Part shown: piece after piece, positions 1 to 64,000 of the stretch
How positions within the stretch are numbered: the first letter of the stretch is position 1
Layout: every line of letters starts with the position of its first letter
Assembly: GCA_902825775.1 (NCBI GenBank)
Contig: CADECF010000001.1
Span: 372,001-436,000 of the forward strand
Reading direction: 5' to 3'
From: an uncultured Lysobacteraceae bacterium
Lineage (GTDB): Bacteria > Pseudomonadota > Gammaproteobacteria > Xanthomonadales > Xanthomonadaceae
DNA length: 64,000 nt
The notes under the pieces: generated by a model
What the model was told of the DNA's origin: nothing
The model's database searches: none
What the model saw: only the letters and a program-made list of their open reading frames with translations
Translations under genes and position numbers: made by a program

Positions 1-71
1 CTGAAGCCGCTCCCACGAAAGCGCTCTTACAAAAGCCGCTCCCACAAAAGCCGCTCCCACGAAAGCCGCTC
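1..71. repeat. Tandem half-units of a REP-like palindrome
   Basis: Four to five imperfect copies of the half-site 'gccgctcccac(a/g)aaa' follow one another. The same half-site closes the full inverted repeats seen elsewhere in the window, for example at 13571-13650. The element is cut by the window edge, so its partner arm may lie to the left. No gene is seen here. Confidence 0.7.
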
Positions 72-579
72 AATAGCGGCTATCGCCCCAGCCCCAGCCG
101 ACCCAGGGCCACGGCTGCTTGGAATAGGGGTAGCGCGGATCTTGGTAGGGCGCTTCGGGCCACAGATGCACCGAATCGGCGGAAACCCGCGGTCGTTGAT
201 AGCCGTAGGCACCGTAGCTGGGCGCCTCGAAACCTTCGATGCGGCCGATCACCGTCAACTCGCGGTTCTTCAGGTAGACCGCCGGGTCGTAAAAACCCGC
301 GCTGCACGCGACAAAGCGGCCGCTGCCGTCGTCGGCCATATGCCGTGGCCGGCCGTAAACCGACAAAGTGCTGCCGATCATTTCGAAGCAGGTGCGATCG
401 CCCACGGGTCGCGTCGCCACGATGCGGCCGCCCCAACGCACCGGCAGTCCCGGACGCCCGGCTTCGCGCGCCTGCGCGGGCGTGATGTCGACGACTTCGC
501 CCTGCAGCGGCGTCGGCACGGTGGTGCAGGCGCAGGCCAGGCCGGCGAATGCGAAAACGGCAAGGAGACGCAGTTTCAT
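70..579 (-). CDS. Slp-family outer-membrane lipoprotein
   Basis: A 169-residue protein with a lipoprotein signal: charged start, hydrophobic run, then 'GLACACTT', with Cys16 or Cys18 as the likely lipidated residue. The rest resembles E. coli Slp: an 'RWGGRIV' strand near residue 48, 'SAGFYDPAVYLKNRELTV', then a Trp/Tyr-rich tail with 'VGWGWG'. Slp is a starvation-inducible outer-membrane lipoprotein of uncertain biochemical role. A GAGGAAAG ribosome-binding site precedes the ATG. The gene lies 26 bp after the transglutaminase gene on the same strand, so it is probably the last gene of that operon. Family assignment is good; function is not known. Confidence 0.82.
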   Translation of the reverse strand: MKLRLLAVFAFAGLACACTTVPTPLQGEVVDITPAQAREAGRPGLPVRWGGRIVATRPVGDRTCFEMIGSTLSVYGRPRHMADDGSGRFVACSAGFYDPAVYLKNRELTVIGRIEGFEAPSYGAYGYQRPRVSADSVHLWPEAPYQDPRYPYSKQPWPWVGWGWGDSRY

Positions 580-605
580 CGGTCTTTCCTCGAGTGGCGT
601 CGCGG

Positions 606-2522
606 TCAGGGGCGGTGCGCCCGCAACGCCCGCAACAGGTCGCGGCGTTGCTGGCGATCGTCGGCTACAGCGTAGCGCGATTCGGCGAAGCGCCGGGTGA
701 GCGCGCGCAGCGCCTCGCCGTTCTGCGGACGTTGCCGGGCGACCCGTTCGGCCCAGGCATATGCGGGCTCATGGGGTTCGCGCTGCAAGCCGTAGCGCCC
801 ATAACGGTCGCCCAACCGGTGCCAGGCGCGCAGCAACGGATCGCGTTCGCGCTCGCTGTGGGCGATCAGCCAGGCCATCCAACCCAGCGCCAATGCGGCC
901 AACAGCGTGAACATCAGCACCAGATCGCCAGAACTCAGCCGCTGGATGCCGAATGATCGCAGCATCCGTTCCTGGCGCGTCGCGTCGAAACCCAGCACCA
1001 GATCGTTCCAGCCGCGTCGCAGCCAATCGCCGGCATCCCACATCGGGCGCAACCCGGCCAGGCCGCCGGCGGCGCGATCGTCCAGCGTGTCGTAGATGCG
1101 TTCCGGTGCGACCGCAGCGGTCGGGTCCACCCGTATCCAGCCGCGTCCCTGCAGCCACACTTCCGCCCATGCGTGCGCGTCCATCCGGCGCACGATCCAA
1201 TAATCGCCGATCGGATTGCGGTAGCCGCCGACATAACCGGTGACCACGCGCGCCGGAATGCCCGCCGCGCGCATCAACACCACGAACGAGGAGCTGAAGT
1301 GTTCGCAGAATCCTGCCTTTTGATCGAATAGGAATTCGTCGACCGAATGGCGCCCCAGCAGCGGCGTTTCCAAGGTGTAGGCGAAGTCGGCGCGGATCCA
1401 GCGCAGGGCGCGCTGCACGATGGCGTTGTCGTCGCTGCCGGCTTCGTTGCGCCATTGACGCGCCAGCGCCAGCGTGCGCGGGTTGTAGCCGGCGGGCAGG
1501 CGCAATGCGGATTGCCGCAAGAGTTGTTTCAATTGCGGTTCGAACGCGATCGGCGGCGCCGAACGCATGCGCCAACGCGTCAGTGCGCTCAGCGGCTGCG
1601 GCGCGTAGAGGCCGTAATCGCCCGTCAGGCTCGCGCCATCGGGCGCATCGATCGGCAGCTCCAGCGCGAGCAGTTGCCGGCGGTCGGTGGGCTCCATCTC
1701 CAGCTCGTAATCCCAGATCGTCGCGCCACGACGCACGTCCGCACGCGGCAGGCCGCGCATCCAGCGAGGTTGCTTCCAGGTGCGGCCATCGAAATCCCAC
1801 AGCACCGGCCCGCGCCAATACATCTGCGAGGTCGGCGGTGCGGATCCGAAAAAACGCACGCGCAGCGCCGGCGTATCGTCGGACATGAAATCGACCCATT
1901 CGCCGGGGCTCATGCGGTCGGAGAGGCCGGGACGGGCCAGCGCACGTTCCGGCACGCCCCACAACGGCGAACCCACGCGCGGGAATAGCCAAAAGGCAGC
2001 CAACGCCAGCGGCAAACCGATTCCGATCAGGCGCCATACCGACAGCATGTCGCGCCAGGTCGGTTCGCCCGTCACCGGCAGGCCGGATTCGGTGTCCGCG
2101 AAGCGCTGCAGCGCCAGCAAGGCGAAGGTGACGCCGATCAACGCCAATGCCAGCGACAACGGCCCCTGATCGAGCAGGAAAGTCGCGAACGGTCCGAACA
2201 AGGCGAAGCCCACCAGGCTGCGCGCATCGCGCAGTGCGGTGGTTTCCGACGGTTTGATCGCGAGCATCGCGGCGAGCATCGCGCAGCCGGTGTCGCGGCC
2301 GATCGAGAACCGCGACATCGTGAGCACCAGCATGATCACCGCCATCGCCAGCAGCAGACGAAGCCAGGCGGGCAAAGGCCGCCGCCAGGAAAGCGTCGCG
2401 ATGACGACGGTCAGGGCCGCAATGGCCAGTGCGATCGGCAACTGCAATTGCAATAGCAACGGCAGCAGGCAGGCGGCCATCGCCAACAGCGCCCAACGAC
2501 GGCTGGCGGAATCAAGCGCCAT
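606..2522 (-). CDS. tgpA: TgpA-type membrane transglutaminase-like protein (DUF3488-transglutaminase core-DUF4129)
   Basis: The 638-residue reading starts at the ATG inside the end of the DUF58 gene (11-nt overlap); a longer upstream reading in this frame is an artefact of high GC. Several membrane helices fill residues 10-180. A periplasmic transglutaminase core follows with Cys406 in 'GFCEHFSSSF', His450 in 'MDAHAWAEVW' and Asp466 in 'WIRVDPTAA'. Another helix spans about 533-555, then a cytoplasmic DUF4129-like tail. In Pseudomonas aeruginosa TgpA is essential and its catalytic domain has transglutaminase activity. The order MoxR-DUF58-TgpA is a conserved trio. The natural substrate is unknown; a cell-envelope role is inferred. 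Confidence 0.9.
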   Translation of the reverse strand: MALDSASRRWALLAMAACLLPLLLQLQLPIALAIAALTVVIATLSWRRPLPAWLRLLLAMAVIMLVLTMSRFSIGRDTGCAMLAAMLAIKPSETTALRDARSLVGFALFGPFATFLLDQGPLSLALALIGVTFALLALQRFADTESGLPVTGEPTWRDMLSVWRLIGIGLPLALAAFWLFPRVGSPLWGVPERALARPGLSDRMSPGEWVDFMSDDTPALRVRFFGSAPPTSQMYWRGPVLWDFDGRTWKQPRWMRGLPRADVRRGATIWDYELEMEPTDRRQLLALELPIDAPDGASLTGDYGLYAPQPLSALTRWRMRSAPPIAFEPQLKQLLRQSALRLPAGYNPRTLALARQWRNEAGSDDNAIVQRALRWIRADFAYTLETPLLGRHSVDEFLFDQKAGFCEHFSSSFVVLMRAAGIPARVVTGYVGGYRNPIGDYWIVRRMDAHAWAEVWLQGRGWIRVDPTAAVAPERIYDTLDDRAAGGLAGLRPMWDAGDWLRRGWNDLVLGFDATRQERMLRSFGIQRLSSGDLVLMFTLLAALALGWMAWLIAHSERERDPLLRAWHRLGDRYGRYGLQREPHEPAYAWAERVARQRPQNGEALRALTRRFAESRYAVADDRQQRRDLLRALRAHRP

Positions 2523-3474
2523 CGAGATGCGGCAGCAGCGCCAAAGCGCGCAGACAGTCGTGGCGATGGCTGGCGCCCTGGCCGGGACCCAGCGGCGGTT
2601 GGCCGGGCAGGCGAAGCTGATAGCGGCGATTTTCGCGCTCGGCCTGGTCGATCCAATGCGCGAGGCGGCGGATCCGCTGTTCGTAGGCGAGCGTGGCGAG
2701 CGGTTGCCAGTCGAGGATGACTTCGGCGCTGCGCGGCTGTTCGTATTCGCGCACCAGCAGCGTGTCGCGGCGCGCGGACGGCTTCCATGCCACTGCGCGT
2801 TGCGGATCGCCGCGCCGGTAATTGCGCAAGTGGTGGACATCGTCGCCGGCCGGATTCAGGCGCGCCGCGCCGCTGTCGCTGAGTTGCGTCGGCAGCGCTG
2901 GCCCTTGCATTTCCGGTGCCGGGAATACCAGCAGCGCTTGCTCGGGCCACAACCAGGCCCAGGCGGTCGCCAAACCCAGCGGGCGTTGAGTGGAGATGCG
3001 GATGCGGTCGAGGTCCAGCCAGCCGCGGCGCTCGGTGGGCAGCGCAAGCACGGCTTCGTCGTTGCCGCCCAACGACAGCGTCGCCACCGCATCGCCATGG
3101 CGCACGCTCAATCCGCGGCGCAGACGCCCATCGCGGGCGCCTGCGCGCAACCGCAGCAGCAGCGGTTCGCCCGCAGCCACCGGTTCGGCCGACAGCGCTT
3201 CGATCACCAGACCCGACAACTGCAGATGCGCGGTGATCAGGCTCGCCATCGCCGCGCCGGCCAGCAACAGCGCCAGCAGCAATGCGGGATTGTTGTTGTA
3301 GTTCAACGCGCCCAGCCCCATCGCCACGACCAGCAACGCGAAGAACAGGCCGAAGCGAGTGGGCAGCACATAGACGCGTTTGCGGTCGAAAACGACCGGC
3401 AGCGCTTCGGGCACGCGCGGGCGCGCCCAGGCCTGCAGGCGCCGCCACAGCCGTTGACGCCGCGTACCGGCCAT
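2512..3474 (-). CDS. DUF58 domain membrane protein
   Basis: A 320-residue protein with two hydrophobic helices at about residues 41-57 and 64-82, a beta-rich middle, and the DUF58 signature at about 212-247 ('DDVHHLRNYRRGDPQRAVAW'). DUF58 proteins are nearly always encoded beside MoxR AAA+ ATPases and are thought to act with them in assembling or activating protein complexes; the biochemical role is unsettled. The start is 4 bp after the MoxR stop and the end overlaps the tgpA start by 11 nt, which implies translational coupling. Confidence 0.88.
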   Translation of the reverse strand: MAGTRRQRLWRRLQAWARPRVPEALPVVFDRKRVYVLPTRFGLFFALLVVAMGLGALNYNNNPALLLALLLAGAAMASLITAHLQLSGLVIEALSAEPVAAGEPLLLRLRAGARDGRLRRGLSVRHGDAVATLSLGGNDEAVLALPTERRGWLDLDRIRISTQRPLGLATAWAWLWPEQALLVFPAPEMQGPALPTQLSDSGAARLNPAGDDVHHLRNYRRGDPQRAVAWKPSARRDTLLVREYEQPRSAEVILDWQPLATLAYEQRIRRLAHWIDQAERENRRYQLRLPGQPPLGPGQGASHRHDCLRALALLPHLDGA

Positions 3475-3478
3475 CGTT

Positions 3479-4432
3479 TCAGTCCACGGGCACGGCGAGC
3501 AGGATCGATTTGGCCAGCACGCTGCCGGTGCCCGCTTCGGCTTCGGCCACCAGCCGATGCGCAGCGATCGCGCCGAACAGCGCCTGCACGTCTTCGGGCA
3601 GGACGTGATTGCGGCCGAGCAGCAACGCGTACGCGCGCGCCGCGCGCAGCAGCGCGAGCCCGGCGCGCGGCGACAAACCCACGCGCACTCCCGGATGCTG
3701 GCGGCTGCGGGTCAGCAGCGCCTGCACGTATCCGATCAGCGCGTCGCTGGCATGCACTTCTTCGACGGCGCGCCGCAACTGCAGCACGTCTTCGGCGGAC
3801 AGCACCGGCAAAGATTGCGCGATCAGGTCGCGGCGATCGGCGCCGGTCAGCAGCGCGCGTTCGGCGTCGGCGCTGGGATAGCCCAACGTCAGGCGCAGCA
3901 GGAAGCGGTCCAACTGAGAGTCGGGCAGGGGATAAGTGCCGGCCAGATCCACCGGGTTCTGCGTGGCGATCACGAAGAACGGCTGCGGCAGATGATGGGT
4001 GCTGCCGTCGACGGTGACCTGATGTTCGGCCATCGCTTCCAGCAATGCGCTCTGGGTGCGCGGCGGGGCGCGGTTGATCTCGTCGGCCAGAACGATGTTG
4101 GCGAAGATCGGACCGGGATGGAATTCGAAACGCCGCGCCTGGGCGTCGTACACCGAAACGCCGACGATGTCCGCCGGCAGCAGATCGGAAGTGAACTGGA
4201 CGCGCTGGAAATCCAGGCCCAGCGTCGCCGCCAGCGCATGCGCCAGCGTGGTCTTGCCCAGGCCGGGCAGGTCCTCGATCAGCAGATGGCCGTCGGACAA
4301 CAGCGCCACGAACGCCAGCCGCACCTCCTGCGCCTTGCCCAGCACCAGCGAATTGACCTGCGCCTGCGCTCGTTTCAGCGACTCGCGCAGCGCGTCGGTT
4401 AGCATGTTCGCTGATTGGGGCAGTGCCGACAT
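3479..4432 (-). CDS. MoxR-family AAA+ ATPase
   Basis: A 317-residue ATPase. The Walker A loop 'DLPGLGKTT' sits at about residues 54-62 and Walker B 'IVLADEINRA' at about 112-121, followed by sensor 1 in 'FFVIATQNPVD'. MoxR ATPases work as chaperone-like helpers, usually with DUF58 or von Willebrand domain partners encoded next door. This is the first gene of the MoxR-DUF58-TgpA-Slp operon. The next gene upstream is divergent, so the operon promoter should lie within about 4433-4480. The proteins it acts on cannot be told from sequence. Confidence 0.93.
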   Translation of the reverse strand: MSALPQSANMLTDALRESLKRAQAQVNSLVLGKAQEVRLAFVALLSDGHLLIEDLPGLGKTTLAHALAATLGLDFQRVQFTSDLLPADIVGVSVYDAQARRFEFHPGPIFANIVLADEINRAPPRTQSALLEAMAEHQVTVDGSTHHLPQPFFVIATQNPVDLAGTYPLPDSQLDRFLLRLTLGYPSADAERALLTGADRRDLIAQSLPVLSAEDVLQLRRAVEEVHASDALIGYVQALLTRSRQHPGVRVGLSPRAGLALLRAARAYALLLGRNHVLPEDVQALFGAIAAHRLVAEAEAGTGSVLAKSILLAVPVD

Positions 4433-4477
4433 GCGCGCCTCTAGGTGGTTTTGGCCAGTGTAGCGGGGCGCGGGCGG

Positions 4478-6328
4478 ATGCGGGAACGCAGCGACGGACA
4501 GCGGTCACGGAACGCGCTCATCGCGTTGTGGATAGCCGCGACCGCGATCAAGTGCGCCCTCGCCGTGCGGCTTCCGTTGTTCGTGGACGAGGCGTTCTAC
4601 TGGCAGGAAGGCCAGGATCTGGCATGGGCCTATTCCGACCTGCCCGGACTCACCGCCTGGCTGGCGCGCTTGGGTGTGGAAGCGTGCGGACAGCATGCGT
4701 GGGCGTTGCGTGCGCCGTTTCTGTCGATCGCCGCGGTGCTGCCATGGCTGATATGGAAGATCACCGCACGCGAATTCGGCGAGGCCCGCGCCTGGCAGGC
4801 GGCCGGCCTGGCGCTGCTGTTGCCGTTGGCCGGGACGCTGGGCGTGCTGGCGTTGCCGGATGTGCCGATGGCATTGGCGACGCTGCTCTGCCTCGACGCC
4901 GGCGCGCGCCTGCTGCGCAGCGTTGACGCGAAGGCGACGCTCGAGCTGGCGGCGGGTTTGGCGATCGGCGCGCTCAGCCATTACCGCTTCATCGCAGTGA
5001 TCGGCATCGGCGCGATCGCATTGCTCTATCTGCCCGAAGGCCGCCGCGCCCTGCGCGACGTGCGGGTCTGGGTCGCGCTGATGATAGGTGTGCTGGCCTG
5101 GTGGCCGCTGCTGGCTTGGAATTTGGAGAACGCGGATGCCGGTTTGCGTTTCCAATTGCTCGACCGCCATCCGTGGAAGCTGCATGCCGACGGCCTTTGG
5201 TTCGTGCTGATCCAGACGCTGCTGGTCACGCCTTTGTTGTTCCTCGCGATGGCGATAGCGGCGTGGCGCGGTGCGCGTGATCCGTCGCCGGCGATGCGTT
5301 ACTTCGCGCTTTGCGGCGCGGGATTGGTGCTCGGGTTCTTCGCGCTCGGTTTTTTCGCCGACAACGAGCGCGTCAGTTTCCATTGGCCGCTGCCAGGTTA
5401 TCTGGCATTGCTTCCGCTGCTGCCGGCGGCGTTGCAAACCTGGCCGCGCGCCTGGCGTACCGCCGCATGGGGCTTGCTCGGCGTCGGCCTGGCCGCCGGT
5501 CTGGCTTATTACGCGGCGGTATCGTCGGCGTCGTTGCGCGCGCGCGCGGCGGCCGAAAAATCGTATCCGTCCAATTTCGCGGGCTGGGACGAAGTCGCCG
5601 CCTCAGTCCGCGTCAAACTCGCGACGATGCCGCCCGGCACGCGCGTGGTCGCCGACAACTTCAAACTCGGCGCGGAACTCGGCTTCCAACTCGGCGATGC
5701 GCGCATCGCGGTGCTGGATCATCCGCTCAATCGCCGTCACGGCCGCGCGCCGCAGTTGCGGTTGTGGAATCTCGAATACGCCAGGTCGGGCGGATCGAAA
5801 TCGCCGCCGATCCTGCTCGCGGTCGGCGCATCCGAAGTGCAATACAAGCACCTGCTGGCGCATTACCACCGGCTATGCGAGCAGGTCGGTCCGCTGCCAC
5901 CGCCGACTGCGGTGAATATCGATCACGGCCGGCAGCGCTTTTTATTGTTCGAATGGGCCGACTCGGCGTCCTCGGGCGCGTGCACGACGCCGGCCATGGC
6001 TTGGATCGATGCGCCGGTCAGCGGCGCTAGCACCGGTTCGCGCTTCGACGTCGCAGGTTGGGCATTCAAGGACGGCGTTGGTTTGGATCGCGTCGAGGCG
6101 ACGATCGATGGCGTTACGGTGGCGCAGGCCGAGTACGGCCTGTCGAACCCGGGCGCCGCGGCGTTCTGGCGCATATCCACCGACCCCAATCACCCGCGCG
6201 TCGGGTTCAAGGCGAGCATCGATGCGAGCCGGTTCGCCGACGGGCGCCACTGGTTGGGGTTGCGCCTGCATGGCCGCGACGGCAGCGTCGAAGTCTGGCG
6301 CGAGCAGCCGATCGATATCGTTCGCTGA
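4478..6328 (+). CDS. GT39-family membrane glycosyltransferase with C-terminal beta-domain
   Basis: About 616 residues from the ATG at 4478; a GTG at 4445 in the same frame is a weaker choice because it overlaps the divergent promoter region. Residues 1-400 are a string of membrane helices, with an acidic pair in 'FVDEAFYW' (Asp37-Glu38) in the first periplasmic loop. That pair is the hallmark of PMT/ArnT-like enzymes, which move a sugar from a polyprenyl phosphate donor. After a soluble stretch, the last 130 residues look like a beta-sandwich ('VAGWAFKDGVGLDRVEATIDG'). Donor and acceptor are unknown; envelope or protein glycosylation is inferred from the family. Confidence 0.8.
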   Translation: MRERSDGQRSRNALIALWIAATAIKCALAVRLPLFVDEAFYWQEGQDLAWAYSDLPGLTAWLARLGVEACGQHAWALRAPFLSIAAVLPWLIWKITAREFGEARAWQAAGLALLLPLAGTLGVLALPDVPMALATLLCLDAGARLLRSVDAKATLELAAGLAIGALSHYRFIAVIGIGAIALLYLPEGRRALRDVRVWVALMIGVLAWWPLLAWNLENADAGLRFQLLDRHPWKLHADGLWFVLIQTLLVTPLLFLAMAIAAWRGARDPSPAMRYFALCGAGLVLGFFALGFFADNERVSFHWPLPGYLALLPLLPAALQTWPRAWRTAAWGLLGVGLAAGLAYYAAVSSASLRARAAAEKSYPSNFAGWDEVAASVRVKLATMPPGTRVVADNFKLGAELGFQLGDARIAVLDHPLNRRHGRAPQLRLWNLEYARSGGSKSPPILLAVGASEVQYKHLLAHYHRLCEQVGPLPPPTAVNIDHGRQRFLLFEWADSASSGACTTPAMAWIDAPVSGASTGSRFDVAGWAFKDGVGLDRVEATIDGVTVAQAEYGLSNPGAAAFWRISTDPNHPRVGFKASIDASRFADGRHWLGLRLHGRDGSVEVWREQPIDIVR

Positions 6329-6369
6329 CAAACCGTCATCCGCGCGGCGGGCAGCATGTCCGCATGCTC

Positions 6370-6571
6370 TGTAGAGCGGAGCTTGCTCCGCTGCTGTTGT
6401 TTTTTGTAGAGCGGGGCTTGCTCCGCTGCTGTTGTTTTTAAGCCGTCATCCCTGCGCACGCTCTTGATACGTCGAAAAGCGTGCGAATGAATTTGCACCT
6501 ACGAATGCAGGAGCAGCGGGGCAAGCCCCGCTCTACAAAGAGAAGAGCAGCGGAGCAAGCTCCGTTCTACA
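6370..6571. repeat. Two direct and two inverted GTAG-type REP-like copies
   Basis: Two direct copies of 'gtagagcggagcttgctccg' or close variants start at 6371 and 6406, each followed by 'ctgctgttgtt'. Two inverted copies lie at about 6511-6537 and 6546-6570. The block can fold into a long imperfect hairpin between the GT39 gene and the end of the maf gene. This GTAG-headed form resembles SMAG-type REP elements known from Stenotrophomonas. No coding signal is seen in 6329-6580. Confidence 0.75.
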
Positions 6572-6580
6572 GAGCAAGCA

Positions 6581-7150
6581 TCAGGGCACGGCGAAACCGG
6601 CCTGGCGCAAGAGGCCGGCCATCGCGATCAGCGGCAGGCCGACCAACGCGGTCGGATCCTGCGATTCGATCGCATCGAACAGGGCGATGCCCAAACCTTC
6701 GGATTTGAAGCTGCCCGCGCAATCGAACGGCTGTTCGGCATCGACATAGCGCGAGATCTCGTCGGCCTGCAGCGCGCGGAAACGCACCCGCGTGACATCG
6801 AGCGCATGCAGGGCCGTATCGCCGCGCCGCAGGCTCAATCCCGTCAGGAAACGCACGCTGCGCCCGGACATCGCCGCCAACTGCGTGATCGCCGCGTCGC
6901 GGCCGCCGGGTTTGCCCAAAGGCCTGCCGTCGAGCTCGGCGACTTGGTCCGAGCCGATCACCCACGCGTCCGGCTCGCGTTGCGCGATGGCGGCAGCCTT
7001 GGCCGCGGCCAGCCGGTGCGCGATCTGGGTCGGCACCTCGTCCGGCAGCGGCGTTTCGTCGACCTCGGGCCGTGCCGTTTCGAACGGCAGCCGCAGTCGC
7101 GCCAGCAGCTCGCGCCGGTAGGGCGAAGTCGACGCCAGGATCAGCCGCAT
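6581..7150 (-). CDS. yceF: Maf/YceF-family nucleotide pyrophosphatase
   Basis: A 189-residue protein starting 'MRLILASTSPYRRELLARL', the typical Maf N-terminus, with 'VDETPLPDE', 'VIGSDQVAELDGRPLGKPG' and 'DCAGSFKSEGLG'. Maf proteins hydrolyse nucleoside triphosphates to monophosphates; the YceF branch prefers m7GTP. YceF is favoured over YhdE because the gene neighbours yceD and rpmF, as in E. coli, though here it is divergent from them. The ATG begins one base past the stop codon of the upstream small membrane-protein gene. A longer in-frame reading upstream was rejected because it would run through that gene. Confidence 0.88.
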   Translation of the reverse strand: MRLILASTSPYRRELLARLRLPFETARPEVDETPLPDEVPTQIAHRLAAAKAAAIAQREPDAWVIGSDQVAELDGRPLGKPGGRDAAITQLAAMSGRSVRFLTGLSLRRGDTALHALDVTRVRFRALQADEISRYVDAEQPFDCAGSFKSEGLGIALFDAIESQDPTALVGLPLIAMAGLLRQAGFAVP

Positions 7151-7151
7151 A

Positions 7152-7523
7152 TCAGTGCAGCGGGGCGCGGGCGCGTTCGATCTGAAGCAGCTGCTGCTCG
7201 ATGCGGACGCGCGCGGCGTCGATCGATTCGCGCACCGCATCCAGCTCGTCCAGGCTGGCGGCCTCGCCGTGCTGCTGCAGCCACAGCCGCTGCCGCAGCA
7301 TCTCGCGCAGGGCGTCGCGGACCGGGTCGGCCTCGTCCTCGCCGACGACGGCGGCGATTTCTGAACGGGCGTCGCGCAAACGGGCCTCCAGCGCGTCCGC
7401 GGCGTCCAATACGGTGCTGACCGCCTGCTGCCGGCGGCTGCCCTGGCCGCTGCGGCGGCGTACGATGAGGGCCGCGCCGGCGGCTACGGCCGCCGTCACC
7501 AGCAGGACTAGGGTCAGAGTCAC
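7152..7523 (-). CDS. Small single-pass membrane protein with helical tail (unrecognised)
   Basis: About 123 residues from a GTG at 7523. Residues 2-22 form one hydrophobic helix, followed at once by 'RRRSGQGSRRQQ', so the tail should be cytoplasmic. The rest is rich in Ala, Glu, Arg and Leu with heptad-like spacing, probably helical or coiled coil. I do not recognise the family. A TTG at 7595 would extend it but would put extra residues before the hydrophobic segment. Its end is one base from the maf start, so the two are probably co-transcribed. It is divergent from yceD. Confidence 0.6.
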   Translation of the reverse strand: MTLTLVLLVTAAVAAGAALIVRRRSGQGSRRQQAVSTVLDAADALEARLRDARSEIAAVVGEDEADPVRDALREMLRQRLWLQQHGEAASLDELDAVRESIDAARVRIEQQLLQIERARAPLH

Positions 7524-7609
7524 GGCGGCCCGGCGGACTGAGGATGGGCAAGCAGTCTGCCGCGCCCGCCCGGACAGGGCAAATTCCCTGTCCAAACACG
7601 GGCTTGGGT

Positions 7610-7638
7610 TTGACAGGGCGAGGGCTCGAGCCTAGAAT
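7610..7638 (+). promoter_or_regulatory. Near-consensus sigma-70 promoter of yceD-rpmF
   Basis: A perfect -35 box TTGACA (7610-7615), a 17-base spacer and a -10 box TAGAAT (7633-7638). Transcription would be expected to start near 7645-7646, only three or four bases before the yceD ATG at 7649. Confidence 0.8.
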
Positions 7639-7648
7639 TCCGCGGCTT

Positions 7649-8161
7649 ATGTCCGCCAATTTGCCCGAAGTATTGGACGCTTGGCGCATGGTGGCCGCAC
7701 GGCGCAGTTTCGAGGGCCGGTTGCCATTGGCGTCGATGGGGCGCTTGCGGGACAGCCTGCTCGATGCCGAAGGCGAGGTCGCCTACGTCATCGAATTCGG
7801 TACCGATTCGCTGCAAGTGCCTTATGTCGAGCTGCAGATCGATGCGGCGTTGCCGCTGGAATGCCAGCGCAGCCTGCAGCGGTATCTGGAGCCGGTACGG
7901 ATCGTGCAGCGGCTCGGACTGATCCGCGACGAGGAAGACGAGGCCGGCTTGCCGCCGGGCTACGAACCCTTGTTGATGGCCGAACATGGCGAGCTGCGGC
8001 CTGCGGAACTGATCGAGGACGAACTGATCCTCGCGGTGCCGGTGGTGCCGGTGAACCCGGCTTCGGAAGCGGTCCAGAACGAATGGCCCGCGGACGAAGA
8101 AGAAGTGATGCAGGCCAGTCCGTTCGCGGCGCTGGCGGCGCTGAAAGACAAGAAGAGCTGA
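7649..8161 (+). CDS. yceD: YceD/DUF177 protein (Duf177 rRNA-accumulation family)
   Basis: A 170-residue protein. It aligns by eye with E. coli YceD: 'LPEVLDAWRMVAARRSFEG' at the start, 'LPLECQRSLQRYL' in the middle (one of the usual paired cysteines is Ser here), 'LPPGYEPLLMAEHGEL', then 'LIEDELILAVPVVPVNP' and a C-terminal 'SPFAALAALKDKKS'. DUF177 proteins are conserved partners of rpmF and affect 23S rRNA maturation in plants and bacteria. The ATG at 7649 matches the family N-terminus, although it lies almost at the predicted transcription start. The next gene, rpmF, follows after 44 bp. Confidence 0.9.
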   Translation: MSANLPEVLDAWRMVAARRSFEGRLPLASMGRLRDSLLDAEGEVAYVIEFGTDSLQVPYVELQIDAALPLECQRSLQRYLEPVRIVQRLGLIRDEEDEAGLPPGYEPLLMAEHGELRPAELIEDELILAVPVVPVNPASEAVQNEWPADEEEVMQASPFAALAALKDKKS

Positions 8162-8205
8162 ACTTTTAATATCTGATTTCAACGATTTGTAGCTGGAGCA
8201 ATACC

Positions 8206-8400
8206 ATGGCTGTGCAGAAATCCCGAGTGTCCCCCGCCCGCCGTGGCCAGCGCCGTTCGCACGACGCGCTGACCGCCAAGCAGCTCGCCACCGATCCGAC
8301 CAGCGGCGAGACCCATCTGCGCCACCACGTCACCGCCGACGGCTACTACCGCGGCAAGAAGGTGGTCGAGGGCAAGACCAAGATCGTCGAAGAAGATTGA
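8206..8400 (+). CDS. rpmF: 50S ribosomal protein L32
   Basis: A 64-residue basic protein beginning '[20 protein letters not shown]', the classic L32 start, and ending 'KTKIVEED'. It lacks zinc-binding cysteine pairs, so it is the zinc-free (C-minus) form. L32 is part of the large ribosomal subunit. A purine-rich 'agctggagca' precedes the ATG. It is co-transcribed with yceD. The usual next gene in many gammaproteobacteria, plsX, is absent; fabH follows after 92 bp. Confidence 0.97.
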
Positions 8401-8492
8401 TCTTCAGGACGGATCGCGGCTGCGCGTGACTGAGGTCACTGCGCATCGCCTTCTTTCCGGCCAGAATCGGCCGACGACTTGCGGGGACACCA

Positions 8493-9488
8493 ATGAGCGC
8501 TACTGATCCGAACGGCCGCGTCTTTGCGCGAATCGCCGGTACGGGCAGCTACCTTCCCGAGAAGGTGCTGACCAACGACGACCTCGCCAAGATGGTCGAC
8601 ACCAGCGACGAGTGGATCGTCTCGCGCAGCGGTATCCGCGAACGCCACATCGCCGCGGACGGCGAGACCACCGGCGATCTGGCCTACCACGCATCGGTGC
8701 GCGCGCTCGAAGCTGCTGGCGTGTCCGCCGACGAACTCGACCTGATCGTGCTCGGCACGACCACGCCGGACCTGATCTTCCCGTCGACCGCCTGCCTGCT
8801 GCAGCATCGGCTCGGCGCCAACGGCTGCCCGGCTTTCGACGTCAACGCCGCTTGTTCGGGTTTCGTCTACGCGTTGACCGTGGCCGACAAATTCATCAAG
8901 TCAGGCGCAGCCAAGACCGTGCTGGTGGTCGGTTCGGAAACCCTGAGCCGCATGGTCGACTGGACCGAACGCAGTTCCTGCGTGCTGTTCGGAGACGGCG
9001 CCGGCGCGGTGGTGCTCAAGGCCGATAGCGAAACCGGCATCCTCAGCACTCATCTGCACGCCGACGGCGGCAAGAAGGAATTGCTGTGGAATCCGGTCGG
9101 CGTGTCGGTCGGTTTCAAGCCCGAACTGCCCAATGCCGGCGTGCGCATCAACATGGCCGGCAGCGACGTGTTCAAGTACGCCGTCAAGGCATTGGACTCG
9201 GTGGTCGAGGAAACGCTCGAAGCCAACGGCATCGACCGCCACGAGCTCGACTGGCTGATCCCGCACCAGGCCAACCTGCGCATCATCGAAGCCACGGCCA
9301 AGCGCCTGGACATGCCGATGGACCGGGTGATCGTGACCGTCGACAAGCACGGCAACACCTCGTCCGGATCGGTGCCGTTGGCGCTGGACGAAGCGGTGCG
9401 GTCGGGCAAGATCCAGCGCGGCCAACTGGTGCTGCTGGAAGCCTTCGGCGGCGGCTTCACGTGGGGCAGCGCACTGCTGCGCTACTGA
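8493..9488 (+). CDS. fabH: 3-oxoacyl-ACP synthase III (KAS III)
   Basis: A 331-residue enzyme that starts fatty-acid chains by condensing acetyl-CoA (or a branched primer) with malonyl-ACP. The catalytic triad is visible: Cys121 in '[12 protein letters not shown]', His258 in '[10 protein letters not shown]' and Asn288 in 'KHGNTSSG'. The N-terminus has '[26 protein letters not shown]' features spread over residues 17-42. Length is slightly above E. coli FabH (317). It lies first in the fab cluster, separated from fabD by a repeat and a small opposite-strand gene. Confidence 0.97.
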
Positions 9489-9500
9489 GTTCAAGCCCGT

Positions 9501-9629
9501 GCTGTTTCCCCCTTTGAAAAAGGGGGATTAAGGGGGATTTGCTTTTGATCTTGCCTTTAAGGGCAACAGCAAAAGCAAATCCCCCATCGCCTGTGGCGAT
9601 TCGCCCCCTTTTTCAAAGGGGGCAACAGC
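9501..9629. repeat. Long imperfect inverted repeat downstream of fabH
   Basis: The left arm begins 'gctgtttccccctttgaaaa' and the right arm ends with its near-complement, closing at 'gcaacagc'. Inside are further G-runs ('gggggattaagggggattt') and C-runs, so several hairpins can form. A related short copy lies at 58049-58072. It sits where fabH mRNA would end and could stop or stabilise the transcript. Confidence 0.75.
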
Positions 9630-9635
9630 AACGGC

Positions 9636-9788
9636 TCAGCCTCGCCGCTTGAAATACTGCACCTCGCGCTCGTGCTTTTCCGCCGCCGCGCGCGTCTTGA
9701 ACGTACCCAGATTGCGCCGCTTGCCGGTGCGCGGATCCTGCTTGCGCGAGTACAGCCGATATTCGCCTGATGCCAGTTTACGGATCAT
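9636..9788 (-). CDS. Small conserved basic protein, 50 residues, unknown function
   Basis: The reading 'MIRKLASGEYRLYSRKQDPR' starts at 9788 and runs on through 'NLGTFKTRAAAEKHEREVQY' to 'FKRRG'. It is very basic and has the look of a small AP2-like or integrase-arm fold ('GTFKTRAAAEKHE'). I recall similar 50-residue proteins annotated as hypothetical in many proteobacteria. A longer frame from 9899 exists but adds residues unlike the core. It lies opposite to the fab genes, between fabH and fabD. Confidence 0.7.
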   Translation of the reverse strand: MIRKLASGEYRLYSRKQDPRTGKRRNLGTFKTRAAAEKHEREVQYFKRRG

Positions 9789-9928
9789 GCTCGCATCCTC
9801 CTCGCGCGCATCGCAGCAGGCCTGCGGTAAGCGCGCGGTGACGGCAGCGTGATCGCGGCCGCCGCGCACGATACGCACGGGTACAGACGAGGCCCGCATT
9901 TCGCCCTTATCATGCGCACCAGCCCTTC

Positions 9929-10897
9929 ATGGACAGGCGCGTGACCGCCACACATTCCACCGACCCGTCGCTGGCCTTCGTCTTCCCCGGCCAGGGTTCG
10001 CAATCGCTGGCGATGCTCGCCGAACTGGCCGAGCTGCATCCTTCAGTGCACGACACTTTTCGCGAGGCGTCCGATGGCGCCGGCGTCGATTTGTGGGCGC
10101 TGTCGCAAGGCGGCCCGGAAGAAATGCTCAACCGCACCGAATACACGCAGCCGGCATTGTTGGCCGCGGGCGTAGCGGTGTGGCGGCTGTGGCAGGCGCA
10201 GGGCGGGGCGCAGCCGGGCGTGCTTGCGGGGCATAGTCTGGGCGAATACGCCGCGCTGGTCGCCGCCGGTGCGCTGTCGCTGCGCGACGGCGCGCATCTG
10301 GTGCGCATCCGCGGCCAACTGATGCAGGAAGCCGCACCGCCCGGCACCGGTGCGATGGCCGCGGTGATCGGCGCCGAAGACGCACTGGTGAAAGAAGTCT
10401 GCCAGGAAGCTTCCGGTAGTCAGGTCGTAGTGCCCGCGAACTACAACTCCCCGGGCCAGATCGTGATCGGCGGCGACGCCGAGGCTGTCGATCGCGCGGT
10501 AGCGTTGCTCGCCGAACGCGGCGTGCGCAAGGTGGTCAAGCTGGCGGTCAGCGTGCCTTCTCATACGCCGCTGATGCGCGAAGCCGCCAACCGTCTGTCG
10601 GAGACGATGGCCGGGCTGTCGTGGCAAGCGCCGACGATTCCCGTCGTGCAGAACGTGGACGCCGAAGCGCGCGACAATGTGCAGTCGATCCGCGACGCGC
10701 TGGTGCGACAGCTGTATCTGCCGGTGCGCTGGACCGATTGCGTGCAGGCGCTGGCCGCGCGCGGCGCGACCCGCATCGGCGAATGCGGGCCGGGCAAGGT
10801 GCTCGCGGGCCTGATCAAGCGCATCGACAAGTCGCTGGATGCGCGCCCGCTCGGCACGCCGGGCGAATTCGAGGCCGCGTTGGCGGAATGGAAGTAA
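9929..10897 (+). CDS. fabD: Malonyl-CoA:ACP transacylase
   Basis: A 322-residue enzyme that loads malonyl groups from CoA onto ACP for chain extension. 'FVFPGQGSQ' lies at residues 17-25, the nucleophile Ser103 in 'GHSLGEYAAL', and the oxyanion/His region in 'VSVPSHTPLM'. ATG 9929 was used; a GTG at 9944 two codons into the unconserved start is possible. It is followed by a REP-like palindrome and then fabG, so these two are probably still co-transcribed. Confidence 0.96.
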   Translation: MDRRVTATHSTDPSLAFVFPGQGSQSLAMLAELAELHPSVHDTFREASDGAGVDLWALSQGGPEEMLNRTEYTQPALLAAGVAVWRLWQAQGGAQPGVLAGHSLGEYAALVAAGALSLRDGAHLVRIRGQLMQEAAPPGTGAMAAVIGAEDALVKEVCQEASGSQVVVPANYNSPGQIVIGGDAEAVDRAVALLAERGVRKVVKLAVSVPSHTPLMREAANRLSETMAGLSWQAPTIPVVQNVDAEARDNVQSIRDALVRQLYLPVRWTDCVQALAARGATRIGECGPGKVLAGLIKRIDKSLDARPLGTPGEFEAALAEWK

Positions 10898-10910
10898 CGC
10901 AGCGGCTTTT

Positions 10911-10987
10911 GTGGGAGCGGCTTTAGCCGCGAGCTTTTCCCAGGTCGCGGGTCAAGATCAAAAGATCGCGGCTAAAGCCGCTCCCAC
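10911..10987. repeat. GGAG-type REP pair between fabD and fabG
   Basis: Arms 'gtgggagcggctttagccgc' and 'gcggctaaagccgctcccac' face each other across a 37-base centre. Each arm is itself palindromic around 'cggctttagccg'. The whole can fold as one long hairpin in the fabD-fabG transcript. Confidence 0.85.
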
Positions 10988-11027
10988 AAAAAAGCATCGC
11001 GAAAAGCGCAAGAGGCATGAGGTGGAT

Positions 11028-11771
11028 ATGACGAAAGTTCTTGCTGGCGAAATCGCTCTGGTCACCGGCGCCAGCCGAGGCATCGGCGCGGCGATCGCCG
11101 ACACGCTGGCCGCGCAGGGCGCGACCGTGATCGGCACCGCCACGTCCGAATCCGGCGCACAAGCCATCGGCGCACGCATGCAGGCCGCGGGCGGCCACGG
11201 CCGCGTGCTGAACGTGACCGATGCCGCGGCCGTCGATGAATTGATCGATGCGATCGGCAAGGAATTCGGCGCCATCTCGATCCTGGTCAACAACGCCGGC
11301 ATCACCCGCGACAACCTGCTGATGCGGATGAAGGAAGAAGACTGGCAGGCGATCCTGGACACCAATCTCAGCAGCGTGTTCCGCACCTCGAAAGCGGTGA
11401 TGCGCGGGATGATGAAGGCGCGCAAGGGCCGCATCATCAATATCGCCTCGGTGATCGGCGCCACCGGCAATGCCGGCCAGGCCAATTACGCGGCGGCCAA
11501 GGCCGGCATCATCGCGTTCAGCAAGTCGCTGGCCAAGGAGATCGGCTCGCGCGGCGTCACAGTGAATGTGGTGGCGCCGGGCTTCATCGCCACCGACATG
11601 ACCCGCGACCTGCCGGAAGACAGCAAACAGGCGCTGATGGGGCAGATCGCGCTGGGACGCCTCGGCGAGCCGGCCGATATCGCCCAGGCCGTCGCCTTCC
11701 TTGCCGGCCCCGCGGCGAGCTACATCACCGGCGAGACCCTGCACGTCAACGGCGGCATGTACATGGCCTGA
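11028..11771 (+). CDS. fabG: 3-oxoacyl-ACP reductase
   Basis: A 247-residue short-chain dehydrogenase that reduces 3-ketoacyl-ACP with NADPH. 'TGASRGIG' is at 13-20, 'NNAG' at 88-91, Asn113 in 'DTNL', and the catalytic Ser141, Tyr154 and Lys158 ('IASVIG', 'ANYAAAKAG') are all present. The start at 11028 has AGGTGG close upstream; the longer frame upstream would read through the REP element and was rejected. Next in the cluster is acpP after 122 bp. Confidence 0.97.
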   Translation: MTKVLAGEIALVTGASRGIGAAIADTLAAQGATVIGTATSESGAQAIGARMQAAGGHGRVLNVTDAAAVDELIDAIGKEFGAISILVNNAGITRDNLLMRMKEEDWQAILDTNLSSVFRTSKAVMRGMMKARKGRIINIASVIGATGNAGQANYAAAKAGIIAFSKSLAKEIGSRGVTVNVVAPGFIATDMTRDLPEDSKQALMGQIALGRLGEPADIAQAVAFLAGPAASYITGETLHVNGGMYMA

Positions 11772-11893
11772 CGCCGGGCATAAAATCCGGCCGTAAATCA
11801 TTGAATCGACTGGTTGTATCCGCCCGCGCGCGGCACAATCCCCTTTCCACTACACTATCGCCCTGAACAGTCTCCCGGGAGGAGCAAGCACTC

Positions 11894-12133
11894 ATGAGCA
11901 GCATCGAAGAACGCGTCAAGAAAATCGTGGTCGAACAGCTCGGCGTCAAGGAAGATGAAGTCACCAACAGCGCTTCGTTCGTCGACGATCTCGGCGCCGA
12001 CTCGCTCGACACCGTGGAACTGGTGATGGCGCTCGAAGAAGAGTTCGAGTGCGAAATCCCCGACGAAGAAGCCGAGAAGATCACTTCGGTGCAGCAGGCG
12101 ATCGATTACATCAAGGCCCACGTCAAGGCCTGA
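11894..12133 (+). CDS. acpP: Acyl carrier protein
   Basis: A 79-residue acidic protein with the 4'-phosphopantetheine site Ser37 in '[11 protein letters not shown]'. It carries the growing acyl chain between the Fab enzymes and also feeds lipid A and other acylations. 'gggaggagc' just upstream is a strong ribosome-binding site, in keeping with the high demand for ACP. It is flanked by fabG and fabF in the usual order. Confidence 0.98.
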
Positions 12134-12238
12134 CGTTAATAAGCTTGATGCTGTCGAGCGAGGCCGGTCGTCGGCCGGACTTCCAATGAAGACCGCCACG
12201 CGATTGAAACTTCGATCCGCGGGCGGGTCGTGACAAGC

Positions 12239-12264
12239 CACGGGGCCGCGTTCGCGGCCCCGTG
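12239..12264 (+). terminator. GC-rich hairpin between acpP and fabF
   Basis: An 11-bp perfect stem ('cacggggccgc' against 'gcggccccgtg') with a tiny loop. No T-run follows, so it may be a partial terminator or an mRNA-stabilising end for the abundant acpP message rather than a complete stop. Confidence 0.5.
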
Positions 12265-12324
12265 CGTTTGCGCAGGGGCATGCGCCTGCGTACGGGCAAC
12301 AGACATAGGATCCAGGAGAGGGTT

Positions 12325-13563
<1,239 letters not shown>

Positions 13564-13570
13564 CTTCTCT

Positions 13571-13650
13571 GTGGGAGCGGCTTCAGCCGCGAGCTCTTCG
13601 GTAGCCGCAGCGCCTCACGCAAGAGCTCGCGGCTGAAGCCGCTCCCACAA
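13571..13650. repeat. GGAG-type REP pair between fabF and pabB
   Basis: Arms 'gtgggagcggcttcagccgc' and 'gcggctgaagccgctcccac' are exact complements around a 40-base centre that itself contains 'gagctctt' and 'aagagctc'. The right arm ends 8 bases before the pabB ATG. Confidence 0.9.
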
Positions 13651-13658
13651 AAAAGCAC

Positions 13659-15008
13659 ATGCTCGTCACTCGCACGCTCCCCCGGGACACCGACCTGCTG
13701 GCCCTGCACCGGCAAGCGCCGTCGCGTTATCCGATGCTGTTGGAGTCCGCCGCCAGCGGCACCGTGCACGGCCGCTGGGACTTGCTGCTCGGCACGAACG
13801 GCGAATCGCTGGCGCTGCATGCCGACGGCATCGTTCGGCGCGAGGACGGCAACACGGCCGCCGGCGATTTCCTGTCCGCGCTCGATGCGGACTGGCGCGG
13901 CGCGCGCATCGCACGCGAAGAGCCGCGATGGCCTTTCCACGGCGGTTGGGCTCTATTCCTGGCTTACGAACTCGCTTCGCAGGTGGAGCCGGTGCTGCGT
14001 TTGCCCGCCGCGGCCGGCAAACTGCCGACAGCGCTCGCAATGCGTTGTCCTGCGGCGGTGTTGCGCGATCATGCGACCGGCGATTGCGTCATGGTCGCCG
14101 AAGAGGGCCATGCGGCGATGTTGGATGCGATCGCGCAGGATCTCGCGTCGGTGCGGTCCCCAGAGCTAGCTTGGCAGCCGCCGCACGCGCTGATCGAAGA
14201 CGAACCGGACAGGTACGCGCGCGGCGTCGAACGCATCCTCGAATATCTCGCCGCCGGCGATGTGTTCCAAGTGAACCTGTCGCGCGCATGGCGGGCCGAA
14301 TTCGAAAACGATGTCGATCCCGCGGCGTTCTACGCGCAACTGCGCAGCGCCAATCCGTCGCCGTTCGCCGGCCTTTTCGCGTGCCAGGGCTGGGCGGTGG
14401 CGAGTTCTTCGCCGGAACGCCTGGTCTCGGTGCGGGGCGATCTGGTCGAAACCCGCCCGATCGCCGGCACGCGCGCGCGTTTCGCCGGCGACGACGATGC
14501 CGCGCGCATCCGCGAACTCGTCGGCCATCCCAAGGAACGCGCCGAACACGTCATGCTGATCGACCTGGAACGCAACGACCTGGGCCGCGTCTGCGTACCG
14601 GGCAGCGTCGAAGTCGACGAATTGATGACAGTGGAAAGCTATGCGCACGTCCACCATATCGTGAGCAACGTGCGCGGCCGGCTGCGCGCCGGGACGACGC
14701 CGGGCGAGACGATTCGCGCGGTCTTTCCCGGCGGCACCATCACCGGCTGTCCCAAAGTGCGCTGCATGCAGATCATCGCCGAGCTGGAAGGCGTCGGCCG
14801 CGGCGCCTACACCGGCGCGATGGGTTGGCTGAACCGCGATGGCGATCTCGATTTGAACATCCTGATCCGCAGCGCGGAAATAGAAGGCGCAACGATGCGC
14901 TTCCGTGCCGGCGCAGGCATCGTCGCCGACTCCGATCCGCAGCGCGAGTTGGAAGAGACGCGCGCCAAAGCGCGCGGTATGTTGCGCGCTTTGGGGGCGT
15001 CGTCGTGA
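13659..15008 (+). CDS. pabB: Aminodeoxychorismate synthase component I
   Basis: A 449-residue chorismate-utilising enzyme, expected to make 4-amino-4-deoxychorismate for folate with a glutaminase partner encoded elsewhere. Motifs: 'DVFQVNLSRAW' (201-211), 'SSSPERLVSV', 'LIDLERNDLGRVC', and 'GGTITGCPKVRCMQI'. The loop at 267-272 is PIAGTR, with Ala269 where E. coli PabB has the lysine of PIKGT; Ala is the form seen in anthranilate synthase. The overlap with pabC argues for PabB. The ATG lacks a clear ribosome-binding site because the REP arm occupies that place. Confidence 0.85.
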   Translation: MLVTRTLPRDTDLLALHRQAPSRYPMLLESAASGTVHGRWDLLLGTNGESLALHADGIVRREDGNTAAGDFLSALDADWRGARIAREEPRWPFHGGWALFLAYELASQVEPVLRLPAAAGKLPTALAMRCPAAVLRDHATGDCVMVAEEGHAAMLDAIAQDLASVRSPELAWQPPHALIEDEPDRYARGVERILEYLAAGDVFQVNLSRAWRAEFENDVDPAAFYAQLRSANPSPFAGLFACQGWAVASSSPERLVSVRGDLVETRPIAGTRARFAGDDDAARIRELVGHPKERAEHVMLIDLERNDLGRVCVPGSVEVDELMTVESYAHVHHIVSNVRGRLRAGTTPGETIRAVFPGGTITGCPKVRCMQIIAELEGVGRGAYTGAMGWLNRDGDLDLNILIRSAEIEGATMRFRAGAGIVADSDPQRELEETRAKARGMLRALGASS

Positions 15009-15832
15009 ATGCACGCATCTTCGTCGGAGACCGTCGCGTCGAAGGCGTCGCCGCCGACGACCGCGGCCTCGCATACGGCGACGGCCTGTTCGAGACGTTG
15101 CGCGCCTATCGCGGCGAGGCGCCTTGGTGGGATGCGCATTGGGCGCGTCTCGAGCGCGGCGCGCAGCGATTGCGGCTGCCGCTGCCCGACCAGGATTTCG
15201 TCCGTGCTCAAGCCGATGCCGCGCTCGAAGGTGTGGACGCGGGCGTACTCAAGTTGATCGTCACCCGCGGCAGCGGCGGCCGCGGTTACGCGCCCGCGGA
15301 AGCGGCCGAACCAGCGTGGATCCTATCCGCGCATCCGTTGCCATCGGCGTTGCGCGACGGATTGGCGTTGCGCTGGTGCGATACGCGTCTGTCGATCCAG
15401 CCCGCGCTGGCCGGCATTAAGCATTGCAACCGTCTCGAACAGGTGCTCGCGCGCGCCGAATGGAACGATGCATCCGCCTCCGACCGGGACGCGGACGAGG
15501 GCCTGATGCTCGACACCGAAGACAATGTGGTCTGCGCCACGGCCGCGAACGTGTTCGCGCGAATCGACGGCCGCTGGCTCACGCCGCGCATGGACCGCTG
15601 CGGCGTGGCCGGCGTCTGCCGGGCCTGGGTCCTGTCCGAATTGAACGCCGATGAATCGCGCCTGTCCCGTCCGCAGCTCGAATCGGCCGAGACGGTTTTC
15701 CTCTGCAATGCGGTGCGCGGTATCCTGCCGGTAGCCCGGCTCGGCGAACGTGCCTGGGCGCCCCATCCGCAAGTATCGGTCTTGCGCGGCCATCTGGCCG
15801 CCGCGGCGCCGATGTTCGCGACCCACGAATGA
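15005..15832 (+). CDS. pabC: Aminodeoxychorismate lyase (PLP-dependent)
   Basis: A 275-residue class IV aminotransferase-fold enzyme that splits aminodeoxychorismate into p-aminobenzoate and pyruvate. 'YGDGLFETLRAYRG' lies near the N-terminus, and the PLP lysine is in 'LAGIKHCNRLEQVLAR'. 'ATAANVFARIDGRWLTP' is the other family motif. The GTG start overlaps the pabB stop as GTGA, so the two proteins should be made in step. Branched-chain or D-amino-acid transaminases share the fold, but the lyase motif and neighbour decide. Confidence 0.93.
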   Translation: MNARIFVGDRRVEGVAADDRGLAYGDGLFETLRAYRGEAPWWDAHWARLERGAQRLRLPLPDQDFVRAQADAALEGVDAGVLKLIVTRGSGGRGYAPAEAAEPAWILSAHPLPSALRDGLALRWCDTRLSIQPALAGIKHCNRLEQVLARAEWNDASASDRDADEGLMLDTEDNVVCATAANVFARIDGRWLTPRMDRCGVAGVCRAWVLSELNADESRLSRPQLESAETVFLCNAVRGILPVARLGERAWAPHPQVSVLRGHLAAAAPMFATHE

Positions 15833-15845
15833 AGGATCACAACGC

Positions 15846-16913
15846 GTGAGCCGCAAGCGCCGCATCGGTATGTTCTTCGTGCTTTCCGCGCTGCTCGCCG
15901 GCGCGGCCGCGTACATGCTCTGGCAGCGCTACGCCGGTTTCGCCGACGCGCCGGTCGCCGGCATCGAAGCGGGCGAGACGCTCCTGGTCGAACGCGGCGA
16001 CAATTTTCCGCAAGTGTTGCGCAAGCTGCGCGCGGCCGGCGTCCGCGATGGCCAGGATGTCGAATGGCAGTTGCTGGCGCGGCAGATCGGTGCGGCCGGC
16101 AGGCTTCAAGTGGGCGAATACGCGCTGCAGCCGGGCGCCACGCCGCGCGAACTGCTGGCGGCGATGCGCGACGGCAAGATCGTCAGTTACCGCTTCACCA
16201 TCGTCGAAGGCTGGAACATCCGCGAACTGCGCGCCGCGCTCGGCAAGGCGACGCCGTTGAAACTGGAAACCACCCAGCTCGACGATGCGGCGCTGATGCA
16301 GGCGCTCGGCCACGGCGGCCAGCATCCGGAGGGCCGTTTCCTGCCGGAAACCTATCAGTACAACCGCGGCGACACCGACCTCAAGATCTTGAAGCGCGCA
16401 TACGATGCGATGGACAAAGCGCTGGACCGGGCCTGGAACGAACGCGCCGCCGACACGCCGCTGAAAGACAAGGACGAAGCGCTGATCCTGGCTTCGATCG
16501 TCGAAAAGGAAACCGGCATCGCTTCGGAACGGCCGCAGATCGCCGGCGTATTCGCGCGCCGCCTGAAGCTGGGCATGCTGTTGCAGACCGACCCGACCGT
16601 GATCTACGGCATGGGCAGCAATTACGCCGGCAACATCCGCCGCCAGGATCTCACTACGGACACGCCGTACAACACCTACACGCGGGCCGGACTGCCGCCG
16701 ACGCCGATCGCCATGCCCGGTGCGGATGCGTTGCGTTCGGCGACCAATCCGGCCGACGGCGATGCGTTGTTCTTCGTCGCGGTGGGCGACGGCAGCGGCC
16801 GTCATGTATTCACCCGTACGCTGGGCGAACATCAGACGGCGGTGCGCGAGTACCTTCAACGCTATCGCCAACAGCGTCAGACGCCTGCGCCGACGCCGGT
16901 TCCCGCGCAATGA
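15846..16913 (+). CDS. mltG: Endolytic murein transglycosylase MltG
   Basis: A 355-residue inner-membrane protein with one N-terminal helix (about 8-24) and a periplasmic YceG domain. The catalytic Glu222 is in 'LASIVEKETG', followed by 'RLKLGMLLQTDPTV' and 'NTYTRAGLPPTPIAMPG'. MltG cleaves nascent peptidoglycan and is a proposed terminator of glycan chain growth. The GTG at 15846 with AAGGA upstream gives the normal N-terminus; an ATG further upstream would lie inside pabC. The stop overlaps the tmk start (ATGA). Confidence 0.95.
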   Translation: MSRKRRIGMFFVLSALLAGAAAYMLWQRYAGFADAPVAGIEAGETLLVERGDNFPQVLRKLRAAGVRDGQDVEWQLLARQIGAAGRLQVGEYALQPGATPRELLAAMRDGKIVSYRFTIVEGWNIRELRAALGKATPLKLETTQLDDAALMQALGHGGQHPEGRFLPETYQYNRGDTDLKILKRAYDAMDKALDRAWNERAADTPLKDKDEALILASIVEKETGIASERPQIAGVFARRLKLGMLLQTDPTVIYGMGSNYAGNIRRQDLTTDTPYNTYTRAGLPPTPIAMPGADALRSATNPADGDALFFVAVGDGSGRHVFTRTLGEHQTAVREYLQRYRQQRQTPAPTPVPAQ

Positions 16914-17551
16914 CGACGCTGCAAACCAAATCGCGGTTCATCACGCTCGAAGGCGGCGAGGGCGCCGGCAAGTCGACGGTGATCACCGCGTTGCGCGACG
17001 CGCTGGAAACGGCAGGCGAGAACGTGGTCTGCACCCGCGAGCCGGGCGGCACGCCGCTGGCGGAAGAGATCCGCAGTCTGCTGCTGGATCCGCAGCACGA
17101 AGCGGCCGCGCCGCACACCGAGTTGCTGCTGATGTTCGCGGCCCGCGCGCAGCACGTGCGCCAAACGATACTGCCGGCGCTCGAACGCGGCGCGTGGGTG
17201 ATCAGCGACCGCTTCACCGATTCGAGCTACGCCTACCAGGGCGGCGGACGCGGCTTGGATGCCGCGCTCATCGCCGAACTCGAGCGTCAGGTCGTCGGCA
17301 TCGTGCCTGCCATGACCCTGCTGCTGGACATCGACGTGCATGAAGGCCGCGTGCGCACCAATACCCGCGACCTGTGGCCCGACCGCATCGAACGCGAGCA
17401 GGAGGATTTCTTCGCGCGCGCGCGCGGCGTGTTCCTGTTGCGCGCGCAGGCCGAGCCGGACCGCTTCCGGGTGATCGACGCCGCGCGTCCGCGCGAGCAG
17501 GTCGCCGCCGATGCGGTGGCGCATCTGCTGGCTTTGCGGGCGTCGCGATGA
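16910..17551 (+). CDS. tmk: Thymidylate kinase
   Basis: A 213-residue kinase converting dTMP to dTDP. The P-loop 'GGEGAGKST' is near residue 14, followed by 'TREPGGTP', the DR motif in 'ISDRFTDSSYAYQGGGRG', and a lid with 'NTRDLWPDRIEREQEDFF'. It starts at the ATG that overlaps the mltG stop and ends by overlapping the holB start, as part of the chained pabB-pilZ operon. Confidence 0.97.
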   Translation: MTTLQTKSRFITLEGGEGAGKSTVITALRDALETAGENVVCTREPGGTPLAEEIRSLLLDPQHEAAAPHTELLLMFAARAQHVRQTILPALERGAWVISDRFTDSSYAYQGGGRGLDAALIAELERQVVGIVPAMTLLLDIDVHEGRVRTNTRDLWPDRIEREQEDFFARARGVFLLRAQAEPDRFRVIDAARPREQVAADAVAHLLALRASR

Positions 17552-18522
17552 GCGCCGCCGGCCGCCGTTTCGCGCCATGGCAGCAGCGGGTTTACGACCA
17601 GGCCTGCGAGGCGATCGACGCCGGCCGGCTTGCGCACGGACTGCTGTTCTGCGGCCCGGCGAACCTGGGCAAGCGTGCGGTGGCCGAGCGTTTGGCCCAG
17701 CGCCTGTTGTGCGTATCGCGCGGTAACGACGGCGAACCCTGCGGCCAGTGCCGCGGCTGCCAATTGCTGGCGGCCGGCACCCATCCGGATTTCAGCCTCG
17801 TCTCTTTCGTATTCAATCGCGAAGGCACCCGCCTGCGCACCGAGATCGTGATCGAACAGATCCGCGACCTGTCGGAAAAGCTCACCCTCACGTCGCAGTA
17901 CGGCGGCGCGCAGGTCGCGATCATCGATCCGGCCGACGCGATCAACCACGCCGCCTGCAACGCCCTGCTGAAAACGCTCGAAGAACCGGTGCCGGGGCGT
18001 TACCTGTGGCTGGTCAGCGCTCATCCCGCGCGGCTGCCGGCGACCATCCGCAGCCGCTGCCAGAAGTTGGAATTCCGGCTGCCGCCGCAGGCCGAGGCGG
18101 TGGCCTGGCTGGGTGGGCAGGGGCATGCCGAATCGGCCGCCGCCGAAGCGCTCGAGGCCGCGCGCGGCCATCCCGGCCTGGCCGATGCCTGGCTGCGCGA
18201 TGGCGTCTTCAAGTTGCGCCGCGAAGTGGCGACCGATCTCGGCCGGCTACGCCGCGGCGAAGCCGCCGCCCTCGAAACCGCGCAACGCTGGACCGCCGAC
18301 GAACACGCCGGCCTGCGTTTGCGCTTCGCCGCGGACCTGGCCTTGGCCGAGGCCGCAGGCTTGACCGAGACGGCGCGAACGCGCAGTCTGGCCGCGTGGT
18401 TCGACGCGGCCAATCGCACCCGCGATTTGTTGCGTACGACAGTGCGGGCCGACCTGGCGGTCGCGGATCTATTGTTGTCCTGGCGTGGGGAAGACGGCAG
18501 GGCGGTCGGGGGTGGCAGATGA
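17548..18522 (+). CDS. holB: DNA polymerase III delta' subunit
   Basis: A 324-residue clamp-loader subunit. The ATPase-like fold has a degenerate P-loop 'GPANLGKR', typical of delta', and a zinc module with Cys55, Cys65, Cys68 and Cys71 ('EPCGQCRGCQLL'). 'NALLKTLEEPVPG' and 'TIRSRCQKLEF' match the SRC region of clamp loaders. The start overlaps the tmk stop and the stop overlaps the pilZ start, both as ATGA. Confidence 0.95.
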   Translation: MSAAGRRFAPWQQRVYDQACEAIDAGRLAHGLLFCGPANLGKRAVAERLAQRLLCVSRGNDGEPCGQCRGCQLLAAGTHPDFSLVSFVFNREGTRLRTEIVIEQIRDLSEKLTLTSQYGGAQVAIIDPADAINHAACNALLKTLEEPVPGRYLWLVSAHPARLPATIRSRCQKLEFRLPPQAEAVAWLGGQGHAESAAAEALEAARGHPGLADAWLRDGVFKLRREVATDLGRLRRGEAAALETAQRWTADEHAGLRLRFAADLALAEAAGLTETARTRSLAAWFDAANRTRDLLRTTVRADLAVADLLLSWRGEDGRAVGGGR

Positions 18523-18884
18523 GTTCGGTACCGGGGGCGGGCGGCGCGCGGCAGGGCATCCTGTCGTTGGCGGTCAAAGACAAAGCGGCGCTGTATCACG
18601 CATACATGCCGTACCTGAAACACGGCGGCATCTTCGTGCCCACGCCGAAGCGCTATTTTCTGGGCGACGAAGTCTTCTTGCTGCTGACACTGCCCGAGTC
18701 GAGCGAGCGCCTGCCGGTGGCGGGCAAAGTCGTCTGGGTCACCCCGCCGGGCGCGCAAGGCAACCGCACCGCCGGCATCGGTGTGCAGTTCGCCGAAACC
18801 TCGGAAGGCGATGCGGTGAAAGGGAAGATCGAAGCGCTGCTGGCCGGCACGCTCAACGCGGACAAGCCCACGCATACGATGTGA
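18519..18884 (+). CDS. pilZ: Type IV pilus assembly protein PilZ
   Basis: A 121-residue single PilZ domain ending after 'GNRTAGIGVQFAETSEGDAV'. No RxxxR c-di-GMP-binding motif is seen at the N-terminus, which starts 'MSSVPGAGGARQGILSLAV'. That fits the true PilZ orthologue, which in Xanthomonas binds PilB and FimX rather than c-di-GMP. Position just after holB is the normal place in this family. No other pilus gene is nearby. It closes the coupled operon that begins at pabB. Confidence 0.92.
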   Translation: MSSVPGAGGARQGILSLAVKDKAALYHAYMPYLKHGGIFVPTPKRYFLGDEVFLLLTLPESSERLPVAGKVVWVTPPGAQGNRTAGIGVQFAETSEGDAVKGKIEALLAGTLNADKPTHTM

Positions 18885-18936
18885 CCGGCGCGCTGCGCAA
18901 CGCGCCGCCGGTTATGCCGCACACACTTCGGGCCTT

Positions 18937-18965
18937 TCGACCAGCCCACCGGTGCGGGTCTTTTT
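18937..18965 (+). terminator. Possible terminator after pilZ
   Basis: A weak GC-rich stem ('cccaccggtgcggg' region) leads into 'gtctttttta'. The T-run is convincing, the stem is not. A second small hairpin 'accgctcgatagatagcggt' follows at 18965-18984. No gene is seen in 18885-19087. Confidence 0.4.
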
Positions 18966-19087
18966 TACCGCTCGATAGATAGCGGTGCTCGGCCGTCATC
19001 CTGAATAACGTGGTCCGCCGCATCGTGCGGCGCGCGTCGGCCCTCTGGAACAGGGCGGCCGGCGCGACCTATCAACAGGGGATCCGA

Positions 19088-19714
19088 ATGAACATATCCA
19101 CGAAGTTCGCTTTGGCCGCGCTTGCCAGCATCGCAGTGACGCCGTTGGCAGCGCATGCGGAGCAGGTCGCTCTCGCAATCACGGGGCAGGTGAAATCGGT
19201 GACGGGGAACGCCGCCGTCGTCAACAGCTATGTCCACGTGGGCGATACCGTGACCGGTTATTACGTCTTCGATACCGAAACGGCGGACGGCAATCCTTCG
19301 CCGCTGCAAGGCGTGTACCGGCATACCGGCCAGGAACACGGATTGGTGGCGGAGATCAACGGCCTGCAGTTCGGAAGCGACGCCGCGGCGGTCGATTTCA
19401 CCGTGACTTTGGAGGACAACTTGTGGGGTCCCGGCCGCGGCGACTCCGCGCGCTTGGTGTCGAAAAACAACCTCTTCAGCCCCGGCGTGCCGGCGGCATC
19501 GACCGACATGACGATCTCGTTGTTCGAACGCAATTCGACCGCGCTGTCGAGCGATGCGTTGAGCGCGGAAGCCTTGCTTGCGCCGCAGTGGTATACGCCG
19601 CAAGCCAGTCCGTACGCCCAGAGCGCCCGGTTGTCCATCTACGGAAGCGATGGCGGCAGCAAGTTCATGGTGGAAGTGGCGATCGCGAATACGCAGCAGA
19701 TCGAATTGCCCTGA
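19088..19714 (+). CDS. Secreted protein of unknown function
   Basis: A 208-residue protein with a clear Sec signal peptide ('MNISTKFALAALASIAVTPL', cleavage after 'AAHA'). The mature part is beta-rich with aromatic 'GYYVFDTETADGNPSP' and no cysteines or known catalytic motif. It resembles proteins of PEP-CTERM-type families in general style but has no sorting tail. I do not recognise it. 'caggggatcc' lies upstream of the ATG. It stands alone and is followed by a strong terminator. Confidence 0.75.
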   Translation: MNISTKFALAALASIAVTPLAAHAEQVALAITGQVKSVTGNAAVVNSYVHVGDTVTGYYVFDTETADGNPSPLQGVYRHTGQEHGLVAEINGLQFGSDAAAVDFTVTLEDNLWGPGRGDSARLVSKNNLFSPGVPAASTDMTISLFERNSTALSSDALSAEALLAPQWYTPQASPYAQSARLSIYGSDGGSKFMVEVAIANTQQIELP

Positions 19715-19734
19715 TCGATGCTATGCCTCACCGG

Positions 19735-19762
19735 AAAAGGCGCCGTCAGGCGCCTTTTCTTT
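19735..19762 (+). terminator. Rho-independent terminator
   Basis: A 10-bp perfect stem 'aaaaggcgcc'/'ggcgcctttt' with loop 'gtca', followed by 'cttt'. It ends the secreted-protein gene and is about 200 bp ahead of the amidohydrolase gene. The A-rich left arm means it could also work on the other strand. Confidence 0.9.
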
Positions 19763-19963
19763 AGCCGACGCCGGCACGCCGGCGCGGACCGATGACGGTG
19801 CGAAACGCGTGCGTATGCAAGCGGAATCCGTTCCGATTGACGCAAGACAAGCCGGCAAGCTGTCTTTAGGCAGTAGAGGGCAGTGCCCAATGCGGGTCGC
19901 TGCTTGCAGCCAGGCTCTCTATCGTGCGCCACGGCCAGACACGGCCGTTACGGAATACGCTCG

Positions 19964-21295
19964 ATGAAACCGATGTACCGCCAGCCCTTGCTGGCCGGCA
20001 TGGCTTTGCTGTTCGCATTCGCCGCGATCGGCGCCGATCCTGCGCCGAATTCCACCGCCCAGAACGATCCGTTGCAGGTGCTGCGTTGCGGCAAGTTGTT
20101 CGACGCTAAGGCGGGTCTATTGCTCGGTCCGCACACGGTTTCCGTGCAAGGCAAGCGGATCGTTTCCATCAAGCCGGGCATCGCAGCCGAGGCGGACCAA
20201 AACGCGATCGACCTTAGCGGCCATACCTGCATGCCGGGCTGGATCGACTTGCACACGCATCTCACGGTCCAGGTGGATGCGCGTTCGCACGAAATGCTGC
20301 CGCGGGTCAATCCGGCCGACCTTGCGCTGTACGGCACGCGCTTCGCCCGCAAGACACTGCTCGCCGGCTTCACCACCGTGCGCAACCTGGGCGATATCGG
20401 CAACGAATCCATCGCGCTGCGCAATGCGATCAACCAGGGAGTGGTCGACGGACCGCGCATCTTCACCGCCGCCAAGGCGATCAGCACCACCGGCGGCCAT
20501 GCCGACTACAGCAACGGCCTCAATCAGAAGCTGGTCGGCGATGCGGGACCGGCGGAAGGCATCGTCAATTCGCCGGACGACGCCTACAAGGCCGTGCGCC
20601 AGCGCTACAAGGACGGCGCCGACCTGATCAAAGTGACGGCTACCGGCGGCGTGCTCTCGTTGGCGAAGAACGGGCAGGGCCCGCAGTTCCGGCAGGCCGA
20701 ACTCGACGCCGTGGTCGCGGCGGCGCACGACTACGGCATGAAAGTGGCCGCGCATGCGCATGGACTCGAAGGCATCAAGCGCGCGCTGCGCGCGCATGTC
20801 GACACGCTCGAACACGGCACCTTCCTCGACGACGAAGCGATCGCGATGATGAAGCGCCAGGGCACGTGGTACGTGCCCACGGCGGCGGCGATCGCCTACA
20901 TCTCCGAACAAGCCGAAGTCCCCGGGTTCTATCCCGACGTGATACGCACCAAGATCGCCGGCTTGATCGCCCAGCGCAGGCTGTCGCTCGACAAGGCCGA
21001 AGCGGCCGGCGTGCGCATCGCGTTCGGCAGCGATGCCGGACCGCTGCCGCACGGCGACAACGCGCGCGAATTCGTCGAACTCGTCGCCGCCGGCCTGAGC
21101 CCCGCGCAAGCGTTGCAGGCGGCGACGGTCAACGCCGCCGAAGCGCTGGGCGAAAGCGCCTCGCTCGGCACGATCGAATCGGGCAAGACGGCCGACATCG
21201 TCGCAGTGCCGGGCGATCCGGTCGCCGACATCGCCCTGACCCGCAAGCCTTCTTTCGTGATGAAGGACGGCCGGATCTATCTCAAGCCCGATTGA
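19964..21295 (+). CDS. Exported metal-dependent amidohydrolase (imidazolonepropionase/prolidase-like)
   Basis: A 443-residue protein with a signal peptide at residues 1-24. Metal ligands are visible: 'DLHTHLTV' (His97, His99), Lys223 in 'DLIKVTATGG', His264/His266 in 'AAHAHG', His284 in 'TLEHGTF' and Asp357 in 'FGSDAGPLPHG'. This set fits the amidohydrolase superfamily with a carboxylated lysine, in the branch that includes Xaa-Pro and Xaa-Arg dipeptidases. The exact substrate cannot be told. A periplasmic role in digesting peptides or amides is inferred from the signal peptide and from the TonB receptor 103 bp downstream. Confidence 0.85.
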   Translation: MKPMYRQPLLAGMALLFAFAAIGADPAPNSTAQNDPLQVLRCGKLFDAKAGLLLGPHTVSVQGKRIVSIKPGIAAEADQNAIDLSGHTCMPGWIDLHTHLTVQVDARSHEMLPRVNPADLALYGTRFARKTLLAGFTTVRNLGDIGNESIALRNAINQGVVDGPRIFTAAKAISTTGGHADYSNGLNQKLVGDAGPAEGIVNSPDDAYKAVRQRYKDGADLIKVTATGGVLSLAKNGQGPQFRQAELDAVVAAAHDYGMKVAAHAHGLEGIKRALRAHVDTLEHGTFLDDEAIAMMKRQGTWYVPTAAAIAYISEQAEVPGFYPDVIRTKIAGLIAQRRLSLDKAEAAGVRIAFGSDAGPLPHGDNAREFVELVAAGLSPAQALQAATVNAAEALGESASLGTIESGKTADIVAVPGDPVADIALTRKPSFVMKDGRIYLKPD

Positions 21296-21398
21296 AGCCG
21301 CCACCGCAGAACTCGCATTCGCCACGCCGCACGAGGCCGACAGCCGCCTGCGGCGCGGCGCCGCACCGAACGAAGTCACCACAGGGGAAAAGAGAAAT

Positions 21399-24300
21399 AT
21401 GAAAGTTAACGACACGACCCATCGCCTGCGTTCGCGCGGCTTGCGCCGAACGCCGGTTGCGCTGGCGGTGGCCTTGGCCTTCCAGTGCGGCGCGCTCTTC
21501 GCGCAGTCTCAGGAAACGGCGCCGTCACAGGATACGGTCAACCTCGACCGCATCGAAGTGCTCGGCACCAACATCCGCAAGGCCGAGATGGAAGGGCAGG
21601 CGCCGGTGCTCAACATCAGCCGCGAGCAAATCGAAAACAGCGGCCTGATCTCGATCGGCGATTTCCTGCAGCAGCTCACCAGCAGCGGCAAGGCGCTGAA
21701 CACGCAGTTCAACACCAGCGGCAACGCCGGTACGCCGCCCGACGGCGGCGGCATCGGTGCGGGCTCCACCCAGATCGACCTCCGCCACCTGGGCGCGCAG
21801 CGCGTGCTCGTGCTCGTCGACGGCAAGCGCTGGGTATACGAATCCTCCGCCTCAGGCGTGGGCGGCGCGGCCGACCTCAACACGATTCCGCTGGCGATCG
21901 TGGAACGCATCGAAGTATTGGGCGACGGCGCTTCTGCGGTGTACGGTTCGGATGCGATCGCGGGCGTGGTCAACATCGTCACGCGGCGCGATTTCAAGGG
22001 CGCCCAGTTCACCGGTTCGTACGGCCAGTTCGAAGACGGCGATGGCGAAACCTCGCGCGCCGAAATGACGGTCGGCACCGGCAACGACCGCTTCAACGCG
22101 ATCTTCTCCGCGAGTTTCCAGGAGCAGAAAGCGGTGTCCTCCGGCGATCGCGACATCTCGGACGATTTCCCGGGCGGCATCACCCGCGGCAGCCCGGTCA
22201 CCCCGCAGGGCCGAGCTGTGTTCCTCTCGCCGCCCGTACCGGGCAACCTGTGCCCGCCGCGCGATCTCAACGGCGACGGCATTCCGGACGCCTTCTTCTG
22301 CGACGTGACCACGCCGCCCAACGCACCGCTGGCCGGCAACGGCAGCCCCGCGTTCCCCACGGACTACATTCCTTATACCGACGATCAGAGCTTCAATGCG
22401 CAGCCATACAATCTGATCCTGACGCCTAACAAGCGCAAGAGCTTGTTTGCGGCCACCGATTTCACGATCAACGAAGGCCTCAAGTTCTACGCCAAGGCGC
22501 TCTACAACCGGCGCGAATCGATCAACCAGGCTGCGCCTAATACGATCGTGATCGGGCAGGAAGCGCCCGGCAACGGCCTCGCCGACCGCATCGGCGTATC
22601 GATACTCAATCCATACAACCCGTTCGGCCGCGACCTGATCCCGATCGCTCAGGGCGGCACCATGATCGCCATCGCGCGCCGTCCGGTGGAAGGCGGGCCG
22701 CGCATCTTCGAACAGACCGTAGATACTTACTACTTCAACACCGGACTCGAGGGCGAGTTCGAGGCCGGTTCGCATGCGTTCTACTGGGATCTGAACTACG
22801 TCAACTCGCAGAACCGCGCAGAACAGGTCTTCCGCAACACCTACAACATGCGCCGCGTGCAGTTGGCGTTGGGCAACCCTGCGACGTGCGCCGCAACGCC
22901 CGGCTGCGTGCCGCTGAACATCTTCGGCGGCATGGGGCCCGATGGGAAAGGCACGATCACGCCGCAGATGCTGGCCTGGATCAAGACCACCGTTCACGAC
23001 AGCAGCGAGCAGAATCTGCAGATCGCTTCGGCCAACGTCAGCGGCGATCTGTTTGACCTGCCGGACGGTCCTCTGTCCTTCGCCGCGGGCTTCGAGCATC
23101 GGCGCTACGACGGCTCGTTCACGCCGGATGCGGCGCGCGTGGCCGGCGAAATCCCGGACCAGGCCGCCACGGCCGCCACTGAGGGCGATTACGACGTCAG
23201 CGAGTTCTACGGCGAGTTCAACGCGCCGTTGCTGCGCGACAGGCGTTTCGCCAAGGATCTCGACCTGAGCGTGGCGGCCCGCTATTCGGATTACAGCACC
23301 TTCGGCGACGTGACCACCACCAAGATCGGCCTGAAGTGGCGCCCCCACGATTCGCTGTTGTTGCGCAGCACCTACTCGGAAGGTTTCCGCGCGCCGTTCA
23401 TCGGCGAGCTTTACGGCCTGTCGCAGTTCGGCGCGAGCATCACCGATCCTTGCTCCGGTTATGCGACATCCGGCAACGCGCAGCTGATCGCCAACTGCAC
23501 CGCGCTGGGCATTCCGACCACTTACAAGCAGCTGGGCTTCCAGATATTCACCACCACCGGCGGCAACGACAAGCTGCAGCCGGAGACTTCCGAGAGCCTG
23601 ACCTTCGGCGCGGTCTACAGCCCCGATTGGATCAAGGGCAGCGCGTTCGCTGATAGCCTGGACATCGAAGCCACCTACTATCGCCACCATGTGAAATCGG
23701 CGATCCAGGCGCCCGATGCGCAGGACGTGCTCAACGCCTGCGTGGCAACAGCGAATGCGGCCTCTTCGTCGTGCGCCGGTATCGTACGCAACGCCACCGG
23801 CACCATCGCCTCGTTCGACAACCGTCTGGCCAACATCGGCGACATCGAGACCGACGGCGTCGACCTCAATATCGAGTGGGCCTTGGAGACCGACATCGGC
23901 CGCTTCGGCGCGAACTGGCAGAACACCTACGTGGACAGCTACGTCGCCACGGATAGTTTCGGCAATCGGTTCAGCCGCACGGTGGGCGTCGAGGAAAACG
24001 ACAGCGCGATCCCGCGCGTCCAGTCCAAGCTGACCGTGGATTGGAAACGCGGCAACTTCGGCCTGGGCTGGACCGCGCGCTACACCAGCTCGCTCACCGA
24101 ACGCTGCTCGGACGCGTTCGACAGCAATCCGACGCTGTCGCTCACCGCGATGGGCTTGTGCTCGGAACCGAACTTCGACAATCCGTCGCTGTCGCGCGAC
24201 AAGCTGGGCGCCACGACCTACCACGATCTGTTCGCGAGCTGGGATTCGCCGTTCGGCGTGCAGGGCCTGCGTTTCGGCTTGAACCTCAACAACGTCTTCG

Positions 24301-24410
24301 ATAAGGACCCGCGCGTTTGCTACAGCTGCGCGCTCAACGGTTACGACCCCAGCACGTACGACGTGCCGGGCCGTTTCTGGAGCCTGCAGGTGTCTTACCG
24401 CTTCGAGTAA
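21399..24410 (+). CDS. TonB-dependent outer-membrane receptor
   Basis: A 1003-residue protein. The signal peptide ends near 'GALFAQS'; a TonB-box-like 'DTVNLDRIEVLG' follows at about residue 45, then the plug ('IDLRHLGAQRVLVLVDGKR', 'IERIEVLGDGASAVYGSDA') and a long barrel ending 'SLQVSYRFE'. Such receptors import siderophores, vitamins, peptides or glycans with energy from TonB-ExbBD. The penultimate Phe is a near-normal barrel end. The neighbour amidohydrolase suggests a peptide or amide substrate, but that is only inference. 'caggggaaaagag' upstream serves as ribosome-binding site. Confidence 0.93.
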   Translation: MKVNDTTHRLRSRGLRRTPVALAVALAFQCGALFAQSQETAPSQDTVNLDRIEVLGTNIRKAEMEGQAPVLNISREQIENSGLISIGDFLQQLTSSGKALNTQFNTSGNAGTPPDGGGIGAGSTQIDLRHLGAQRVLVLVDGKRWVYESSASGVGGAADLNTIPLAIVERIEVLGDGASAVYGSDAIAGVVNIVTRRDFKGAQFTGSYGQFEDGDGETSRAEMTVGTGNDRFNAIFSASFQEQKAVSSGDRDISDDFPGGITRGSPVTPQGRAVFLSPPVPGNLCPPRDLNGDGIPDAFFCDVTTPPNAPLAGNGSPAFPTDYIPYTDDQSFNAQPYNLILTPNKRKSLFAATDFTINEGLKFYAKALYNRRESINQAAPNTIVIGQEAPGNGLADRIGVSILNPYNPFGRDLIPIAQGGTMIAIARRPVEGGPRIFEQTVDTYYFNTGLEGEFEAGSHAFYWDLNYVNSQNRAEQVFRNTYNMRRVQLALGNPATCAATPGCVPLNIFGGMGPDGKGTITPQMLAWIKTTVHDSSEQNLQIASANVSGDLFDLPDGPLSFAAGFEHRRYDGSFTPDAARVAGEIPDQAATAATEGDYDVSEFYGEFNAPLLRDRRFAKDLDLSVAARYSDYSTFGDVTTTKIGLKWRPHDSLLLRSTYSEGFRAPFIGELYGLSQFGASITDPCSGYATSGNAQLIANCTALGIPTTYKQLGFQIFTTTGGNDKLQPETSESLTFGAVYSPDWIKGSAFADSLDIEATYYRHHVKSAIQAPDAQDVLNACVATANAASSSCAGIVRNATGTIASFDNRLANIGDIETDGVDLNIEWALETDIGRFGANWQNTYVDSYVATDSFGNRFSRTVGVEENDSAIPRVQSKLTVDWKRGNFGLGWTARYTSSLTERCSDAFDSNPTLSLTAMGLCSEPNFDNPSLSRDKLGATTYHDLFASWDSPFGVQGLRFGLNLNNVFDKDPRVCYSCALNGYDPSTYDVPGRFWSLQVSYRFE

Positions 24411-24430
24411 CCGCCGGATCGGCGTTGCAG

Positions 24431-24455
24431 CGCGGGCCGGATCTTCCGGCCCGCG
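24431..24455 (+). terminator. Hairpin after the TonB receptor gene
   Basis: A 10-bp perfect stem 'cgcgggccgg'/'ccggcccgcg' with loop 'atctt'. No T-run follows, so it may be only a partial terminator before the MAPEG gene. Confidence 0.5.
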
Positions 24456-24492
24456 ACTGCAGCGGCCGTGGCAGCTGATAGCAGGCATTTCG

Positions 24493-24879
24493 ATGTCCGT
24501 TCAAATCACTTCCATTTACGCGGGCGTGCTGGGCCTCTGGCTGGTCGCGCTCTCCGTCAATGTCGCCGGGCATCGCGCGAAGCTGGGCATCGGTCTGGGT
24601 GCAGGCGGCCACGAGCGGATGCGCCGCACGATCCGCATGCACGGCAATGCATCCGAGACGATACCGATCGCGTTGCTGCTGATGGCGTTTTACGAAATCG
24701 ATGGCGGCCGCGGCTGGATCCTGCATGCCGCCGGCGCCGCCCTCGTCACCGCCCGGATCGCTCATGCCTGCGGCTTGTGGAAATCCGAAGGCCCGCATCC
24801 GTTGCGGGTGGCCGGTGCTCAACTGACATGGCTGACGACGTTGGCGCTGGCATGCCTCGATATCGTCGGCGCGCTTTGA
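24493..24879 (+). CDS. MAPEG-family membrane protein
   Basis: A 128-residue protein with four hydrophobic helices. The family signature is 'RMRRTIRMHGNASETIPIAL' (about 39-58), with the Arg and Asn-Glu positions typical of MAPEG members such as E. coli YecN. Human relatives conjugate glutathione; bacterial members are little studied. It follows the TonB receptor by 82 bp on the same strand and converges with the FadB-like gene 19 bp away. Confidence 0.87.
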   Translation: MSVQITSIYAGVLGLWLVALSVNVAGHRAKLGIGLGAGGHERMRRTIRMHGNASETIPIALLLMAFYEIDGGRGWILHAAGAALVTARIAHACGLWKSEGPHPLRVAGAQLTWLTTLALACLDIVGAL

Positions 24880-24898
24880 TGTTTTCCTATCAGCTCGG

Positions 24899-26953
24899 CT
24901 AGACGCGCAAGGCTTCCGAATCCCAGCCCGGCCGCGGCGCGAAACGATCGCCGTACTTGCCCTGCAGCGCCTGCAGCTTGGCCAGCAGCGCATCGGCGCC
25001 CGTCTCGCGGATGTACTGGATCGGGCCGCCGCGGAACGGCGCGAAACCGGTGCCGAAGATCACGCCGGCATCGAGCAGATCGCGGTCTTCCACCACGCCA
25101 TCGTGCAGCGCGGCGACGGCTTCGTTGAGCAGCGGCAATATCAGTCGATCTTCGAGATCGTCCGGCGCTTTGTAATCCTTCGGTATTTCAGGCTTTTTGG
25201 CGCGCCCGTTTTCCCAGGCGTACAAACCCTGGCCGTCTTTCTTGCCGCGTTTGCCTTGTTCCGGCGGCGTGGCGAGCGCTGCGGGAATCGTCAGGCCCAG
25301 GAAGGGCGCGAGTTCCTGGCCGACGCCGGAAGCGACGTCCAGACCGACCGTGTCGATCAGTTCGATCGGCCCCATCGGCATGCCGAACTTCACGGCCGCT
25401 TTGTCGATCGCCGCCCCGGGGACGCCTTCCGAATACACGGTCGCCGCTTCCAGCATGTACGGGAACAGCACGCGGTTCACCAGGAAACCCGGCGTGCCCG
25501 CGACCGGCACCGGCAATTTATCGATCGCCTTGCAGAACGCGGCCAGGCGCTTGCCGGTTTCCGGCGCGACCTGGTCGTGATGGATGATTTCCACCAGCGG
25601 CATCATCGCCACCGGATTGAAGTAGTGCAGGCCGGCGAATTGCGCCGGGCGCTGGATGTGCTCGCGCAATTCGTCCAAAGGGATCGATGAGGTATTGGTC
25701 GTCAGCAGCGCATCGGCTTTCATCCGCGGTTCCAGCGTCGCGTACAGATCGCGCTTGGCCTGGGCCTGTTCGATGATGGCTTCGATCACCAGATCCGCAG
25801 CCGGCACGCCGTCGCCGTTCAGATCGGACTTCAATCGCGCGGCGACTTCGGGTCGCTTGGCATCGTCCTTCACTTTCTTGGCGAACAATTCCTGCGCGCG
25901 CGTCATCGCGCCATCGATGAAACGTTGTTCGCGGTCCTGCAGCGTCACCTCGAAGCCTTTGTAGGCCGACCATGCGGCGATGTCGCCGCCCATCACGCCT
26001 GCACCGACCACATGCACGTTGCGGATGCCCGAGTCTTTGCCGCCCAAGCCCTTCAAACGTTCCTGCAGGAAGAACACGCGGGTCAGATTGCGCGCGGTCG
26101 GCGTGCCGGCCAGCTTGACCACGGACTTGCGTTCGGCCGCGAGCCGCGCCTGGATGCCGCCGCTGCTGCGCCGCCAGGTTTCGATCAAGGAATACGGCGC
26201 GGGGTAGTGTTCCTTGCGTGCCTTGCGCGCGACCTGTTTGACCAGCATCGGCGCCAGGATCTGCCGCGCCGGCCAGGTATTGGTGATCCAACCGAGGAAG
26301 CGCTGCTTGAACGGACGTTGCGTGCCGAGCAACGCGAGTTCGGCGGCGGCATCGACCAGCATCGCCGGATCGACGACCTTGTCGACCAGACCGAGCGCCT
26401 TCGCCGCCGACGCCGACAACGTGCGCCCGGTCAGCATCATGTCCATCGCCGCCGGCGCGCCGACCAGCCGCGGCAGGCGCACGCTGCCGCCCCAGCCCGG
26501 ATAGATGCCCAACTTCACTTCCGGCAGCCCGATCCGCGTGGACGGATCGTTGCTGGCCGCGCGATAACGGCAGGCCAGCGAGATTTCGGTGCCGCCGCCC
26601 ATGCAGAAGCCGTGGATCGCCGCGACCGTGGGGCAGGGCAGTTCGGCCAAGCGCTGGAACGCCTGCTGGCCGCGGCGGATCGAGTCGCCGATCGTGCCCT
26701 TCTCGTCGAATTGCTGGAACTCGCGGATATCGGCCCCGGCGATGAAGCCTTTTTCCTTGGCCGAACGGATCACCAGGCCTTTGGGCGGGTCCAGCGCGAT
26801 CCGTTCCAGGAAGGCGTCGAGCTCGATCAGCACGTCCTGTGCGAAGGTGTTGACGCTCTCGCCGGCGCGGTCGAACGACAGCACCACCACGCCGTCGGGG
26901 CGGGCCTCGGCTTGCCAGTGGCTGAAGCGCAGTCCGTCCAGGCCTTCAATCAT
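24899..26953 (-). CDS. FadB/FadJ-type enoyl-CoA hydratase/3-hydroxyacyl-CoA dehydrogenase
   Basis: A 684-residue bifunctional beta-oxidation enzyme. The N-terminal crotonase domain has the oxyanion region 'FIAGADIREF' and the two catalytic acids Glu123 ('GGGTEISLA') and Glu145 ('GLPEVKLGIYPGWGG'). The dehydrogenase half begins with 'VHVVGAGVMGGDIAAW' (about 313-328), followed by 'LHYFNPVAMMPLVEI' with the catalytic His. It is a little shorter than E. coli FadB/FadJ (about 715-730). No thiolase partner gene lies next to it, so FadB versus FadJ cannot be decided. Confidence 0.9.
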   Translation of the reverse strand: MIEGLDGLRFSHWQAEARPDGVVVLSFDRAGESVNTFAQDVLIELDAFLERIALDPPKGLVIRSAKEKGFIAGADIREFQQFDEKGTIGDSIRRGQQAFQRLAELPCPTVAAIHGFCMGGGTEISLACRYRAASNDPSTRIGLPEVKLGIYPGWGGSVRLPRLVGAPAAMDMMLTGRTLSASAAKALGLVDKVVDPAMLVDAAAELALLGTQRPFKQRFLGWITNTWPARQILAPMLVKQVARKARKEHYPAPYSLIETWRRSSGGIQARLAAERKSVVKLAGTPTARNLTRVFFLQERLKGLGGKDSGIRNVHVVGAGVMGGDIAAWSAYKGFEVTLQDREQRFIDGAMTRAQELFAKKVKDDAKRPEVAARLKSDLNGDGVPAADLVIEAIIEQAQAKRDLYATLEPRMKADALLTTNTSSIPLDELREHIQRPAQFAGLHYFNPVAMMPLVEIIHHDQVAPETGKRLAAFCKAIDKLPVPVAGTPGFLVNRVLFPYMLEAATVYSEGVPGAAIDKAAVKFGMPMGPIELIDTVGLDVASGVGQELAPFLGLTIPAALATPPEQGKRGKKDGQGLYAWENGRAKKPEIPKDYKAPDDLEDRLILPLLNEAVAALHDGVVEDRDLLDAGVIFGTGFAPFRGGPIQYIRETGADALLAKLQALQGKYGDRFAPRPGWDSEALRV

Positions 26954-27031
26954 GTGGAATCTGCCATTCAGTCGGGTATGGAACCGTTATCATCCAGAGG
27001 ATGTTCCGATGGCGTCAACATTGACGGGAAT

Positions 27032-27146
27032 GGGGATTCGGGATTTGGGATTCGGAAAAGCGCGCTAAAGCGCCGTTTCGGCCCTCGCGGAGCCCGTCCC
27101 GGTGCGCTCTTGATGTGCCCAAGCCCCAGTCCCAAATCCCTAATCA
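27032..27146. repeat. GGGATTYGGGATT-type inverted repeat
   Basis: 'gggattcgggatttgggatt' at about 27035-27054 faces 'agtcccaaatccctaatc' at about 27128-27145. It fills much of the gap between fadB and rpoE and ends just before the candidate sigma-E promoter. No gene is seen in 26954-27224. Confidence 0.6.
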
Positions 27147-27156
27147 CCGGCCACAC

Positions 27157-27184
27157 GGAACTTTCCCCCATGCCAAAGGTCATA
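27157..27184 (+). promoter_or_regulatory. Candidate sigma-E/AlgU-type promoter upstream of rpoE
   Basis: GGAACTT (27157-27163), a 16-base spacer and TCATA (27180-27184). The -35 is a perfect match to the sigma-E class (GGAACTT); the -10 is a partial match to TCTGA/TCCAA. It lies about 40 bp before the rpoE start and suggests autoregulation. Confidence 0.55.
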
Positions 27185-27224
27185 CCGCCCAGCCACCGAG
27201 CCGGGCGAAAGGAGCGCCGGCCCG

Positions 27225-27851
27225 ATGGCCGATAAGGATTCATCGCAGGAATCGCAGGAGTTGTTGGACCACGAGCTGGTCAGGCGCGTGCAGCGCGGCG
27301 ACAGCGCGGCTTTCGATTTGTTGGTGCGCAAGTACCAGCACCGGATCGCCGCTTTGATCGGGCGCTACATCTCCGACTGGAGCGAGTGTCAGGACGTGGC
27401 GCAGGAAACCTTCCTGCGTGCGTACCGGGCGATCGCGAACTTCCGTGGCGATGCCCAGTTCTATACCTGGTTGCACCGTATCGCAGTGAACACCGCCAAG
27501 AACCATCTCGTTTCGCACAACCGGCGCCCGCCGACCGACGATATCGACGCGGCGGACGCCGAACAGTTCGAATCCGGCATCCGCCTGCGCGACACCGATA
27601 CGCCCGAGCGCGAACTGATGCGCCAGGAAATTGAACGAACGGTGATGCGCGTGGTCGATGGATTACCGGAAGAGTTGCGGACCGCCATCACCCTGCGCGA
27701 GGTGGACGGCCTGAGTTACGAAGAGATCGCGCAGAAGATGGATTGTCCGATCGGTACCGTGCGTTCGCGCATCTTCCGGGCGCGCGAGGCCATCGATACC
27801 GAATTGCAACCTCTGCTCGACAACGAACCCCGTGAGCGTGCCCGCACATGA
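27225..27851 (+). CDS. rpoE: ECF sigma factor RpoE (AlgU-like)
   Basis: A 208-residue sigma factor of the sigma-E type. Region 2: 'DLLVRKYQHRIAALIGRYI' and 'DVAQETFLRAYRAIANFRGD'. Region 4: 'LPEELRTAITLREVDGLSY' and 'CPIGTVRSRIFRAREAI'. It directs RNA polymerase to envelope-stress genes and should be held inactive by the anti-sigma factor encoded next. The stop overlaps the next start as ATGA. The context rpoE-rseA-mucD is the standard stress module. Confidence 0.96.
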   Translation: MADKDSSQESQELLDHELVRRVQRGDSAAFDLLVRKYQHRIAALIGRYISDWSECQDVAQETFLRAYRAIANFRGDAQFYTWLHRIAVNTAKNHLVSHNRRPPTDDIDAADAEQFESGIRLRDTDTPERELMRQEIERTVMRVVDGLPEELRTAITLREVDGLSYEEIAQKMDCPIGTVRSRIFRAREAIDTELQPLLDNEPRERART

Positions 27852-28753
27852 CCCAAGACCATCGCAACGGCGACGATAAGATCGAAATCCATTACCGGCT
27901 CCAGCTTTCGGCGCTGATGGACGGCGCATTGCCGCCCGATGAGGCCCGGTTCCTGTTGCGCCGCATGCAGCACGACACCGAGCTGGGCGGCTGCTGGGAG
28001 CGCTGGCAGATGGCCGGCGAAACCCTGCGCGGCCGCACGGCGGCGCCGTTGCCTGCCGATTTTTCGCAGCGCGTAGCCGCGCTGATCGCCGCAGAACCCG
28101 CGCCGGCGCTCAAGCCTGCCGTGCAGTCGCAACGATGGATGCGTTGGGGCGGCGGCGCGTTGGCCGCCTCGGTCGCTTTGCTCGCTTTGTTCATGACCCG
28201 GCAGCAGTCGCCGGCCGATGCGGTACCGGACCGGCCCACCCAGATCGTCGCCGCGTCTTCTACGCCGACGCCTGCGCCCGAACCGATTGCACCGCCTGCG
28301 CCGTCCACCGCCGATCCGAATGCCGCCGGTGCGCTCGCCGCCACCGCGGTCGCGGTGGCCGAAGTGCCGCGCCGCGCCGCCAGCCGGCGTGCAGCTTCCA
28401 CGCGTTCGCAGAGCCAGCGCGCGGCGCTGCGCGCATCGCGCAACAACGAAGATCTGCCGATAGCGGTCGCGTCCGCCAGCACTTCGGCGGACGCATCGGG
28501 CGTGCATTCGATCGCCGTCAGCAACCCGGCGGCGCCGACCGCCGTCGCGTCCAACGATCCCTTCGCTTCGCAGCCGATCGCGCCTAGCCGGCCGTGGCCG
28601 AGTGCGACTTTGCCGCAGTTCTCGTCCGGCACGCTCAGCGTCGATTACGGGACCGCGGGCGCTTACTACCCGTTCCAGCCGCGATTGCCGAATGCCGCGC
28701 CCGCGAGCGAAGCGCCGGCCGATGCGGGCGTGCAGGAAACGCCGCAGCGCTGA
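27848..28753 (+). CDS. rseA: RseA/MucA-like anti-sigma-E factor
   Basis: A 301-residue single-pass inner-membrane protein. The N-terminus has the RseA pattern 'QLSALMDGALPPDEARFLLR' and 'CWERWQMAGETLRG', which binds the sigma factor in the cytoplasm. A helix spans about 101-117, followed by a long Ala/Pro/Arg-rich periplasmic part of low complexity. It should release RpoE when cut by site-1 and site-2 proteases under envelope stress. No RseB-like gene is present between it and mucD, which differs from E. coli and P. aeruginosa. Confidence 0.88.
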   Translation: MTQDHRNGDDKIEIHYRLQLSALMDGALPPDEARFLLRRMQHDTELGGCWERWQMAGETLRGRTAAPLPADFSQRVAALIAAEPAPALKPAVQSQRWMRWGGGALAASVALLALFMTRQQSPADAVPDRPTQIVAASSTPTPAPEPIAPPAPSTADPNAAGALAATAVAVAEVPRRAASRRAASTRSQSQRAALRASRNNEDLPIAVASASTSADASGVHSIAVSNPAAPTAVASNDPFASQPIAPSRPWPSATLPQFSSGTLSVDYGTAGAYYPFQPRLPNAAPASEAPADAGVQETPQR

Positions 28754-28757
28754 CCCG

Positions 28758-28785
28758 GGAACGTTTCGCTTCGTTGCCGTTCCAA
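28758..28785 (+). promoter_or_regulatory. Candidate sigma-E/AlgU-type promoter of mucD
   Basis: GGAACGT (28758-28764), exactly 16 bases, then TCCAA (28781-28785), starting five bases after the rseA stop. The -10 matches the AlgU consensus TCCAA and the spacing equals that of the candidate upstream of rpoE. It would let mucD be induced separately from rpoE-rseA. Confidence 0.6.
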
Positions 28786-28825
28786 GTCGTCCTATCCATC
28801 AATCCTTGTCGAGGATGAGTCCCCG

Positions 28826-30367
28826 ATGATCCGTTCGTTACGTCCTTTCGCCGCCATGTCCCTGGGCGCCGCCATTGCTACCGCCGTGGTCGTTGCCCTG
28901 CCAGACGCCACCGCGCAATCCAACGCAGCCTCGCCCGCAGCCGTAACGCAGACGCCGGCGCCGCAACTGGTCGGCGGGTTGCCCGATTTCACCCAGTTGG
29001 TCGAGCAGGTCGGTCCCGCGGTGGTCAACATCGAAGCCGATGTGAAGCCGCGCCGCGCTTCGATGCAGCAGATGCCCGACGACGAAGAGATTCCCGAGAT
29101 CTTCCGCCGCTTCTTCGGCCCCGGTGGCATGCCGGGCATGCCCAGCCCGGACCCGCGCGGCCGCGGCGGCGTGTCGATGGGCACCGGCTTCATCATTTCC
29201 GCCGACGGTTACGTGCTTACCAACCATCACGTGGTCGAAGGTTCGGACGAGGTCAAGGTGAAGTTGTCCGATCGTCGCGAATTCACCGCCAAAGTGGTGG
29301 GCAGCGACGAGAAATCCGATGTGGCCTTGCTGAAGATCGCCGGCGGCAACCTGCCGTTCCTGCGCACCGGCAATTCCAACGGGCTCAAGCCCGGCCAGTG
29401 GGTGGTGGCGATCGGTTCTCCGTTCGGCCTCGACCATTCGGTCACTGCCGGCGTGGTCAGCGCGGTCGGCCGTTCCAATCCTTATGCGGACCAGCAGTAC
29501 GTACCCTTCATCCAGACCGACGTCGCGATCAATCGCGGCAACTCGGGCGGCCCTTTGCTCAACACGCGCGGCGAAGTGGTCGGCATCAATTCGCAGATTT
29601 TCAGCAATTCCGGCGGCTACATGGGCGTGAGCTTCGCGATCCCGATCGATATCGCGATGAACGCCGTGCAGCAGCTCAAGACCAGCGGCCGGGTCAGCCG
29701 CGGCATGCTCGGCGTCAATCTGCAGGAAATCGATAGCGATATAGCGAAGGGAATGGGTTTACCCGACTCGCGCGGCGCCCTCGTTGCTGGCGTGGAGCCA
29801 GGCACGGCGGCTGAAAAGGCGGGGATTCTTCCCGGCGACGTGATTATTGGCTTCAACGGTCAGGCCATTAACGATCGTACCCAGTTGCCACCTCTCGTCG
29901 GAGCCTTGCCGCCAGGTTCGCGTGCAGAAGTGACACTGCTGCGTGACGGCAAAAAGCGCGAAGTGCCGGTCGTACTTTCGCAGTTGAATGAGGAAGGCAT
30001 GTCAGCCAGTGGGCTCCCGTCAGCCCCCGGCAAACCTTCTCAAGGATCTGCAGCGTCGGCCAATCCGCTCGGTATCGTGGGTCAGGATCTTGATAGCGAC
30101 GACAGGAAGCAATTAGGACTACAAGCTGGCGAGGGCGTAGGGGTAGCGCGGGTCGAAGGCCTGGCGGCGCGTGGTGCAGGCTTGCGTCCGGGCGATGTCA
30201 TCCTGTCGGTCGGCCGTACGAAAGTATCCAACTCGGCTGCGCTCAATCAGCAATTGCGCAGCATTGCTGCTGGTCAGACAGTGATGCTCCTGGTTAGGCG
30301 GGGACAAGTTACCCAGTTTCTGGCAATCAAGGCTCGTGAGAATGCGCAGAGCGAAGAAGATTCATAG
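28826..30367 (+). CDS. mucD: Periplasmic serine protease/chaperone MucD (DegP/HtrA family), composite 3' end
   Basis: A 513-residue HtrA protease with a signal peptide ending near residue 30 ('ATA'). The catalytic triad is His135 ('LTNHHVVEG'), Asp165 ('SDVALLKI') and Ser240 ('NRGNSGGPLLN'), followed by two PDZ domains. It degrades misfolded periplasmic proteins and dampens sigma-E. From about residue 302 (nt 29730) codon use shifts: ATA, TTA, CTA, GGA and AGG appear, unlike the first 300 codons. A decayed copy of a more GC-rich mucD 3' end lies downstream at 30884-31034. The protein looks intact, but its second half was probably imported by recombination. Confidence 0.95.
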   Translation: MIRSLRPFAAMSLGAAIATAVVVALPDATAQSNAASPAAVTQTPAPQLVGGLPDFTQLVEQVGPAVVNIEADVKPRRASMQQMPDDEEIPEIFRRFFGPGGMPGMPSPDPRGRGGVSMGTGFIISADGYVLTNHHVVEGSDEVKVKLSDRREFTAKVVGSDEKSDVALLKIAGGNLPFLRTGNSNGLKPGQWVVAIGSPFGLDHSVTAGVVSAVGRSNPYADQQYVPFIQTDVAINRGNSGGPLLNTRGEVVGINSQIFSNSGGYMGVSFAIPIDIAMNAVQQLKTSGRVSRGMLGVNLQEIDSDIAKGMGLPDSRGALVAGVEPGTAAEKAGILPGDVIIGFNGQAINDRTQLPPLVGALPPGSRAEVTLLRDGKKREVPVVLSQLNEEGMSASGLPSAPGKPSQGSAASANPLGIVGQDLDSDDRKQLGLQAGEGVGVARVEGLAARGAGLRPGDVILSVGRTKVSNSAALNQQLRSIAAGQTVMLLVRRGQVTQFLAIKARENAQSEEDS

Positions 30368-30406
30368 TTCGACACTCTTCGTTTCGGTTCGTGATGTTAT
30401 TGCGAT

Positions 30407-30443
30407 AAAAAAGAACGGCCGCCCATTCGGCGGCCGTTCTCTT
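30407..30443. terminator. Bidirectional rho-independent terminator between mucD and the inverted small gene
   Basis: An 11-bp perfect stem 'gaacggccgcc'/'ggcggccgttc' (30413-30423 and 30429-30439) with a 5-base loop. The minus-strand side is followed by TTTTTT; the plus-strand side by 'tctt'. It therefore ends the minus-strand small gene best and probably mucD as well. Confidence 0.9.
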
Positions 30444-30730
30444 AAACGCAGTAGCAGTTTAAAATCCGATAAATCGTGTTTCCGAACACGACATGGCATT
30501 GCGGACAATCAGCCGCGCTGAAAGATGCGCTTTCATCCACTGGCACTAATCCAAGTTCTTCAGGATCGAATGGCAGGCCATCGTCTGCATGTGGAACTGC
30601 ATTTTTATTTTTTAAGCCCGCTGCAGGTTTTTGTGGCCCCAACATCGCCAGAACTAGCACTGCTAGGGTAAACAGCAGTCACTAGGCAAATTCCAAAGAA
30701 TGCTGCAAAGCAGTTTTTAGCCAACTTCAT
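30442..30730 (-). pseudogene. Small inverted membrane/exported protein gene with one frameshift
   Basis: An ATG at 30730 has a perfect AAAGGAG six bases upstream and begins 'MKLAKNCFAAFFGICLVTAV', a signal-peptide or membrane-helix start. Its own frame stops at 30605, giving 41 residues. Moving to the next frame (+1 shift) between 30680 and 30660 continues the hydrophobic run ('LLFTLAVLVLAMLG') into a 70-residue tail ending at 30442 with 'CPQCHVVFGN' and 'LNCYCV' (CxxC and CxC pairs). The stop abuts the terminator. So a complete gene unit is present, either frameshifted, recoded or misread by sequencing. I do not recognise the family. GC content is lower than in its neighbours. Confidence 0.6.
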
Positions 30731-30883
30731 GGATTGCTCCTTTCTTGTGACTCTCCCGAGAATGAAGCTAGCACTGCATAGTCAGGCAGCTGTGTGATTG
30801 AGGGCACAATTCATCTGGACCGATTCGCTGGACTTTGGGAATCCGTAGCGTCGCTTTTGCTGCCATCTTCGGCGCCGCCGTCG

Positions 30884-31034
30884 AATCTGCTGGGTCGTCG
30901 ACCTGGACGCGAGGAGCCCCAATCCTTTGGTCCACCTGCGGGCCGGCCAGACTCAGTTGCGGCGCGGTCAGTCGACCCAGTTCGTGGCGGTGACGCCGCG
31001 GGCGGGTGGCGACGACGAAGGCGACGAGGGTTAA
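30884..31034 (+). pseudogene. Decayed remnant of a second mucD 3' end
   Basis: In the frame ending at the TAA at 31032-31034 the translation contains 'VVDLDAR' (30894-30914) and then 'LRAGQTQLRRGQSTQFVAV' (30936-30992) and 'TPRAGGDDEGDEG'. These match the intact MucD C-terminus, where 'GQDLDSDDR' is followed much later by 'LRSIAAGQTVMLLVRRGQVT' and 'QFLAI'. 'NLLG' at 30884 (intact: 'NPLG') is in another frame. About 60 residues of the second PDZ domain are missing. The remnant is GC-rich like the rest of the chromosome. The stretch 30731-30883 shows no gene. Confidence 0.75.
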
Positions 31035-31040
31035 AGCTGT

Positions 31041-31199
31041 TTCCTCCCCCCTCGCGGGGGAGGATGCCCGAAGGGCAGGAGAGGGGGCGCGAGCGTAGCG
31101 AAGCGTGCTTTTCTCTTCCTATCAGATGGCGCGAAGAGCCGAACCCTCTCCCTGGCCTTCGGCCTGTCCCTCTCCCACAAGGGGAGAGGGAAAAGCCGG
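31041..31199. repeat. C-rich/G-rich inverted repeat, copy 1 (upstream of lepA)
   Basis: It begins 'cctcccccctcgcgggggag', runs through 'gaggatgcccgaagggcagg' and 'gcgcgagcgtagcgaagcgt', and closes with 'ccctctcccacaaggggaga'. A copy of nearly identical layout is at 40714-40899. Both lie shortly before a gene for an RNA-related protein. Confidence 0.8.
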
Positions 31200-31204
31200 G
31201 GTCG

Positions 31205-31213
31205 TGCGATAAT
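31205..31213 (+). promoter_or_regulatory. Candidate extended -10 promoter element for lepA
   Basis: TGCGATAAT has the TG-n-(TATAAT-like) extended -10 form, 48 bp before the lepA ATG. No good -35 box is seen 17 bp upstream, which is compatible with an extended -10 promoter. Confidence 0.4.
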
Positions 31214-31260
31214 GGCGCGTTGTCTCAGAAGGGCCGCGATGTCGGCCGTACCCGCGCCCC

Positions 31261-33066
31261 ATGTCAGATTCGATGCGGAATATCCGCAACTTTTCCATCA
31301 TCGCCCACGTCGACCACGGTAAATCGACGCTGGCAGACCGCATCATCCAACTCTGCGGCGGGCTCCAGGCCCGCGAGATGGAGGCGCAGGTGCTCGACTC
31401 GAATCCGATCGAGCGCGAGCGCGGCATCACCATCAAGGCCCAGTCCGTGTCCCTGCCGTACACGGCCAAGGACGGGCAGGTGTACCAGCTGAACTTCATC
31501 GATACCCCCGGCCATGTCGACTTCAGCTACGAAGTCAGCCGCTCGCTGGCCGCCTGCGAAGGCGCGCTGCTGGTGGTCGACGCCGCCCAGGGCGTGGAAG
31601 CGCAGTCGGTCGCCAACTGCTACACCGCGGTCGAGCAGGGCCTGGAAGTGGTGCCGGTGCTCAACAAGATCGACCTGCCCACCGCCGACGTCGAGCGGGT
31701 CAAGAAGGAAATCGAAGCGGTGATCGGCATCGACGCCGAGGACGCGGTGGCGATCAGCGCCAAGACCGGCCTCAACGTCGGCGACGTGCTCGAGGCGATC
31801 GTGCAGCGCATCCCGCCGCCCAAGCCGCGCGATACCGACAAGCTGCAGGCGCTGATCATCGATTCCTGGTTCGACAATTACCTGGGCGTGGTCTCGCTGG
31901 TGCGGGTGATGCAGGGCGAGATCGTGCCCGGCACCAAGATCCTGGTGATGTCGACCGGGCGTACGCACCTGGTCGACAAGGTCGGCGTGTTCACCCCCAA
32001 GCGCAAAGACCTGCCCAAGCTGGGCGCCGGCGAAGTGGGCTGGATCCACGCCAGCATCAAGGACGTGCACGGCGCGCCGGTCGGCGACACGCTGACGCTG
32101 GCTTCGGATCCGGCGTCCAAACCGCTGCCTGGTTTCCAAGAGATGCAGCCGCGCGTGTTCGCCGGTCTGTTCCCCGTGGATGCCGAAGACTACCCGGCGC
32201 TGCGCGAGGCGCTGGAAAAGCTGCGCCTCAACGACGCGGCGCTGCGTTTCGAACCGGAAAGCTCGGAGGCGATGGGTTTCGGCTTCCGTTGCGGTTTCCT
32301 GGGCATGCTGCACATGGAAATCGTGCAGGAGCGGTTGGAGCGCGAATACGACCTCAACCTGATCACCACCGCGCCGACGGTGATTTATGAAGTGCTCAAG
32401 ACCGACGGCTCGGTGATGCCGCTGGACAACCCGGCCAAGCTGCCGCAGATGAACCTGGTCGAAGAAGTCCGCGAACCGATCATCCGCGCCAACATCCTCA
32501 CGCCGCCCGATTACGTCGGCAACGTGATCACCCTATGCGAAGAGAAGCGCGGCAGCCAGATCAGCATCCAGTACCTGGGCAGCCAGGTGCAGATCAGCTA
32601 CGAGCTGCCGATGGCCGAAGTGGTGCTGGATTTCTTCGACCGGCTCAAATCCGTATCGCGCGGATACGCGTCGCTCGATTACCACTTCCTGCGATTCCAG
32701 CCCGGGCCCTTCGTCCGCGTGGATACGTTGATCAACGGCGACAAGGTCGACGCATTGAGCATCATCACCCACCGCCAGCACGCCGACCGGCGCGGCCGCG
32801 AGCTGACCGAGCGGATGCGCGAGCTGATCCCGCGGCAGATGTTCGATGTGGCGATCCAGGCCGCGATCGGTTCTCAGATCATCGCCCGGACCACGGTCAA
32901 GGCGCTGCGCAAGAACGTGCTGGCCAAGTGCTACGGCGGCGACGCCACCCGCAAGAAGAAGCTTCTGGAGAAACAGAAGGAAGGCAAGAAGCGGATGAAA
33001 CAGGTGGGGCGCGTGGAAATCCCGCAGGAAGCGTTCCTGGCCGTGCTGCAGGTGGACAACAAGTGA
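31261..33066 (+). CDS. lepA: Elongation factor 4 (LepA)
   Basis: A 601-residue translational GTPase of normal length. G1 '[10 protein letters not shown]', switch I '[11 protein letters not shown]', G3 'DTPGHVDF' and G4 'LNKIDLP' are all present, followed by the EF4-specific C-terminal domain ('[20 protein letters not shown]'). LepA acts on ribosomes, in back-translocation in vitro and in initiation or subunit assembly in vivo. It stands first in the lepA-lepB-DUF4845-rnc-era-recO group. Confidence 0.98.
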
Positions 33067-33135
33067 ATCGGGTTTTCGAGGCCGAAATGCCTCGCAGAAT
33101 TCGTACGGAATGACGGTTAGCCCTTGATTTTCCTT

Positions 33136-33290
33136 CTCCCTTCGGGAGAAGGTGCCCGCAGGGCGGATGAGGGTCCGGCGAAGGGGCGAATATCCCCGTT
33201 CGCCTCGTTCTTCCGAGTGGGACGGTTTGAGCGCCATCGCTTCGCCGTACCCTCTCCCCAACCCCTCTCCCGGTGGGAGAGGGGCTTTAG
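33136..33290. repeat. Degenerate C/G-rich inverted repeats between lepA and lepB
   Basis: 'ccttctcccttcgggagaag' and 'ccctctcccggtgggagagg' are short hairpins flanking about 110 bases of related sequence. They lie between the lepA stop and the lepB ribosome-binding site. No gene is seen in 33067-33304. Confidence 0.65.
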
Positions 33291-33304
33291 CATTAGGAGT
33301 TCGC

Positions 33305-34108
33305 ATGCGTTGGTTTGAAATCGGATTGGTGGTGCTGACTTTCGCCACCGGCATCATCTGGTTGCTGGACAAGCTGTTCTTCGCCAAGGCGCGCGCGCGC
33401 GAAGGCGGTGCGCTGCTGGAGACCAAAGAGCCGGTACTGGTCGATTATTCGCGGGCTTTCTTTCCGGTGCTGCTGATCGTGCTGTTGCTGCGCAGCTTCA
33501 TCGCCGAGCCGTTCCGCATCCCGTCCAGTTCGATGATGCCCAGTCTGCTGATCGGCGACTTCATCCTGGTCAACAAGTTCGCCTACGGCCTGCGCCTGCC
33601 GATCACCAACAAGAAGTTCTTCGCCACCGGCGAGCCCAAGCGCGGCGACGTGGTCGTGTTCAAGCCGCCGCACCACCCCGAGCAGGACTGGATCAAGCGC
33701 GTGATCGGCCTGCCGGGCGATACCGTGGCCTATCGCGACAACACCGTCTACGTGAACGGCAAGCCGTTCGCCTACCGTCCGGTCGGCAGCTATATCGGCA
33801 AGGGCCAGGGCAGCGAGATGACCGGCGCCACTCTGCTCACCGAGGAACTGCCCGGGCGCCCGCACCCGGTGCTGGAACGTGAGGACTTGCCGTTTTTCGC
33901 CGCCCAGGGCGAGGGACAATGGACGGTGCCGGCCGGGCAGTATTTCGTCATGGGCGACAATCGTGATAATAGCGAGGACAGCCGGTTCTGGGACGTGCAC
34001 TTCTTGCCTGAGGAGAATCTCCGCGGCAAAGCGTTCCTGATCTGGTTCAACGTGGACCGCAGCGCGGGCGGGGTGGATTTCTCGCGGATCGGTTCCGGTA
34101 TTCCATAG
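33305..34108 (+). CDS. lepB: Signal peptidase I
   Basis: A 267-residue inner-membrane protease that removes Sec and Tat signal peptides. Two N-terminal helices (about 4-22 and 51-66) anchor it; the catalytic Ser76 is in 'RIPSSSMMPSL' and Lys131 in 'DWIKRVIGLPGD'. 'FVMGDNRDNSEDSRFW' is the C-terminal box. ATG 33305 has 'aggag' five bases upstream; the longer frame upstream runs through repeats and was rejected. Next comes the DUF4845 gene after 24 bp. Confidence 0.97.
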   Translation: MRWFEIGLVVLTFATGIIWLLDKLFFAKARAREGGALLETKEPVLVDYSRAFFPVLLIVLLLRSFIAEPFRIPSSSMMPSLLIGDFILVNKFAYGLRLPITNKKFFATGEPKRGDVVVFKPPHHPEQDWIKRVIGLPGDTVAYRDNTVYVNGKPFAYRPVGSYIGKGQGSEMTGATLLTEELPGRPHPVLEREDLPFFAAQGEGQWTVPAGQYFVMGDNRDNSEDSRFWDVHFLPEENLRGKAFLIWFNVDRSAGGVDFSRIGSGIP

Positions 34109-34132
34109 CGTCATTCAGTAAGAGGGGAGAGC

Positions 34133-34516
34133 ATGAAACGCACGCAAAGCGGCATCACCTTGATCGGGTTCCTGGTCGTGCTGGCCGTGGCGGGCTTCTT
34201 CGCCTACGTCGGCATGAAGCTGTTCCCGATGTATCAGGAGTTCTACAGCGTCAAATCGGCGCTGAAGGGGCTGTCCAACGAGCCCGGCATCGCCACGAAG
34301 GATCCGGCGAAGATACAGGACCTGTTCTTCCGTCGGCTGTACATCAACTACTCCGACAACGTGAAGCCCGAGAACGTCAAGCTCTCGCGCAGCGACCGCG
34401 GTTGGAAGATGGAAGTCAATTACGAAGTGCGCAAGCCGATGATCTACAACATCGATGTGGTCGGTAAGTTCGATGCGGTGCAAGAGTTGACGCGTACCGG
34501 TGACGCCGATAGCTGA
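34133..34516 (+). CDS. DUF4845 pilin-like membrane protein
   Basis: A 127-residue protein starting '[20 protein letters not shown]', which resembles a type IV pilin leader (G-I-T-L-I-G), then one helix and a soluble domain with '[16 protein letters not shown]'. DUF4845 genes are regularly found between lepB and rnc in gammaproteobacteria; function unknown. The usual pilin Glu at +5 is replaced (GITLIG), so it may not be a true pilin. Its end overlaps the rnc start by 17 nt. Confidence 0.85.
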
Positions 34517-35195
34517 TACCGAGCAGGGTTCCGGCGACGGCGTGTTCGGAAACCATGCATTCAGGGATCCGGGCCTGCTCAAGCAGGCCCTGACCCACCG
34601 CAGCGCAGGCGCCCCGCATAACGAGCGCCTGGAATTCCTCGGCGATGCGCTGGTCGGCTTGATCGTGGCCGACGCGCTGTACGCGCGCTGGCCCAAGGCG
34701 GACGAAGGCGCGCTGACCCGTGCGCGTTCCGAATTGGTCCGCGAATCCTCCCTGGCCACGATCGCGCGGCGCATGGATCTGGGCGGCGCGCTCATCCTAG
34801 GCCCGGGCGAAATGAAGTCCGGCGGCCACCGCCGCGATTCGATCCTGTCCGATGCGCTGGAAGCCCTGGTCGGGGCTATCTACCTCGACGCCGGTTATGA
34901 GGCCTGCCGCGAAGCGGTGCTGCCTTGGTTCACCCACGCCATGGACGAACTGCCGGCCGGCAAGGTGGAAAAAGACGCCAAAACCCGCCTGCAGGAATGG
35001 TTGCAGGCGCGCCAGCGCTCCTTGCCTGTCTACGAACTGGTGGCCGAGAGCGGCGACGACCATGCCAAGGTGTTCCATGTGCGTTGTCGGTTGAGCGATG
35101 CGGAGCTTGCGGCGGAGGGCGAGGGCAGCTCGCGTCGCGCCGCGGAGCAGGCCGCGGCCGAGGCCATCCTGCAAGCCTTGCTCGCGGCTTTGTAG
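34500..35195 (+). CDS. rnc: Ribonuclease III
   Basis: A 231-residue dsRNA endonuclease for rRNA processing and mRNA control. The catalytic signature '[13 protein letters not shown]' and the second acidic site '[17 protein letters not shown]' are present, and a dsRNA-binding domain follows from about residue 157. The GTG start lies inside the end of the DUF4845 gene. Just past the stop is a nested palindromic repeat that separates it from era; such a hairpin could itself be an RNase III substrate. Confidence 0.97.
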
Positions 35196-35340
35196 AGCGG
35201 GGCTTGCTCCGCTGCTTTGCTCTTGTTCTTCGCAAGAGCGGCTTCAGCCGCGAGCTCTTGATCTTGGTCTTACTGGGTCGAACAGCTCGCGGCTGAAGCC
35301 GTTCTTACGAAAAGCAGCGGAGCAAGCCCCGCTCTACAAA
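35191..35340. repeat. Nested palindromes: GGAG-type REP pair inside a GTAG-type pair
   Basis: Outer arms 'tgtagagcggggcttgctcc' and 'ggagcaagccccgctctaca' are complements. Between them lies the second family, 'gagcggcttcagccgcgagc' and its partner 'agctcgcggctgaagccg'. The whole block forms one long hairpin in the rnc-era gap. No gene is seen in 35196-35398. Confidence 0.85.
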
Positions 35341-35398
35341 ACCGAGCGGCGACCTCGGAAATTTGCCCTGGCGCCCCCCGTGGCCGGACAATCCACGC

Positions 35399-36307
35399 AT
35401 GGACCCCACTTTCCACCGCGCCGGCAGCGTCGCCGTCATCGGCCGGCCCAACGTCGGCAAATCGACTCTGGTCAATGCCTTGGTCGGCGCCAAAGTCAGC
35501 ATCACCTCCAAACGGCCGCAAACCACGCGGCACCGGCTATTGGGCATCGCCACTTTTCCGCAGGGCCAGATCGCGCTGGTCGATACGCCGGGCCTGCATC
35601 GCGAGCAGGGCAAATCCACCGCATCGGCCATGCACCGCTGGATGAACCGCGCCGCGCGCGGCGCGCTCGAAGGCGTCGATGCCGCCGTGCTGGTGGTCGA
35701 AGCCGGGCGTTGGGACGACGAGGACACGCTCGCTTTCGACGCCCTCAAACAAGCCGGCGTGCCGGTGGTGCTGGCGGTGAACCAGGTCGACAAGCTGCGC
35801 GACAAGACCGCGCTGCTGCCCTATCTGGCCAAAGTGTCGGACGGGCGCGAATTCGCCAGCGTGCATCCGATCTCGGCGCTCAAGCGCAGCGGCCTGGAAA
35901 CCTTGGTCGAAACGCTGCTCAAACTGCTTCCCGAAGCGCCGCCGATGTATGGCGAGGATGAGATCACCGACAAAAGCCAGCGTTTCCTGGCCGGCGAAAT
36001 GGTGCGCGAGCAGCTGATGCGCCAGCTCGGCGCCGAATTGCCGTACGCGACCACGGTCGAGATCGAACGCTTCGTCGAAGATGGCGAGCTGCTGCGCATC
36101 GGCGCAGTGATCTGGGTCGAGCGCGACGGCCAGAAGGCGATCGTGATCGGCAAGGGCGGCAGCCGCCTGCGCGAAGTCGGCACGCTGGCGCGTTCGCACA
36201 TGGAGCAGTTGTTCGGGCGCAAAGTGTTTCTCGAGACTTGGGTACGGGTGCGCGAAGGTTGGTCGGATGACGAAGCCGCGTTGCGTACTTTGGGTTATCA
36301 CGATTGA
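35399..36307 (+). CDS. era: GTPase Era
   Basis: A 302-residue GTPase that helps mature 16S rRNA and the 30S subunit. G1 'GRPNVGKST', G3 'DTPG', G4 'NQVDK', and a C-terminal KH domain with '[13 protein letters not shown]'. ATG 35399 was chosen because '[19 protein letters not shown]' matches the usual short N-terminus; a frame open from 35363 adds 12 unlikely residues. The REP block upstream and another one downstream isolate it from rnc and recO. Confidence 0.96.
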
Positions 36308-36315
36308 CGGTGTTT

Positions 36316-36395
36316 GTGGGAGCGGCTTCAGCCGCGAGCTTTCCCCGCCGATGCCGAGTCGTGGCACAAGAGCTCGCGGCTGAAGCCGCTCCCAC
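36316..36395. repeat. GGAG-type REP pair between era and recO
   Basis: Arms 'gtgggagcggcttcagccgc' and its exact complement enclose about 40 bases with 'gagctttc' and 'aagagctc'. The right arm ends 9 bases before the recO ATG. Confidence 0.9.
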
Positions 36396-36404
36396 AAAAC
36401 AGCC

Positions 36405-37145
36405 ATGCGCATCGACAACGAAGCCGCCTACGTCCTGCACACGCGTCCCTGGCGCGAAACCAGCCTGCTGGTGGAAGTGCTGGGCGAGAACCACGGCCGC
36501 GTTGGCCTAGTCGCGCGCGGCGTGCAGGGGCCCAAGCGGCATCCGTTGCGAGCCGCGTTGCAGCCGCTGCAGCACATCCGCTTCGATGCCGTGCAGCGCG
36601 GCGAGTTGGCGCGTTTGAACGGTGCCGAAGCGCTGGACGTCGCGCCGCGCCTGGTCGGCGATCCTGCGCTGGCGGGTTTCTACATCAGCGAACTGGTGCT
36701 GCGCCTGGCGCCGCGCAACGATCCGCACGGCGAGTTGTACGAAGCCTATGGTCTGGCGCGGGCACGGTTGTCTTCGGACGATCCGCTGGCCTGGACGCTG
36801 CGCCGCTTCGAACGCGATCTGCTCGATGCGCTCGGCTTCGGCTTCTCGTTCGACATCGATGGCGATGGCGAGGCGATCGATCCCGCGGCGCGTTACCGAT
36901 TGGATCCCGAACACGGTCCGCGGCGCCTGCTCAGCGACCGCGGCCAGCGCGACCGCGACGAAGCCGCGACCGGCCGCGCCTTGCTGTCGCTTGCGCAGGA
37001 CTGGCAGCCCGCGACCGAAGACCTGGCCAGCCTGCGGCGCGTGATGCGCACCGTGCTGGCGCATCACCTCGGCGGCCGTGGCTTGAAATCGTGGGAGTTG
37101 ATCGGTCAGCTGTCGCGGAGCAAGCCGCGTGTGGCCGAGAGTTGA
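36405..37145 (+). CDS. recO: DNA repair protein RecO
   Basis: A 246-residue protein with the N-terminal OB fold ('[20 protein letters not shown]', '[15 protein letters not shown]') and a helical C-terminal part. RecO anneals ssDNA and, with RecR, loads RecA in the RecFOR pathway. No zinc-binding cysteines are seen, as in E. coli RecO. The ATG has no ribosome-binding site; the REP arm 'cccacaaaacagcc' occupies that place. Confidence 0.93.
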
Positions 37146-37195
37146 TGCCCATCCGAGTCCGTTTTTTTGTAGGCGGCCTTTAGCGGCTGTGGCTT

Positions 37196-37290
37196 TCGTG
37201 GGAGCGGCTTCAGCCGCGAGCTCTTGATCCATCGCCGCGCCTCGAAAAGCTCGCGGTTGAAGCCGCTCCCACGAAAGCCGCTCACACGAA
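37196..37290. repeat. GGAG-type REP pair with an extra half-unit
   Basis: 'gtgggagcggcttcagccgc' faces 'gcggttgaagccgctcccac', followed by one further half-site 'gccgctcacacgaaa'. It lies between the convergent recO and REC-Hpt genes. Confidence 0.85.
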
Positions 37291-37320
37291 AAAGCCCATC
37301 CTGCATTCGGCCGCAGAAGC

Positions 37321-38028
37321 TCAACCCGCCAGCGTCCGCCTCACCGCTTCGGCGAACTCGTCCGCGCATGCGCGATCGTGCATTGCCGCATCGAGCCGTT
37401 CGACCGCCGCCTTCAACGATGCCGCGCCAACGAAACCGCAACTGGCCTTGAGCCTGTGCAGCACGGTGCGCGCCGCTTCCGAATCGCCTCGCGCCAAAGC
37501 CGTCATCACCACGCTGCGCTGATCGGCCAATTCGGCGAGAAACATGGAGCGCAAGGCAGCGACATGCTCGCGGTTGCCGTTCATGGCCGCGAGTGCGCCA
37601 TCGTCGTCCCACACCGGTGCCGAGCCATCGGACGGCGTTGCCGCGATCCGGCTCCCGAGCGTGCCCGCGATCGCCTCGCGCAATTCCGCCGCCGCGAAAG
37701 GCTTGATCAGCGTGGCCAGAAATCCGGCCTGCAGCAATGCGGCGTGCTCGTCGGGGTCGCGCGAGGCCGTATGCGCCAGCGCCGGCGTGGACAGGCCCTG
37801 CTTGCGCAATTGCGACAACAGTTCGACTCCGTCGCCATCGGGCAGGCGCACATCGAACAGCCATAACGCATGCTCGCGGCTCGTCGCCAGGGTCAGGGCG
37901 GCGCCGACCGAAGCGGCGGTATCCACCTCGGCCGGAAGCGCGGCGATGACCGCGGCCATGAACGCCCGGCTGGCCGGGTCGTCCTCCACCAGCAACAAAC
38001 GCGGCTTCATCGCATCAGCATCCTGCAT
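37321..38028 (-). CDS. Receiver-Hpt phosphorelay protein
   Basis: A 235-residue protein of two signalling modules. The receiver (residues 8-120) has acidic 'VEDD', the phospho-acceptor Asp59 in 'LFDVRLPDGDG' and Lys109 in 'TLIKPF'. The Hpt module (about 150-235) has the phospho-histidine His191 in 'VLHRLKASCGFVGA'. It lacks an output domain and kinase, so it should pass phosphate between a hybrid kinase and another regulator encoded elsewhere. A second possible start is the ATG at 38010. The divergent gene begins only 15 bp away. Confidence 0.88.
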   Translation of the reverse strand: MQDADAMKPRLLLVEDDPASRAFMAAVIAALPAEVDTAASVGAALTLATSREHALWLFDVRLPDGDGVELLSQLRKQGLSTPALAHTASRDPDEHAALLQAGFLATLIKPFAAAELREAIAGTLGSRIAATPSDGSAPVWDDDGALAAMNGNREHVAALRSMFLAELADQRSVVMTALARGDSEAARTVLHRLKASCGFVGAASLKAAVERLDAAMHDRACADEFAEAVRRTLAG

Positions 38029-38043
38029 CGTTATGCTCTTCCC

Positions 38044-40062
38044 ATGCCCTTATCGATGTTACGCCTGCTGCCGTGCCTGTTGCTGCTCTGCCTGGGGCCG
38101 GTGTCGGCACGGACTTTGACCGCCAGGATCGCCGAAGTGACCACGCCAGTGGCCAGCCTCGAAGGCGTCGCCGTGCGGCTGGATTGGCCGGCGCAGGCCG
38201 CACAAGGCCGCCTGACCCTGACCGCTCAGCGCATCGTCGCGCAGGATCTGGGTTATCGCTTTGCCGATGTCGTCTGGCAGTGTCCGTTGCTGCGCGACGG
38301 GCAGGGCGGCTGGCGCTGCGATGGCGTGCTGCGGTCGGGCCGCAGCAAACCGATGCGACTGTCGTTGGACTTGGGCGTGGCCACCACGGACGCGGTACTG
38401 TCCCAAGACCGATCGCGTTTCGCGCTGCGCCGCCAGGCGGCGACGCCGGACTTGACCACACTCGATCTGAGCCGGGTTCCGGTCGCATGGGCTCAGGCGC
38501 TGCTGACCGGCGTCTGGCCGGATGCGCACCTGAAGGCAGGCACGCTCGACGGCCGCCTGACCGTCGAAGCGCCGGAAAACAAGCCGCTTCGCATCCGGGG
38601 TCCGCTGTCGCCGAGCGCGGTGGGGCTGGAAACGCCGGATGGCAGCATCGCAGCCGAGGGCCTTTCCGGCCGTTTCGATATCGACTACCGCAAATCCGCG
38701 ACCGCATCGCAGGCATCGCTCGCCGGCAGTTTGCACGGCGGCGAATTCCTGGCCGGCAATGCCTATGTGGCGCTGCCGGCCTCACCGGTGGCCTTGCGGA
38801 TCGAGGCGACCCAATCGGGCAATGCGCCTTGGCGATTGCCCCGCATCGAATGGCGCGACGGCGACCGTCTGCAGGCCAGCGGCAGCGCGGCCTTGTCGGC
38901 CGATGCGGCGCTGCGCGACCTCGACATGACCGTGACCAGCCGCGACATCGCGCCGCTGCGGCAGGCCTATCTGTCCGGCTGGCTCGGTGTCGTCGGCCTG
39001 GGCGAAGTGGATCTGTCCGGCGCGATCGATGCTCGCCTGCAGATGCGCGACGGCGCCTTGCGCAGCGCGGACGTGCGCCTGCACGACGTACATGTGCGCG
39101 ACGCGCAGCAGCGCTTCGTTTTCGAAGGGCTCGACGGCGACCTGCGCTATTCGTCAGGCGCGCCGGTGAGCAGCGAGTTGCGGTGGCGCAGCGGCCAGTT
39201 GCAGGGGTTGGATTTCGGCGCGATGACGCTGCCTTTCGACAGCCGCGACGGCGTGCTGCGCCTGCGCCGGCCGGCGGCGATGCCGATGCTCGGCGGCCGT
39301 GTCGAATTGAGCGGCATGGAGCTGCGCCCGCCGGCCGGAGATACCGGCATGCGCATCGAATTCGGCCTGGACATCGACAGCATCGACTTCGGAAAAGTCT
39401 CCGCGGCGCTCGGCCTGCCCGCATTTACCGGGCAACTCAGCGGCAATATTCCCAAAGCGCGCTATGCCGACGACCGCATCGATTTCGACGGCGGCCTGAA
39501 CTTGCATCTGTTCGACGGTAACGTGCAGGTATCGTCGCTGGCGATGGAACGGCCGTTCGGCGTAGCGCCCACGCTATCGGCCGACATCGCCATGCGCGGA
39601 ATCGACCTGCAGGCGCTGACCGGCGTGTTCGATTTTGGCAGCATCAGCGGCCGTTTGGACGGGCGCATCGCCGATCTGCGTCTGGTCGACTGGAGCGCCA
39701 CCGCATTCGATGCCGAACTGCATACCGTGCCGCGGCCCGGCCTGCGCCAGCGCATCAGCCAGCGCGCGGTGCAGAACATTTCCAGCGTCGGCGACGCGTC
39801 CTTCGTAAGCAGTCTGCAGGGCCGGCTGATCGGCCTGTTCGACGACTTCGGCTACGCCAGCATCGGCATTTCCTGCCGGCTGGAGAACGAGGTCTGCGAG
39901 ATGGGCGGCCTGCATTCAGCCAACGGCGGATTTACTATCGTCGAAGGCGCGGGCATACCGCGGCTGAACGTGGTCGGCTACAACCGGCAGGTCGATTGGC
40001 CCACCCTGGTCGAACGCCTGGCGGCGGTCGGCAAGGGCGACGTGAAGCCGGTGTTCGAATAG
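38044..40062 (+). CDS. YdbH-like AsmA-type intermembrane lipid-bridge protein
   Basis: A 672-residue protein with a short signal or membrane segment ('MPLSMLRLLPCLLLLCLGPV') and then long beta-rich repeats typical of AsmA/TamB-like bridges. The C-terminus 'GISCRLENEVCEMGG', 'GAGIPRLNVVGYNRQVDW' and 'PTLVERLAAV' matches the E. coli YdbH end region. YdbH, with YnbE, forms a bridge that moves phospholipid to the outer membrane. It is shorter than E. coli YdbH (about 880). The DUF1318 gene follows 45 bp downstream, matching the ydbH-ynbE-ydbL order. Confidence 0.75.
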   Translation: MPLSMLRLLPCLLLLCLGPVSARTLTARIAEVTTPVASLEGVAVRLDWPAQAAQGRLTLTAQRIVAQDLGYRFADVVWQCPLLRDGQGGWRCDGVLRSGRSKPMRLSLDLGVATTDAVLSQDRSRFALRRQAATPDLTTLDLSRVPVAWAQALLTGVWPDAHLKAGTLDGRLTVEAPENKPLRIRGPLSPSAVGLETPDGSIAAEGLSGRFDIDYRKSATASQASLAGSLHGGEFLAGNAYVALPASPVALRIEATQSGNAPWRLPRIEWRDGDRLQASGSAALSADAALRDLDMTVTSRDIAPLRQAYLSGWLGVVGLGEVDLSGAIDARLQMRDGALRSADVRLHDVHVRDAQQRFVFEGLDGDLRYSSGAPVSSELRWRSGQLQGLDFGAMTLPFDSRDGVLRLRRPAAMPMLGGRVELSGMELRPPAGDTGMRIEFGLDIDSIDFGKVSAALGLPAFTGQLSGNIPKARYADDRIDFDGGLNLHLFDGNVQVSSLAMERPFGVAPTLSADIAMRGIDLQALTGVFDFGSISGRLDGRIADLRLVDWSATAFDAELHTVPRPGLRQRISQRAVQNISSVGDASFVSSLQGRLIGLFDDFGYASIGISCRLENEVCEMGGLHSANGGFTIVEGAGIPRLNVVGYNRQVDWPTLVERLAAVGKGDVKPVFE

Positions 40063-40107
40063 TTCGCGATTCCTCATGTTTCGATGTCATCCATCAGGAG
40101 AAAGCAC

Positions 40108-40704
40108 ATGCGCCGTTGGTTGGGAATGCCGGTAGCCGCCGCGCTCGCGTTGACCGCGTGCGTGACCATCAACGTTTACTTCCCGGCGGCCGAGGCCAAG
40201 GAAGCGGCCAAGGAATTCGTCGAGAAGGTCATCGGCGACGAGGTCGATTCGGCTGCGCCGACGCAGGAAGAGAGCAAGCCCGGCGGCGGCATGGCCAGCT
40301 TCGATCCGCTGATGCTGATCGGCATCGCCCCGGCCTATGCGCAATCCGCGCCGGACATCAATATCAAGACGCCCGCGATCCAGGCGATCCAGGCGCGGAT
40401 GAAGTCCCGTTTCGACGGCACGCTGCGCAAGCATTTCGATTCCGGCGCGCTCGGCTTCACCAACGACGGCCTGGTCAGCGTGCGCGATGCGTCCAAGATT
40501 CCGCTGGGCGAGCGCGTCGCGGTCAATCAGGCGGTCGCCGACCAGGGGCGCGACGCGAAAGCCGTGTATCGCGAAATCGCAGTGGCCAACAAGCATCCGG
40601 AGTGGGAAGCGCAGATCCGCGCGGTGTTCGCCAAGCAATGGGTGGATAGCGCCAAGGGCGGCTGGTGGTACCAGGATGCGGGCGGGGGTTGGAAGCAGAA
40701 GTAA
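40108..40704 (+). CDS. DUF1318 (YdbL-like) lipoprotein, possible YnbE-YdbL fusion
   Basis: A 198-residue protein. The lipobox 'ALTAC' puts the lipidated Cys at residue 18, followed by a strand 'VTINVYFPAAEAKEAAKEF' like the short lipoprotein YnbE. A second hydrophobic stretch 'LMLIGIAPAYAQS' near residue 75 looks like a relic signal peptide. The DUF1318 domain then follows ('TPAIQAIQARMKSRF', 'VYREIAVANKHPEWE', 'GGWWYQD'). E. coli encodes these parts as separate YnbE and YdbL. AGGAG precedes the ATG at 40108. A role with the YdbH-like bridge is inferred from context. Confidence 0.8.
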   Translation: MRRWLGMPVAAALALTACVTINVYFPAAEAKEAAKEFVEKVIGDEVDSAAPTQEESKPGGGMASFDPLMLIGIAPAYAQSAPDINIKTPAIQAIQARMKSRFDGTLRKHFDSGALGFTNDGLVSVRDASKIPLGERVAVNQAVADQGRDAKAVYREIAVANKHPEWEAQIRAVFAKQWVDSAKGGWWYQDAGGGWKQK

Positions 40705-40713
40705 CTGTTTGCT

Positions 40714-40899
40714 TTTTCCTCCCCCTTTGCGGGGGAGGATGCCCGAAGAGCCTGCCCCAGACTTGATCTGGGGGCAGGAGAGGGGGCGCGAGCGTAGCGA
40801 AGCGTGCTTTTGCTCTTGCTGTCAGATGGCGCGAAAAGCCGGACCCTCTCCCTGGCCCTTCGGGCCTGTCCCTCTCCCGTAAAAGGGAGAGGGAAAAGC
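40714..40899. repeat. C-rich/G-rich inverted repeat, copy 2 with an inserted palindrome (upstream of rlmD)
   Basis: The layout is the same as 31041-31199, including 'gcgcgagcgtagcgaagcgt'. After 'atgcccgaag' it carries about 27 extra bases containing 'gccccagacttgatctgggg', a perfect small hairpin absent from copy 1. No gene is seen in 40705-40946. Confidence 0.8.
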
Positions 40900-40946
40900 A
40901 TGCATCTGCGACAATAGGCGGCCCTACGCATGCAGCCTTCCGCCAC

Positions 40947-42260
40947 GTGGCCCGTCTCGACCAGACTCCCTTCCCCGCAGACATCCTCGATCTCAGCCAC
41001 GACGGCCGCGGCGTCGCCCGCCGCGACAACGGCAAGGCCGTATTCGTCGCCGGCGCTTTGCCGGACGAGAAAGTCATGGCCAAGCAGACCGCCCGATCGC
41101 GCAGTTTCGACGAAGCGGTGACGCTGGAAGTGCTGCAGGCCTCGCCCGATCGCGTCGCGCCGCGCTGCCCGCATTTCGGCACCTGCGGCGGCTGCGCGCT
41201 GCAGCATCTGGAAGAATCCAAGCAGATCCTCGCCAAACAACGCGTGCTGCGGGAGAACTTCGAGCGGATCGGCCACGTCGCACCGGAATCCTGGCTGCCG
41301 CCGCTGACCGACGCCGCCTGGGGCTATCGCCGTAAAGGCCGCTTTTCGGTGCGGCGCGTGGAAAAGAAGGACAAGACCCTGGTCGGTTTCCGCGAGAACG
41401 ATCCGCGCTTCGTCGCCGACCTGTCGATCTGCTACACGGCGATTCCGCAGATCGGCGAGCGCATCGTCGCGCTCGCGGCGCTGGTCGAAAGCCTGGACGG
41501 GCGCCGCGATATCCCGCAGATCGAATTCATCGCCGGCGACGACACGATCGCGCTGGTGTTCCGTCACCTGTTGCCGCTGTCCGAAAGCGATCGCAATGCG
41601 CTGGCCGCATTCGGCCAGTCGCACGATTTCGCGGTCTTCCTGCAGCCCGGTGGCGTGGATTCGGTGCATGCGCTATGGCCGCAGTCGCCGCCGCTGTCTT
41701 TCAGGTTGCCGGCGTGGGATGTGGAACTTAAATTCCGTCCGCTCGACTTCATCCAGGTCAATGCCGGCCTCAATCAGAAGATGATCGCGCTCGCGTTAGG
41801 CTTGCTCGATGCGCAGCCCGACGACCGCGTGCTCGATTTGTTCTGCGGCCTGGGCAATTTCACCTTGCCGCTGGCGCGCACCGTGCGCGAAGCGGTGGGC
41901 GTGGAAGGCGAGGCCGGACTGGTAGTCCGCGCCCGCGAGAACGCCGCGCACAACGGCCTGGCCAACGCGCAATTCCATGCGGCCGATCTGGCCCAGGACC
42001 TGAGCGGCCACGCCTGGATGCGCGCAGGCTTCGACAAACTGCTGCTCGACCCGCCGCGTTCGGGCGCCGATGTCGTGTTGAAGCAACTGCCGTTGAAAGG
42101 TTTGAAGCGGATCGTCTATGTGAGCTGCCATCCGGCGTCGTTGGCGCGCGATGCCGGTTACCTGGTCAACGAGCGCGGCTGGAAGCTGCGCAGTGCGGGG
42201 GTGATGGATATGTTTCCGCATACGGCGCATGTGGAGTCGATTGCGATGTTCGAGCCGTAA
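40947..42260 (+). CDS. rlmD: 23S rRNA (uracil-1939-C5)-methyltransferase
   Basis: A 437-residue SAM enzyme with an N-terminal TRAM-like domain and an iron-sulfur site (Cys74, Cys80, Cys83 in 'RCPHFGTCGGC', a fourth in 'LSICYTAIPQ'). SAM motif 'VLDLFCGLGNFTLPLA', then the nucleophile Cys in 'YVSCHPASLARDA'. That set is typical of RlmD (RumA), which makes m5U1939. The GTG start was chosen because it gives the usual N-terminal length. The iron-sulfur cluster excludes TrmA. Confidence 0.93.
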   Translation: MARLDQTPFPADILDLSHDGRGVARRDNGKAVFVAGALPDEKVMAKQTARSRSFDEAVTLEVLQASPDRVAPRCPHFGTCGGCALQHLEESKQILAKQRVLRENFERIGHVAPESWLPPLTDAAWGYRRKGRFSVRRVEKKDKTLVGFRENDPRFVADLSICYTAIPQIGERIVALAALVESLDGRRDIPQIEFIAGDDTIALVFRHLLPLSESDRNALAAFGQSHDFAVFLQPGGVDSVHALWPQSPPLSFRLPAWDVELKFRPLDFIQVNAGLNQKMIALALGLLDAQPDDRVLDLFCGLGNFTLPLARTVREAVGVEGEAGLVVRARENAAHNGLANAQFHAADLAQDLSGHAWMRAGFDKLLLDPPRSGADVVLKQLPLKGLKRIVYVSCHPASLARDAGYLVNERGWKLRSAGVMDMFPHTAHVESIAMFEP

Positions 42261-42271
42261 CGCGCGTCATT

Positions 42272-42400
42272 GCTTTAGCCCTCTCCCGCTTGCGGGAGAG
42301 GGTTGGGTGAGGGCGCGCGGAATAGCAGATCGCTTCGTCGCGATCTGGAGAGTCCTTAAAGTCACGGGATTCCCGCCTTCGCGCGAATGACGGCTTAAAA
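42272..42400. repeat. Two short palindromic repeats downstream of rlmD
   Basis: 'ccctctcccgcttgcgggag' at about 42281-42300 is a tight hairpin. 'cgggattcccgccttcgcgc' at about 42366-42385 belongs to another family, a relative of which is at 52696-52728. No gene is seen in 42261-42421. Confidence 0.65.
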
Positions 42401-42421
42401 GCAAAAAAAGCAGAGGATAGG

Positions 42422-42940
42422 ATGGGCATCGAAATCGAATACAAATTCCTGGTCAAAGACGACAGCTGGCGGCAACATGCCTACAAAGTCGTGCCGATGG
42501 CGCAGGGCTATATCAACGACCAAGCTGCGATGGACAGCGGCGCGCAGCGCGCGTCGGTGCGGGTGCGCATCGCCGGCGAAGAGGCGTTCCTGAACCTCAA
42601 GTCGCGCGATATGGGGCCCACGCGGCAGGAATTCGATTACCCGATCCCGCTAGGCGACGCCCGCGCGCTGCTGGCCCTGTGCGTGGGAGGCACCATCGAA
42701 AAGCGCAGGCATTACGCGAACCACGCCGGGCACGTCTGGGAAATCGACGAATTCCTGGGCGACAACGCCGGCCTGGTGGTGGCCGAGATCGAACTCGCGG
42801 CGGCCGGAGAGCGCTTCGAGAGGCCCGCCTGGGCCGGGGCCGACGTCACCGATCTGCCGCGCTATTACAATCTGGCCCTGGCTTCCCATCCCTATTCGCA
42901 ATGGAGCGAAGCGGAGCGGGCCGTCATCGATATGGTGTAG
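42422..42940 (+). CDS. CYTH-domain protein (triphosphate-tunnel metalloenzyme)
   Basis: A 172-residue CYTH protein. The ExExK signature is at residues 4-8 ('IEIEYKF'), followed by basic and acidic strands such as 'RASVRVRIAGEEAFLNLK' and 'WEIDEFLGDNAGLVVAEIEL', which line the triphosphate tunnel. Family members hydrolyse inorganic triphosphate or thiamine triphosphate or, rarely, cyclise ATP; inorganic triphosphatase is most likely. No CHAD domain is fused. It starts at the ATG next to 'agaggatagg' and precedes nagZ by 54 bp. Confidence 0.88.
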   Translation: MGIEIEYKFLVKDDSWRQHAYKVVPMAQGYINDQAAMDSGAQRASVRVRIAGEEAFLNLKSRDMGPTRQEFDYPIPLGDARALLALCVGGTIEKRRHYANHAGHVWEIDEFLGDNAGLVVAEIELAAAGERFERPAWAGADVTDLPRYYNLALASHPYSQWSEAERAVIDMV

Positions 42941-42994
42941 TTTGCGTTACGCGGCCAGGATGCGGCCCGAACGCGGTACCGAGGAGATTTTGCA

Positions 42995-44002
42995 ATGCTA
43001 GTGATCGGCGTCGCCGGCACCGAACTCAACGCGCAGGAACGCGACTGGCTGCAGCACGATGCCTGCGCGGGCGTGATCCTGTTCAAGCGCAACTTCGCGT
43101 CGCGGGCGCAGGTGGCCGAATTGTCCGCCGCGATCCGCGAAGCCGCGCCGCGGCCGCAGCTGATCTGCGTGGACCAGGAAGGCGGACGCGTGCAGCGTTT
43201 CCGCGAAGGCTACAGCGCGCTGCCGCCGCTGGAGGAGATCGGCTACACGTATGCCGCCGATCCGATCGCCGCGCTCGAACTGGCGCGCGAGCACGCATGG
43301 CTGATGGCCAGCGAAGTGCGCGCCAGCGGCGTCGACCTGAGTTTCGCGCCGGTGGTCGACGTCGGCCACGACAATCTCGCCATCGGCAACCGTTCCTTTT
43401 CCGAAGATCCGCAGGTGGTCGCCGAATTCACCCGCGCCTACGTGCAGGGCATGCATGCTGCGGGCATGGCGGCCACCCTCAAGCATTTCCCCGGTCACGG
43501 CACGGTGCGCGAGGACACGCATTTCGACGACGCCGTCGACAAGCGCTCGCTGGAAGAAATGCGCAAGCGCGACCTGATCCCCTTCGTCGCCGGCATCGAA
43601 GCCGGCGCCGATGCGGTGATGATGGCGCACATCGCCTATCCGCAGGTCGCGCCCGAACCGGCCGGCTATTCGTCGCGCTGGATCCAGGACATCCTGCGCC
43701 GGGAGATGGGTTTCCGCGGCGTGGTGTTCTCCGACGACATCGGCATGAAAGCGGCGTTCTCGGCCGGCGGCATCAAGGCGCGCGTCGATGCGCATCTGGA
43801 CGCAGGCTGCGACGTGGTGCTGGTCTGCCATCCCGAACTGGTCGAAGAATCGCTGGCCGCGGTGCAGGGCCGCAAGCTCAACACGATGGCATTGATCGGC
43901 CTGATAGGCCACGGCGCGATGGGTTGGGACGGCCTGCTGGCCGAAGCGCAGTACGGCCAGGCGCAATCGCGATTGATGGGTCAAAGCGGAGGCGTGGCAT
44001 GA
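42995..44002 (+). CDS. nagZ: beta-N-acetylhexosaminidase NagZ
   Basis: A 335-residue cytoplasmic GH3 enzyme of peptidoglycan recycling that removes GlcNAc from anhydro-muropeptides. 'LKHFPGHGTVREDTHFD' (about 162-178) includes the catalytic His; the nucleophile Asp247 is in 'VVFSDDIGMKA'. In bacteria with AmpC-type regulation its product also signals beta-lactamase induction. 'gaggagattttgc' precedes the ATG. The stop overlaps the hpt start as ATGA. Confidence 0.96.
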   Translation: MLVIGVAGTELNAQERDWLQHDACAGVILFKRNFASRAQVAELSAAIREAAPRPQLICVDQEGGRVQRFREGYSALPPLEEIGYTYAADPIAALELAREHAWLMASEVRASGVDLSFAPVVDVGHDNLAIGNRSFSEDPQVVAEFTRAYVQGMHAAGMAATLKHFPGHGTVREDTHFDDAVDKRSLEEMRKRDLIPFVAGIEAGADAVMMAHIAYPQVAPEPAGYSSRWIQDILRREMGFRGVVFSDDIGMKAAFSAGGIKARVDAHLDAGCDVVLVCHPELVEESLAAVQGRKLNTMALIGLIGHGAMGWDGLLAEAQYGQAQSRLMGQSGGVA

Positions 44003-44556
44003 GCCCCGTGCGCCTGGGCGACGTGCTGCCCGATGCCGAGCTGATCCACGACCGCGCTACGCTGGAGCAGGCGATCCAGCGATTGGCCGACGAGATCCGC
44101 GGCGATTACCAAGACGACACACCGCCGTTGTTCATCACCGTGATGCACGGCGGCATGCCGTTCGCGGCGCAACTGGCCTTCGCGCTCGGCGAGCGCGGCC
44201 TGGACCTGGAATTCGATTATCTGCACGCCACGCGTTACCGCGGCAATACCTCGGGCGCGCGCCTGGCCTGGCTGCACCGGCCGGCGACGCCGATGCGCGG
44301 CCGCCGCGTGCTGCTGGCCGACGACATCCTCGACGAAGGCCATACGCTGCTGGCGATCAAACGCTGGTGCGAAGACGAAGGCGCGGCCGACGTGCGCACG
44401 GCGGTGCTGGCGGTGAAAGTGCACGACCGTTGCGTGGAAGGGATCGAAGCCGAATACGTCGGCGTGGAAGTGCCGGACCGTTACGTATTCGGATACGGCA
44501 TGGATTTCCAGGAGCAGGGCCGAAATCTTCCGGCGATCTATGCGCTTAAAGCCTGA
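43999..44556 (+). CDS. hpt: Hypoxanthine-guanine phosphoribosyltransferase
   Basis: A 185-residue type I phosphoribosyltransferase. The PRPP-binding motif is 'LLADDILDEGHTL' (106-118), with Glu and His where many have Thr-Gly-Arg. 'VMHGGMPFAAQLAF' forms the pyrophosphate loop. It salvages hypoxanthine and guanine to IMP and GMP. It is translationally coupled to nagZ and lies 140 bp before the methylthioinosine phosphorylase gene, which yields hypoxanthine, so the two steps form a purine salvage route. Confidence 0.92.
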   Translation: MSPVRLGDVLPDAELIHDRATLEQAIQRLADEIRGDYQDDTPPLFITVMHGGMPFAAQLAFALGERGLDLEFDYLHATRYRGNTSGARLAWLHRPATPMRGRRVLLADDILDEGHTLLAIKRWCEDEGAADVRTAVLAVKVHDRCVEGIEAEYVGVEVPDRYVFGYGMDFQEQGRNLPAIYALKA

Positions 44557-44558
44557 AA

Positions 44559-44671
44559 GCCCTCCCCTTCAAGGGGAGGGTTGGGTGGGGATGGGTTTGA
44601 TCTTGACTTGATCTCCGCCGCAACATCAAACCATCCCCATCCCGGCCTTCCCCTTGAAGGGGAAGGAGACC
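44559..44671. repeat. Inverted repeat between hpt and the phosphorylase gene
   Basis: 'ccctccccttcaaggggagg' and 'ccttccccttgaaggggaag' are each palindromes. Between them 'gtttgatcttgacttgatct' and 'aacatcaaaccatccccatc' give further partial pairing. No gene is seen here. Confidence 0.75.
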
Positions 44672-44696
44672 AGCAAGAGCACCGCGAGATACTGCA

Positions 44697-45449
44697 ATGT
44701 CGGATATTTCCCTCGCCATCATCGGCGGCACCGGCGTCTACGCATTGGCCCAGCTCGAAGACGCCGAAGCGCATCAGCCGGTGACGGCGTACGGCGCGCC
44801 TTCGGGCCCGATCCGCATCGGCACGTTGGCCGGTAAGCGCGTCGCCTTTCTCGCTCGTCACGGCGAAGGCCATTCTTTGCCGCCGCACAAGATCAATTAC
44901 CGCGCCAATCTGGCCGCATTGAAAGCGCTCGGCGCGACGCGCGTGTTGGCCATCAATACCGTCGGCGGCATCACCGAGGCGTTCGGTCCGCGCGTGCTGG
45001 CTTGTCCGGAACAACTGATCGATTACACCTGGGGCCGGATCTCCACGCTCAGCGAAGAACCCGGTAGCGAAGTGCTGCATGTCGATTTCGGCGATCCGTA
45101 TACGCCGGCGCTGCGCGAGGTCGTGCTGTCCGCCGCAGGGCGTGCGGGCGTCACTATGGTGGGGCATGGCTGTTACGGCGCGACGCAAGGTCCGCGCCTG
45201 GAGACCAAGGCCGAAATCGCGCGCATGAAGCGCGACGGCTGCGATCTGGTCGGCATGACCGGCATGCCCGAAGCCGGCTTGGCGCGCGAGCTGGGCCTGG
45301 ACTATGCCTGCCTGGCAATCGTCGCCAACTGGGCGGCGGGCGCCGGGCCGGACCCGGACGAGGTCATCACCTTCGACGATGTGCTGGCCAACGTGGCGGC
45401 GGCATCCGCTGGGCTGCCGGCCCTGGTCGCGGCCATACTGGCCGGGTGA
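44697..45449 (+). CDS. S-methyl-5'-thioinosine phosphorylase (MTAP family)
   Basis: A 250-residue trimeric-type purine nucleoside phosphorylase. 'IIGGTGVY' opens the phosphate site, '[20 protein letters not shown]' is the ribose-binding segment, and '[10 protein letters not shown]' and '[13 protein letters not shown]' are substrate-site motifs. In P. aeruginosa the neighbour of nagZ (PA3004) uses methylthioinosine rather than methylthioadenosine; the shared position beside nagZ and hpt suggests the same here. Methylthioadenosine phosphorylase remains possible. Confidence 0.85.
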
Positions 45450-45479
45450 TTGCCAGTACGGCCGGTTGCTTTGCATACT
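45450..45479 (+). promoter_or_regulatory. Possible promoter of the cold-shock gene
   Basis: TTGCCA (45450-45455), 18 bases, then CATACT (45474-45479). It is a moderate sigma-70 match that would give a 5' leader of about 65 bases, in keeping with cold-shock genes. Confidence 0.4.
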
Positions 45480-45550
45480 CCGCCCCGTGCGCCTGGCCGC
45501 CCCACGCGCCGGCGTACGCACAACGCACCCATCATGAGGTCAGCAAAGCT

Positions 45551-45757
45551 ATGCAGTACGGCACCGTGAAATGGTTCAACGACGCCAAGGGTTTCGGTTT
45601 CATCGCACCCGAAGACGGCAGCGCCGATGTGTTCGTGCACTTCTCGGCGATCAACGCGCAGGGCTTCCGCAGCCTGCAGGAAGGCCAACGCGTCAGCTAC
45701 GAAGTCGTGCAGGGCCCGAAAGGCGCGCAAGCCGCCGGCGTGGCACCGGCGCAGTAA
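45551..45757 (+). CDS. Cold-shock protein, CspA family
   Basis: A 68-residue single cold-shock domain. RNP1 'KGFGFI' is at 13-18 and RNP2 'VFVHF' at 27-31; it begins '[14 protein letters not shown]'. These proteins bind single-stranded RNA and DNA and melt RNA structure at low temperature. Which paralogue it is cannot be told. An upstream frame to 45446 was rejected because the domain starts at this ATG. A strong terminator follows. Confidence 0.96.
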
Positions 45758-45782
45758 GAAGCGCCAGCATCGATCCATCCTG

Positions 45783-45811
45783 AGCCCCGCGCATCGTCGC
45801 GGGGCTTTTTT
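45783..45811 (+). terminator. Rho-independent terminator after the cold-shock gene
   Basis: The stem 'agccccgcg'/'cgcggggct' is followed by 'tttttct'. The classic layout and the distance of 26 bp from the stop make this secure. Confidence 0.93.
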
Positions 45812-45852
45812 CTAGGGCGCGATTCTCAAAAATCACGGATTCTCAGGCACGC

Positions 45853-47130
45853 ATGACCGCACTCCACATCGCGATCGTAGGCTACGGAACCGCCGGCCAG
45901 GCCGCCGCCGCGTTGCTGACGCGCGACGGGCACCGAGTGGAAGTGTTCGAACGCGTATCGCGGCCCGGGCCTGTCGGCGCCGGTTTTCTTCTGCAGCCGA
46001 CCGGATTGCAGGTGCTTTGGGAGATGGGCCTGCTCGATGGCGCGCTCGCGCACGGCGCCCGCATCGAGCGCCTGTACGGCGAAACCCCGCGCGGCCGTGC
46101 GGTGATGGACATGCGCTATGCCGGATTGGATTCGCGCCTGTTCGGTCTGGGCCTGCAGCGCCCGACCTTGTTCCGGCTGCTCGCGGACGCCTGGGAAAAC
46201 GACGGCAACATGCATTGCGGCACCGCCATCGTCGCGGTCGACGACGCCACCCGTCGCATGCGCGACGATAGCGGCCGATGGCACGGGCCCTACGATCTGA
46301 TCGTGGTGGCCGACGGCTCGGCATCGCAATTGCGCGGGCAGGTCGGCGAATTGCGTTTGGACCGCCCGTTTCCGTGGGGCGCGTTGTGGTGCCTGTTGCC
46401 CAGCGAAGATTGGTCTTGGCCCGCCGAATTGCGCCAGCGCTACGTCGCGGCGCGCAAGATGATCGGCATGCTGCCGGTCGGCACGCGGCCGGACGACGCC
46501 ACGCCGCGGCTGAGTTTCTTCTGGAGCCTGCCGGTAACGGACTTCGAACCTTGGCGCTCGCGAGGGTTGCCCGCATGGCGGGAGGAAATCTCGCGGATCT
46601 GGCCCGAGGCGCATCGTTGCCTCGAACACGTCACCGACGCGGCGCAATTGTCGCGCGCCAGTTACCGCGACGCCGCGCTCAAGCGGCTGCATCGCGGCAA
46701 CATGGTGCTGATCGGCGATGCCGCGCACGCCATGAGCCCGCAGTTGGGGCAGGGCGTCAACATGGCTTTGGTGGATGCGCTCGCCCTGCGCGATGCGTTG
46801 CGCGAAGAGAGCGGCGTGGAAGCCGCATTACGCCGTTACGGACGCGTGCGCAGCCGGCATGTCTTCATCTACCACTTCTGGAGCCGATGGCTGACGCCGC
46901 TGTTCCAATCGGATCGCGATCTCGTGGCCTCCGCGCGCGACCTCGCTTTCCGGCCGCTGGGCGCATTGCCGGGCGGGCGCGGCCACATGCTGCGCGTGTT
47001 GAGCGGTACCCAGCAGGGTTTGTTCCGCAAGTGGCCGCTGCAACCGGCGTTTTTGGCCAGGCTGGAGGCGCTGTCCGCGGATCGCCGCACCGCGACGCGA
47101 ATTGCGCGAGAATCCTTGCCTGCCGCCTAG
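45853..47130 (+). CDS. FAD-dependent monooxygenase (aromatic hydroxylase type)
   Basis: A 425-residue flavoprotein of the p-hydroxybenzoate hydroxylase class. The dinucleotide motif is 'IVGYGTAGQAAAALL' (about 8-22), and the second FAD motif is 'VLIGDAAHAMSPQLGQGVN'. The DG-like segment is 'LIVVADGSAS'. Such enzymes hydroxylate or epoxidise small organic molecules with NAD(P)H and oxygen; the substrate is unknown. It is followed after 10 bp by the AidB-like gene and then an L,D-transpeptidase, so the operon mixes functions. Confidence 0.85.
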   Translation: MTALHIAIVGYGTAGQAAAALLTRDGHRVEVFERVSRPGPVGAGFLLQPTGLQVLWEMGLLDGALAHGARIERLYGETPRGRAVMDMRYAGLDSRLFGLGLQRPTLFRLLADAWENDGNMHCGTAIVAVDDATRRMRDDSGRWHGPYDLIVVADGSASQLRGQVGELRLDRPFPWGALWCLLPSEDWSWPAELRQRYVAARKMIGMLPVGTRPDDATPRLSFFWSLPVTDFEPWRSRGLPAWREEISRIWPEAHRCLEHVTDAAQLSRASYRDAALKRLHRGNMVLIGDAAHAMSPQLGQGVNMALVDALALRDALREESGVEAALRRYGRVRSRHVFIYHFWSRWLTPLFQSDRDLVASARDLAFRPLGALPGGRGHMLRVLSGTQQGLFRKWPLQPAFLARLEALSADRRTATRIARESLPAA

Positions 47131-47140
47131 TGGAAAAGCC

Positions 47141-48799
47141 ATGTCCGGGTTTGAGACAAAGGTGCCCCAGACGAACGCGTTCCAGACGCACGTGGTCGAC
47201 AACCAGCCCCCGGAATTCGCGCCCCGCGATCTGTGGGCGACCGATCCCGCATTGCGCGAAGCCGTCGCGCGCGAAGGCGGCGCCGCTTTCGCCGACCGGT
47301 TGGCCGTTTACGGCGCATTGGCCGGCGACGAGTTGTACCGGCTCAGCTTCGACGCGCACCGCGACAAGCCGCGGTTGCGCACGCACGACCGCTTCGGCCA
47401 TCGCATCGATACGGTGGAATTCCATCCCCACTACCACCGCATCCTGCAGGCAGCGCTCGAGCACGGCGTTGCCGGCCTGTCGTGGTCCGAAGAAGTGCCG
47501 GGCTCGCATGTTGCGCGCGGGGCGCTGAGCTATCTGCATCACCAAGTCGAACCCGGCACCAGTTGCCCGCTGACGATGACGCATGCCGCCGTGCCCGTGC
47601 TGCGCCACGCGCCGGCGTTGCGCGAATGGGCCGACAAGGTGGCCGCATCGCAATACGATCCGCGCGATGTGCCGATCGCGCAGAAAGCCGGCGTCACGCT
47701 CGGCATGGGGATGACCGAAAAACAGGGCGGTAGCGATGTTCGCGCCAATGCGACCATCGCGACGCCGCTTTCCGAAGCGGGCGAATACTCGTTGGTGGGG
47801 CATAAATGGTTTTTCTCCGCGCCGATGTGCGACGGCTTCCTGGTGCTGGCGCAGGCGCCGGGTGGATTGAGCTGCTTCCTGATGCCGCGGCGGCTGCCGG
47901 ACGGCGCCAAGAACGCCTTCCAACTGATGCGTTTGAAGGACAAATTGGGCGACTGGTCGAACGCATCGAGCGAAGTCGAGTTCGTCGGGGCGCGGGCCTA
48001 TCGCATCGGCGACGAAGGCCGCGGCATCGCCACCATTTTGGAAATGGTGATGCTGACCCGGCTCGACTGCATGCTCGGTTCGGCCGCCGAAATGCGCATG
48101 GCTTTGGCGCAGGCGTTGCATCACTGCCGTCACCGCAAGGTTTTCGGCAAACTTCTGATCGATCAGCCGTTGATGCGCAACGTCCTCGCCGATTTGGCGA
48201 TCGAGTCGGAAGCGGCCTTGGCCCTGTCGATGCGCGTCGCGCGCGCCGTCGATGCGGCTCCGCATGATCCTGCCGAGGCCGCGTTCGCCCGGATCGCCAC
48301 GGCGGTAGGCAAGTACTGGGTATGCAAGCGCGCGCCGGCCTTCGTCAACGAAGCGCAGGAATGCCTGGGCGGGGCAGGGTACGTGGAGGAATCGATACTG
48401 CCGCGCTTGTACCGGCAGGCGCCGCTGAACTCGATTTGGGAAGGCAGCGGCAATATCCAGTGCCTGGACGTGCTGCGCGCGCTTTCGCGCGAACCGGAAA
48501 CGGGCCAAGCGCTGTTGGCCGAACTCGATGGCGCACACGGCCTTCATCGTGCGCTTGACGACACCGCCGCATCGCTACGGGTCTCGTTCGCCGACGCCAA
48601 AAACGCAGAAACCGGCGCGCGCCTGCTGGTGGAGCATCTGGCTTTGGCGTTGCAGGCGGCAGTGCTCTTGCGCGCAGGCAGCCCGGCCGCCGATGCGTTC
48701 TGCCGCAGCCGGTTGGGCGGCGAGCATGGCCTGGCGCTGGGAACCTTGCCGATGGATGCCGATTTCGCCGCGATCGTCGGTCGGGCGCACGCCGGATGA
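47141..48799 (+). CDS. AidB-like acyl-CoA dehydrogenase-family flavoprotein
   Basis: A 552-residue protein, near E. coli AidB (541). It has 'GMTEKQGGSDVRANATIA', 'YSLVGHKWFFSAPMCDGF', 'LTRLDCMLGSAAEMRMALAQ' and the C-terminal 'LGGAGYVEESILPRLYRQ' and 'NSIWEGSGNIQCLDVLRAL', typical of AidB rather than ordinary acyl-CoA dehydrogenases. AidB is part of the adaptive response to alkylation and binds DNA; no ada or alkB gene is nearby. ATG 47141 was preferred to one at 47102 inside the previous gene. The stop overlaps the next start as ATGA. Confidence 0.85.
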   Translation: MSGFETKVPQTNAFQTHVVDNQPPEFAPRDLWATDPALREAVAREGGAAFADRLAVYGALAGDELYRLSFDAHRDKPRLRTHDRFGHRIDTVEFHPHYHRILQAALEHGVAGLSWSEEVPGSHVARGALSYLHHQVEPGTSCPLTMTHAAVPVLRHAPALREWADKVAASQYDPRDVPIAQKAGVTLGMGMTEKQGGSDVRANATIATPLSEAGEYSLVGHKWFFSAPMCDGFLVLAQAPGGLSCFLMPRRLPDGAKNAFQLMRLKDKLGDWSNASSEVEFVGARAYRIGDEGRGIATILEMVMLTRLDCMLGSAAEMRMALAQALHHCRHRKVFGKLLIDQPLMRNVLADLAIESEAALALSMRVARAVDAAPHDPAEAAFARIATAVGKYWVCKRAPAFVNEAQECLGGAGYVEESILPRLYRQAPLNSIWEGSGNIQCLDVLRALSREPETGQALLAELDGAHGLHRALDDTAASLRVSFADAKNAETGARLLVEHLALALQAAVLLRAGSPAADAFCRSRLGGEHGLALGTLPMDADFAAIVGRAHAG

Positions 48800-49287
48800 G
48801 GTGCGGCGGTTTCGGCCTGCTTTTGGCCATCTGCCTACCGCATGCTGCGGCTGCCGCCACGCCGGCGATGGCGCCGCTGTCCGTGCGCGCCGACCGCATC
48901 CGCGTCGACAAATCCGAACGGCGCATGGAACTTCTGCGCGACGGCAGAGTGATCCGCCGTTATGCGATCCGTCTCGGCGACGATCCGATCGGTCCCAAGC
49001 GGCAGCAAGGCGACGAGAAAACGCCCGAGGGCCACTACCGCATCAGCGGCCGCAACCCCGCCAGCCGTTTCCATCTGTCGCTGCGCGTGTCCTATCCCAG
49101 CGACGCCGACCGCAAGCAAGCCCGCGCTCGCGGCGCCGATCCGGGCGGGGACATCATGATCCATGGCGGCAATACCGCGCTGTATCCCTTCGATTGGACC
49201 GACGGCTGCATCGCCGTCACCGACAAGGAAATCGAGGAAATCTGGAGCCTGGTGCCGACCGGCACGCCGATCCGCATCGATCCTTGA
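48796..49287 (+). CDS. L,D-transpeptidase (YkuD domain), exported
   Basis: A 163-residue protein with a signal peptide ending near residue 20 ('AAAAAT') and one YkuD domain. The catalytic pair is His123 in 'DIMIHGG' and Cys138 in 'DWTDGCIAVTDKEIEEIW'. YkuD enzymes make 3-3 crosslinks in peptidoglycan or attach lipoprotein; this short form resembles ErfK-like L,D-carboxypeptidase/transpeptidases. It overlaps the AidB-like gene by 4 nt and ends the operon. Confidence 0.92.
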   Translation: MRCGGFGLLLAICLPHAAAAATPAMAPLSVRADRIRVDKSERRMELLRDGRVIRRYAIRLGDDPIGPKRQQGDEKTPEGHYRISGRNPASRFHLSLRVSYPSDADRKQARARGADPGGDIMIHGGNTALYPFDWTDGCIAVTDKEIEEIWSLVPTGTPIRIDP

Positions 49288-49294
49288 GCCGCTT

Positions 49295-49321
49295 TGCAGA
49301 GCGGGGTTCGCTTCGCTGCTT
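49295..49321. repeat. Single GTAG-type REP-like copy, degenerate
   Basis: 'gcagagcggggttcgcttcg' is a single arm of the family seen at 6370 and 35191; no partner arm is found nearby. It lies between convergent genes. Confidence 0.55.
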
Positions 49322-49370
49322 TTGCTTGTCTCCTTCCCCTTCAAGGGAGAGCTAAAAGCAGCGTCTGCCT

Positions 49371-50285
49371 TCAGCCGGGTCCGCCCTTTTTCACCGGATG
49401 GCCGCCGAATTCGTTACGCATCGCCGACAGCAATTTGTCGGCGAAGGAATCGTCGTCGCGCGAACGCAACCGTTCCAGCAGCGATAGCGTGATCACCGGC
49501 GCCGGCACGTCCAGCGCGATGGCCTCGGCGACCGTCCAACGTCCTTCGCCCGAATCGGATACCCATGGCGCGATGCCGTCCATGCCCGGATTCTTGCGCA
49601 ATGCATCGGCGGTGAGATCCAGCAGCCACGAACGCACCACGCTGCCGGTGCGCCAGATCTCGGCGACCTGGTGCAGGTCGAAACCGAAATCCTGCTTGTG
49701 CTGCATGATCGCGAAGCCTTCCGCATAGGCCTGCATCAGGCCGTATTCGATGCCGTTGTGCACCATCTTGGCGAAATGCCCCGCGCCGGAAGCGCCGACG
49801 CGCCCCCAGCCTTTGTCGGCGGAGGGCGCCAACGTCGCGAAGATCGGGCGCAGCGATTCGATCGCCGCTTCGTCGCCGCCGATCATCAGGCTGTACCCTT
49901 CTTGCAGTCCCCAGACGCCGCCGCTCGTGCCGCAATCGACGTAATGCATGCCGTCGGCGGCGAGCGACTCGGCCCGGCGCATCGAATCCTGGTATCGCGA
50001 ATTGCCGCCGTCGATCACGATGTCGCCAGGCGCGAGCAGCGGCCGCAACGCGGCGAGCGTGTCGTCGACGATGCCGCCGGCCGGTACCATCAGCCACACC
50101 GCACGTGGCGAGGGCAGTGCCGCGATCAGCGATTGCAGCGACTCGGCGGCTAAGACGCCGCGCTCGGCGGCCGCGACACGCGCCGGCTCCATAGCATCGA
50201 AGCCATGCACGCGATGGCCGCCGCGGAGCAGCCGCTCGGCCATATTGGCGCCCATGCGGCCGAGGCCGACCATTCCGATGTTCAT
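49371..50285 (-). CDS. gnd: 6-phosphogluconate dehydrogenase, decarboxylating, short (YqeC/GntZ-like) form
   Basis: A 304-residue dehydrogenase. 'MVGLGRMGANMAERLL' opens the coenzyme fold; 'DGGNSRYQDSMRR', 'CGTSGGVWGLQEGYSLMIGG' and 'GHFAKMVHNGIEYGLMQ' (catalytic Lys and His) complete the set. It converts 6-phosphogluconate to ribulose-5-phosphate. The short form lacks the second helical half of the 470-residue enzyme and is often NAD-linked. A GGAGA site lies upstream of the ATG at 50285; a frame open to 50372 was rejected. Confidence 0.88.
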   Translation of the reverse strand: MNIGMVGLGRMGANMAERLLRGGHRVHGFDAMEPARVAAAERGVLAAESLQSLIAALPSPRAVWLMVPAGGIVDDTLAALRPLLAPGDIVIDGGNSRYQDSMRRAESLAADGMHYVDCGTSGGVWGLQEGYSLMIGGDEAAIESLRPIFATLAPSADKGWGRVGASGAGHFAKMVHNGIEYGLMQAYAEGFAIMQHKQDFGFDLHQVAEIWRTGSVVRSWLLDLTADALRKNPGMDGIAPWVSDSGEGRWTVAEAIALDVPAPVITLSLLERLRSRDDDSFADKLLSAMRNEFGGHPVKKGGPG

Positions 50286-50402
50286 GACTTTTTCTCCGCG
50301 GGGTACGAACAGATTCTCCCACGCCACGCGGACGTCGGCAGCTATATCGCCGGAACGTTCAGTCCGCGTCATGCCGCAGAGGCGCCGGACCCCTGTTCGG
50401 GA

Positions 50403-50795
50403 TTACATCCGCGCGCGCGGGAAGAGTTTTGCGCGGAGCTTTTCGCGCGCCGCGACTTTTGCCTTGTCGAACCGGATCTTCAATTTTCGATCGAAGTAGT
50501 AGAGCGCCGCCGCGGCAGGCGCCGTGATCAAGAACAGCGTCCACGGGTGATCGCGGGCGATCGAAGCGAAGGCCGGCAGATTCAAAAGCTGCCAGGCGGT
50601 TAGCGGCGAAACCAGCAAGAAAGAAAGCAGGAACCAGAACGAGAAGACCAGATACCGGTATATCCAGCGGACGATCGGATGCGGGCTGTCGATGGATTCG
50701 GTTGTGAGCTTCCAGGCGGCGATATGCCACTGCGCGAATATGCCGGCGATTCCGGCGGCGAGCGTGTGCGCGAGCAGTGCTTGGAAAAGCATCAT
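50403..50795 (-). CDS. Small membrane protein, unknown function
   Basis: About 130 residues with three hydrophobic helices (about 5-25, 45-70 and 83-100) and a very basic end ('KVAAREKLRAKLFPRARM'). The hydrophobic pattern and basic cytoplasmic tail look like a real membrane protein. I do not recognise the family. It lies alone between gnd and the ABC exporter gene on the same strand. An opposite-strand frame overlaps it but has no hydrophobic pattern. Confidence 0.6.
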   Translation of the reverse strand: MMLFQALLAHTLAAGIAGIFAQWHIAAWKLTTESIDSPHPIVRWIYRYLVFSFWFLLSFLLVSPLTAWQLLNLPAFASIARDHPWTLFLITAPAAAALYYFDRKLKIRFDKAKVAAREKLRAKLFPRARM

Positions 50796-50906
50796 CCGTT
50801 CGTTGCGCTCCGGAATCCGATCGACGGCCCGGTGCGATAATCGCGGCGGCCGGGGATGCTGTCAATGATGCCTCCAGCGATGCGGCAACGGGCCAGGTGC
50901 GTGGGT

Positions 50907-52670
50907 CTAGTCGAGGAATTGCAATCTGGCCAGTTCGGCGTACAGCCCGCCCTGCGCCAGCAGTTGCGCATGCGTGCCCTCGGCGACGATGCGGCCGCGA
51001 TCCATCACCACGATGCGGTCGGCTTTGAGCACGGTGGCCAGGCGATGGGCGATGACGAGCGTGGTGCGGCCGGCCATCAGCCGCTCCAGCGCGTGCTGCA
51101 CGGCACGCTCGCTCTGCGCGTCGAGCGCGGAGGTCGCTTCGTCGAGCAACAGGATCGGCGCATCCTTCAGCAGCGCGCGGGCGATGGCCACGCGCTGTTG
51201 CTGGCCGCCTGACAGGCGCGCGCCGCGTTCGCCGAGTTCCTCGTCGTAGCCCTTGGGCAATTCCGACAGGAATTCGTGCGCTTCAGCGGATCGCGCGGCG
51301 GCTTCGATGGCGGCGGCGTCCGCTTCCAGGCGGCCGTAGCGGATGTTGTCGCGCGCGCTGGCGGCGAAGATGGTCGGCGCTTGCGGCACCAGCGCGATGT
51401 GTTCGCGCAGGTCGGCCGGGTCGAGCCGGCGGATTTCGACGCCGTCGACGAAGATCGCGCCCGACTGCGGATCGTGGAAACGCAGCAACAGCGAGAACAC
51501 CGTACTTTTGCCGGCGCCGGACGGACCGACCAGGGCGACCGTCTCGCCGGGATTCACCTGCAACGAGAATGCGTCCAGCGCCGGCAGATCGGGGCGCATC
51601 GGATAGTGGAATGTCACATCGTCGAAACGCAGTTCGCCGCGCAACGGCTGCGGCAGCGTCTGCGCCGAAGGTGGCGCGACGACGTGCGGGGTTTCCTGCA
51701 ACAGTTCGTTGATCCGCCCCATACCGCCGGCCGCGCGCTGCAGTTCGTTCCACACTTCGGCCAGCGCGCCCACGGAGCCGCCGCCGATCAGCGCGTACAG
51801 CACGAATTGTCCCAGTGTGCCGGTCGTCATCCGGCCCGCGATCACGTCGTGCGCGCCGGACCACAGCACCAGCGTGATCGCGCCGAAGATCAAGGTGATC
51901 GCGATCGCCGTCACCCAGGCCTGCGAACGGATGCGCCTGCGCGCCGTGCCCACCGCGATCGCGATCGCGTCGCCGAAGCGCCCGCGTTCGTAAGGCTCGC
52001 GCGCATGCGCCTGAACGGTCCGCACGGCCCCTAGTGTCTCGCCGGCCAGCGCGTTGGCATCCGCCACGCGGTCCTGGCTGGCGCGCGACACTTTCTGGAT
52101 GCGGCGTCCGCCGATCACTATCGGCAGTACCGCCAAAGGAATGCCGACCAAGGCATAGGCCGCAAGACGCGGCTGGGTGACGAACAACATCACCAGCGAA
52201 CCCACGACGGTCACGCTGCTGCGCAAGGCGACCGACATGCTCGAACCCACCACGCTGCGCAGCAGTTCCGCATCCGCGGTCAATCGCGATATCAGCTCGC
52301 CGCTGCGGTTGCGGTCGTGAAACCCCGCATCGAGGCCGATCAAGTGCGCATACAGTTTGTTGCGCAGATCGGCGACGACGCGCTCGCCGAGCAGCGAAAC
52401 GAAATAGAAGCGCGCCGCGCTCGCCAGGGCGAGGACCAATGCCACGCCGAACAGGAACAGGAAGGCGCGGTCGATGTTGGTGCCGCTGGAGAACCCCTGG
52501 TCGATCATCCGGCGTACCGCCAACGGAAGACTCAGCGTCGCCACGGAAGCCACCGCAAGCGCGAACAGCCAAGCGACGAACAGGCCGCGCTGGCGCATGA
52601 CGAATGGCCAGAGCGCGCGCAGGGTGCCGATGCGCGGTTTGGGTTTGGCTTCTTCCGGAGGGCTCGACAT
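50907..52670 (-). CDS. ABC exporter half-transporter (MsbA/BmrA-like)
   Basis: A 587-residue fused membrane and ATPase protein. The N-terminal 320 residues have six helices; the ATPase has Walker A 'GPSGAGKST', Q-loop 'ALVPQAPTIFA', signature 'LSGGQQQR', Walker B 'ILLLDEATSALD' and switch 'VIAHRLAT'. It should form a homodimer that exports a lipid or drug. It is not in an lpxK context, so it is probably not MsbA itself. Substrate cannot be told. Confidence 0.9.
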   Translation of the reverse strand: MSSPPEEAKPKPRIGTLRALWPFVMRQRGLFVAWLFALAVASVATLSLPLAVRRMIDQGFSSGTNIDRAFLFLFGVALVLALASAARFYFVSLLGERVVADLRNKLYAHLIGLDAGFHDRNRSGELISRLTADAELLRSVVGSSMSVALRSSVTVVGSLVMLFVTQPRLAAYALVGIPLAVLPIVIGGRRIQKVSRASQDRVADANALAGETLGAVRTVQAHAREPYERGRFGDAIAIAVGTARRRIRSQAWVTAIAITLIFGAITLVLWSGAHDVIAGRMTTGTLGQFVLYALIGGGSVGALAEVWNELQRAAGGMGRINELLQETPHVVAPPSAQTLPQPLRGELRFDDVTFHYPMRPDLPALDAFSLQVNPGETVALVGPSGAGKSTVFSLLLRFHDPQSGAIFVDGVEIRRLDPADLREHIALVPQAPTIFAASARDNIRYGRLEADAAAIEAAARSAEAHEFLSELPKGYDEELGERGARLSGGQQQRVAIARALLKDAPILLLDEATSALDAQSERAVQHALERLMAGRTTLVIAHRLATVLKADRIVVMDRGRIVAEGTHAQLLAQGGLYAELARLQFLD

Positions 52671-52695
52671 TCTGTTTCCTGAGATTTTCTCTGAG

Positions 52696-52826
52696 CCGTC
52701 ATTTCCGCGATGGCGGGAATCCAGCGACTTTGCTCTTGCTGTTTGCGGGAGCGACTTCAGCCGCGAGCTCTTTAAGGGTGGTCTAAGGCAACCGAAGAGC
52801 TCGCGGCTGAAGCCGCTCCCACGAAA
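52696..52826. repeat. A GTCATTYCCGC-type palindrome followed by a GGAG-type REP pair
   Basis: 'gtcatttccgcgatggcggg' at about 52697-52716 is one short palindrome. From 52742 a REP pair follows: 'gcgggagcgacttcagccgc' facing 'gcggctgaagccgctcccac', ending at 52821. The two families lie side by side, not nested. No gene is seen in 52671-52847. Confidence 0.8.
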
Positions 52827-52847
52827 GCCAAAGCGAATCGTCGCTCG

Positions 52848-53432
52848 CTATTCCGCGAACCGCACCCGATTACGCGTGGCGTCGCGCAACCGCGTTTTCA
52901 AGTCGCCGATCCGGTCCAGCGGCATGGAAAGTACGAAATGGACGCCTTCGGCGTCGAAATTCTCCTCTTTTTTCTCCGCCCCGAAGGCCGCCAGCGCGGA
53001 ATGCACCTCGGCGCTGTCGGCGAAATCGCAGGAAATCCGCACTTCGCCCATCGCGATCAGCGCCACGCGGTCGGCGCGGCGCAGGCATTCGGCGGCAGCG
53101 CCGCCATAGGCGCGCACCAGGCCGCCGGCGCCGAGATTGATGCCGCCGTACCAGCGCGTCACCACGACGACCACCTGATCGAAGCCCTGTCCATCGATCG
53201 CGGCCAGGATCGGCCGCCCGGCCGTGCCGGCGGGTTCTCCGTCGTCGCTGGAGCGGTAGGCCTCGCCGATCCGGTAAGCCCAGCAATTATGCGTGGCGTC
53301 CCGGTCGCCGTTGGCCGACAACCAGCCGAGTGCGGCATCGGCGGTGGCGACGGGCGCGGCCAGCGCCAGAAAACGGCTGTGCTTGACCTCGATCGCGTGC
53401 GAGGCCGGCGCGACCAGCGTATGCAGGTTCAC
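52848..53432 (-). CDS. yigZ: YigZ/IMPACT-family protein
   Basis: A 194-residue protein with the UPF0029 signature: 'SDDGEPAGTAGRPIL' (62-76) and 'VTRWYGGINLGAGGLVRAYG' (91-110). The C-terminal half is a ferredoxin-like domain. IMPACT homologues in eukaryotes regulate translation through GCN1; bacterial YigZ has no firm function. The GTG start overlaps the stop of the anti-sigma-like gene (GTGA); the long frame further upstream belongs to that gene and was rejected. Confidence 0.9.
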   Translation of the reverse strand: MNLHTLVAPASHAIEVKHSRFLALAAPVATADAALGWLSANGDRDATHNCWAYRIGEAYRSSDDGEPAGTAGRPILAAIDGQGFDQVVVVVTRWYGGINLGAGGLVRAYGGAAAECLRRADRVALIAMGEVRISCDFADSAEVHSALAAFGAEKKEENFDAEGVHFVLSMPLDRIGDLKTRLRDATRNRVRFAE

Positions 53433-54421
53433 GGAAGGACGGGATCCGGTTTCGTCTGCTGGAAGCGCTGCAGATCTTCGGGCAGCGGCTGATCCGGATA
53501 ACGCCGCTGGAATTCGTGCAGGCTGTCGTGCGCCTGCTGCAGGTTGCCTTCGGCGATCAATTCGCGCACGCGACGCAGCCAGGCCTCGCGCACTTCCGGC
53601 GAATTGGCGTAAGCCGGCGGTTCGTCGCCGGCATCGCTGGCGCTGTCGGCGTCGACGATCGGGATGTCTTCGAACGACTGCGGTTCGCGGCGCAGTTCGG
53701 CCGATCCGGCTGCTTGCTGCGCGCGCGACGCTGCCGACTTGGCGCGCTGAGCGGTGTCGGCACTTTCTTGTTCCGCCGTCCGTGCGCGGCTCTGTTCTGC
53801 GGAGAGCACGGTCGCTTCCGCAGCCGATAAGTCGGCGCCGGCCGACGCGGCGGCATCGGCCACGGGTGCTGGCGGGGAGGGCGGCGGCGGCGCCGCTGCG
53901 GGTGCCATGGCAGGCACCGCCGTCGCGCGGCCTTCGTCGACGATGACCGGCGGCTCTTCCGGCGCTGGAACCGCTTCGCGTCGGGGCGCCGCATTTTTCG
54001 CAGCGTCTCTGCTTTCTTTCACGGCAGCGGCCGCTTGCTCGGTTTTTTCGGACAACGCCTCTGCGGAAGGGAAGGCCTCGTATTCCGGTGCAGGCGCAGG
54101 GCCTTTGACCGTCATCGCGGCGGCATCGGCAGCGACTTCGCGCATTTGCGGCGGCTCCGGCAATGGCCGCAACCGCCAAGCGATACCGACCGCCAGCGCC
54201 AACGAAGCCGCCACGCCCAGCGCCACCGGCCAGCGGCGCGCATTGCCCGGTTTGGGACGCGGACGCGACGCGACCGCATCGTGCGCGGCGGCCAGGATGC
54301 GGGCATCGACCGACGACGGCGGCCCGGCGCTGGGACCGAGCCGCGCCAGGCGCTGCGCCAGATCGCGCTCTTCCGGCGTCAACGGTTCGCGGTCGGCGGG
54401 ATGTCGGGGATCGATGCTCAT
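53429..54421 (-). CDS. Putative anti-sigma factor for the neighbouring ECF sigma
   Basis: A 330-residue protein with a short cytoplasmic part ('LTPEERDLAQRLARLGPSAG'), one membrane helix at about 64-84, and a long periplasmic region rich in Ala, Pro and Glu. The last 55 residues are more ordered ('EVREAWLRRVRELIAEGNLQ'), with a repeat-like helix-turn-helix. No zinc-binding HxxxCxxC motif is seen. Its start overlaps the sigma gene stop (ATGA), and that context is the main evidence for an anti-sigma role. Confidence 0.7.
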   Translation of the reverse strand: MSIDPRHPADREPLTPEERDLAQRLARLGPSAGPPSSVDARILAAAHDAVASRPRPKPGNARRWPVALGVAASLALAVGIAWRLRPLPEPPQMREVAADAAAMTVKGPAPAPEYEAFPSAEALSEKTEQAAAAVKESRDAAKNAAPRREAVPAPEEPPVIVDEGRATAVPAMAPAAAPPPPSPPAPVADAAASAGADLSAAEATVLSAEQSRARTAEQESADTAQRAKSAASRAQQAAGSAELRREPQSFEDIPIVDADSASDAGDEPPAYANSPEVREAWLRRVRELIAEGNLQQAHDSLHEFQRRYPDQPLPEDLQRFQQTKPDPVLP

Positions 54422-54972
54422 TCCTGCAATCTCGTGCGTAACTTGTCCATCGCATAGCGCAATCGCGATTTGACGGTCTCCCGGCCGACGCCGGTGATGT
54501 TGCCGATTTCCTCCAAAGTCAATTCCTGCTCCAGTCGCAGCGCCACCACTTCGCGCTGCTCGTCGGGCAGTTCGTCCAGCGCCAATTGCAGCCTGCGGCG
54601 TTGCTCGAATTCGGACAGCGTGCGCTCGGGCGTGTGAGGGTCGGGCACGCGTGCGGCGCGTTCGTCGGCGTCGTCCGGCGCGGCGGGACGGTGTTTTTGC
54701 GCGCGCCAGTGATCGTTCATGCGGTTGTGGGCGATGCGGAACAGCCAGGTCGAGAAGGCCGCATCGGGCTGCCAATGCTGGCGCGAGGAAATCACCCGTT
54801 GCCAGACGTCCTGGAATATTTCGTCCGCCAGGGCCGAATCGCGGGCCTGGCGCAGCAGAAACCTGTACAGGCGCCCGCGATGCCGCGCATACAGCCGCTC
54901 GAACGCGGCGACGTCGCCTGCCGCATAAGCGAGCATCAGCGCGTCGTCGCCGGGTTCCGTGGCAGCATCCAT
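54418..54972 (-). CDS. ECF-family RNA polymerase sigma factor
   Basis: A 184-residue sigma-70 ECF factor. Region 2 has 'FERLYARHRGRLYRFLLRQA' and 'DEIFQDVWQRVISS', followed by 'AFSTWLFRIAHNRMNDHWR'. Region 4 has 'LPDEQREVVALRLEQELTLE' and 'VGRETVKSRLRYAMDKLR'. It is unlike the RpoE of 27.2 kb in detail. The start at 54972 was taken because upstream residues are not sigma-like. It leads the sigma-anti-sigma-yigZ operon; signal and regulon are unknown. Confidence 0.92.
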   Translation of the reverse strand: MDAATEPGDDALMLAYAAGDVAAFERLYARHRGRLYRFLLRQARDSALADEIFQDVWQRVISSRQHWQPDAAFSTWLFRIAHNRMNDHWRAQKHRPAAPDDADERAARVPDPHTPERTLSEFEQRRRLQLALDELPDEQREVVALRLEQELTLEEIGNITGVGRETVKSRLRYAMDKLRTRLQE

Positions 54973-55132
54973 GATGCGCAGGGTAAGCGCAGAGGCCGTC
55001 GCCGGGAAGCCGGCGCCCGGCATGGCCCACCCCGCGGCGGCGGGCGTCAGGCAATACATATAGTCAGGAACGGCTCCCAAAGAGAGATGGGGTTGGCCGT
55101 TTGCTTGCCACCGCACGCGTTATCCTGGTTGC

Positions 55133-58042
55133 ATGGCAGGGGGCCTGACATCGCAGCGGGTCGAAGGGATGGCTGACGAGGGGCTGCTGGCACAACTAGG
55201 CATGCCCACATCGGGCTTGGCGGGCATGCTTGTGGAAACCCTGCCGACCGGCTCGCAGTTGGTGGTGCGCTGGCGCGATGCCAGCGGGCGCGAGGGCAAT
55301 GCCGCCACCGCCGGCACCACGCGCCTGATGGAACGCTCGGCGCGGCTGCTGGCCGGCGAGGCGGTCAAGGCCGGCAGCGACGAAATCCTGGAAACCTGGA
55401 CCGCCGACGACGAGACCCGCATCGCCATCGCCGCGGCCTTGGCCGAAACCCTGCCCACGGCGTCGCAACAGGCCTGGCTGGCCCTGGCCCGGCGCACCGT
55501 GTCGGCCACGCTGGCCACGATCCGTGCGCAGGCGCGGATCGAATCGCTGCAGAAATCCGAACGCCTGCAGCAAGCGCTGTACGAGATCGCTGATCTGGCC
55601 GGTTCGGGCCTGGAGATGCGCGACATGCTGCGCCGCATCCACGCCGTGGTCGGCGGCCTGATGTATGCGCGCAATTTCTACATCGTGCTCTACGACGACG
55701 TCGCCAGCACGTTGCGCTTCCTGTACTTCGCCGACCAGATCGATGCGTTCACGTCCGAACCCGACCGCGCGATTCCGCTCGACGACATGCCCAGCAGCCT
55801 GACCGTCGGTCTGCTGCTGCACGGCGAGCCGCTGCGCGGACCGTCGGAAGAGATCCGCAATACGCTGGGCATACCGCGCGATCCCGAACACGGCCCGGAC
55901 AGCGAGGACTGGCTGGGCGTGCTGATGCGCCGCGAAGGCCGGGTGAGCGGCGCCATCGTGGTGCAGAGCTACGACCATCCGGTCAGCTACAGCGACGAAG
56001 ACCGGGTGCTGCTGGAATTCGTCGCCCAGCACATCCAGACCGCGCTGGATCGCAAATACGCGCAGGTCGAGCTGGAACGCCGTGTCGACGAACGCACGCA
56101 CGAATTGCAGCGCGCCAACGAGGAACTGCAGGCGGAGATCGTCGAGCGCCAGCGCGGCGAAGAGCTGCAGCGCGCGTTGTTCCGCATCGCCGAACTCACC
56201 GCCACCTCCGACAGCCTGGAGCGTTTCTACGCCCAGGCGCATGCGGTGGTCGACGAATTGCTGTACGCGCGCAACTTCTACATCGCGATGGTGTCGCCGG
56301 ACGGCCAGCACCTGGAGTTCCCGTATTCCGTCGACGAGCGCCAAAGCAAGCGCAAGACCCGGCGGTTGTCGTCCGGGCTCACCGAGTACGTACTGTCCAC
56401 CGGACACCCTTTGCTGGCGCACCGCAGCGATATCGTCGCGTTGGAAGCGCAAGGAAAAGTGCGCAGTTTCGGCGAACAGGCCTATTGCTGGCTCGGCGTG
56501 CCCTTGTTCCGCGGCGACACCGTGGCCGGCGTGATTACGGTGCAGAGCTACCAGGAAGGCATAGGCTTCACGCTGCGCGACCAGGAACTGCTGACCTTCG
56601 TCGCCCATCAGATCGGCAGCGGCCTGGTGCGCAAGCTGGCGCAGGACAATTTGAAGGCCGCGCACTTGGAGCTGGAGCAGCGCGTCGAAGAACGCACCCG
56701 CGAACTCGAAGAAAGCAATCACAAACTGCTCGCGCAGATCGGCGAGCGGTTGCGCGCGGAGCGGCGCCTTACCCACCAGGCACTGCACGATGCGTTGACC
56801 GGGTTGCCGAACCGCGCGCACCTGCTGGATCGCATGAACGAGGCGATCGCGCGCGCCATCGACGACCCCGCCTTCAAGTTCGCTGTGCTGTTCCTGGACC
56901 TGGACCGCTTCAAGCTGGTCAACGACAGCGTCGGCCATGCTTCCGGCGACGAGATGCTGGTGGAAGCGGGCAGCCGCATCGTCTCCGCGGTGCGGCCGGA
57001 CGATGTGGTCGCGCGGTTGGGCGGCGACGAATTCGCGGTGTTGGTCGAGGGCGTCGACAGCGCCGCCGCCGCGGAGAACCTGGCGGCGCGCATCCTGCGC
57101 GCGCTCGGCGCGCCGGTGTGGATCGCCGGCCGCGAACTGTTCCCCGCGGCGAGCCTGGGCATCGCCATGTGGCAACCGCGATATCGCAGCGGCGAGGAAC
57201 TGCTGCGCGACGCCGATGCGGCGATGTACCGCGCCAAGGCGCAGGGCCGCGGCCGCAGCGCGGTGTTCGACGAACACATGCGCGAGCATGCGATGCGCCT
57301 GCTGGATCTGGAGGCGGATCTGCGCCGCGCCATCAACCGGGACGATTTCGAGCCCTGGTACCAGCCGATCGTGCGCCTGACCGACGGCGGCGTGATCGGC
57401 CACGAGGCGCTGCTGCGCTGGAACCACGAACAGCGCGGCGTGCTGGTGCCCGGCGACTTCATGGGCCTGGGCGAGGACAGCGGCCTGATCGAACAGGTCG
57501 ACTGGATGCTGTACCAGCAGGTCGCGATGGAGCTCTCCAACGGCGGCGAAGGCTACGTGTCGGTCAACGTATCGCCGCGCCATTTCCGCTCGCCGGATTT
57601 CGCCGATCGTTTGTTGCGCATGCTCGATGTCTGCGGCGCCGATTCGCACCGGTTACGCATCGAAATCACCGAAGTCGCGCTGCTGGACGACGCGCCGCGC
57701 GCGCTGCGCATGCTGCGCACGCTGCGCGACCACGGCGTGCTGGCGCAGCTGGACGATTTCGGCACCGGCTTCTCTGCCTTGTCCTACCTGCACAATTTCC
57801 CGATCGCCACGCTCAAGATCGACCGCAGCTTCGTGGCCGGCCTGCATGGCGAATCCAGCCCGGAGAGCATGGCGGTGACGCGCGCGATCCTGGCGCTGGC
57901 CAGCGCGTTGGGCATCGAGACCATCGGCGAGGGCATCGAGACCGAAGAGCAGCGCATCGCATTGCGCGACCTGGGTTGCGAATACGGGCAGGGTTATCTG
58001 TTCGGGCATCCCGTGCCCGCACCGCAACGCGGTCAGCTTTAG
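55133..58042 (+). CDS. GAF-GAF-GGDEF-EAL c-di-GMP protein
   Basis: A 969-residue cytoplasmic protein with no membrane helix seen. Two related GAF domains lie at about 155-306 and 350-500 ('VVGGLMYARNFYIVLYDD' and 'VVDELLYARNFYIAMVSPD' show the duplication), joined by coiled coils at about 306-345 and 500-545. GGDEF is intact (630-634) with an RxxD inhibitory site (621-624). EAL is intact (758-760), with 'DDFGTGFSALSYL', 'LKIDRSFV' and 'ETIGEGIETEEQ'. Both making and breaking of c-di-GMP are possible, with the GAF domains sensing a ligand. An alternative start is ATG 55169. Confidence 0.93.
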   Translation: MAGGLTSQRVEGMADEGLLAQLGMPTSGLAGMLVETLPTGSQLVVRWRDASGREGNAATAGTTRLMERSARLLAGEAVKAGSDEILETWTADDETRIAIAAALAETLPTASQQAWLALARRTVSATLATIRAQARIESLQKSERLQQALYEIADLAGSGLEMRDMLRRIHAVVGGLMYARNFYIVLYDDVASTLRFLYFADQIDAFTSEPDRAIPLDDMPSSLTVGLLLHGEPLRGPSEEIRNTLGIPRDPEHGPDSEDWLGVLMRREGRVSGAIVVQSYDHPVSYSDEDRVLLEFVAQHIQTALDRKYAQVELERRVDERTHELQRANEELQAEIVERQRGEELQRALFRIAELTATSDSLERFYAQAHAVVDELLYARNFYIAMVSPDGQHLEFPYSVDERQSKRKTRRLSSGLTEYVLSTGHPLLAHRSDIVALEAQGKVRSFGEQAYCWLGVPLFRGDTVAGVITVQSYQEGIGFTLRDQELLTFVAHQIGSGLVRKLAQDNLKAAHLELEQRVEERTRELEESNHKLLAQIGERLRAERRLTHQALHDALTGLPNRAHLLDRMNEAIARAIDDPAFKFAVLFLDLDRFKLVNDSVGHASGDEMLVEAGSRIVSAVRPDDVVARLGGDEFAVLVEGVDSAAAAENLAARILRALGAPVWIAGRELFPAASLGIAMWQPRYRSGEELLRDADAAMYRAKAQGRGRSAVFDEHMREHAMRLLDLEADLRRAINRDDFEPWYQPIVRLTDGGVIGHEALLRWNHEQRGVLVPGDFMGLGEDSGLIEQVDWMLYQQVAMELSNGGEGYVSVNVSPRHFRSPDFADRLLRMLDVCGADSHRLRIEITEVALLDDAPRALRMLRTLRDHGVLAQLDDFGTGFSALSYLHNFPIATLKIDRSFVAGLHGESSPESMAVTRAILALASALGIETIGEGIETEEQRIALRDLGCEYGQGYLFGHPVPAPQRGQL

Positions 58043-58048
58043 CTGTTC

Positions 58049-58072
58049 CTCCCCCTTTTTCAAAGGGGGAGA
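58049..58072. repeat. Short CCCCCTTT-type hairpin
   Basis: 'ctcccccttt ttcaaagggggag' pairs its own ends and is a short relative of the long repeat at 9501-9629. It lies between convergent genes. Confidence 0.6.
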
Positions 58073-58089
58073 AAGCAAGGGCAGAGAAA

Positions 58090-58118
58090 GGGCGCGGGCA
58101 ATAACGCTACCCGCGCCC
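58090..58118. terminator. Hairpin at the convergent ends of the GGDEF-EAL and TonB receptor genes
   Basis: A 9-bp perfect stem 'gggcgcggg'/'cccgcgccc' with an 11-base loop, seven bases beyond the TonB receptor stop. On the minus strand it is followed by 'ctttctct', a T-rich tail. Confidence 0.55.
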
Positions 58119-58124
58119 TGCTAC

Positions 58125-60653
58125 TCAAAACCTGAAATCCAGCCTGGCGTAATAGCTACCGCCATTCATGCCGAACGGCATAGTCTCCCAGCCGTAGGTG
58201 AAGCCGGCCTGCGGGAACGGGAAGCCCACGTCCGGATCCCACTTGTCGGGATAGACGTCGAAGATGTTGTTGCCGCCGACGGTCAGCTTGATCTTGTCGC
58301 TGAACTTGTAGGCCACCGCCAGGTCGGCCAACCACTTTCCGTCGCCTTCGTACGGGCCGAAGCCCAAGCCGGCCACCTCGCCGAAATAGTTCTCGCGCAC
58401 GGTGACTTCCCACTTGTCGTCGCTCCAGATGCCCTGCAGCACGTGGTGCTCGCGCGGCTGGCCTTGTTCGATCAGGGTTTCCTGGACGATGCCGAAGATC
58501 GACGACTCCGGGATGATCGGCGATTCGGAATGGACATCCGTCACCTCGGTCTTGTTGAAGTGCAGCAAGGCGGTCAGGTTGAGGTTGCTGCCGCTGGCGA
58601 ACTTGTGTTGCGCGTTCGCCACGATGTCCAGGCCGGTCGTGCTCGTATCGATCGCATTGGTGAAGAACTGCACCACGCCGGCGCGGAACGGCGCCAAAGC
58701 GGCGGCGATCGGGCAGTTGCTGTTGGTCGGCGTACAGGGCAAGCCGTCGGTGCCGATGGTTTCCGGCGTAATGCCTTCCGAATACACCAGGCGGTCTTCG
58801 ATATCGATGCGGAAGATGTCGGCGGTGATCGAGAAGTTCTCGATCGGCTTGAAGACGATGCCGAACGACTTGCTCAGCGAAGTTTCCTCTTTCAATGCCG
58901 GAATGCCGAGCGCATGGGCGACATCGCTGTCGTTGCGTGCGGTCAGCACTTCGGTGAGCACGCCGTTGTTGAGGTTGGTCGAGACCTGGCTGAAGAACTC
59001 CTGCTGCACGCCCGGCGCGCGGAAACCGCTGGCGATGGTGCCGCGGAAGGCGAACACTTCGCTGGCGTCGTAGCGCAGCGACAGCTTGCCCTTGGTCGTA
59101 TTGCCGAAATCGGAATAATCCTCGAAGCGCACCGCGGCGCCGACCAGCAGTTTTTCGGTGAGATTGGTTTCGGCGTCGAAGTAGACCGCCATGCTGTGGC
59201 GGCCGTCGTCGACTTCGGTCGCGGGCGTGAACCCCGGGAAACCCTGCGTGCCGGACGGCGCCGGATCGCCGGTCTGGCCGAAGATCGGAATGCTCGGATC
59301 GTTGGTGCGGCCGTAGGTGTAGGACACCGGATCGCCGGCTTCCATGATGTAGCGGTCCTCGCGCCATTCGAAACCGGCAGCGAGATAGAGCCGATTGTCG
59401 CCGAAGCCATCGACATCGCCGCTGAAGTCCAGATTGAAGGTGGTCTGTTCGAATCGCAGCGTGCCGGTATCGGCCTCGGTAGGCGTTTCGCCGTAGATGC
59501 CGCCGCCGGGGGCGGGCTCGTACCACCAGCTCACATTGGCCGTGTTGTGTTCCTCGAAGCTGAACTTGTTGCGGCCGTGGTTGATCGAGACGTCCCACTC
59601 CCAATTCTCGCCGAGATGGGCGCGATAACCGACCGCGAGCGCGGCGTCTTCGACCGTGGTGACGATCTGGGGCAGGAAGCCGTCCGGATAGATATCCGGA
59701 ATCGTACGGTTATCGTGCGGGCCGCGATAGAAGCCGAAAGATTCGCCCTCGCGCTTCGACAGGCCGCCGAACCAGTACAGCGCGCCTGCGCCGAGCGGCA
59801 ATTCGCCGTTCATCCACAGATACGCGTCTTTGGCATCGGCGTCGCCGAGATGCAGTTTGACGTCGCGGCGGCCGGCATCGAACTCGGCCTGGTCGTACCA
59901 GCCCAGTGCGTTGGTGGTCGCTTTGCCGGCGCGATTGGTTTCGCCGCGATCGCGGTATTCGCCGGTGAGGTTGATGAAGCCGCCGTCGCCGAGCTCGAAG
60001 CCGGTATTGACCGAGCCGTGCAGCACGCGCCCGTCGCCCTCGTAGGTTTCTCCGGCCATCAGCGACACGTCGGTGTGGTCTGTCTGGGTCTTGAGGATGA
60101 TGTTGATCACGCCGGCGATCGCATCCGAACCGTATTGCGCGGCGGCGCCGTCGCGCAGTACTTCGATGCGCTCGATCGCCGATACCGGTATCGCATTGAT
60201 GTCGGTGCCGGCCGAACCGCGCGCGATGGTCTGCTGCACGTTGACCAGGGCCTGCTGGTGGCGGCGCTTGCCGTTGACCAGCACCAGCACCTGGTCGGGT
60301 CCGAGCGCGCGCAGCGTGGCCGGGCGCAGGATGTCGGTGCCGTCGCTGACCGTGGTGCGCGAGAAGTTGAAGCTGGGTTCCAGCAACTGCAGCGCCTGGC
60401 CCACTTCCATCGCACCGGTGTTGGCCAGTTCTTCCTGGCCGATGATGTCCACGGGCGCGGCGGTTTCTTCGGCGGTGCGACCGAGCACGCGCGAGCCGGT
60501 CACCCTTACCGCATCGAGCTGGGTCGGTTTGTCGGCCGCCGTTTCGGCGGCCTCCTGCGCGAACGCCGGCAGGGACAGGGAGAGCGCTGCCGCCAGCGCG
60601 CTGATCGGCAGGGCAATGAACGCGGAAGAAGAAGTGTTGCGGGAACTGGGCAT
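58125..60653 (-). CDS. TonB-dependent outer-membrane receptor
   Basis: An 842-residue receptor with a signal peptide ending near 'PAFAQEAA', TonB-box region 'LDAVRVTGSRVLG', plug motifs 'VLVLVNGKRRHQQALVN' and 'IERIEVLRDGAAAQYGSDA', and a barrel ending 'YYARLDFRF' with the C-terminal Phe. There is no N-terminal signalling extension, so it is a transporter, not a FecA-type transducer. The AGGAA ribosome-binding site precedes the ATG. A LacI-type operator-like palindrome lies 140 bp upstream, hinting at sugar control. Substrate unknown. Confidence 0.93.
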   Translation of the reverse strand: MPSSRNTSSSAFIALPISALAAALSLSLPAFAQEAAETAADKPTQLDAVRVTGSRVLGRTAEETAAPVDIIGQEELANTGAMEVGQALQLLEPSFNFSRTTVSDGTDILRPATLRALGPDQVLVLVNGKRRHQQALVNVQQTIARGSAGTDINAIPVSAIERIEVLRDGAAAQYGSDAIAGVINIILKTQTDHTDVSLMAGETYEGDGRVLHGSVNTGFELGDGGFINLTGEYRDRGETNRAGKATTNALGWYDQAEFDAGRRDVKLHLGDADAKDAYLWMNGELPLGAGALYWFGGLSKREGESFGFYRGPHDNRTIPDIYPDGFLPQIVTTVEDAALAVGYRAHLGENWEWDVSINHGRNKFSFEEHNTANVSWWYEPAPGGGIYGETPTEADTGTLRFEQTTFNLDFSGDVDGFGDNRLYLAAGFEWREDRYIMEAGDPVSYTYGRTNDPSIPIFGQTGDPAPSGTQGFPGFTPATEVDDGRHSMAVYFDAETNLTEKLLVGAAVRFEDYSDFGNTTKGKLSLRYDASEVFAFRGTIASGFRAPGVQQEFFSQVSTNLNNGVLTEVLTARNDSDVAHALGIPALKEETSLSKSFGIVFKPIENFSITADIFRIDIEDRLVYSEGITPETIGTDGLPCTPTNSNCPIAAALAPFRAGVVQFFTNAIDTSTTGLDIVANAQHKFASGSNLNLTALLHFNKTEVTDVHSESPIIPESSIFGIVQETLIEQGQPREHHVLQGIWSDDKWEVTVRENYFGEVAGLGFGPYEGDGKWLADLAVAYKFSDKIKLTVGGNNIFDVYPDKWDPDVGFPFPQAGFTYGWETMPFGMNGGSYYARLDFRF

Positions 60654-60792
60654 CGGCGATTCCTCATGTCATCCAATAGAAAAAGCGCGACCCATGCCCG
60701 CATCCAATGCATCGGGCCGCACCGCCATTTCACAGATCCCCTTCACCGATTTGTAACACTCCGTTCCGCGCATGGAAATGCGCTTGCAAAGA

Positions 60793-60806
60793 TGCAAACG
60801 TTTACA
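60793..60806. promoter_or_regulatory. LacI/GalR-type operator-like palindrome
   Basis: 'tgcaaacgtttaca' is a 14-base palindrome with one mismatched pair around the centre 'aacgtt', the form bound by LacI-family repressors. It lies in the 229-bp divergent region, 140 bp from the TonB receptor start and 77 bp from the DUF1579 gene. No LacI-type gene is in the window. Confidence 0.55.
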
Positions 60807-60882
60807 TGGGCATTTGGCCGTCTCCCGAACGTCGAAATGTGAAACGTGCAACACTTTCGGCCCCACGTTCAGGCGGACCTCC

Positions 60883-61377
60883 ATGGGCGCGAAGGAATTC
60901 GAAGTATCGAAGGCCCAAGGAGCGCACCGCGCCCTGGCGTCGATGGCAGGCGACTGGGAAGGCACGTTCAAGCTCTGGTTCGAGCCCGGCGATCCGGTCT
61001 GCCAGTCGAAACAGACCGGAAGCATTCGCGCGGTGCTCGGCGGCCGGTTCCTGCTCCACGAGTACGAGACCGAGATGAACGGAGAACCCATCTCCGGCAT
61101 CGCGCTCTACGGTTGCCATCTGGACGGCGAAGCCTGGGAAGCGGCCTGGGGCGAGAGTTTCGGCACCGGCACGCAACTGATGTTTTCGACCGGACCGTCT
61201 GCGGGCGGCTTCAACGTGCTCGGCAGTTACGGCGATGGCCAGGGCGGACCGGATTGGGGCTGGCGCACCGAAATCGAACAGCCGGATGCCGACACGCTGG
61301 TGATCGTGATGACCAACATCGCGCCCAACGGCGAAGAGGCCAAGGCCGTCGAGACGCGTTACACCCGCAAGCGCTGA
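60883..61377 (+). CDS. DUF1579 family protein
   Basis: A 164-residue protein matching the DUF1579 pattern: 'ALASMAGDWEGTFKLWFEPG', 'SIRAVLGGRFLLHEYE' and 'GIALYGCHLDGEAWEAAWGE', then 'GSYGDGQGGPDWGWRTEIE'. The fold is a beta-barrel of lipocalin/THAP4 style with unknown ligand. ATG 60883 was chosen since the family begins about 20 residues before the 'GDW' motif; upstream residues are not conserved in style. It is divergent from the TonB receptor gene and might share its control. Confidence 0.82.
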   Translation: MGAKEFEVSKAQGAHRALASMAGDWEGTFKLWFEPGDPVCQSKQTGSIRAVLGGRFLLHEYETEMNGEPISGIALYGCHLDGEAWEAAWGESFGTGTQLMFSTGPSAGGFNVLGSYGDGQGGPDWGWRTEIEQPDADTLVIVMTNIAPNGEEAKAVETRYTRKR

Positions 61378-61385
61378 CGCTTTTT

Positions 61386-61460
61386 TGTAGAGTCGAGCTT
61401 GCTCGACTGCTCTTGTTCCAAGGACACGGCAAAAGCAGTCGAGCAAGCTCGACTCTACAA
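61386..61460. repeat. GTAG-type REP pair, GTCGAG variant
   Basis: 'tgtagagtcgagcttgctcg' faces 'cgagcaagctcgactctaca'. The stem sequence differs from the usual 'gcggggcttgctccgc', yet the GTAG head and overall layout are the same, so the stem has changed on both arms together. Confidence 0.85.
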
Positions 61461-61467
61461 AGGCGGG

Positions 61468-62895
61468 TTATTGCTTGATGACGAGCAAGCGCAACTCGGT
61501 CATATCCTCGATCGCATAACGCACGCCCTCGCGGCCCAGGCCCGATTGCTTGACCGCGCCATAAGGCATGTTGTCGACGCGGAAGCTGGGCACGTCTCCG
61601 ACGATCACGCCGCCCACTTCCAGCGCATCCCACGCACGCATGGCATGCGCGAGGCGGCCGGTGAACACGCCGGCCTGCAGGCCGAAATCGCTGTCGTTGA
61701 CGCGTTTCACCGCATCCTCGAAATGATCGAAAGCTTCGATGCATGCGACCGGGCCGAATGCTTCCTTGCGGTACAGGTCGCTGGTGCGGGGCACGTTCTC
61801 CAACAGCGCGGCGGGCAGCATATTGCCGCTGCGTTTACCGGCGACCAGGCTAGCGGCGCCGCCTTTCACGGCCGCGGCCATCCATTTCTCGACGCGTTTG
61901 GCGGCGTCTTCGTCGATCATCGGCCCGATGAAGACCTTTTCGTCGCGCGGATCGCCCATCTTCAGCTTGGCGACCGCGGCCGCCAGCTTTTTCTTCAGCT
62001 TGTCGTAGATCGCCGCATGCGCATAGATGCGCTGCACGCTGATGCAGCTCTGGCCGGACTGGTAGTAGGCGCCGAAGACCAGGCGTTCGACGACCTTGTC
62101 CAGATCCATGCCGGGGTCGTCGTCGACGATGCATGCGGCGTTGCCGCCCAGCTCAAGGGTCACTTTCTTGCGGCCTGCGCGCGCTTTCAAGTCCCAGCCG
62201 ACCAGTCCGCCGGTGAAGCTGAGCAGGGCGATGCGTTCGTCCTCGACCAGCAGGCCGGCATCCTCGTTGGAGCAGGGCAGGATCGAAAAAGCGCCTTTGG
62301 GCAGGTCGGTCTCTTCCAGCACTTCGCCGATGATCAGGGCGCCGATCGGCGTTTTCGCCGCAGGCTTGAGCACGAACGGGCAGCCCGCGGCGATCGCCGG
62401 CGCCACTTTGTGCGCGACCAGATTCAGCGGGAAATTGAAAGGCGTGATGAAGGCGCAGGCGCCGACCGGCACGCGCTTGACCATGCCGCGGTAACCGCGG
62501 GTGCGCTCGCTGATCTCCAGGTCGAGAACTTCGCCGCCGACGCGGGTCGCTTCGCCGGCGGCGATGCGGAAGGTGTCGATCAGCCGGGTCACTTCGCCGC
62601 GCGAATCCCGGATCGGCTTGCCGGCTTCGATGCACAGGGCCAAAGCGAGTTCTTCCTGGCGCTCGGTGAAGCGCCGGACGCAATGCTCCAGCACGTCGCG
62701 GCGCTTGTCCGGCGGGAATGCCGCCATGGCCGGACGCGCCCGGTGCGCGGCGACGATGGCCTTGCGCACCGCAGTGGCGTCGGCGAAGGCCACGCGGGTG
62801 GCGCGCTTGCCGGAGTACTTGTCCAGCACTTCCAGGTCTTTGTTGGCGGCGACGGCGTGGTTGGCGAGGTAGTACGGGTAGGACTTTTTCAGCAT
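61468..62895 (-). CDS. Aldehyde dehydrogenase family protein
   Basis: A 475-residue NAD(P)-dependent aldehyde dehydrogenase. Asn154 ('TPFNFPLNLV'), Glu248 ('VTLELGGNAA') and Cys284 ('YQSGQSCISVQRI') form the catalytic set. The coenzyme motif is 'SFTGGLVGW', where most members have Ser for the second Gly. The close relatives are NADP-type glyceraldehyde-3-phosphate or phosphonoacetaldehyde-like dehydrogenases; the substrate is not decided by sequence. A GGAGAACACG ribosome-binding region precedes the ATG. It stands alone. Confidence 0.88.
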   Translation of the reverse strand: MLKKSYPYYLANHAVAANKDLEVLDKYSGKRATRVAFADATAVRKAIVAAHRARPAMAAFPPDKRRDVLEHCVRRFTERQEELALALCIEAGKPIRDSRGEVTRLIDTFRIAAGEATRVGGEVLDLEISERTRGYRGMVKRVPVGACAFITPFNFPLNLVAHKVAPAIAAGCPFVLKPAAKTPIGALIIGEVLEETDLPKGAFSILPCSNEDAGLLVEDERIALLSFTGGLVGWDLKARAGRKKVTLELGGNAACIVDDDPGMDLDKVVERLVFGAYYQSGQSCISVQRIYAHAAIYDKLKKKLAAAVAKLKMGDPRDEKVFIGPMIDEDAAKRVEKWMAAAVKGGAASLVAGKRSGNMLPAALLENVPRTSDLYRKEAFGPVACIEAFDHFEDAVKRVNDSDFGLQAGVFTGRLAHAMRAWDALEVGGVIVGDVPSFRVDNMPYGAVKQSGLGREGVRYAIEDMTELRLLVIKQ

Positions 62896-62961
62896 CGTGT
62901 TCTCCTTGCGCCAAGCATCTCCGACCGGAGGTTAATGCCGCATGCAGACTTCGCCCATTCT

Positions 62962-63110
62962 GTGAAGCGGCTTCGGCCGCGAGCTTTTTCGGCTGTCATC
63001 CCGAGCGAAGCGAGGGATCTGCTTCATGCGCGAGCCGTGATAGCACGTCCCTCGATAATGAGCGGGATGACGTGAAGATCAAGCGCTCGCGGCTTAAGCC
63101 GCTCCCATAA
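62962..63110. repeat. GGAG-type REP pair split by another palindrome
   Basis: The outer arms 'gaagcggcttcggccgcgag' and 'cgctcgcggcttaagccgct' belong to the GGAG family. Between them, from 62995 to 63071, is a different element with ends 'gtcatcccgagcgaagcgag' and 'cgataatgagcgggatgac'. No gene is seen in 62896-63123. Confidence 0.75.
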
Positions 63111-63123
63111 AAAAGCGTCATCG

Positions 63124-64000
63124 CTAGGGCTTTTCTACCCGCAGACGCAGACGACCGTCGGACAGGCGCGCATCGAGCGCGTCGCCGACCGCCGCATCGC
63201 CGACGCTGCGTACGATGCGGCCATCGTCGTGCTGCAGGATCGCGTAGCCGCGCGCCACCGTGGCCAGCGGGCTTATCGCTTCCAGCGAACGCGCCAGCGC
63301 CCGCAGATGCAGCGCGCGCTGCTGCAGGCGGCGCGCGATGCCCGCCTGCGGGCGCAGTGCGAGCGCAGCCAGGCGCGCTTGCAGGATGGCCAGCCGGCGC
63401 TTGGGATCCGCGGCGCGCAAGACGGTGTCGATGCGGCGCAAATGCGCCCACCGTTGCTCCGACTGCGAACGCCAGACCGACTCCAAGCGCCGCCGCGCGT
63501 CGGCTTCGCGCCTTCGCAATAATTGCAGCCGTGCCTGCGGGCGCAGTGCGTTCAAGCGCAGCGCCGCGCGGTCCGCGCGTTGCGCATCCTGGCGCAGGCG
63601 GTGCCGGCCGAGATGGGCCACCCGCGCCTGCAATGCGCGCAGGCGCGCACGCAGGTCGCGCTGGTCCGGCGCCAGCAGTTCGGCGGCTACCGACGGCGTC
63701 GGTGCGCGCAGATCGGCGGCGAAATCGGCGAGGGTGAAATCGGTCTCGTGACCGACCGCGGACACGATCGGCACCGGCGATGCGGCGATCGCGCGCGCCA
63801 GGGCTTCATCGTTGAACGCCCACAAGTCCTCCAGCGAACCGCCGCCGCGGGTCAGCAGCAAGGCGTCGTAACGATCCGATCCGGCAGCGCGCTTGAGCAT
63901 GGCCACGATCTGCGCAGCCGCGCCTGCGCCTTGCACCGGCACCGGGAGGATGTCGACATCGGCCAATGGAAAACGCCGCGCCAATACGCTCAACACATCA
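63124..64000 (-). CDS. xseA: Exodeoxyribonuclease VII large subunit, 5'-truncated by the window
   Basis: The C-terminal 290 or so residues of XseA are present. The nuclease part has '[20 protein letters not shown]' and '[20 protein letters not shown]', followed by a long Arg/Leu/Gln-rich helical coiled-coil region and the conserved end '[19 protein letters not shown]'. With XseB it degrades single-stranded DNA into oligonucleotides. The reading frame is open to base 64000, so the start lies outside the window. Confidence 0.95.

What the first reader, a model, noticed from the sequence alone, without database searches (positions are those of the whole stretch)
29727..31034. mucD is completed by an imported 3' end, with the displaced native 3' end left behind as a remnant
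From about codon 302 mucD switches to codons (ATA, TTA, CTA, AGG, GGA) rare in the first 300 codons. After its stop come a bidirectional terminator and an inverted small gene. At 30884-31034 a GC-rich remnant of another mucD 3' end follows ('LRAGQTQLRRGQSTQFVAV' against the intact '..AGQTVMLLVRRGQVTQFLAI'), with a frameshift and about 60 codons of PDZ2 missing. The simplest reading is that a segment of roughly 1.1 kb entered at mucD, restored the gene with a foreign 3' end, and carried cargo. That is the logic of elements which insert in a gene and rebuild its end, but here without a visible integrase.
Basis: partly seen in the sequence, partly recalled or inferred. Interest (0 to 1): 0.85.

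Follow-up and report, generated by a model that had tools for sequence, protein, structure and literature searches.

The report
Swapped protease tail with stowaway gene
The tail end of a bacterial quality-control protease gene appears to have been replaced by a foreign version that brought a small extra gene along and left a piece of the old tail behind, and similar swaps turn up at the same spot in several related genera.

Summary
mucD (28826-30367) is a chimera: up to about codon 294 it matches its closest held congener (G003) at 91% nucleotide identity, after that at 61% on codon alignment (73% on free nucleotide alignment). The displaced native 3' end survives, decayed, at 30862-31034: 73 of 82 bases match the end of G003's mucD, 47 of 76 the window's own new end. 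The foreign piece, about 29705-30861, holds a low-GC3 tail, a terminator-like stem and an inverted small gene split over two frames. No integrase or border repeat was found. Best mechanism: recombination anchored by homology in the protease domain, joined illegitimately at the other end.

Seven of 199 family loci compared carry a small signal-peptide-like gene between mucD and lepA; they hold ranks 1-7 of 199 in the GC3 drop from mucD head to tail. So low-GC tails and small secreted-protein genes go together. Only the window shows a native remnant (202 gaps).

Donor, cargo function and any tail-cargo interaction are unknown. Protein-tree tests do not reject vertical descent of the window's tail; kinship of its cargo to the others is unproven.

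The parts
28826..29704 (+). native mucD head: trypsin-like protease domain (codons 1 to about 293)
   Evidence: Pfam Trypsin_2 at 119-254; 91% nt to G003; change point codon 294, range 285-297
29705..30367 (+). imported mucD tail: two PDZ stretches, in frame, own stop; left border uncertain by about 30 nt
   Evidence: 61% nt (codon-aligned) to G003, GC3 0.58 for codons 302-513, 99 'G000 alone' sites against 16 in the head; PDZ_2, 2 stretches
30409..30443 (.). 12-bp stem with loop of 5; T-run on the minus strand: probably the terminator of the inverted gene
30442..30660 (-). C-terminal frame of the inverted small gene (72-aa ORF, ends in a Cys-rich stretch)
   Evidence: no hit outside G000 in 395 family genomes, none in phages (16), Pfam and NCBIfam empty
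30605..30730 (-). N-terminal frame of the same gene: signal-peptide-like start (judged by eye) with a Shine-Dalgarno-like sequence; the frames do not match, so the gene is probably broken
   Evidence: sequence; 41-aa ORF; no Pfam match
30862..31034 (+). decayed remnant of the displaced native mucD 3' end (linker piece 30862-30920; last part 30953-31034 with the native stop)
31035..31260 (+). native mucD-lepA intergenic DNA
   Evidence: alike to the DNA behind mucD in G003 and G001

Best explanation
Linear DNA from an unknown relative paired with the recipient's mucD in the conserved end of the protease domain and was recombined in there by homology (inferred from the sharp in-frame switch). 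Its other end, beyond a terminator-like stem and an inverted small gene, was joined illegitimately to the recipient's own mucD in the linker before PDZ2. Roughly 110 native codons were lost, and the rest of the native 3' end became a remnant that has since decayed (shown: the remnant, its kinship, its deletions). This is homology-facilitated illegitimate recombination (HFIR). It is one case of a recurrent process in the family: the mucD tail and the mucD-lepA gap are replaced together, and low-GC tails come with small secreted-protein genes (association shown; the mechanism in the other genomes, exchange between two homologous anchors, is inferred).
For: Switch and identities; remnant; over 22000-40500 the lowest well-aligned 250-nt bins against G003 are those of the tail, and most of the gap does not align. 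Recurrence: flanks alike but tails unlike in G314/G261 (fourfold-site identity head/tail/lepA 0.95/0.54/1.00), G116/G019 (0.93/0.43/0.94), G161/G115 (0.89/0.33/0.94), G229/G307 (0.85/0.37/0.83). The seven cargo carriers are ranks 1-7 of 199 in GC3 drop. AU rejects a shared tail for G314+G009, p 8e-8. HFIR is described in three naturally competent species and, at low efficiency, in E. coli conjugation (PMC3240628, title and start of abstract; PMC2884548, passages), and was proposed for displaced 3' regions of T6SS and Rhs loci (PMC5361080, passages).
Against: No donor found (best non-self tail match 62% aa, G003, in 395 family genomes), so the right junction cannot be checked for microhomology. 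AU tests do not reject a shared tail for G000+G003 (0.26), G116+G019 (0.33), G161+G115 (0.51), G414+G390 (0.23) or for the four congeners. Constraint also drops near codon 293: two of five control pairs have their change point there (G246/G129 codon 301, dlnL 26.8; G139/G160 codon 292, dlnL 7.0), and two of the 12 tail-drop pairs do not exceed 26.8. No control gene was run. ComEC is weak evidence of competence: it rings in 10 of 14 control genomes, E. coli included. The order of events could be reversed (cassette first, native end returned later).
Confidence: 0.7

Rival explanations
1. A site-specific integrative element uses mucD as its target, carries a copy of the 3' end that restores the gene, and has lost its integrase or is moved in trans.
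For: Anatomy: restored gene, cargo, displaced 3' end.
Against: No repeat at the two borders; the carried tail is about 660 bp and strongly diverged; roughly 110 native codons missing; no significant match of the parts tried in plasmids, phages or viral contigs; no remnant found in the other 201 gaps screened; carrier tails are 29-53% identical to each other, unlike one element family.
Confidence: 0.06
2. Two steps: an ancestor first received a complete tail-plus-cargo cassette by exchange between two homologous anchors, as the other carriers appear to have; later a native-type fragment anchored at lepA came back with an illegitimate left end inside the cassette.
For: The other carriers show no remnant, so a clean cassette is the usual state; fourfold identity to G003 is higher in lepA (0.97) than in the mucD head (0.76).
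Against: Needs two events; identity to G003 right of the remnant is within the regional range.
Confidence: 0.17
3. No import: the 3' end was duplicated, the upstream copy evolves fast in place and the old copy decays.
For: PDZ tails diverge faster than the protease domain in ordinary pairs too; protein AU tests do not reject vertical descent.
Against: Fourfold sites fall with it (0.76 head, 0.35 tail, 0.97 lepA); 99 'G000 alone' sites in the tail against 23 for G003; GC3 shift; most of the gap has no counterpart in G003 and its DNA matched 2 of 60 relatives searched, itself and a 37-nt stretch in G053.
Confidence: 0.07

Closest known systems
Homology-facilitated illegitimate recombination (HFIR)
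   Same: One end joined by homology, the other illegitimately, as the passages of PMC2884548 and PMC5361080 describe
   Different: Here a natural, old event inside a housekeeping protease gene, with the cut native end still readable; the illegitimate joint itself could not be inspected
Displaced 3' regions and orphan immunity genes of T6SS effector and Rhs loci
   Same: Constant head, replaced 3' region, small gene beside it, old piece shifted downstream (PMC5361080, passages); low GC of such modules is recalled
   Different: The head is a periplasmic-type protease, the tail is PDZ domains and not a toxin, the small genes have signal-peptide-like starts and six of seven are inverted; no toxin or immunity role shown
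Blocks of highly diverged sequence ('homeologous' microdiversity)
   Same: Short diverged block between alike flanks (PMC2884548, abstract and passages)
   Different: Here seen across several genera at one locus, with cargo tied to low-GC tails

Membership tests
HFIR event | one border inside sequence homologous to the recipient | tested here: met
   in-frame switch at codon ~294 within mucD
HFIR event | other border without homology, at most microhomology | tested here: inconclusive
   30381-30870 is not alike to the mucD region of five relatives above shuffles, but the donor is unknown, so the joint cannot be compared
HFIR event | insertion coupled to deletion of recipient DNA | tested here: met
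   native codons from ~294 to ~400 absent, parts of the rest present
HFIR event | entry of linear DNA (competence or conjugation) | tested here: inconclusive
   ComEC family present, but also in 10 of 14 control genomes
site-specific integrative element | integrase gene | tested here: not met
   outside mucD the segment is 494 nt; its ORFs of 60 aa or more and the 232-aa frame from 30794 have no Pfam match
site-specific integrative element | identical core at both borders | tested here: not met
   one 12-nt pair at 92%, not at the borders, in 29600-31260
polymorphic toxin tail module (Rhs/CDI/T6SS type) | conserved head with exchanged tail plus adjacent small gene | tested here: met
polymorphic toxin tail module (Rhs/CDI/T6SS type) | tail is a toxin | tested here: not met
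   the window's tail matches PDZ domains
polymorphic toxin tail module (Rhs/CDI/T6SS type) | small gene gives immunity | not testable with these tools
   no model over its curated cut-off in Pfam or NCBIfam for the small proteins

The most novel reading that the evidence does not exclude
In this family the PDZ tail of MucD and a small secreted, usually Cys-rich protein encoded tail-to-tail behind it form an exchangeable two-part module. The tail is matched to its own partner (as PDZ receptor, handler or protector of a secreted peptide), and the pair moves between genomes by recombination anchored in the protease domain and lepA. The window is a locus where this exchange was caught half-finished.
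Probability: 0.3. Interest if true: 0.85.

Novelty: new variant of a known kind. Interest (0 to 1): 0.67.

Why it matters
Constant-head, exchanged-tail genes with a linked small gene are known from toxins. The same layout in a quality-control protease of the HtrA type, with the old tail left as a fossil, would suggest that PDZ specificity can be swapped wholesale and may be matched to a linked secreted peptide. It also gives a natural example of one-sided illegitimate integration, and a defined place (mucD-lepA) where cargo capture can be followed across many genomes.

Tried and rejected
Donor search: tail protein against 395 family genomes (best non-self 62%), 38 genomes of genus g17 (best 61%) and viral contigs; gap DNA against 60 relatives; segment DNA against plasmids. 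No donor. Cargo search: the 72-aa ORF against 395 genomes and phages; the G314 and G071 proteins against plasmids and the G071 protein against phages (one Bacteroides plasmid match at E 0.9); PDB sequences; viral contigs; 170 genomes of the order (nothing rang, and that answer itself warns that it lacks a positive control). Family models: no match over a curated cut-off; below it, G161's protein has a NCBIfam match to 'BRANT' over its first 32 residues (E 2e-4, 22 of 44 bits), and a few Pfam/NCBIfam matches with E of 0.026 or more. Rfam: nothing over gathering in 28000-34000.

Idea that other genomes keep remnants: tblastn (E 0.01) of the tails against 202 gaps found only the window; hits in G091, G315 and G125 are mucD genes whose frame is broken in those genomes. 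Idea that the window's small protein belongs to the G314/G220/G071 peptide family: a profile of the three does not detect it, nor G116's; a shuffle test of the C-termini, chosen after looking, gave 1 of 5000 for the window, 6 of 3000 for G414, 162 of 3000 for G116. Left as unproven. Protein trees as the decisive test: inconclusive; the G071+G204 test did not finish. A control gene run through the same comparison was planned and not done. Literature listings on natural transformation and on constant-head, variable-tail genes were seen as listings only and not used. One search had loci on the wrong strand for minus-strand matches and was redone.

Full report
1. What is there. mucD (28826-30367, 513 aa) is open throughout and has a trypsin-like domain and two PDZ stretches. 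It lies before lepA (31261). The window is part of genome G000 (3.76 Mb, 26 contigs), whose genus holds three other genomes here, G001-G003.

2. The switch. Against G003, the closest congener, aa identity is 0.94 for codons 48-300 and 0.60 for 303-508. On codon columns without gaps in seven genomes nucleotide identity is 0.908 in the head (233 codons) and 0.614 in the tail (201 codons), third positions 0.803 and 0.393; a free nucleotide alignment gives 0.910 and 0.735. The other congeners stay nearer each other in the tail (G003-G001 0.740, G003-G002 0.738, G001-G002 0.726). Sites where G000 stands alone against the three others number 16 in the head and 99 in the tail; for G003 17 and 23. The likelihood change point is codon 294 (range 285-297), about 29705. 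Over 22000-40500 the 250-nt bins outside the tail and gap lie at 0.72-0.98 identity to G003; the tail bins 29750 and 30000 are the lowest (0.58, 0.68), and most of 30300-30860 does not align.

3. The remnant. 30862-30920 aligns to the linker before PDZ2 of G003's mucD, with several small gaps (score 34; best of 100 shuffles 21, or 29.5 with a longer query). With the other four relatives tried this stretch alone is at about the level of shuffles. 30953-31034 matches the last part of G003's mucD in 73 of 82 positions, G001's in 66 of 82, G002's in 58 of 72, and the window's own new end in 47 of 76. The DNA behind the remnant's stop continues as the congeners' intergenic DNA. So 30862-31034 is the native end, broken by deletions, and about 29705-30861 is the newcomer; native codons from about 294 to about 400 are gone.

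4. The cargo. Behind the new tail lies a 12-bp perfect stem followed by a T-run on the minus strand. Then comes a minus-strand gene split over two frames: 30605-30730 begins with a signal-peptide-like stretch behind a Shine-Dalgarno-like sequence (by eye), and 30442-30660 ends in a Cys-rich stretch. GC is 0.46 for 30442-30731. The 72-aa frame has no match in Pfam, NCBIfam, phages, or in 395 family genomes other than G000 itself.

5. Not only here. I collected mucD-lepA regions of family genomes in three rounds: best matches, with 80 regions fetched (153 loci, 148 with lepA in reach); G071; and 60 further regions out of the 72 genomes with a lepA match among 80 searched, 66 of which had been picked because they gave no tail match. 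Of those 60, seven gave no mucD frame. The set is therefore not random. 202 gaps were screened for remnants. Three loci with broken mucD frames (G091, G315, G125) were dropped, as were the five without lepA, leaving 199 loci, one per genome. Seven carry a small gene with a signal-peptide-like start in the gap: G000, G116 (g17), G314 (g7), G220 and G071 (g64), G414 (g30), G161 (g16). Six are inverted and have a GC-rich stem behind mucD (scores 18-24); such stems are common in non-carriers too (95 of 192 score 16 or more). G161's gene is in direct orientation and has no Cys.

6. Cargo goes with odd tails. Head minus tail GC3 averages 0.269 in the seven and 0.014 (sd 0.039) in the other 192, and the seven hold ranks 1-7 of 199. 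Carriers were named from gap content before this was computed. By an objective rule (gap of 400 nt or more with GC under 0.60) there is an eighth, G371, at rank 14. Against the nearest non-carrier with head aa at least 0.94 and lepA fourfold identity at least 0.85, tail aa is under 0.62 in 4 of 6 carriers and 4 of 69 non-carriers (Fisher p 8e-4); with looser limits 5 of 7 and 6 of 103 (p 7e-5). The two carriers that miss the limit are G116, whose fourfold identity still falls from 0.93 to 0.43, and G220, where the fall is modest (0.67 to 0.51). The six non-carriers (G317, G229, G307, G411, G294, G209) suggest that tails are also exchanged without cargo; in G294 and G209 the tail's fourfold identity stays at 0.81 and 0.71. 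Fourfold identity saturates in these high-GC genomes, so cross-genus values are not used as proof.

7. Are the cargoes related? A profile from G314 and G220 finds, in 395 family genomes at E below 1e-3, only these two and G071, whose copy is again inverted between mucD and lepA. A five-sequence profile adds G414 at 7.5e-4 but recovers neither G116, one of its own seeds, nor G000. No match below 1e-3 lies outside the mucD-lepA gap. The window's frames are not found by a profile of the three clear members. One of 5000 shuffles of the window's last 21 residues reaches its score against their C-termini, a test chosen after looking; the same kind of test gives 6 of 3000 for G414 and 162 of 3000 for G116. 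I treat the window's cargo as a possible, decayed member.

8. Mechanism. In 12 of 12 tail-drop pairs that I chose by hand the left change point lies at codons 279-301; part of this is the fall in constraint at the end of the protease domain, since two of five control pairs also break there and two of the 12 are no stronger than the strongest control. On the right, an ungapped walk upstream from lepA's IRNFS motif stays alike for about 80 nt in four pairs (G000/G003, G116/G019, G317/G358, G294/G084), for 20-40 nt in most others, and not at all for G161; this suits exchange between conserved anchors but does not prove it. The window differs: its right border falls inside the native mucD. No repeat lies at the borders. 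HFIR describes this; it is reported in three competent species and in E. coli conjugation, and was proposed for displaced 3' regions of T6SS and Rhs loci (PMC2884548 and PMC5361080, passages; PMC3240628, title and start of abstract). Competence is not shown; a ComEC-family protein is present. Two events in reverse order are kept as a rival.

9. Results against. The tail tree puts G000 outside the other three congeners (99 for those three), but holding all four together is not rejected (p 0.67), nor is G000+G003 (0.26), G116+G019 (0.33), G161+G115 (0.51) or G414+G390 (0.23); only G314+G009 is (8e-8). Some carrier tails are nearest to their own genus (G116, G314, G220, and at 60% G000), so low-GC tails may be old alleles within genera and not imports from far away. 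The case for import in the window rests on nucleotide divergence, the remnant and the unalignable gap.

10. Novelty. In the held library I found nothing on recombination in mucD's PDZ region: 'mucD, PDZ, recombination' gave 3 papers, on other topics by title; 'lepA, mucD, Xanthomonas' gave none; 'HtrA, PDZ, horizontal gene transfer, variable C-terminal' (at least 3 terms) gave 26, of which I saw 10 in the listing. Most papers of subscription journals are not held. I file this as a new variant of a known kind.

Noticed in passing
L258 13546-15682 (G383), genus g18; G318 (L257) has a gap of similar size: A 2.1-kb, low-GC (0.41-0.50) insert between mucD and lepA with a 179-aa ORF without Pfam match that ends in a Cys-containing stretch and a 441-aa ORF with a glycosyltransferase-like match below cut-off (PF13439, E 3e-5); GC of mucD falls only in its last ~200 bp.
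   Followed up: partly
L259 (G288) and L228 (G371), genus g18: In G288 no mucD match within 15.7 kb upstream of lepA; in G371 a 1191-bp gap of 48% GC with short pieces resembling the ORFs of the G383 insert by eye.
   Followed up: partly
L247 (G161), gap behind mucD: Small signal-peptide-like gene without Cys in direct orientation behind a mucD tail with very low GC3 (0.88 head, 0.53 tail); GC of the gap 0.45.
   Followed up: partly
window 31040-31200 and 33130-33290: Similar GC-rich palindromic stretches ('cctctccc...') on both sides of lepA, also behind mucD in G003 and G001; probably a dispersed repeat.
   Followed up: no
window 31270-31348, minus strand: Rfam AsrC match (42 bits, below the gathering score of 111) over the 5' end of lepA.
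   Followed up: no
genus g17: G229/G307, G317/G358, G411/G307: mucD tails differ strongly between species whose heads and lepA are alike, without cargo in the gap.
   Followed up: partly
G091 (L253), G315 (L246), G125 (L255): mucD frame broken in these assemblies, with the rest of the gene in the apparent gap; genuine or sequencing error not known.
   Followed up: no
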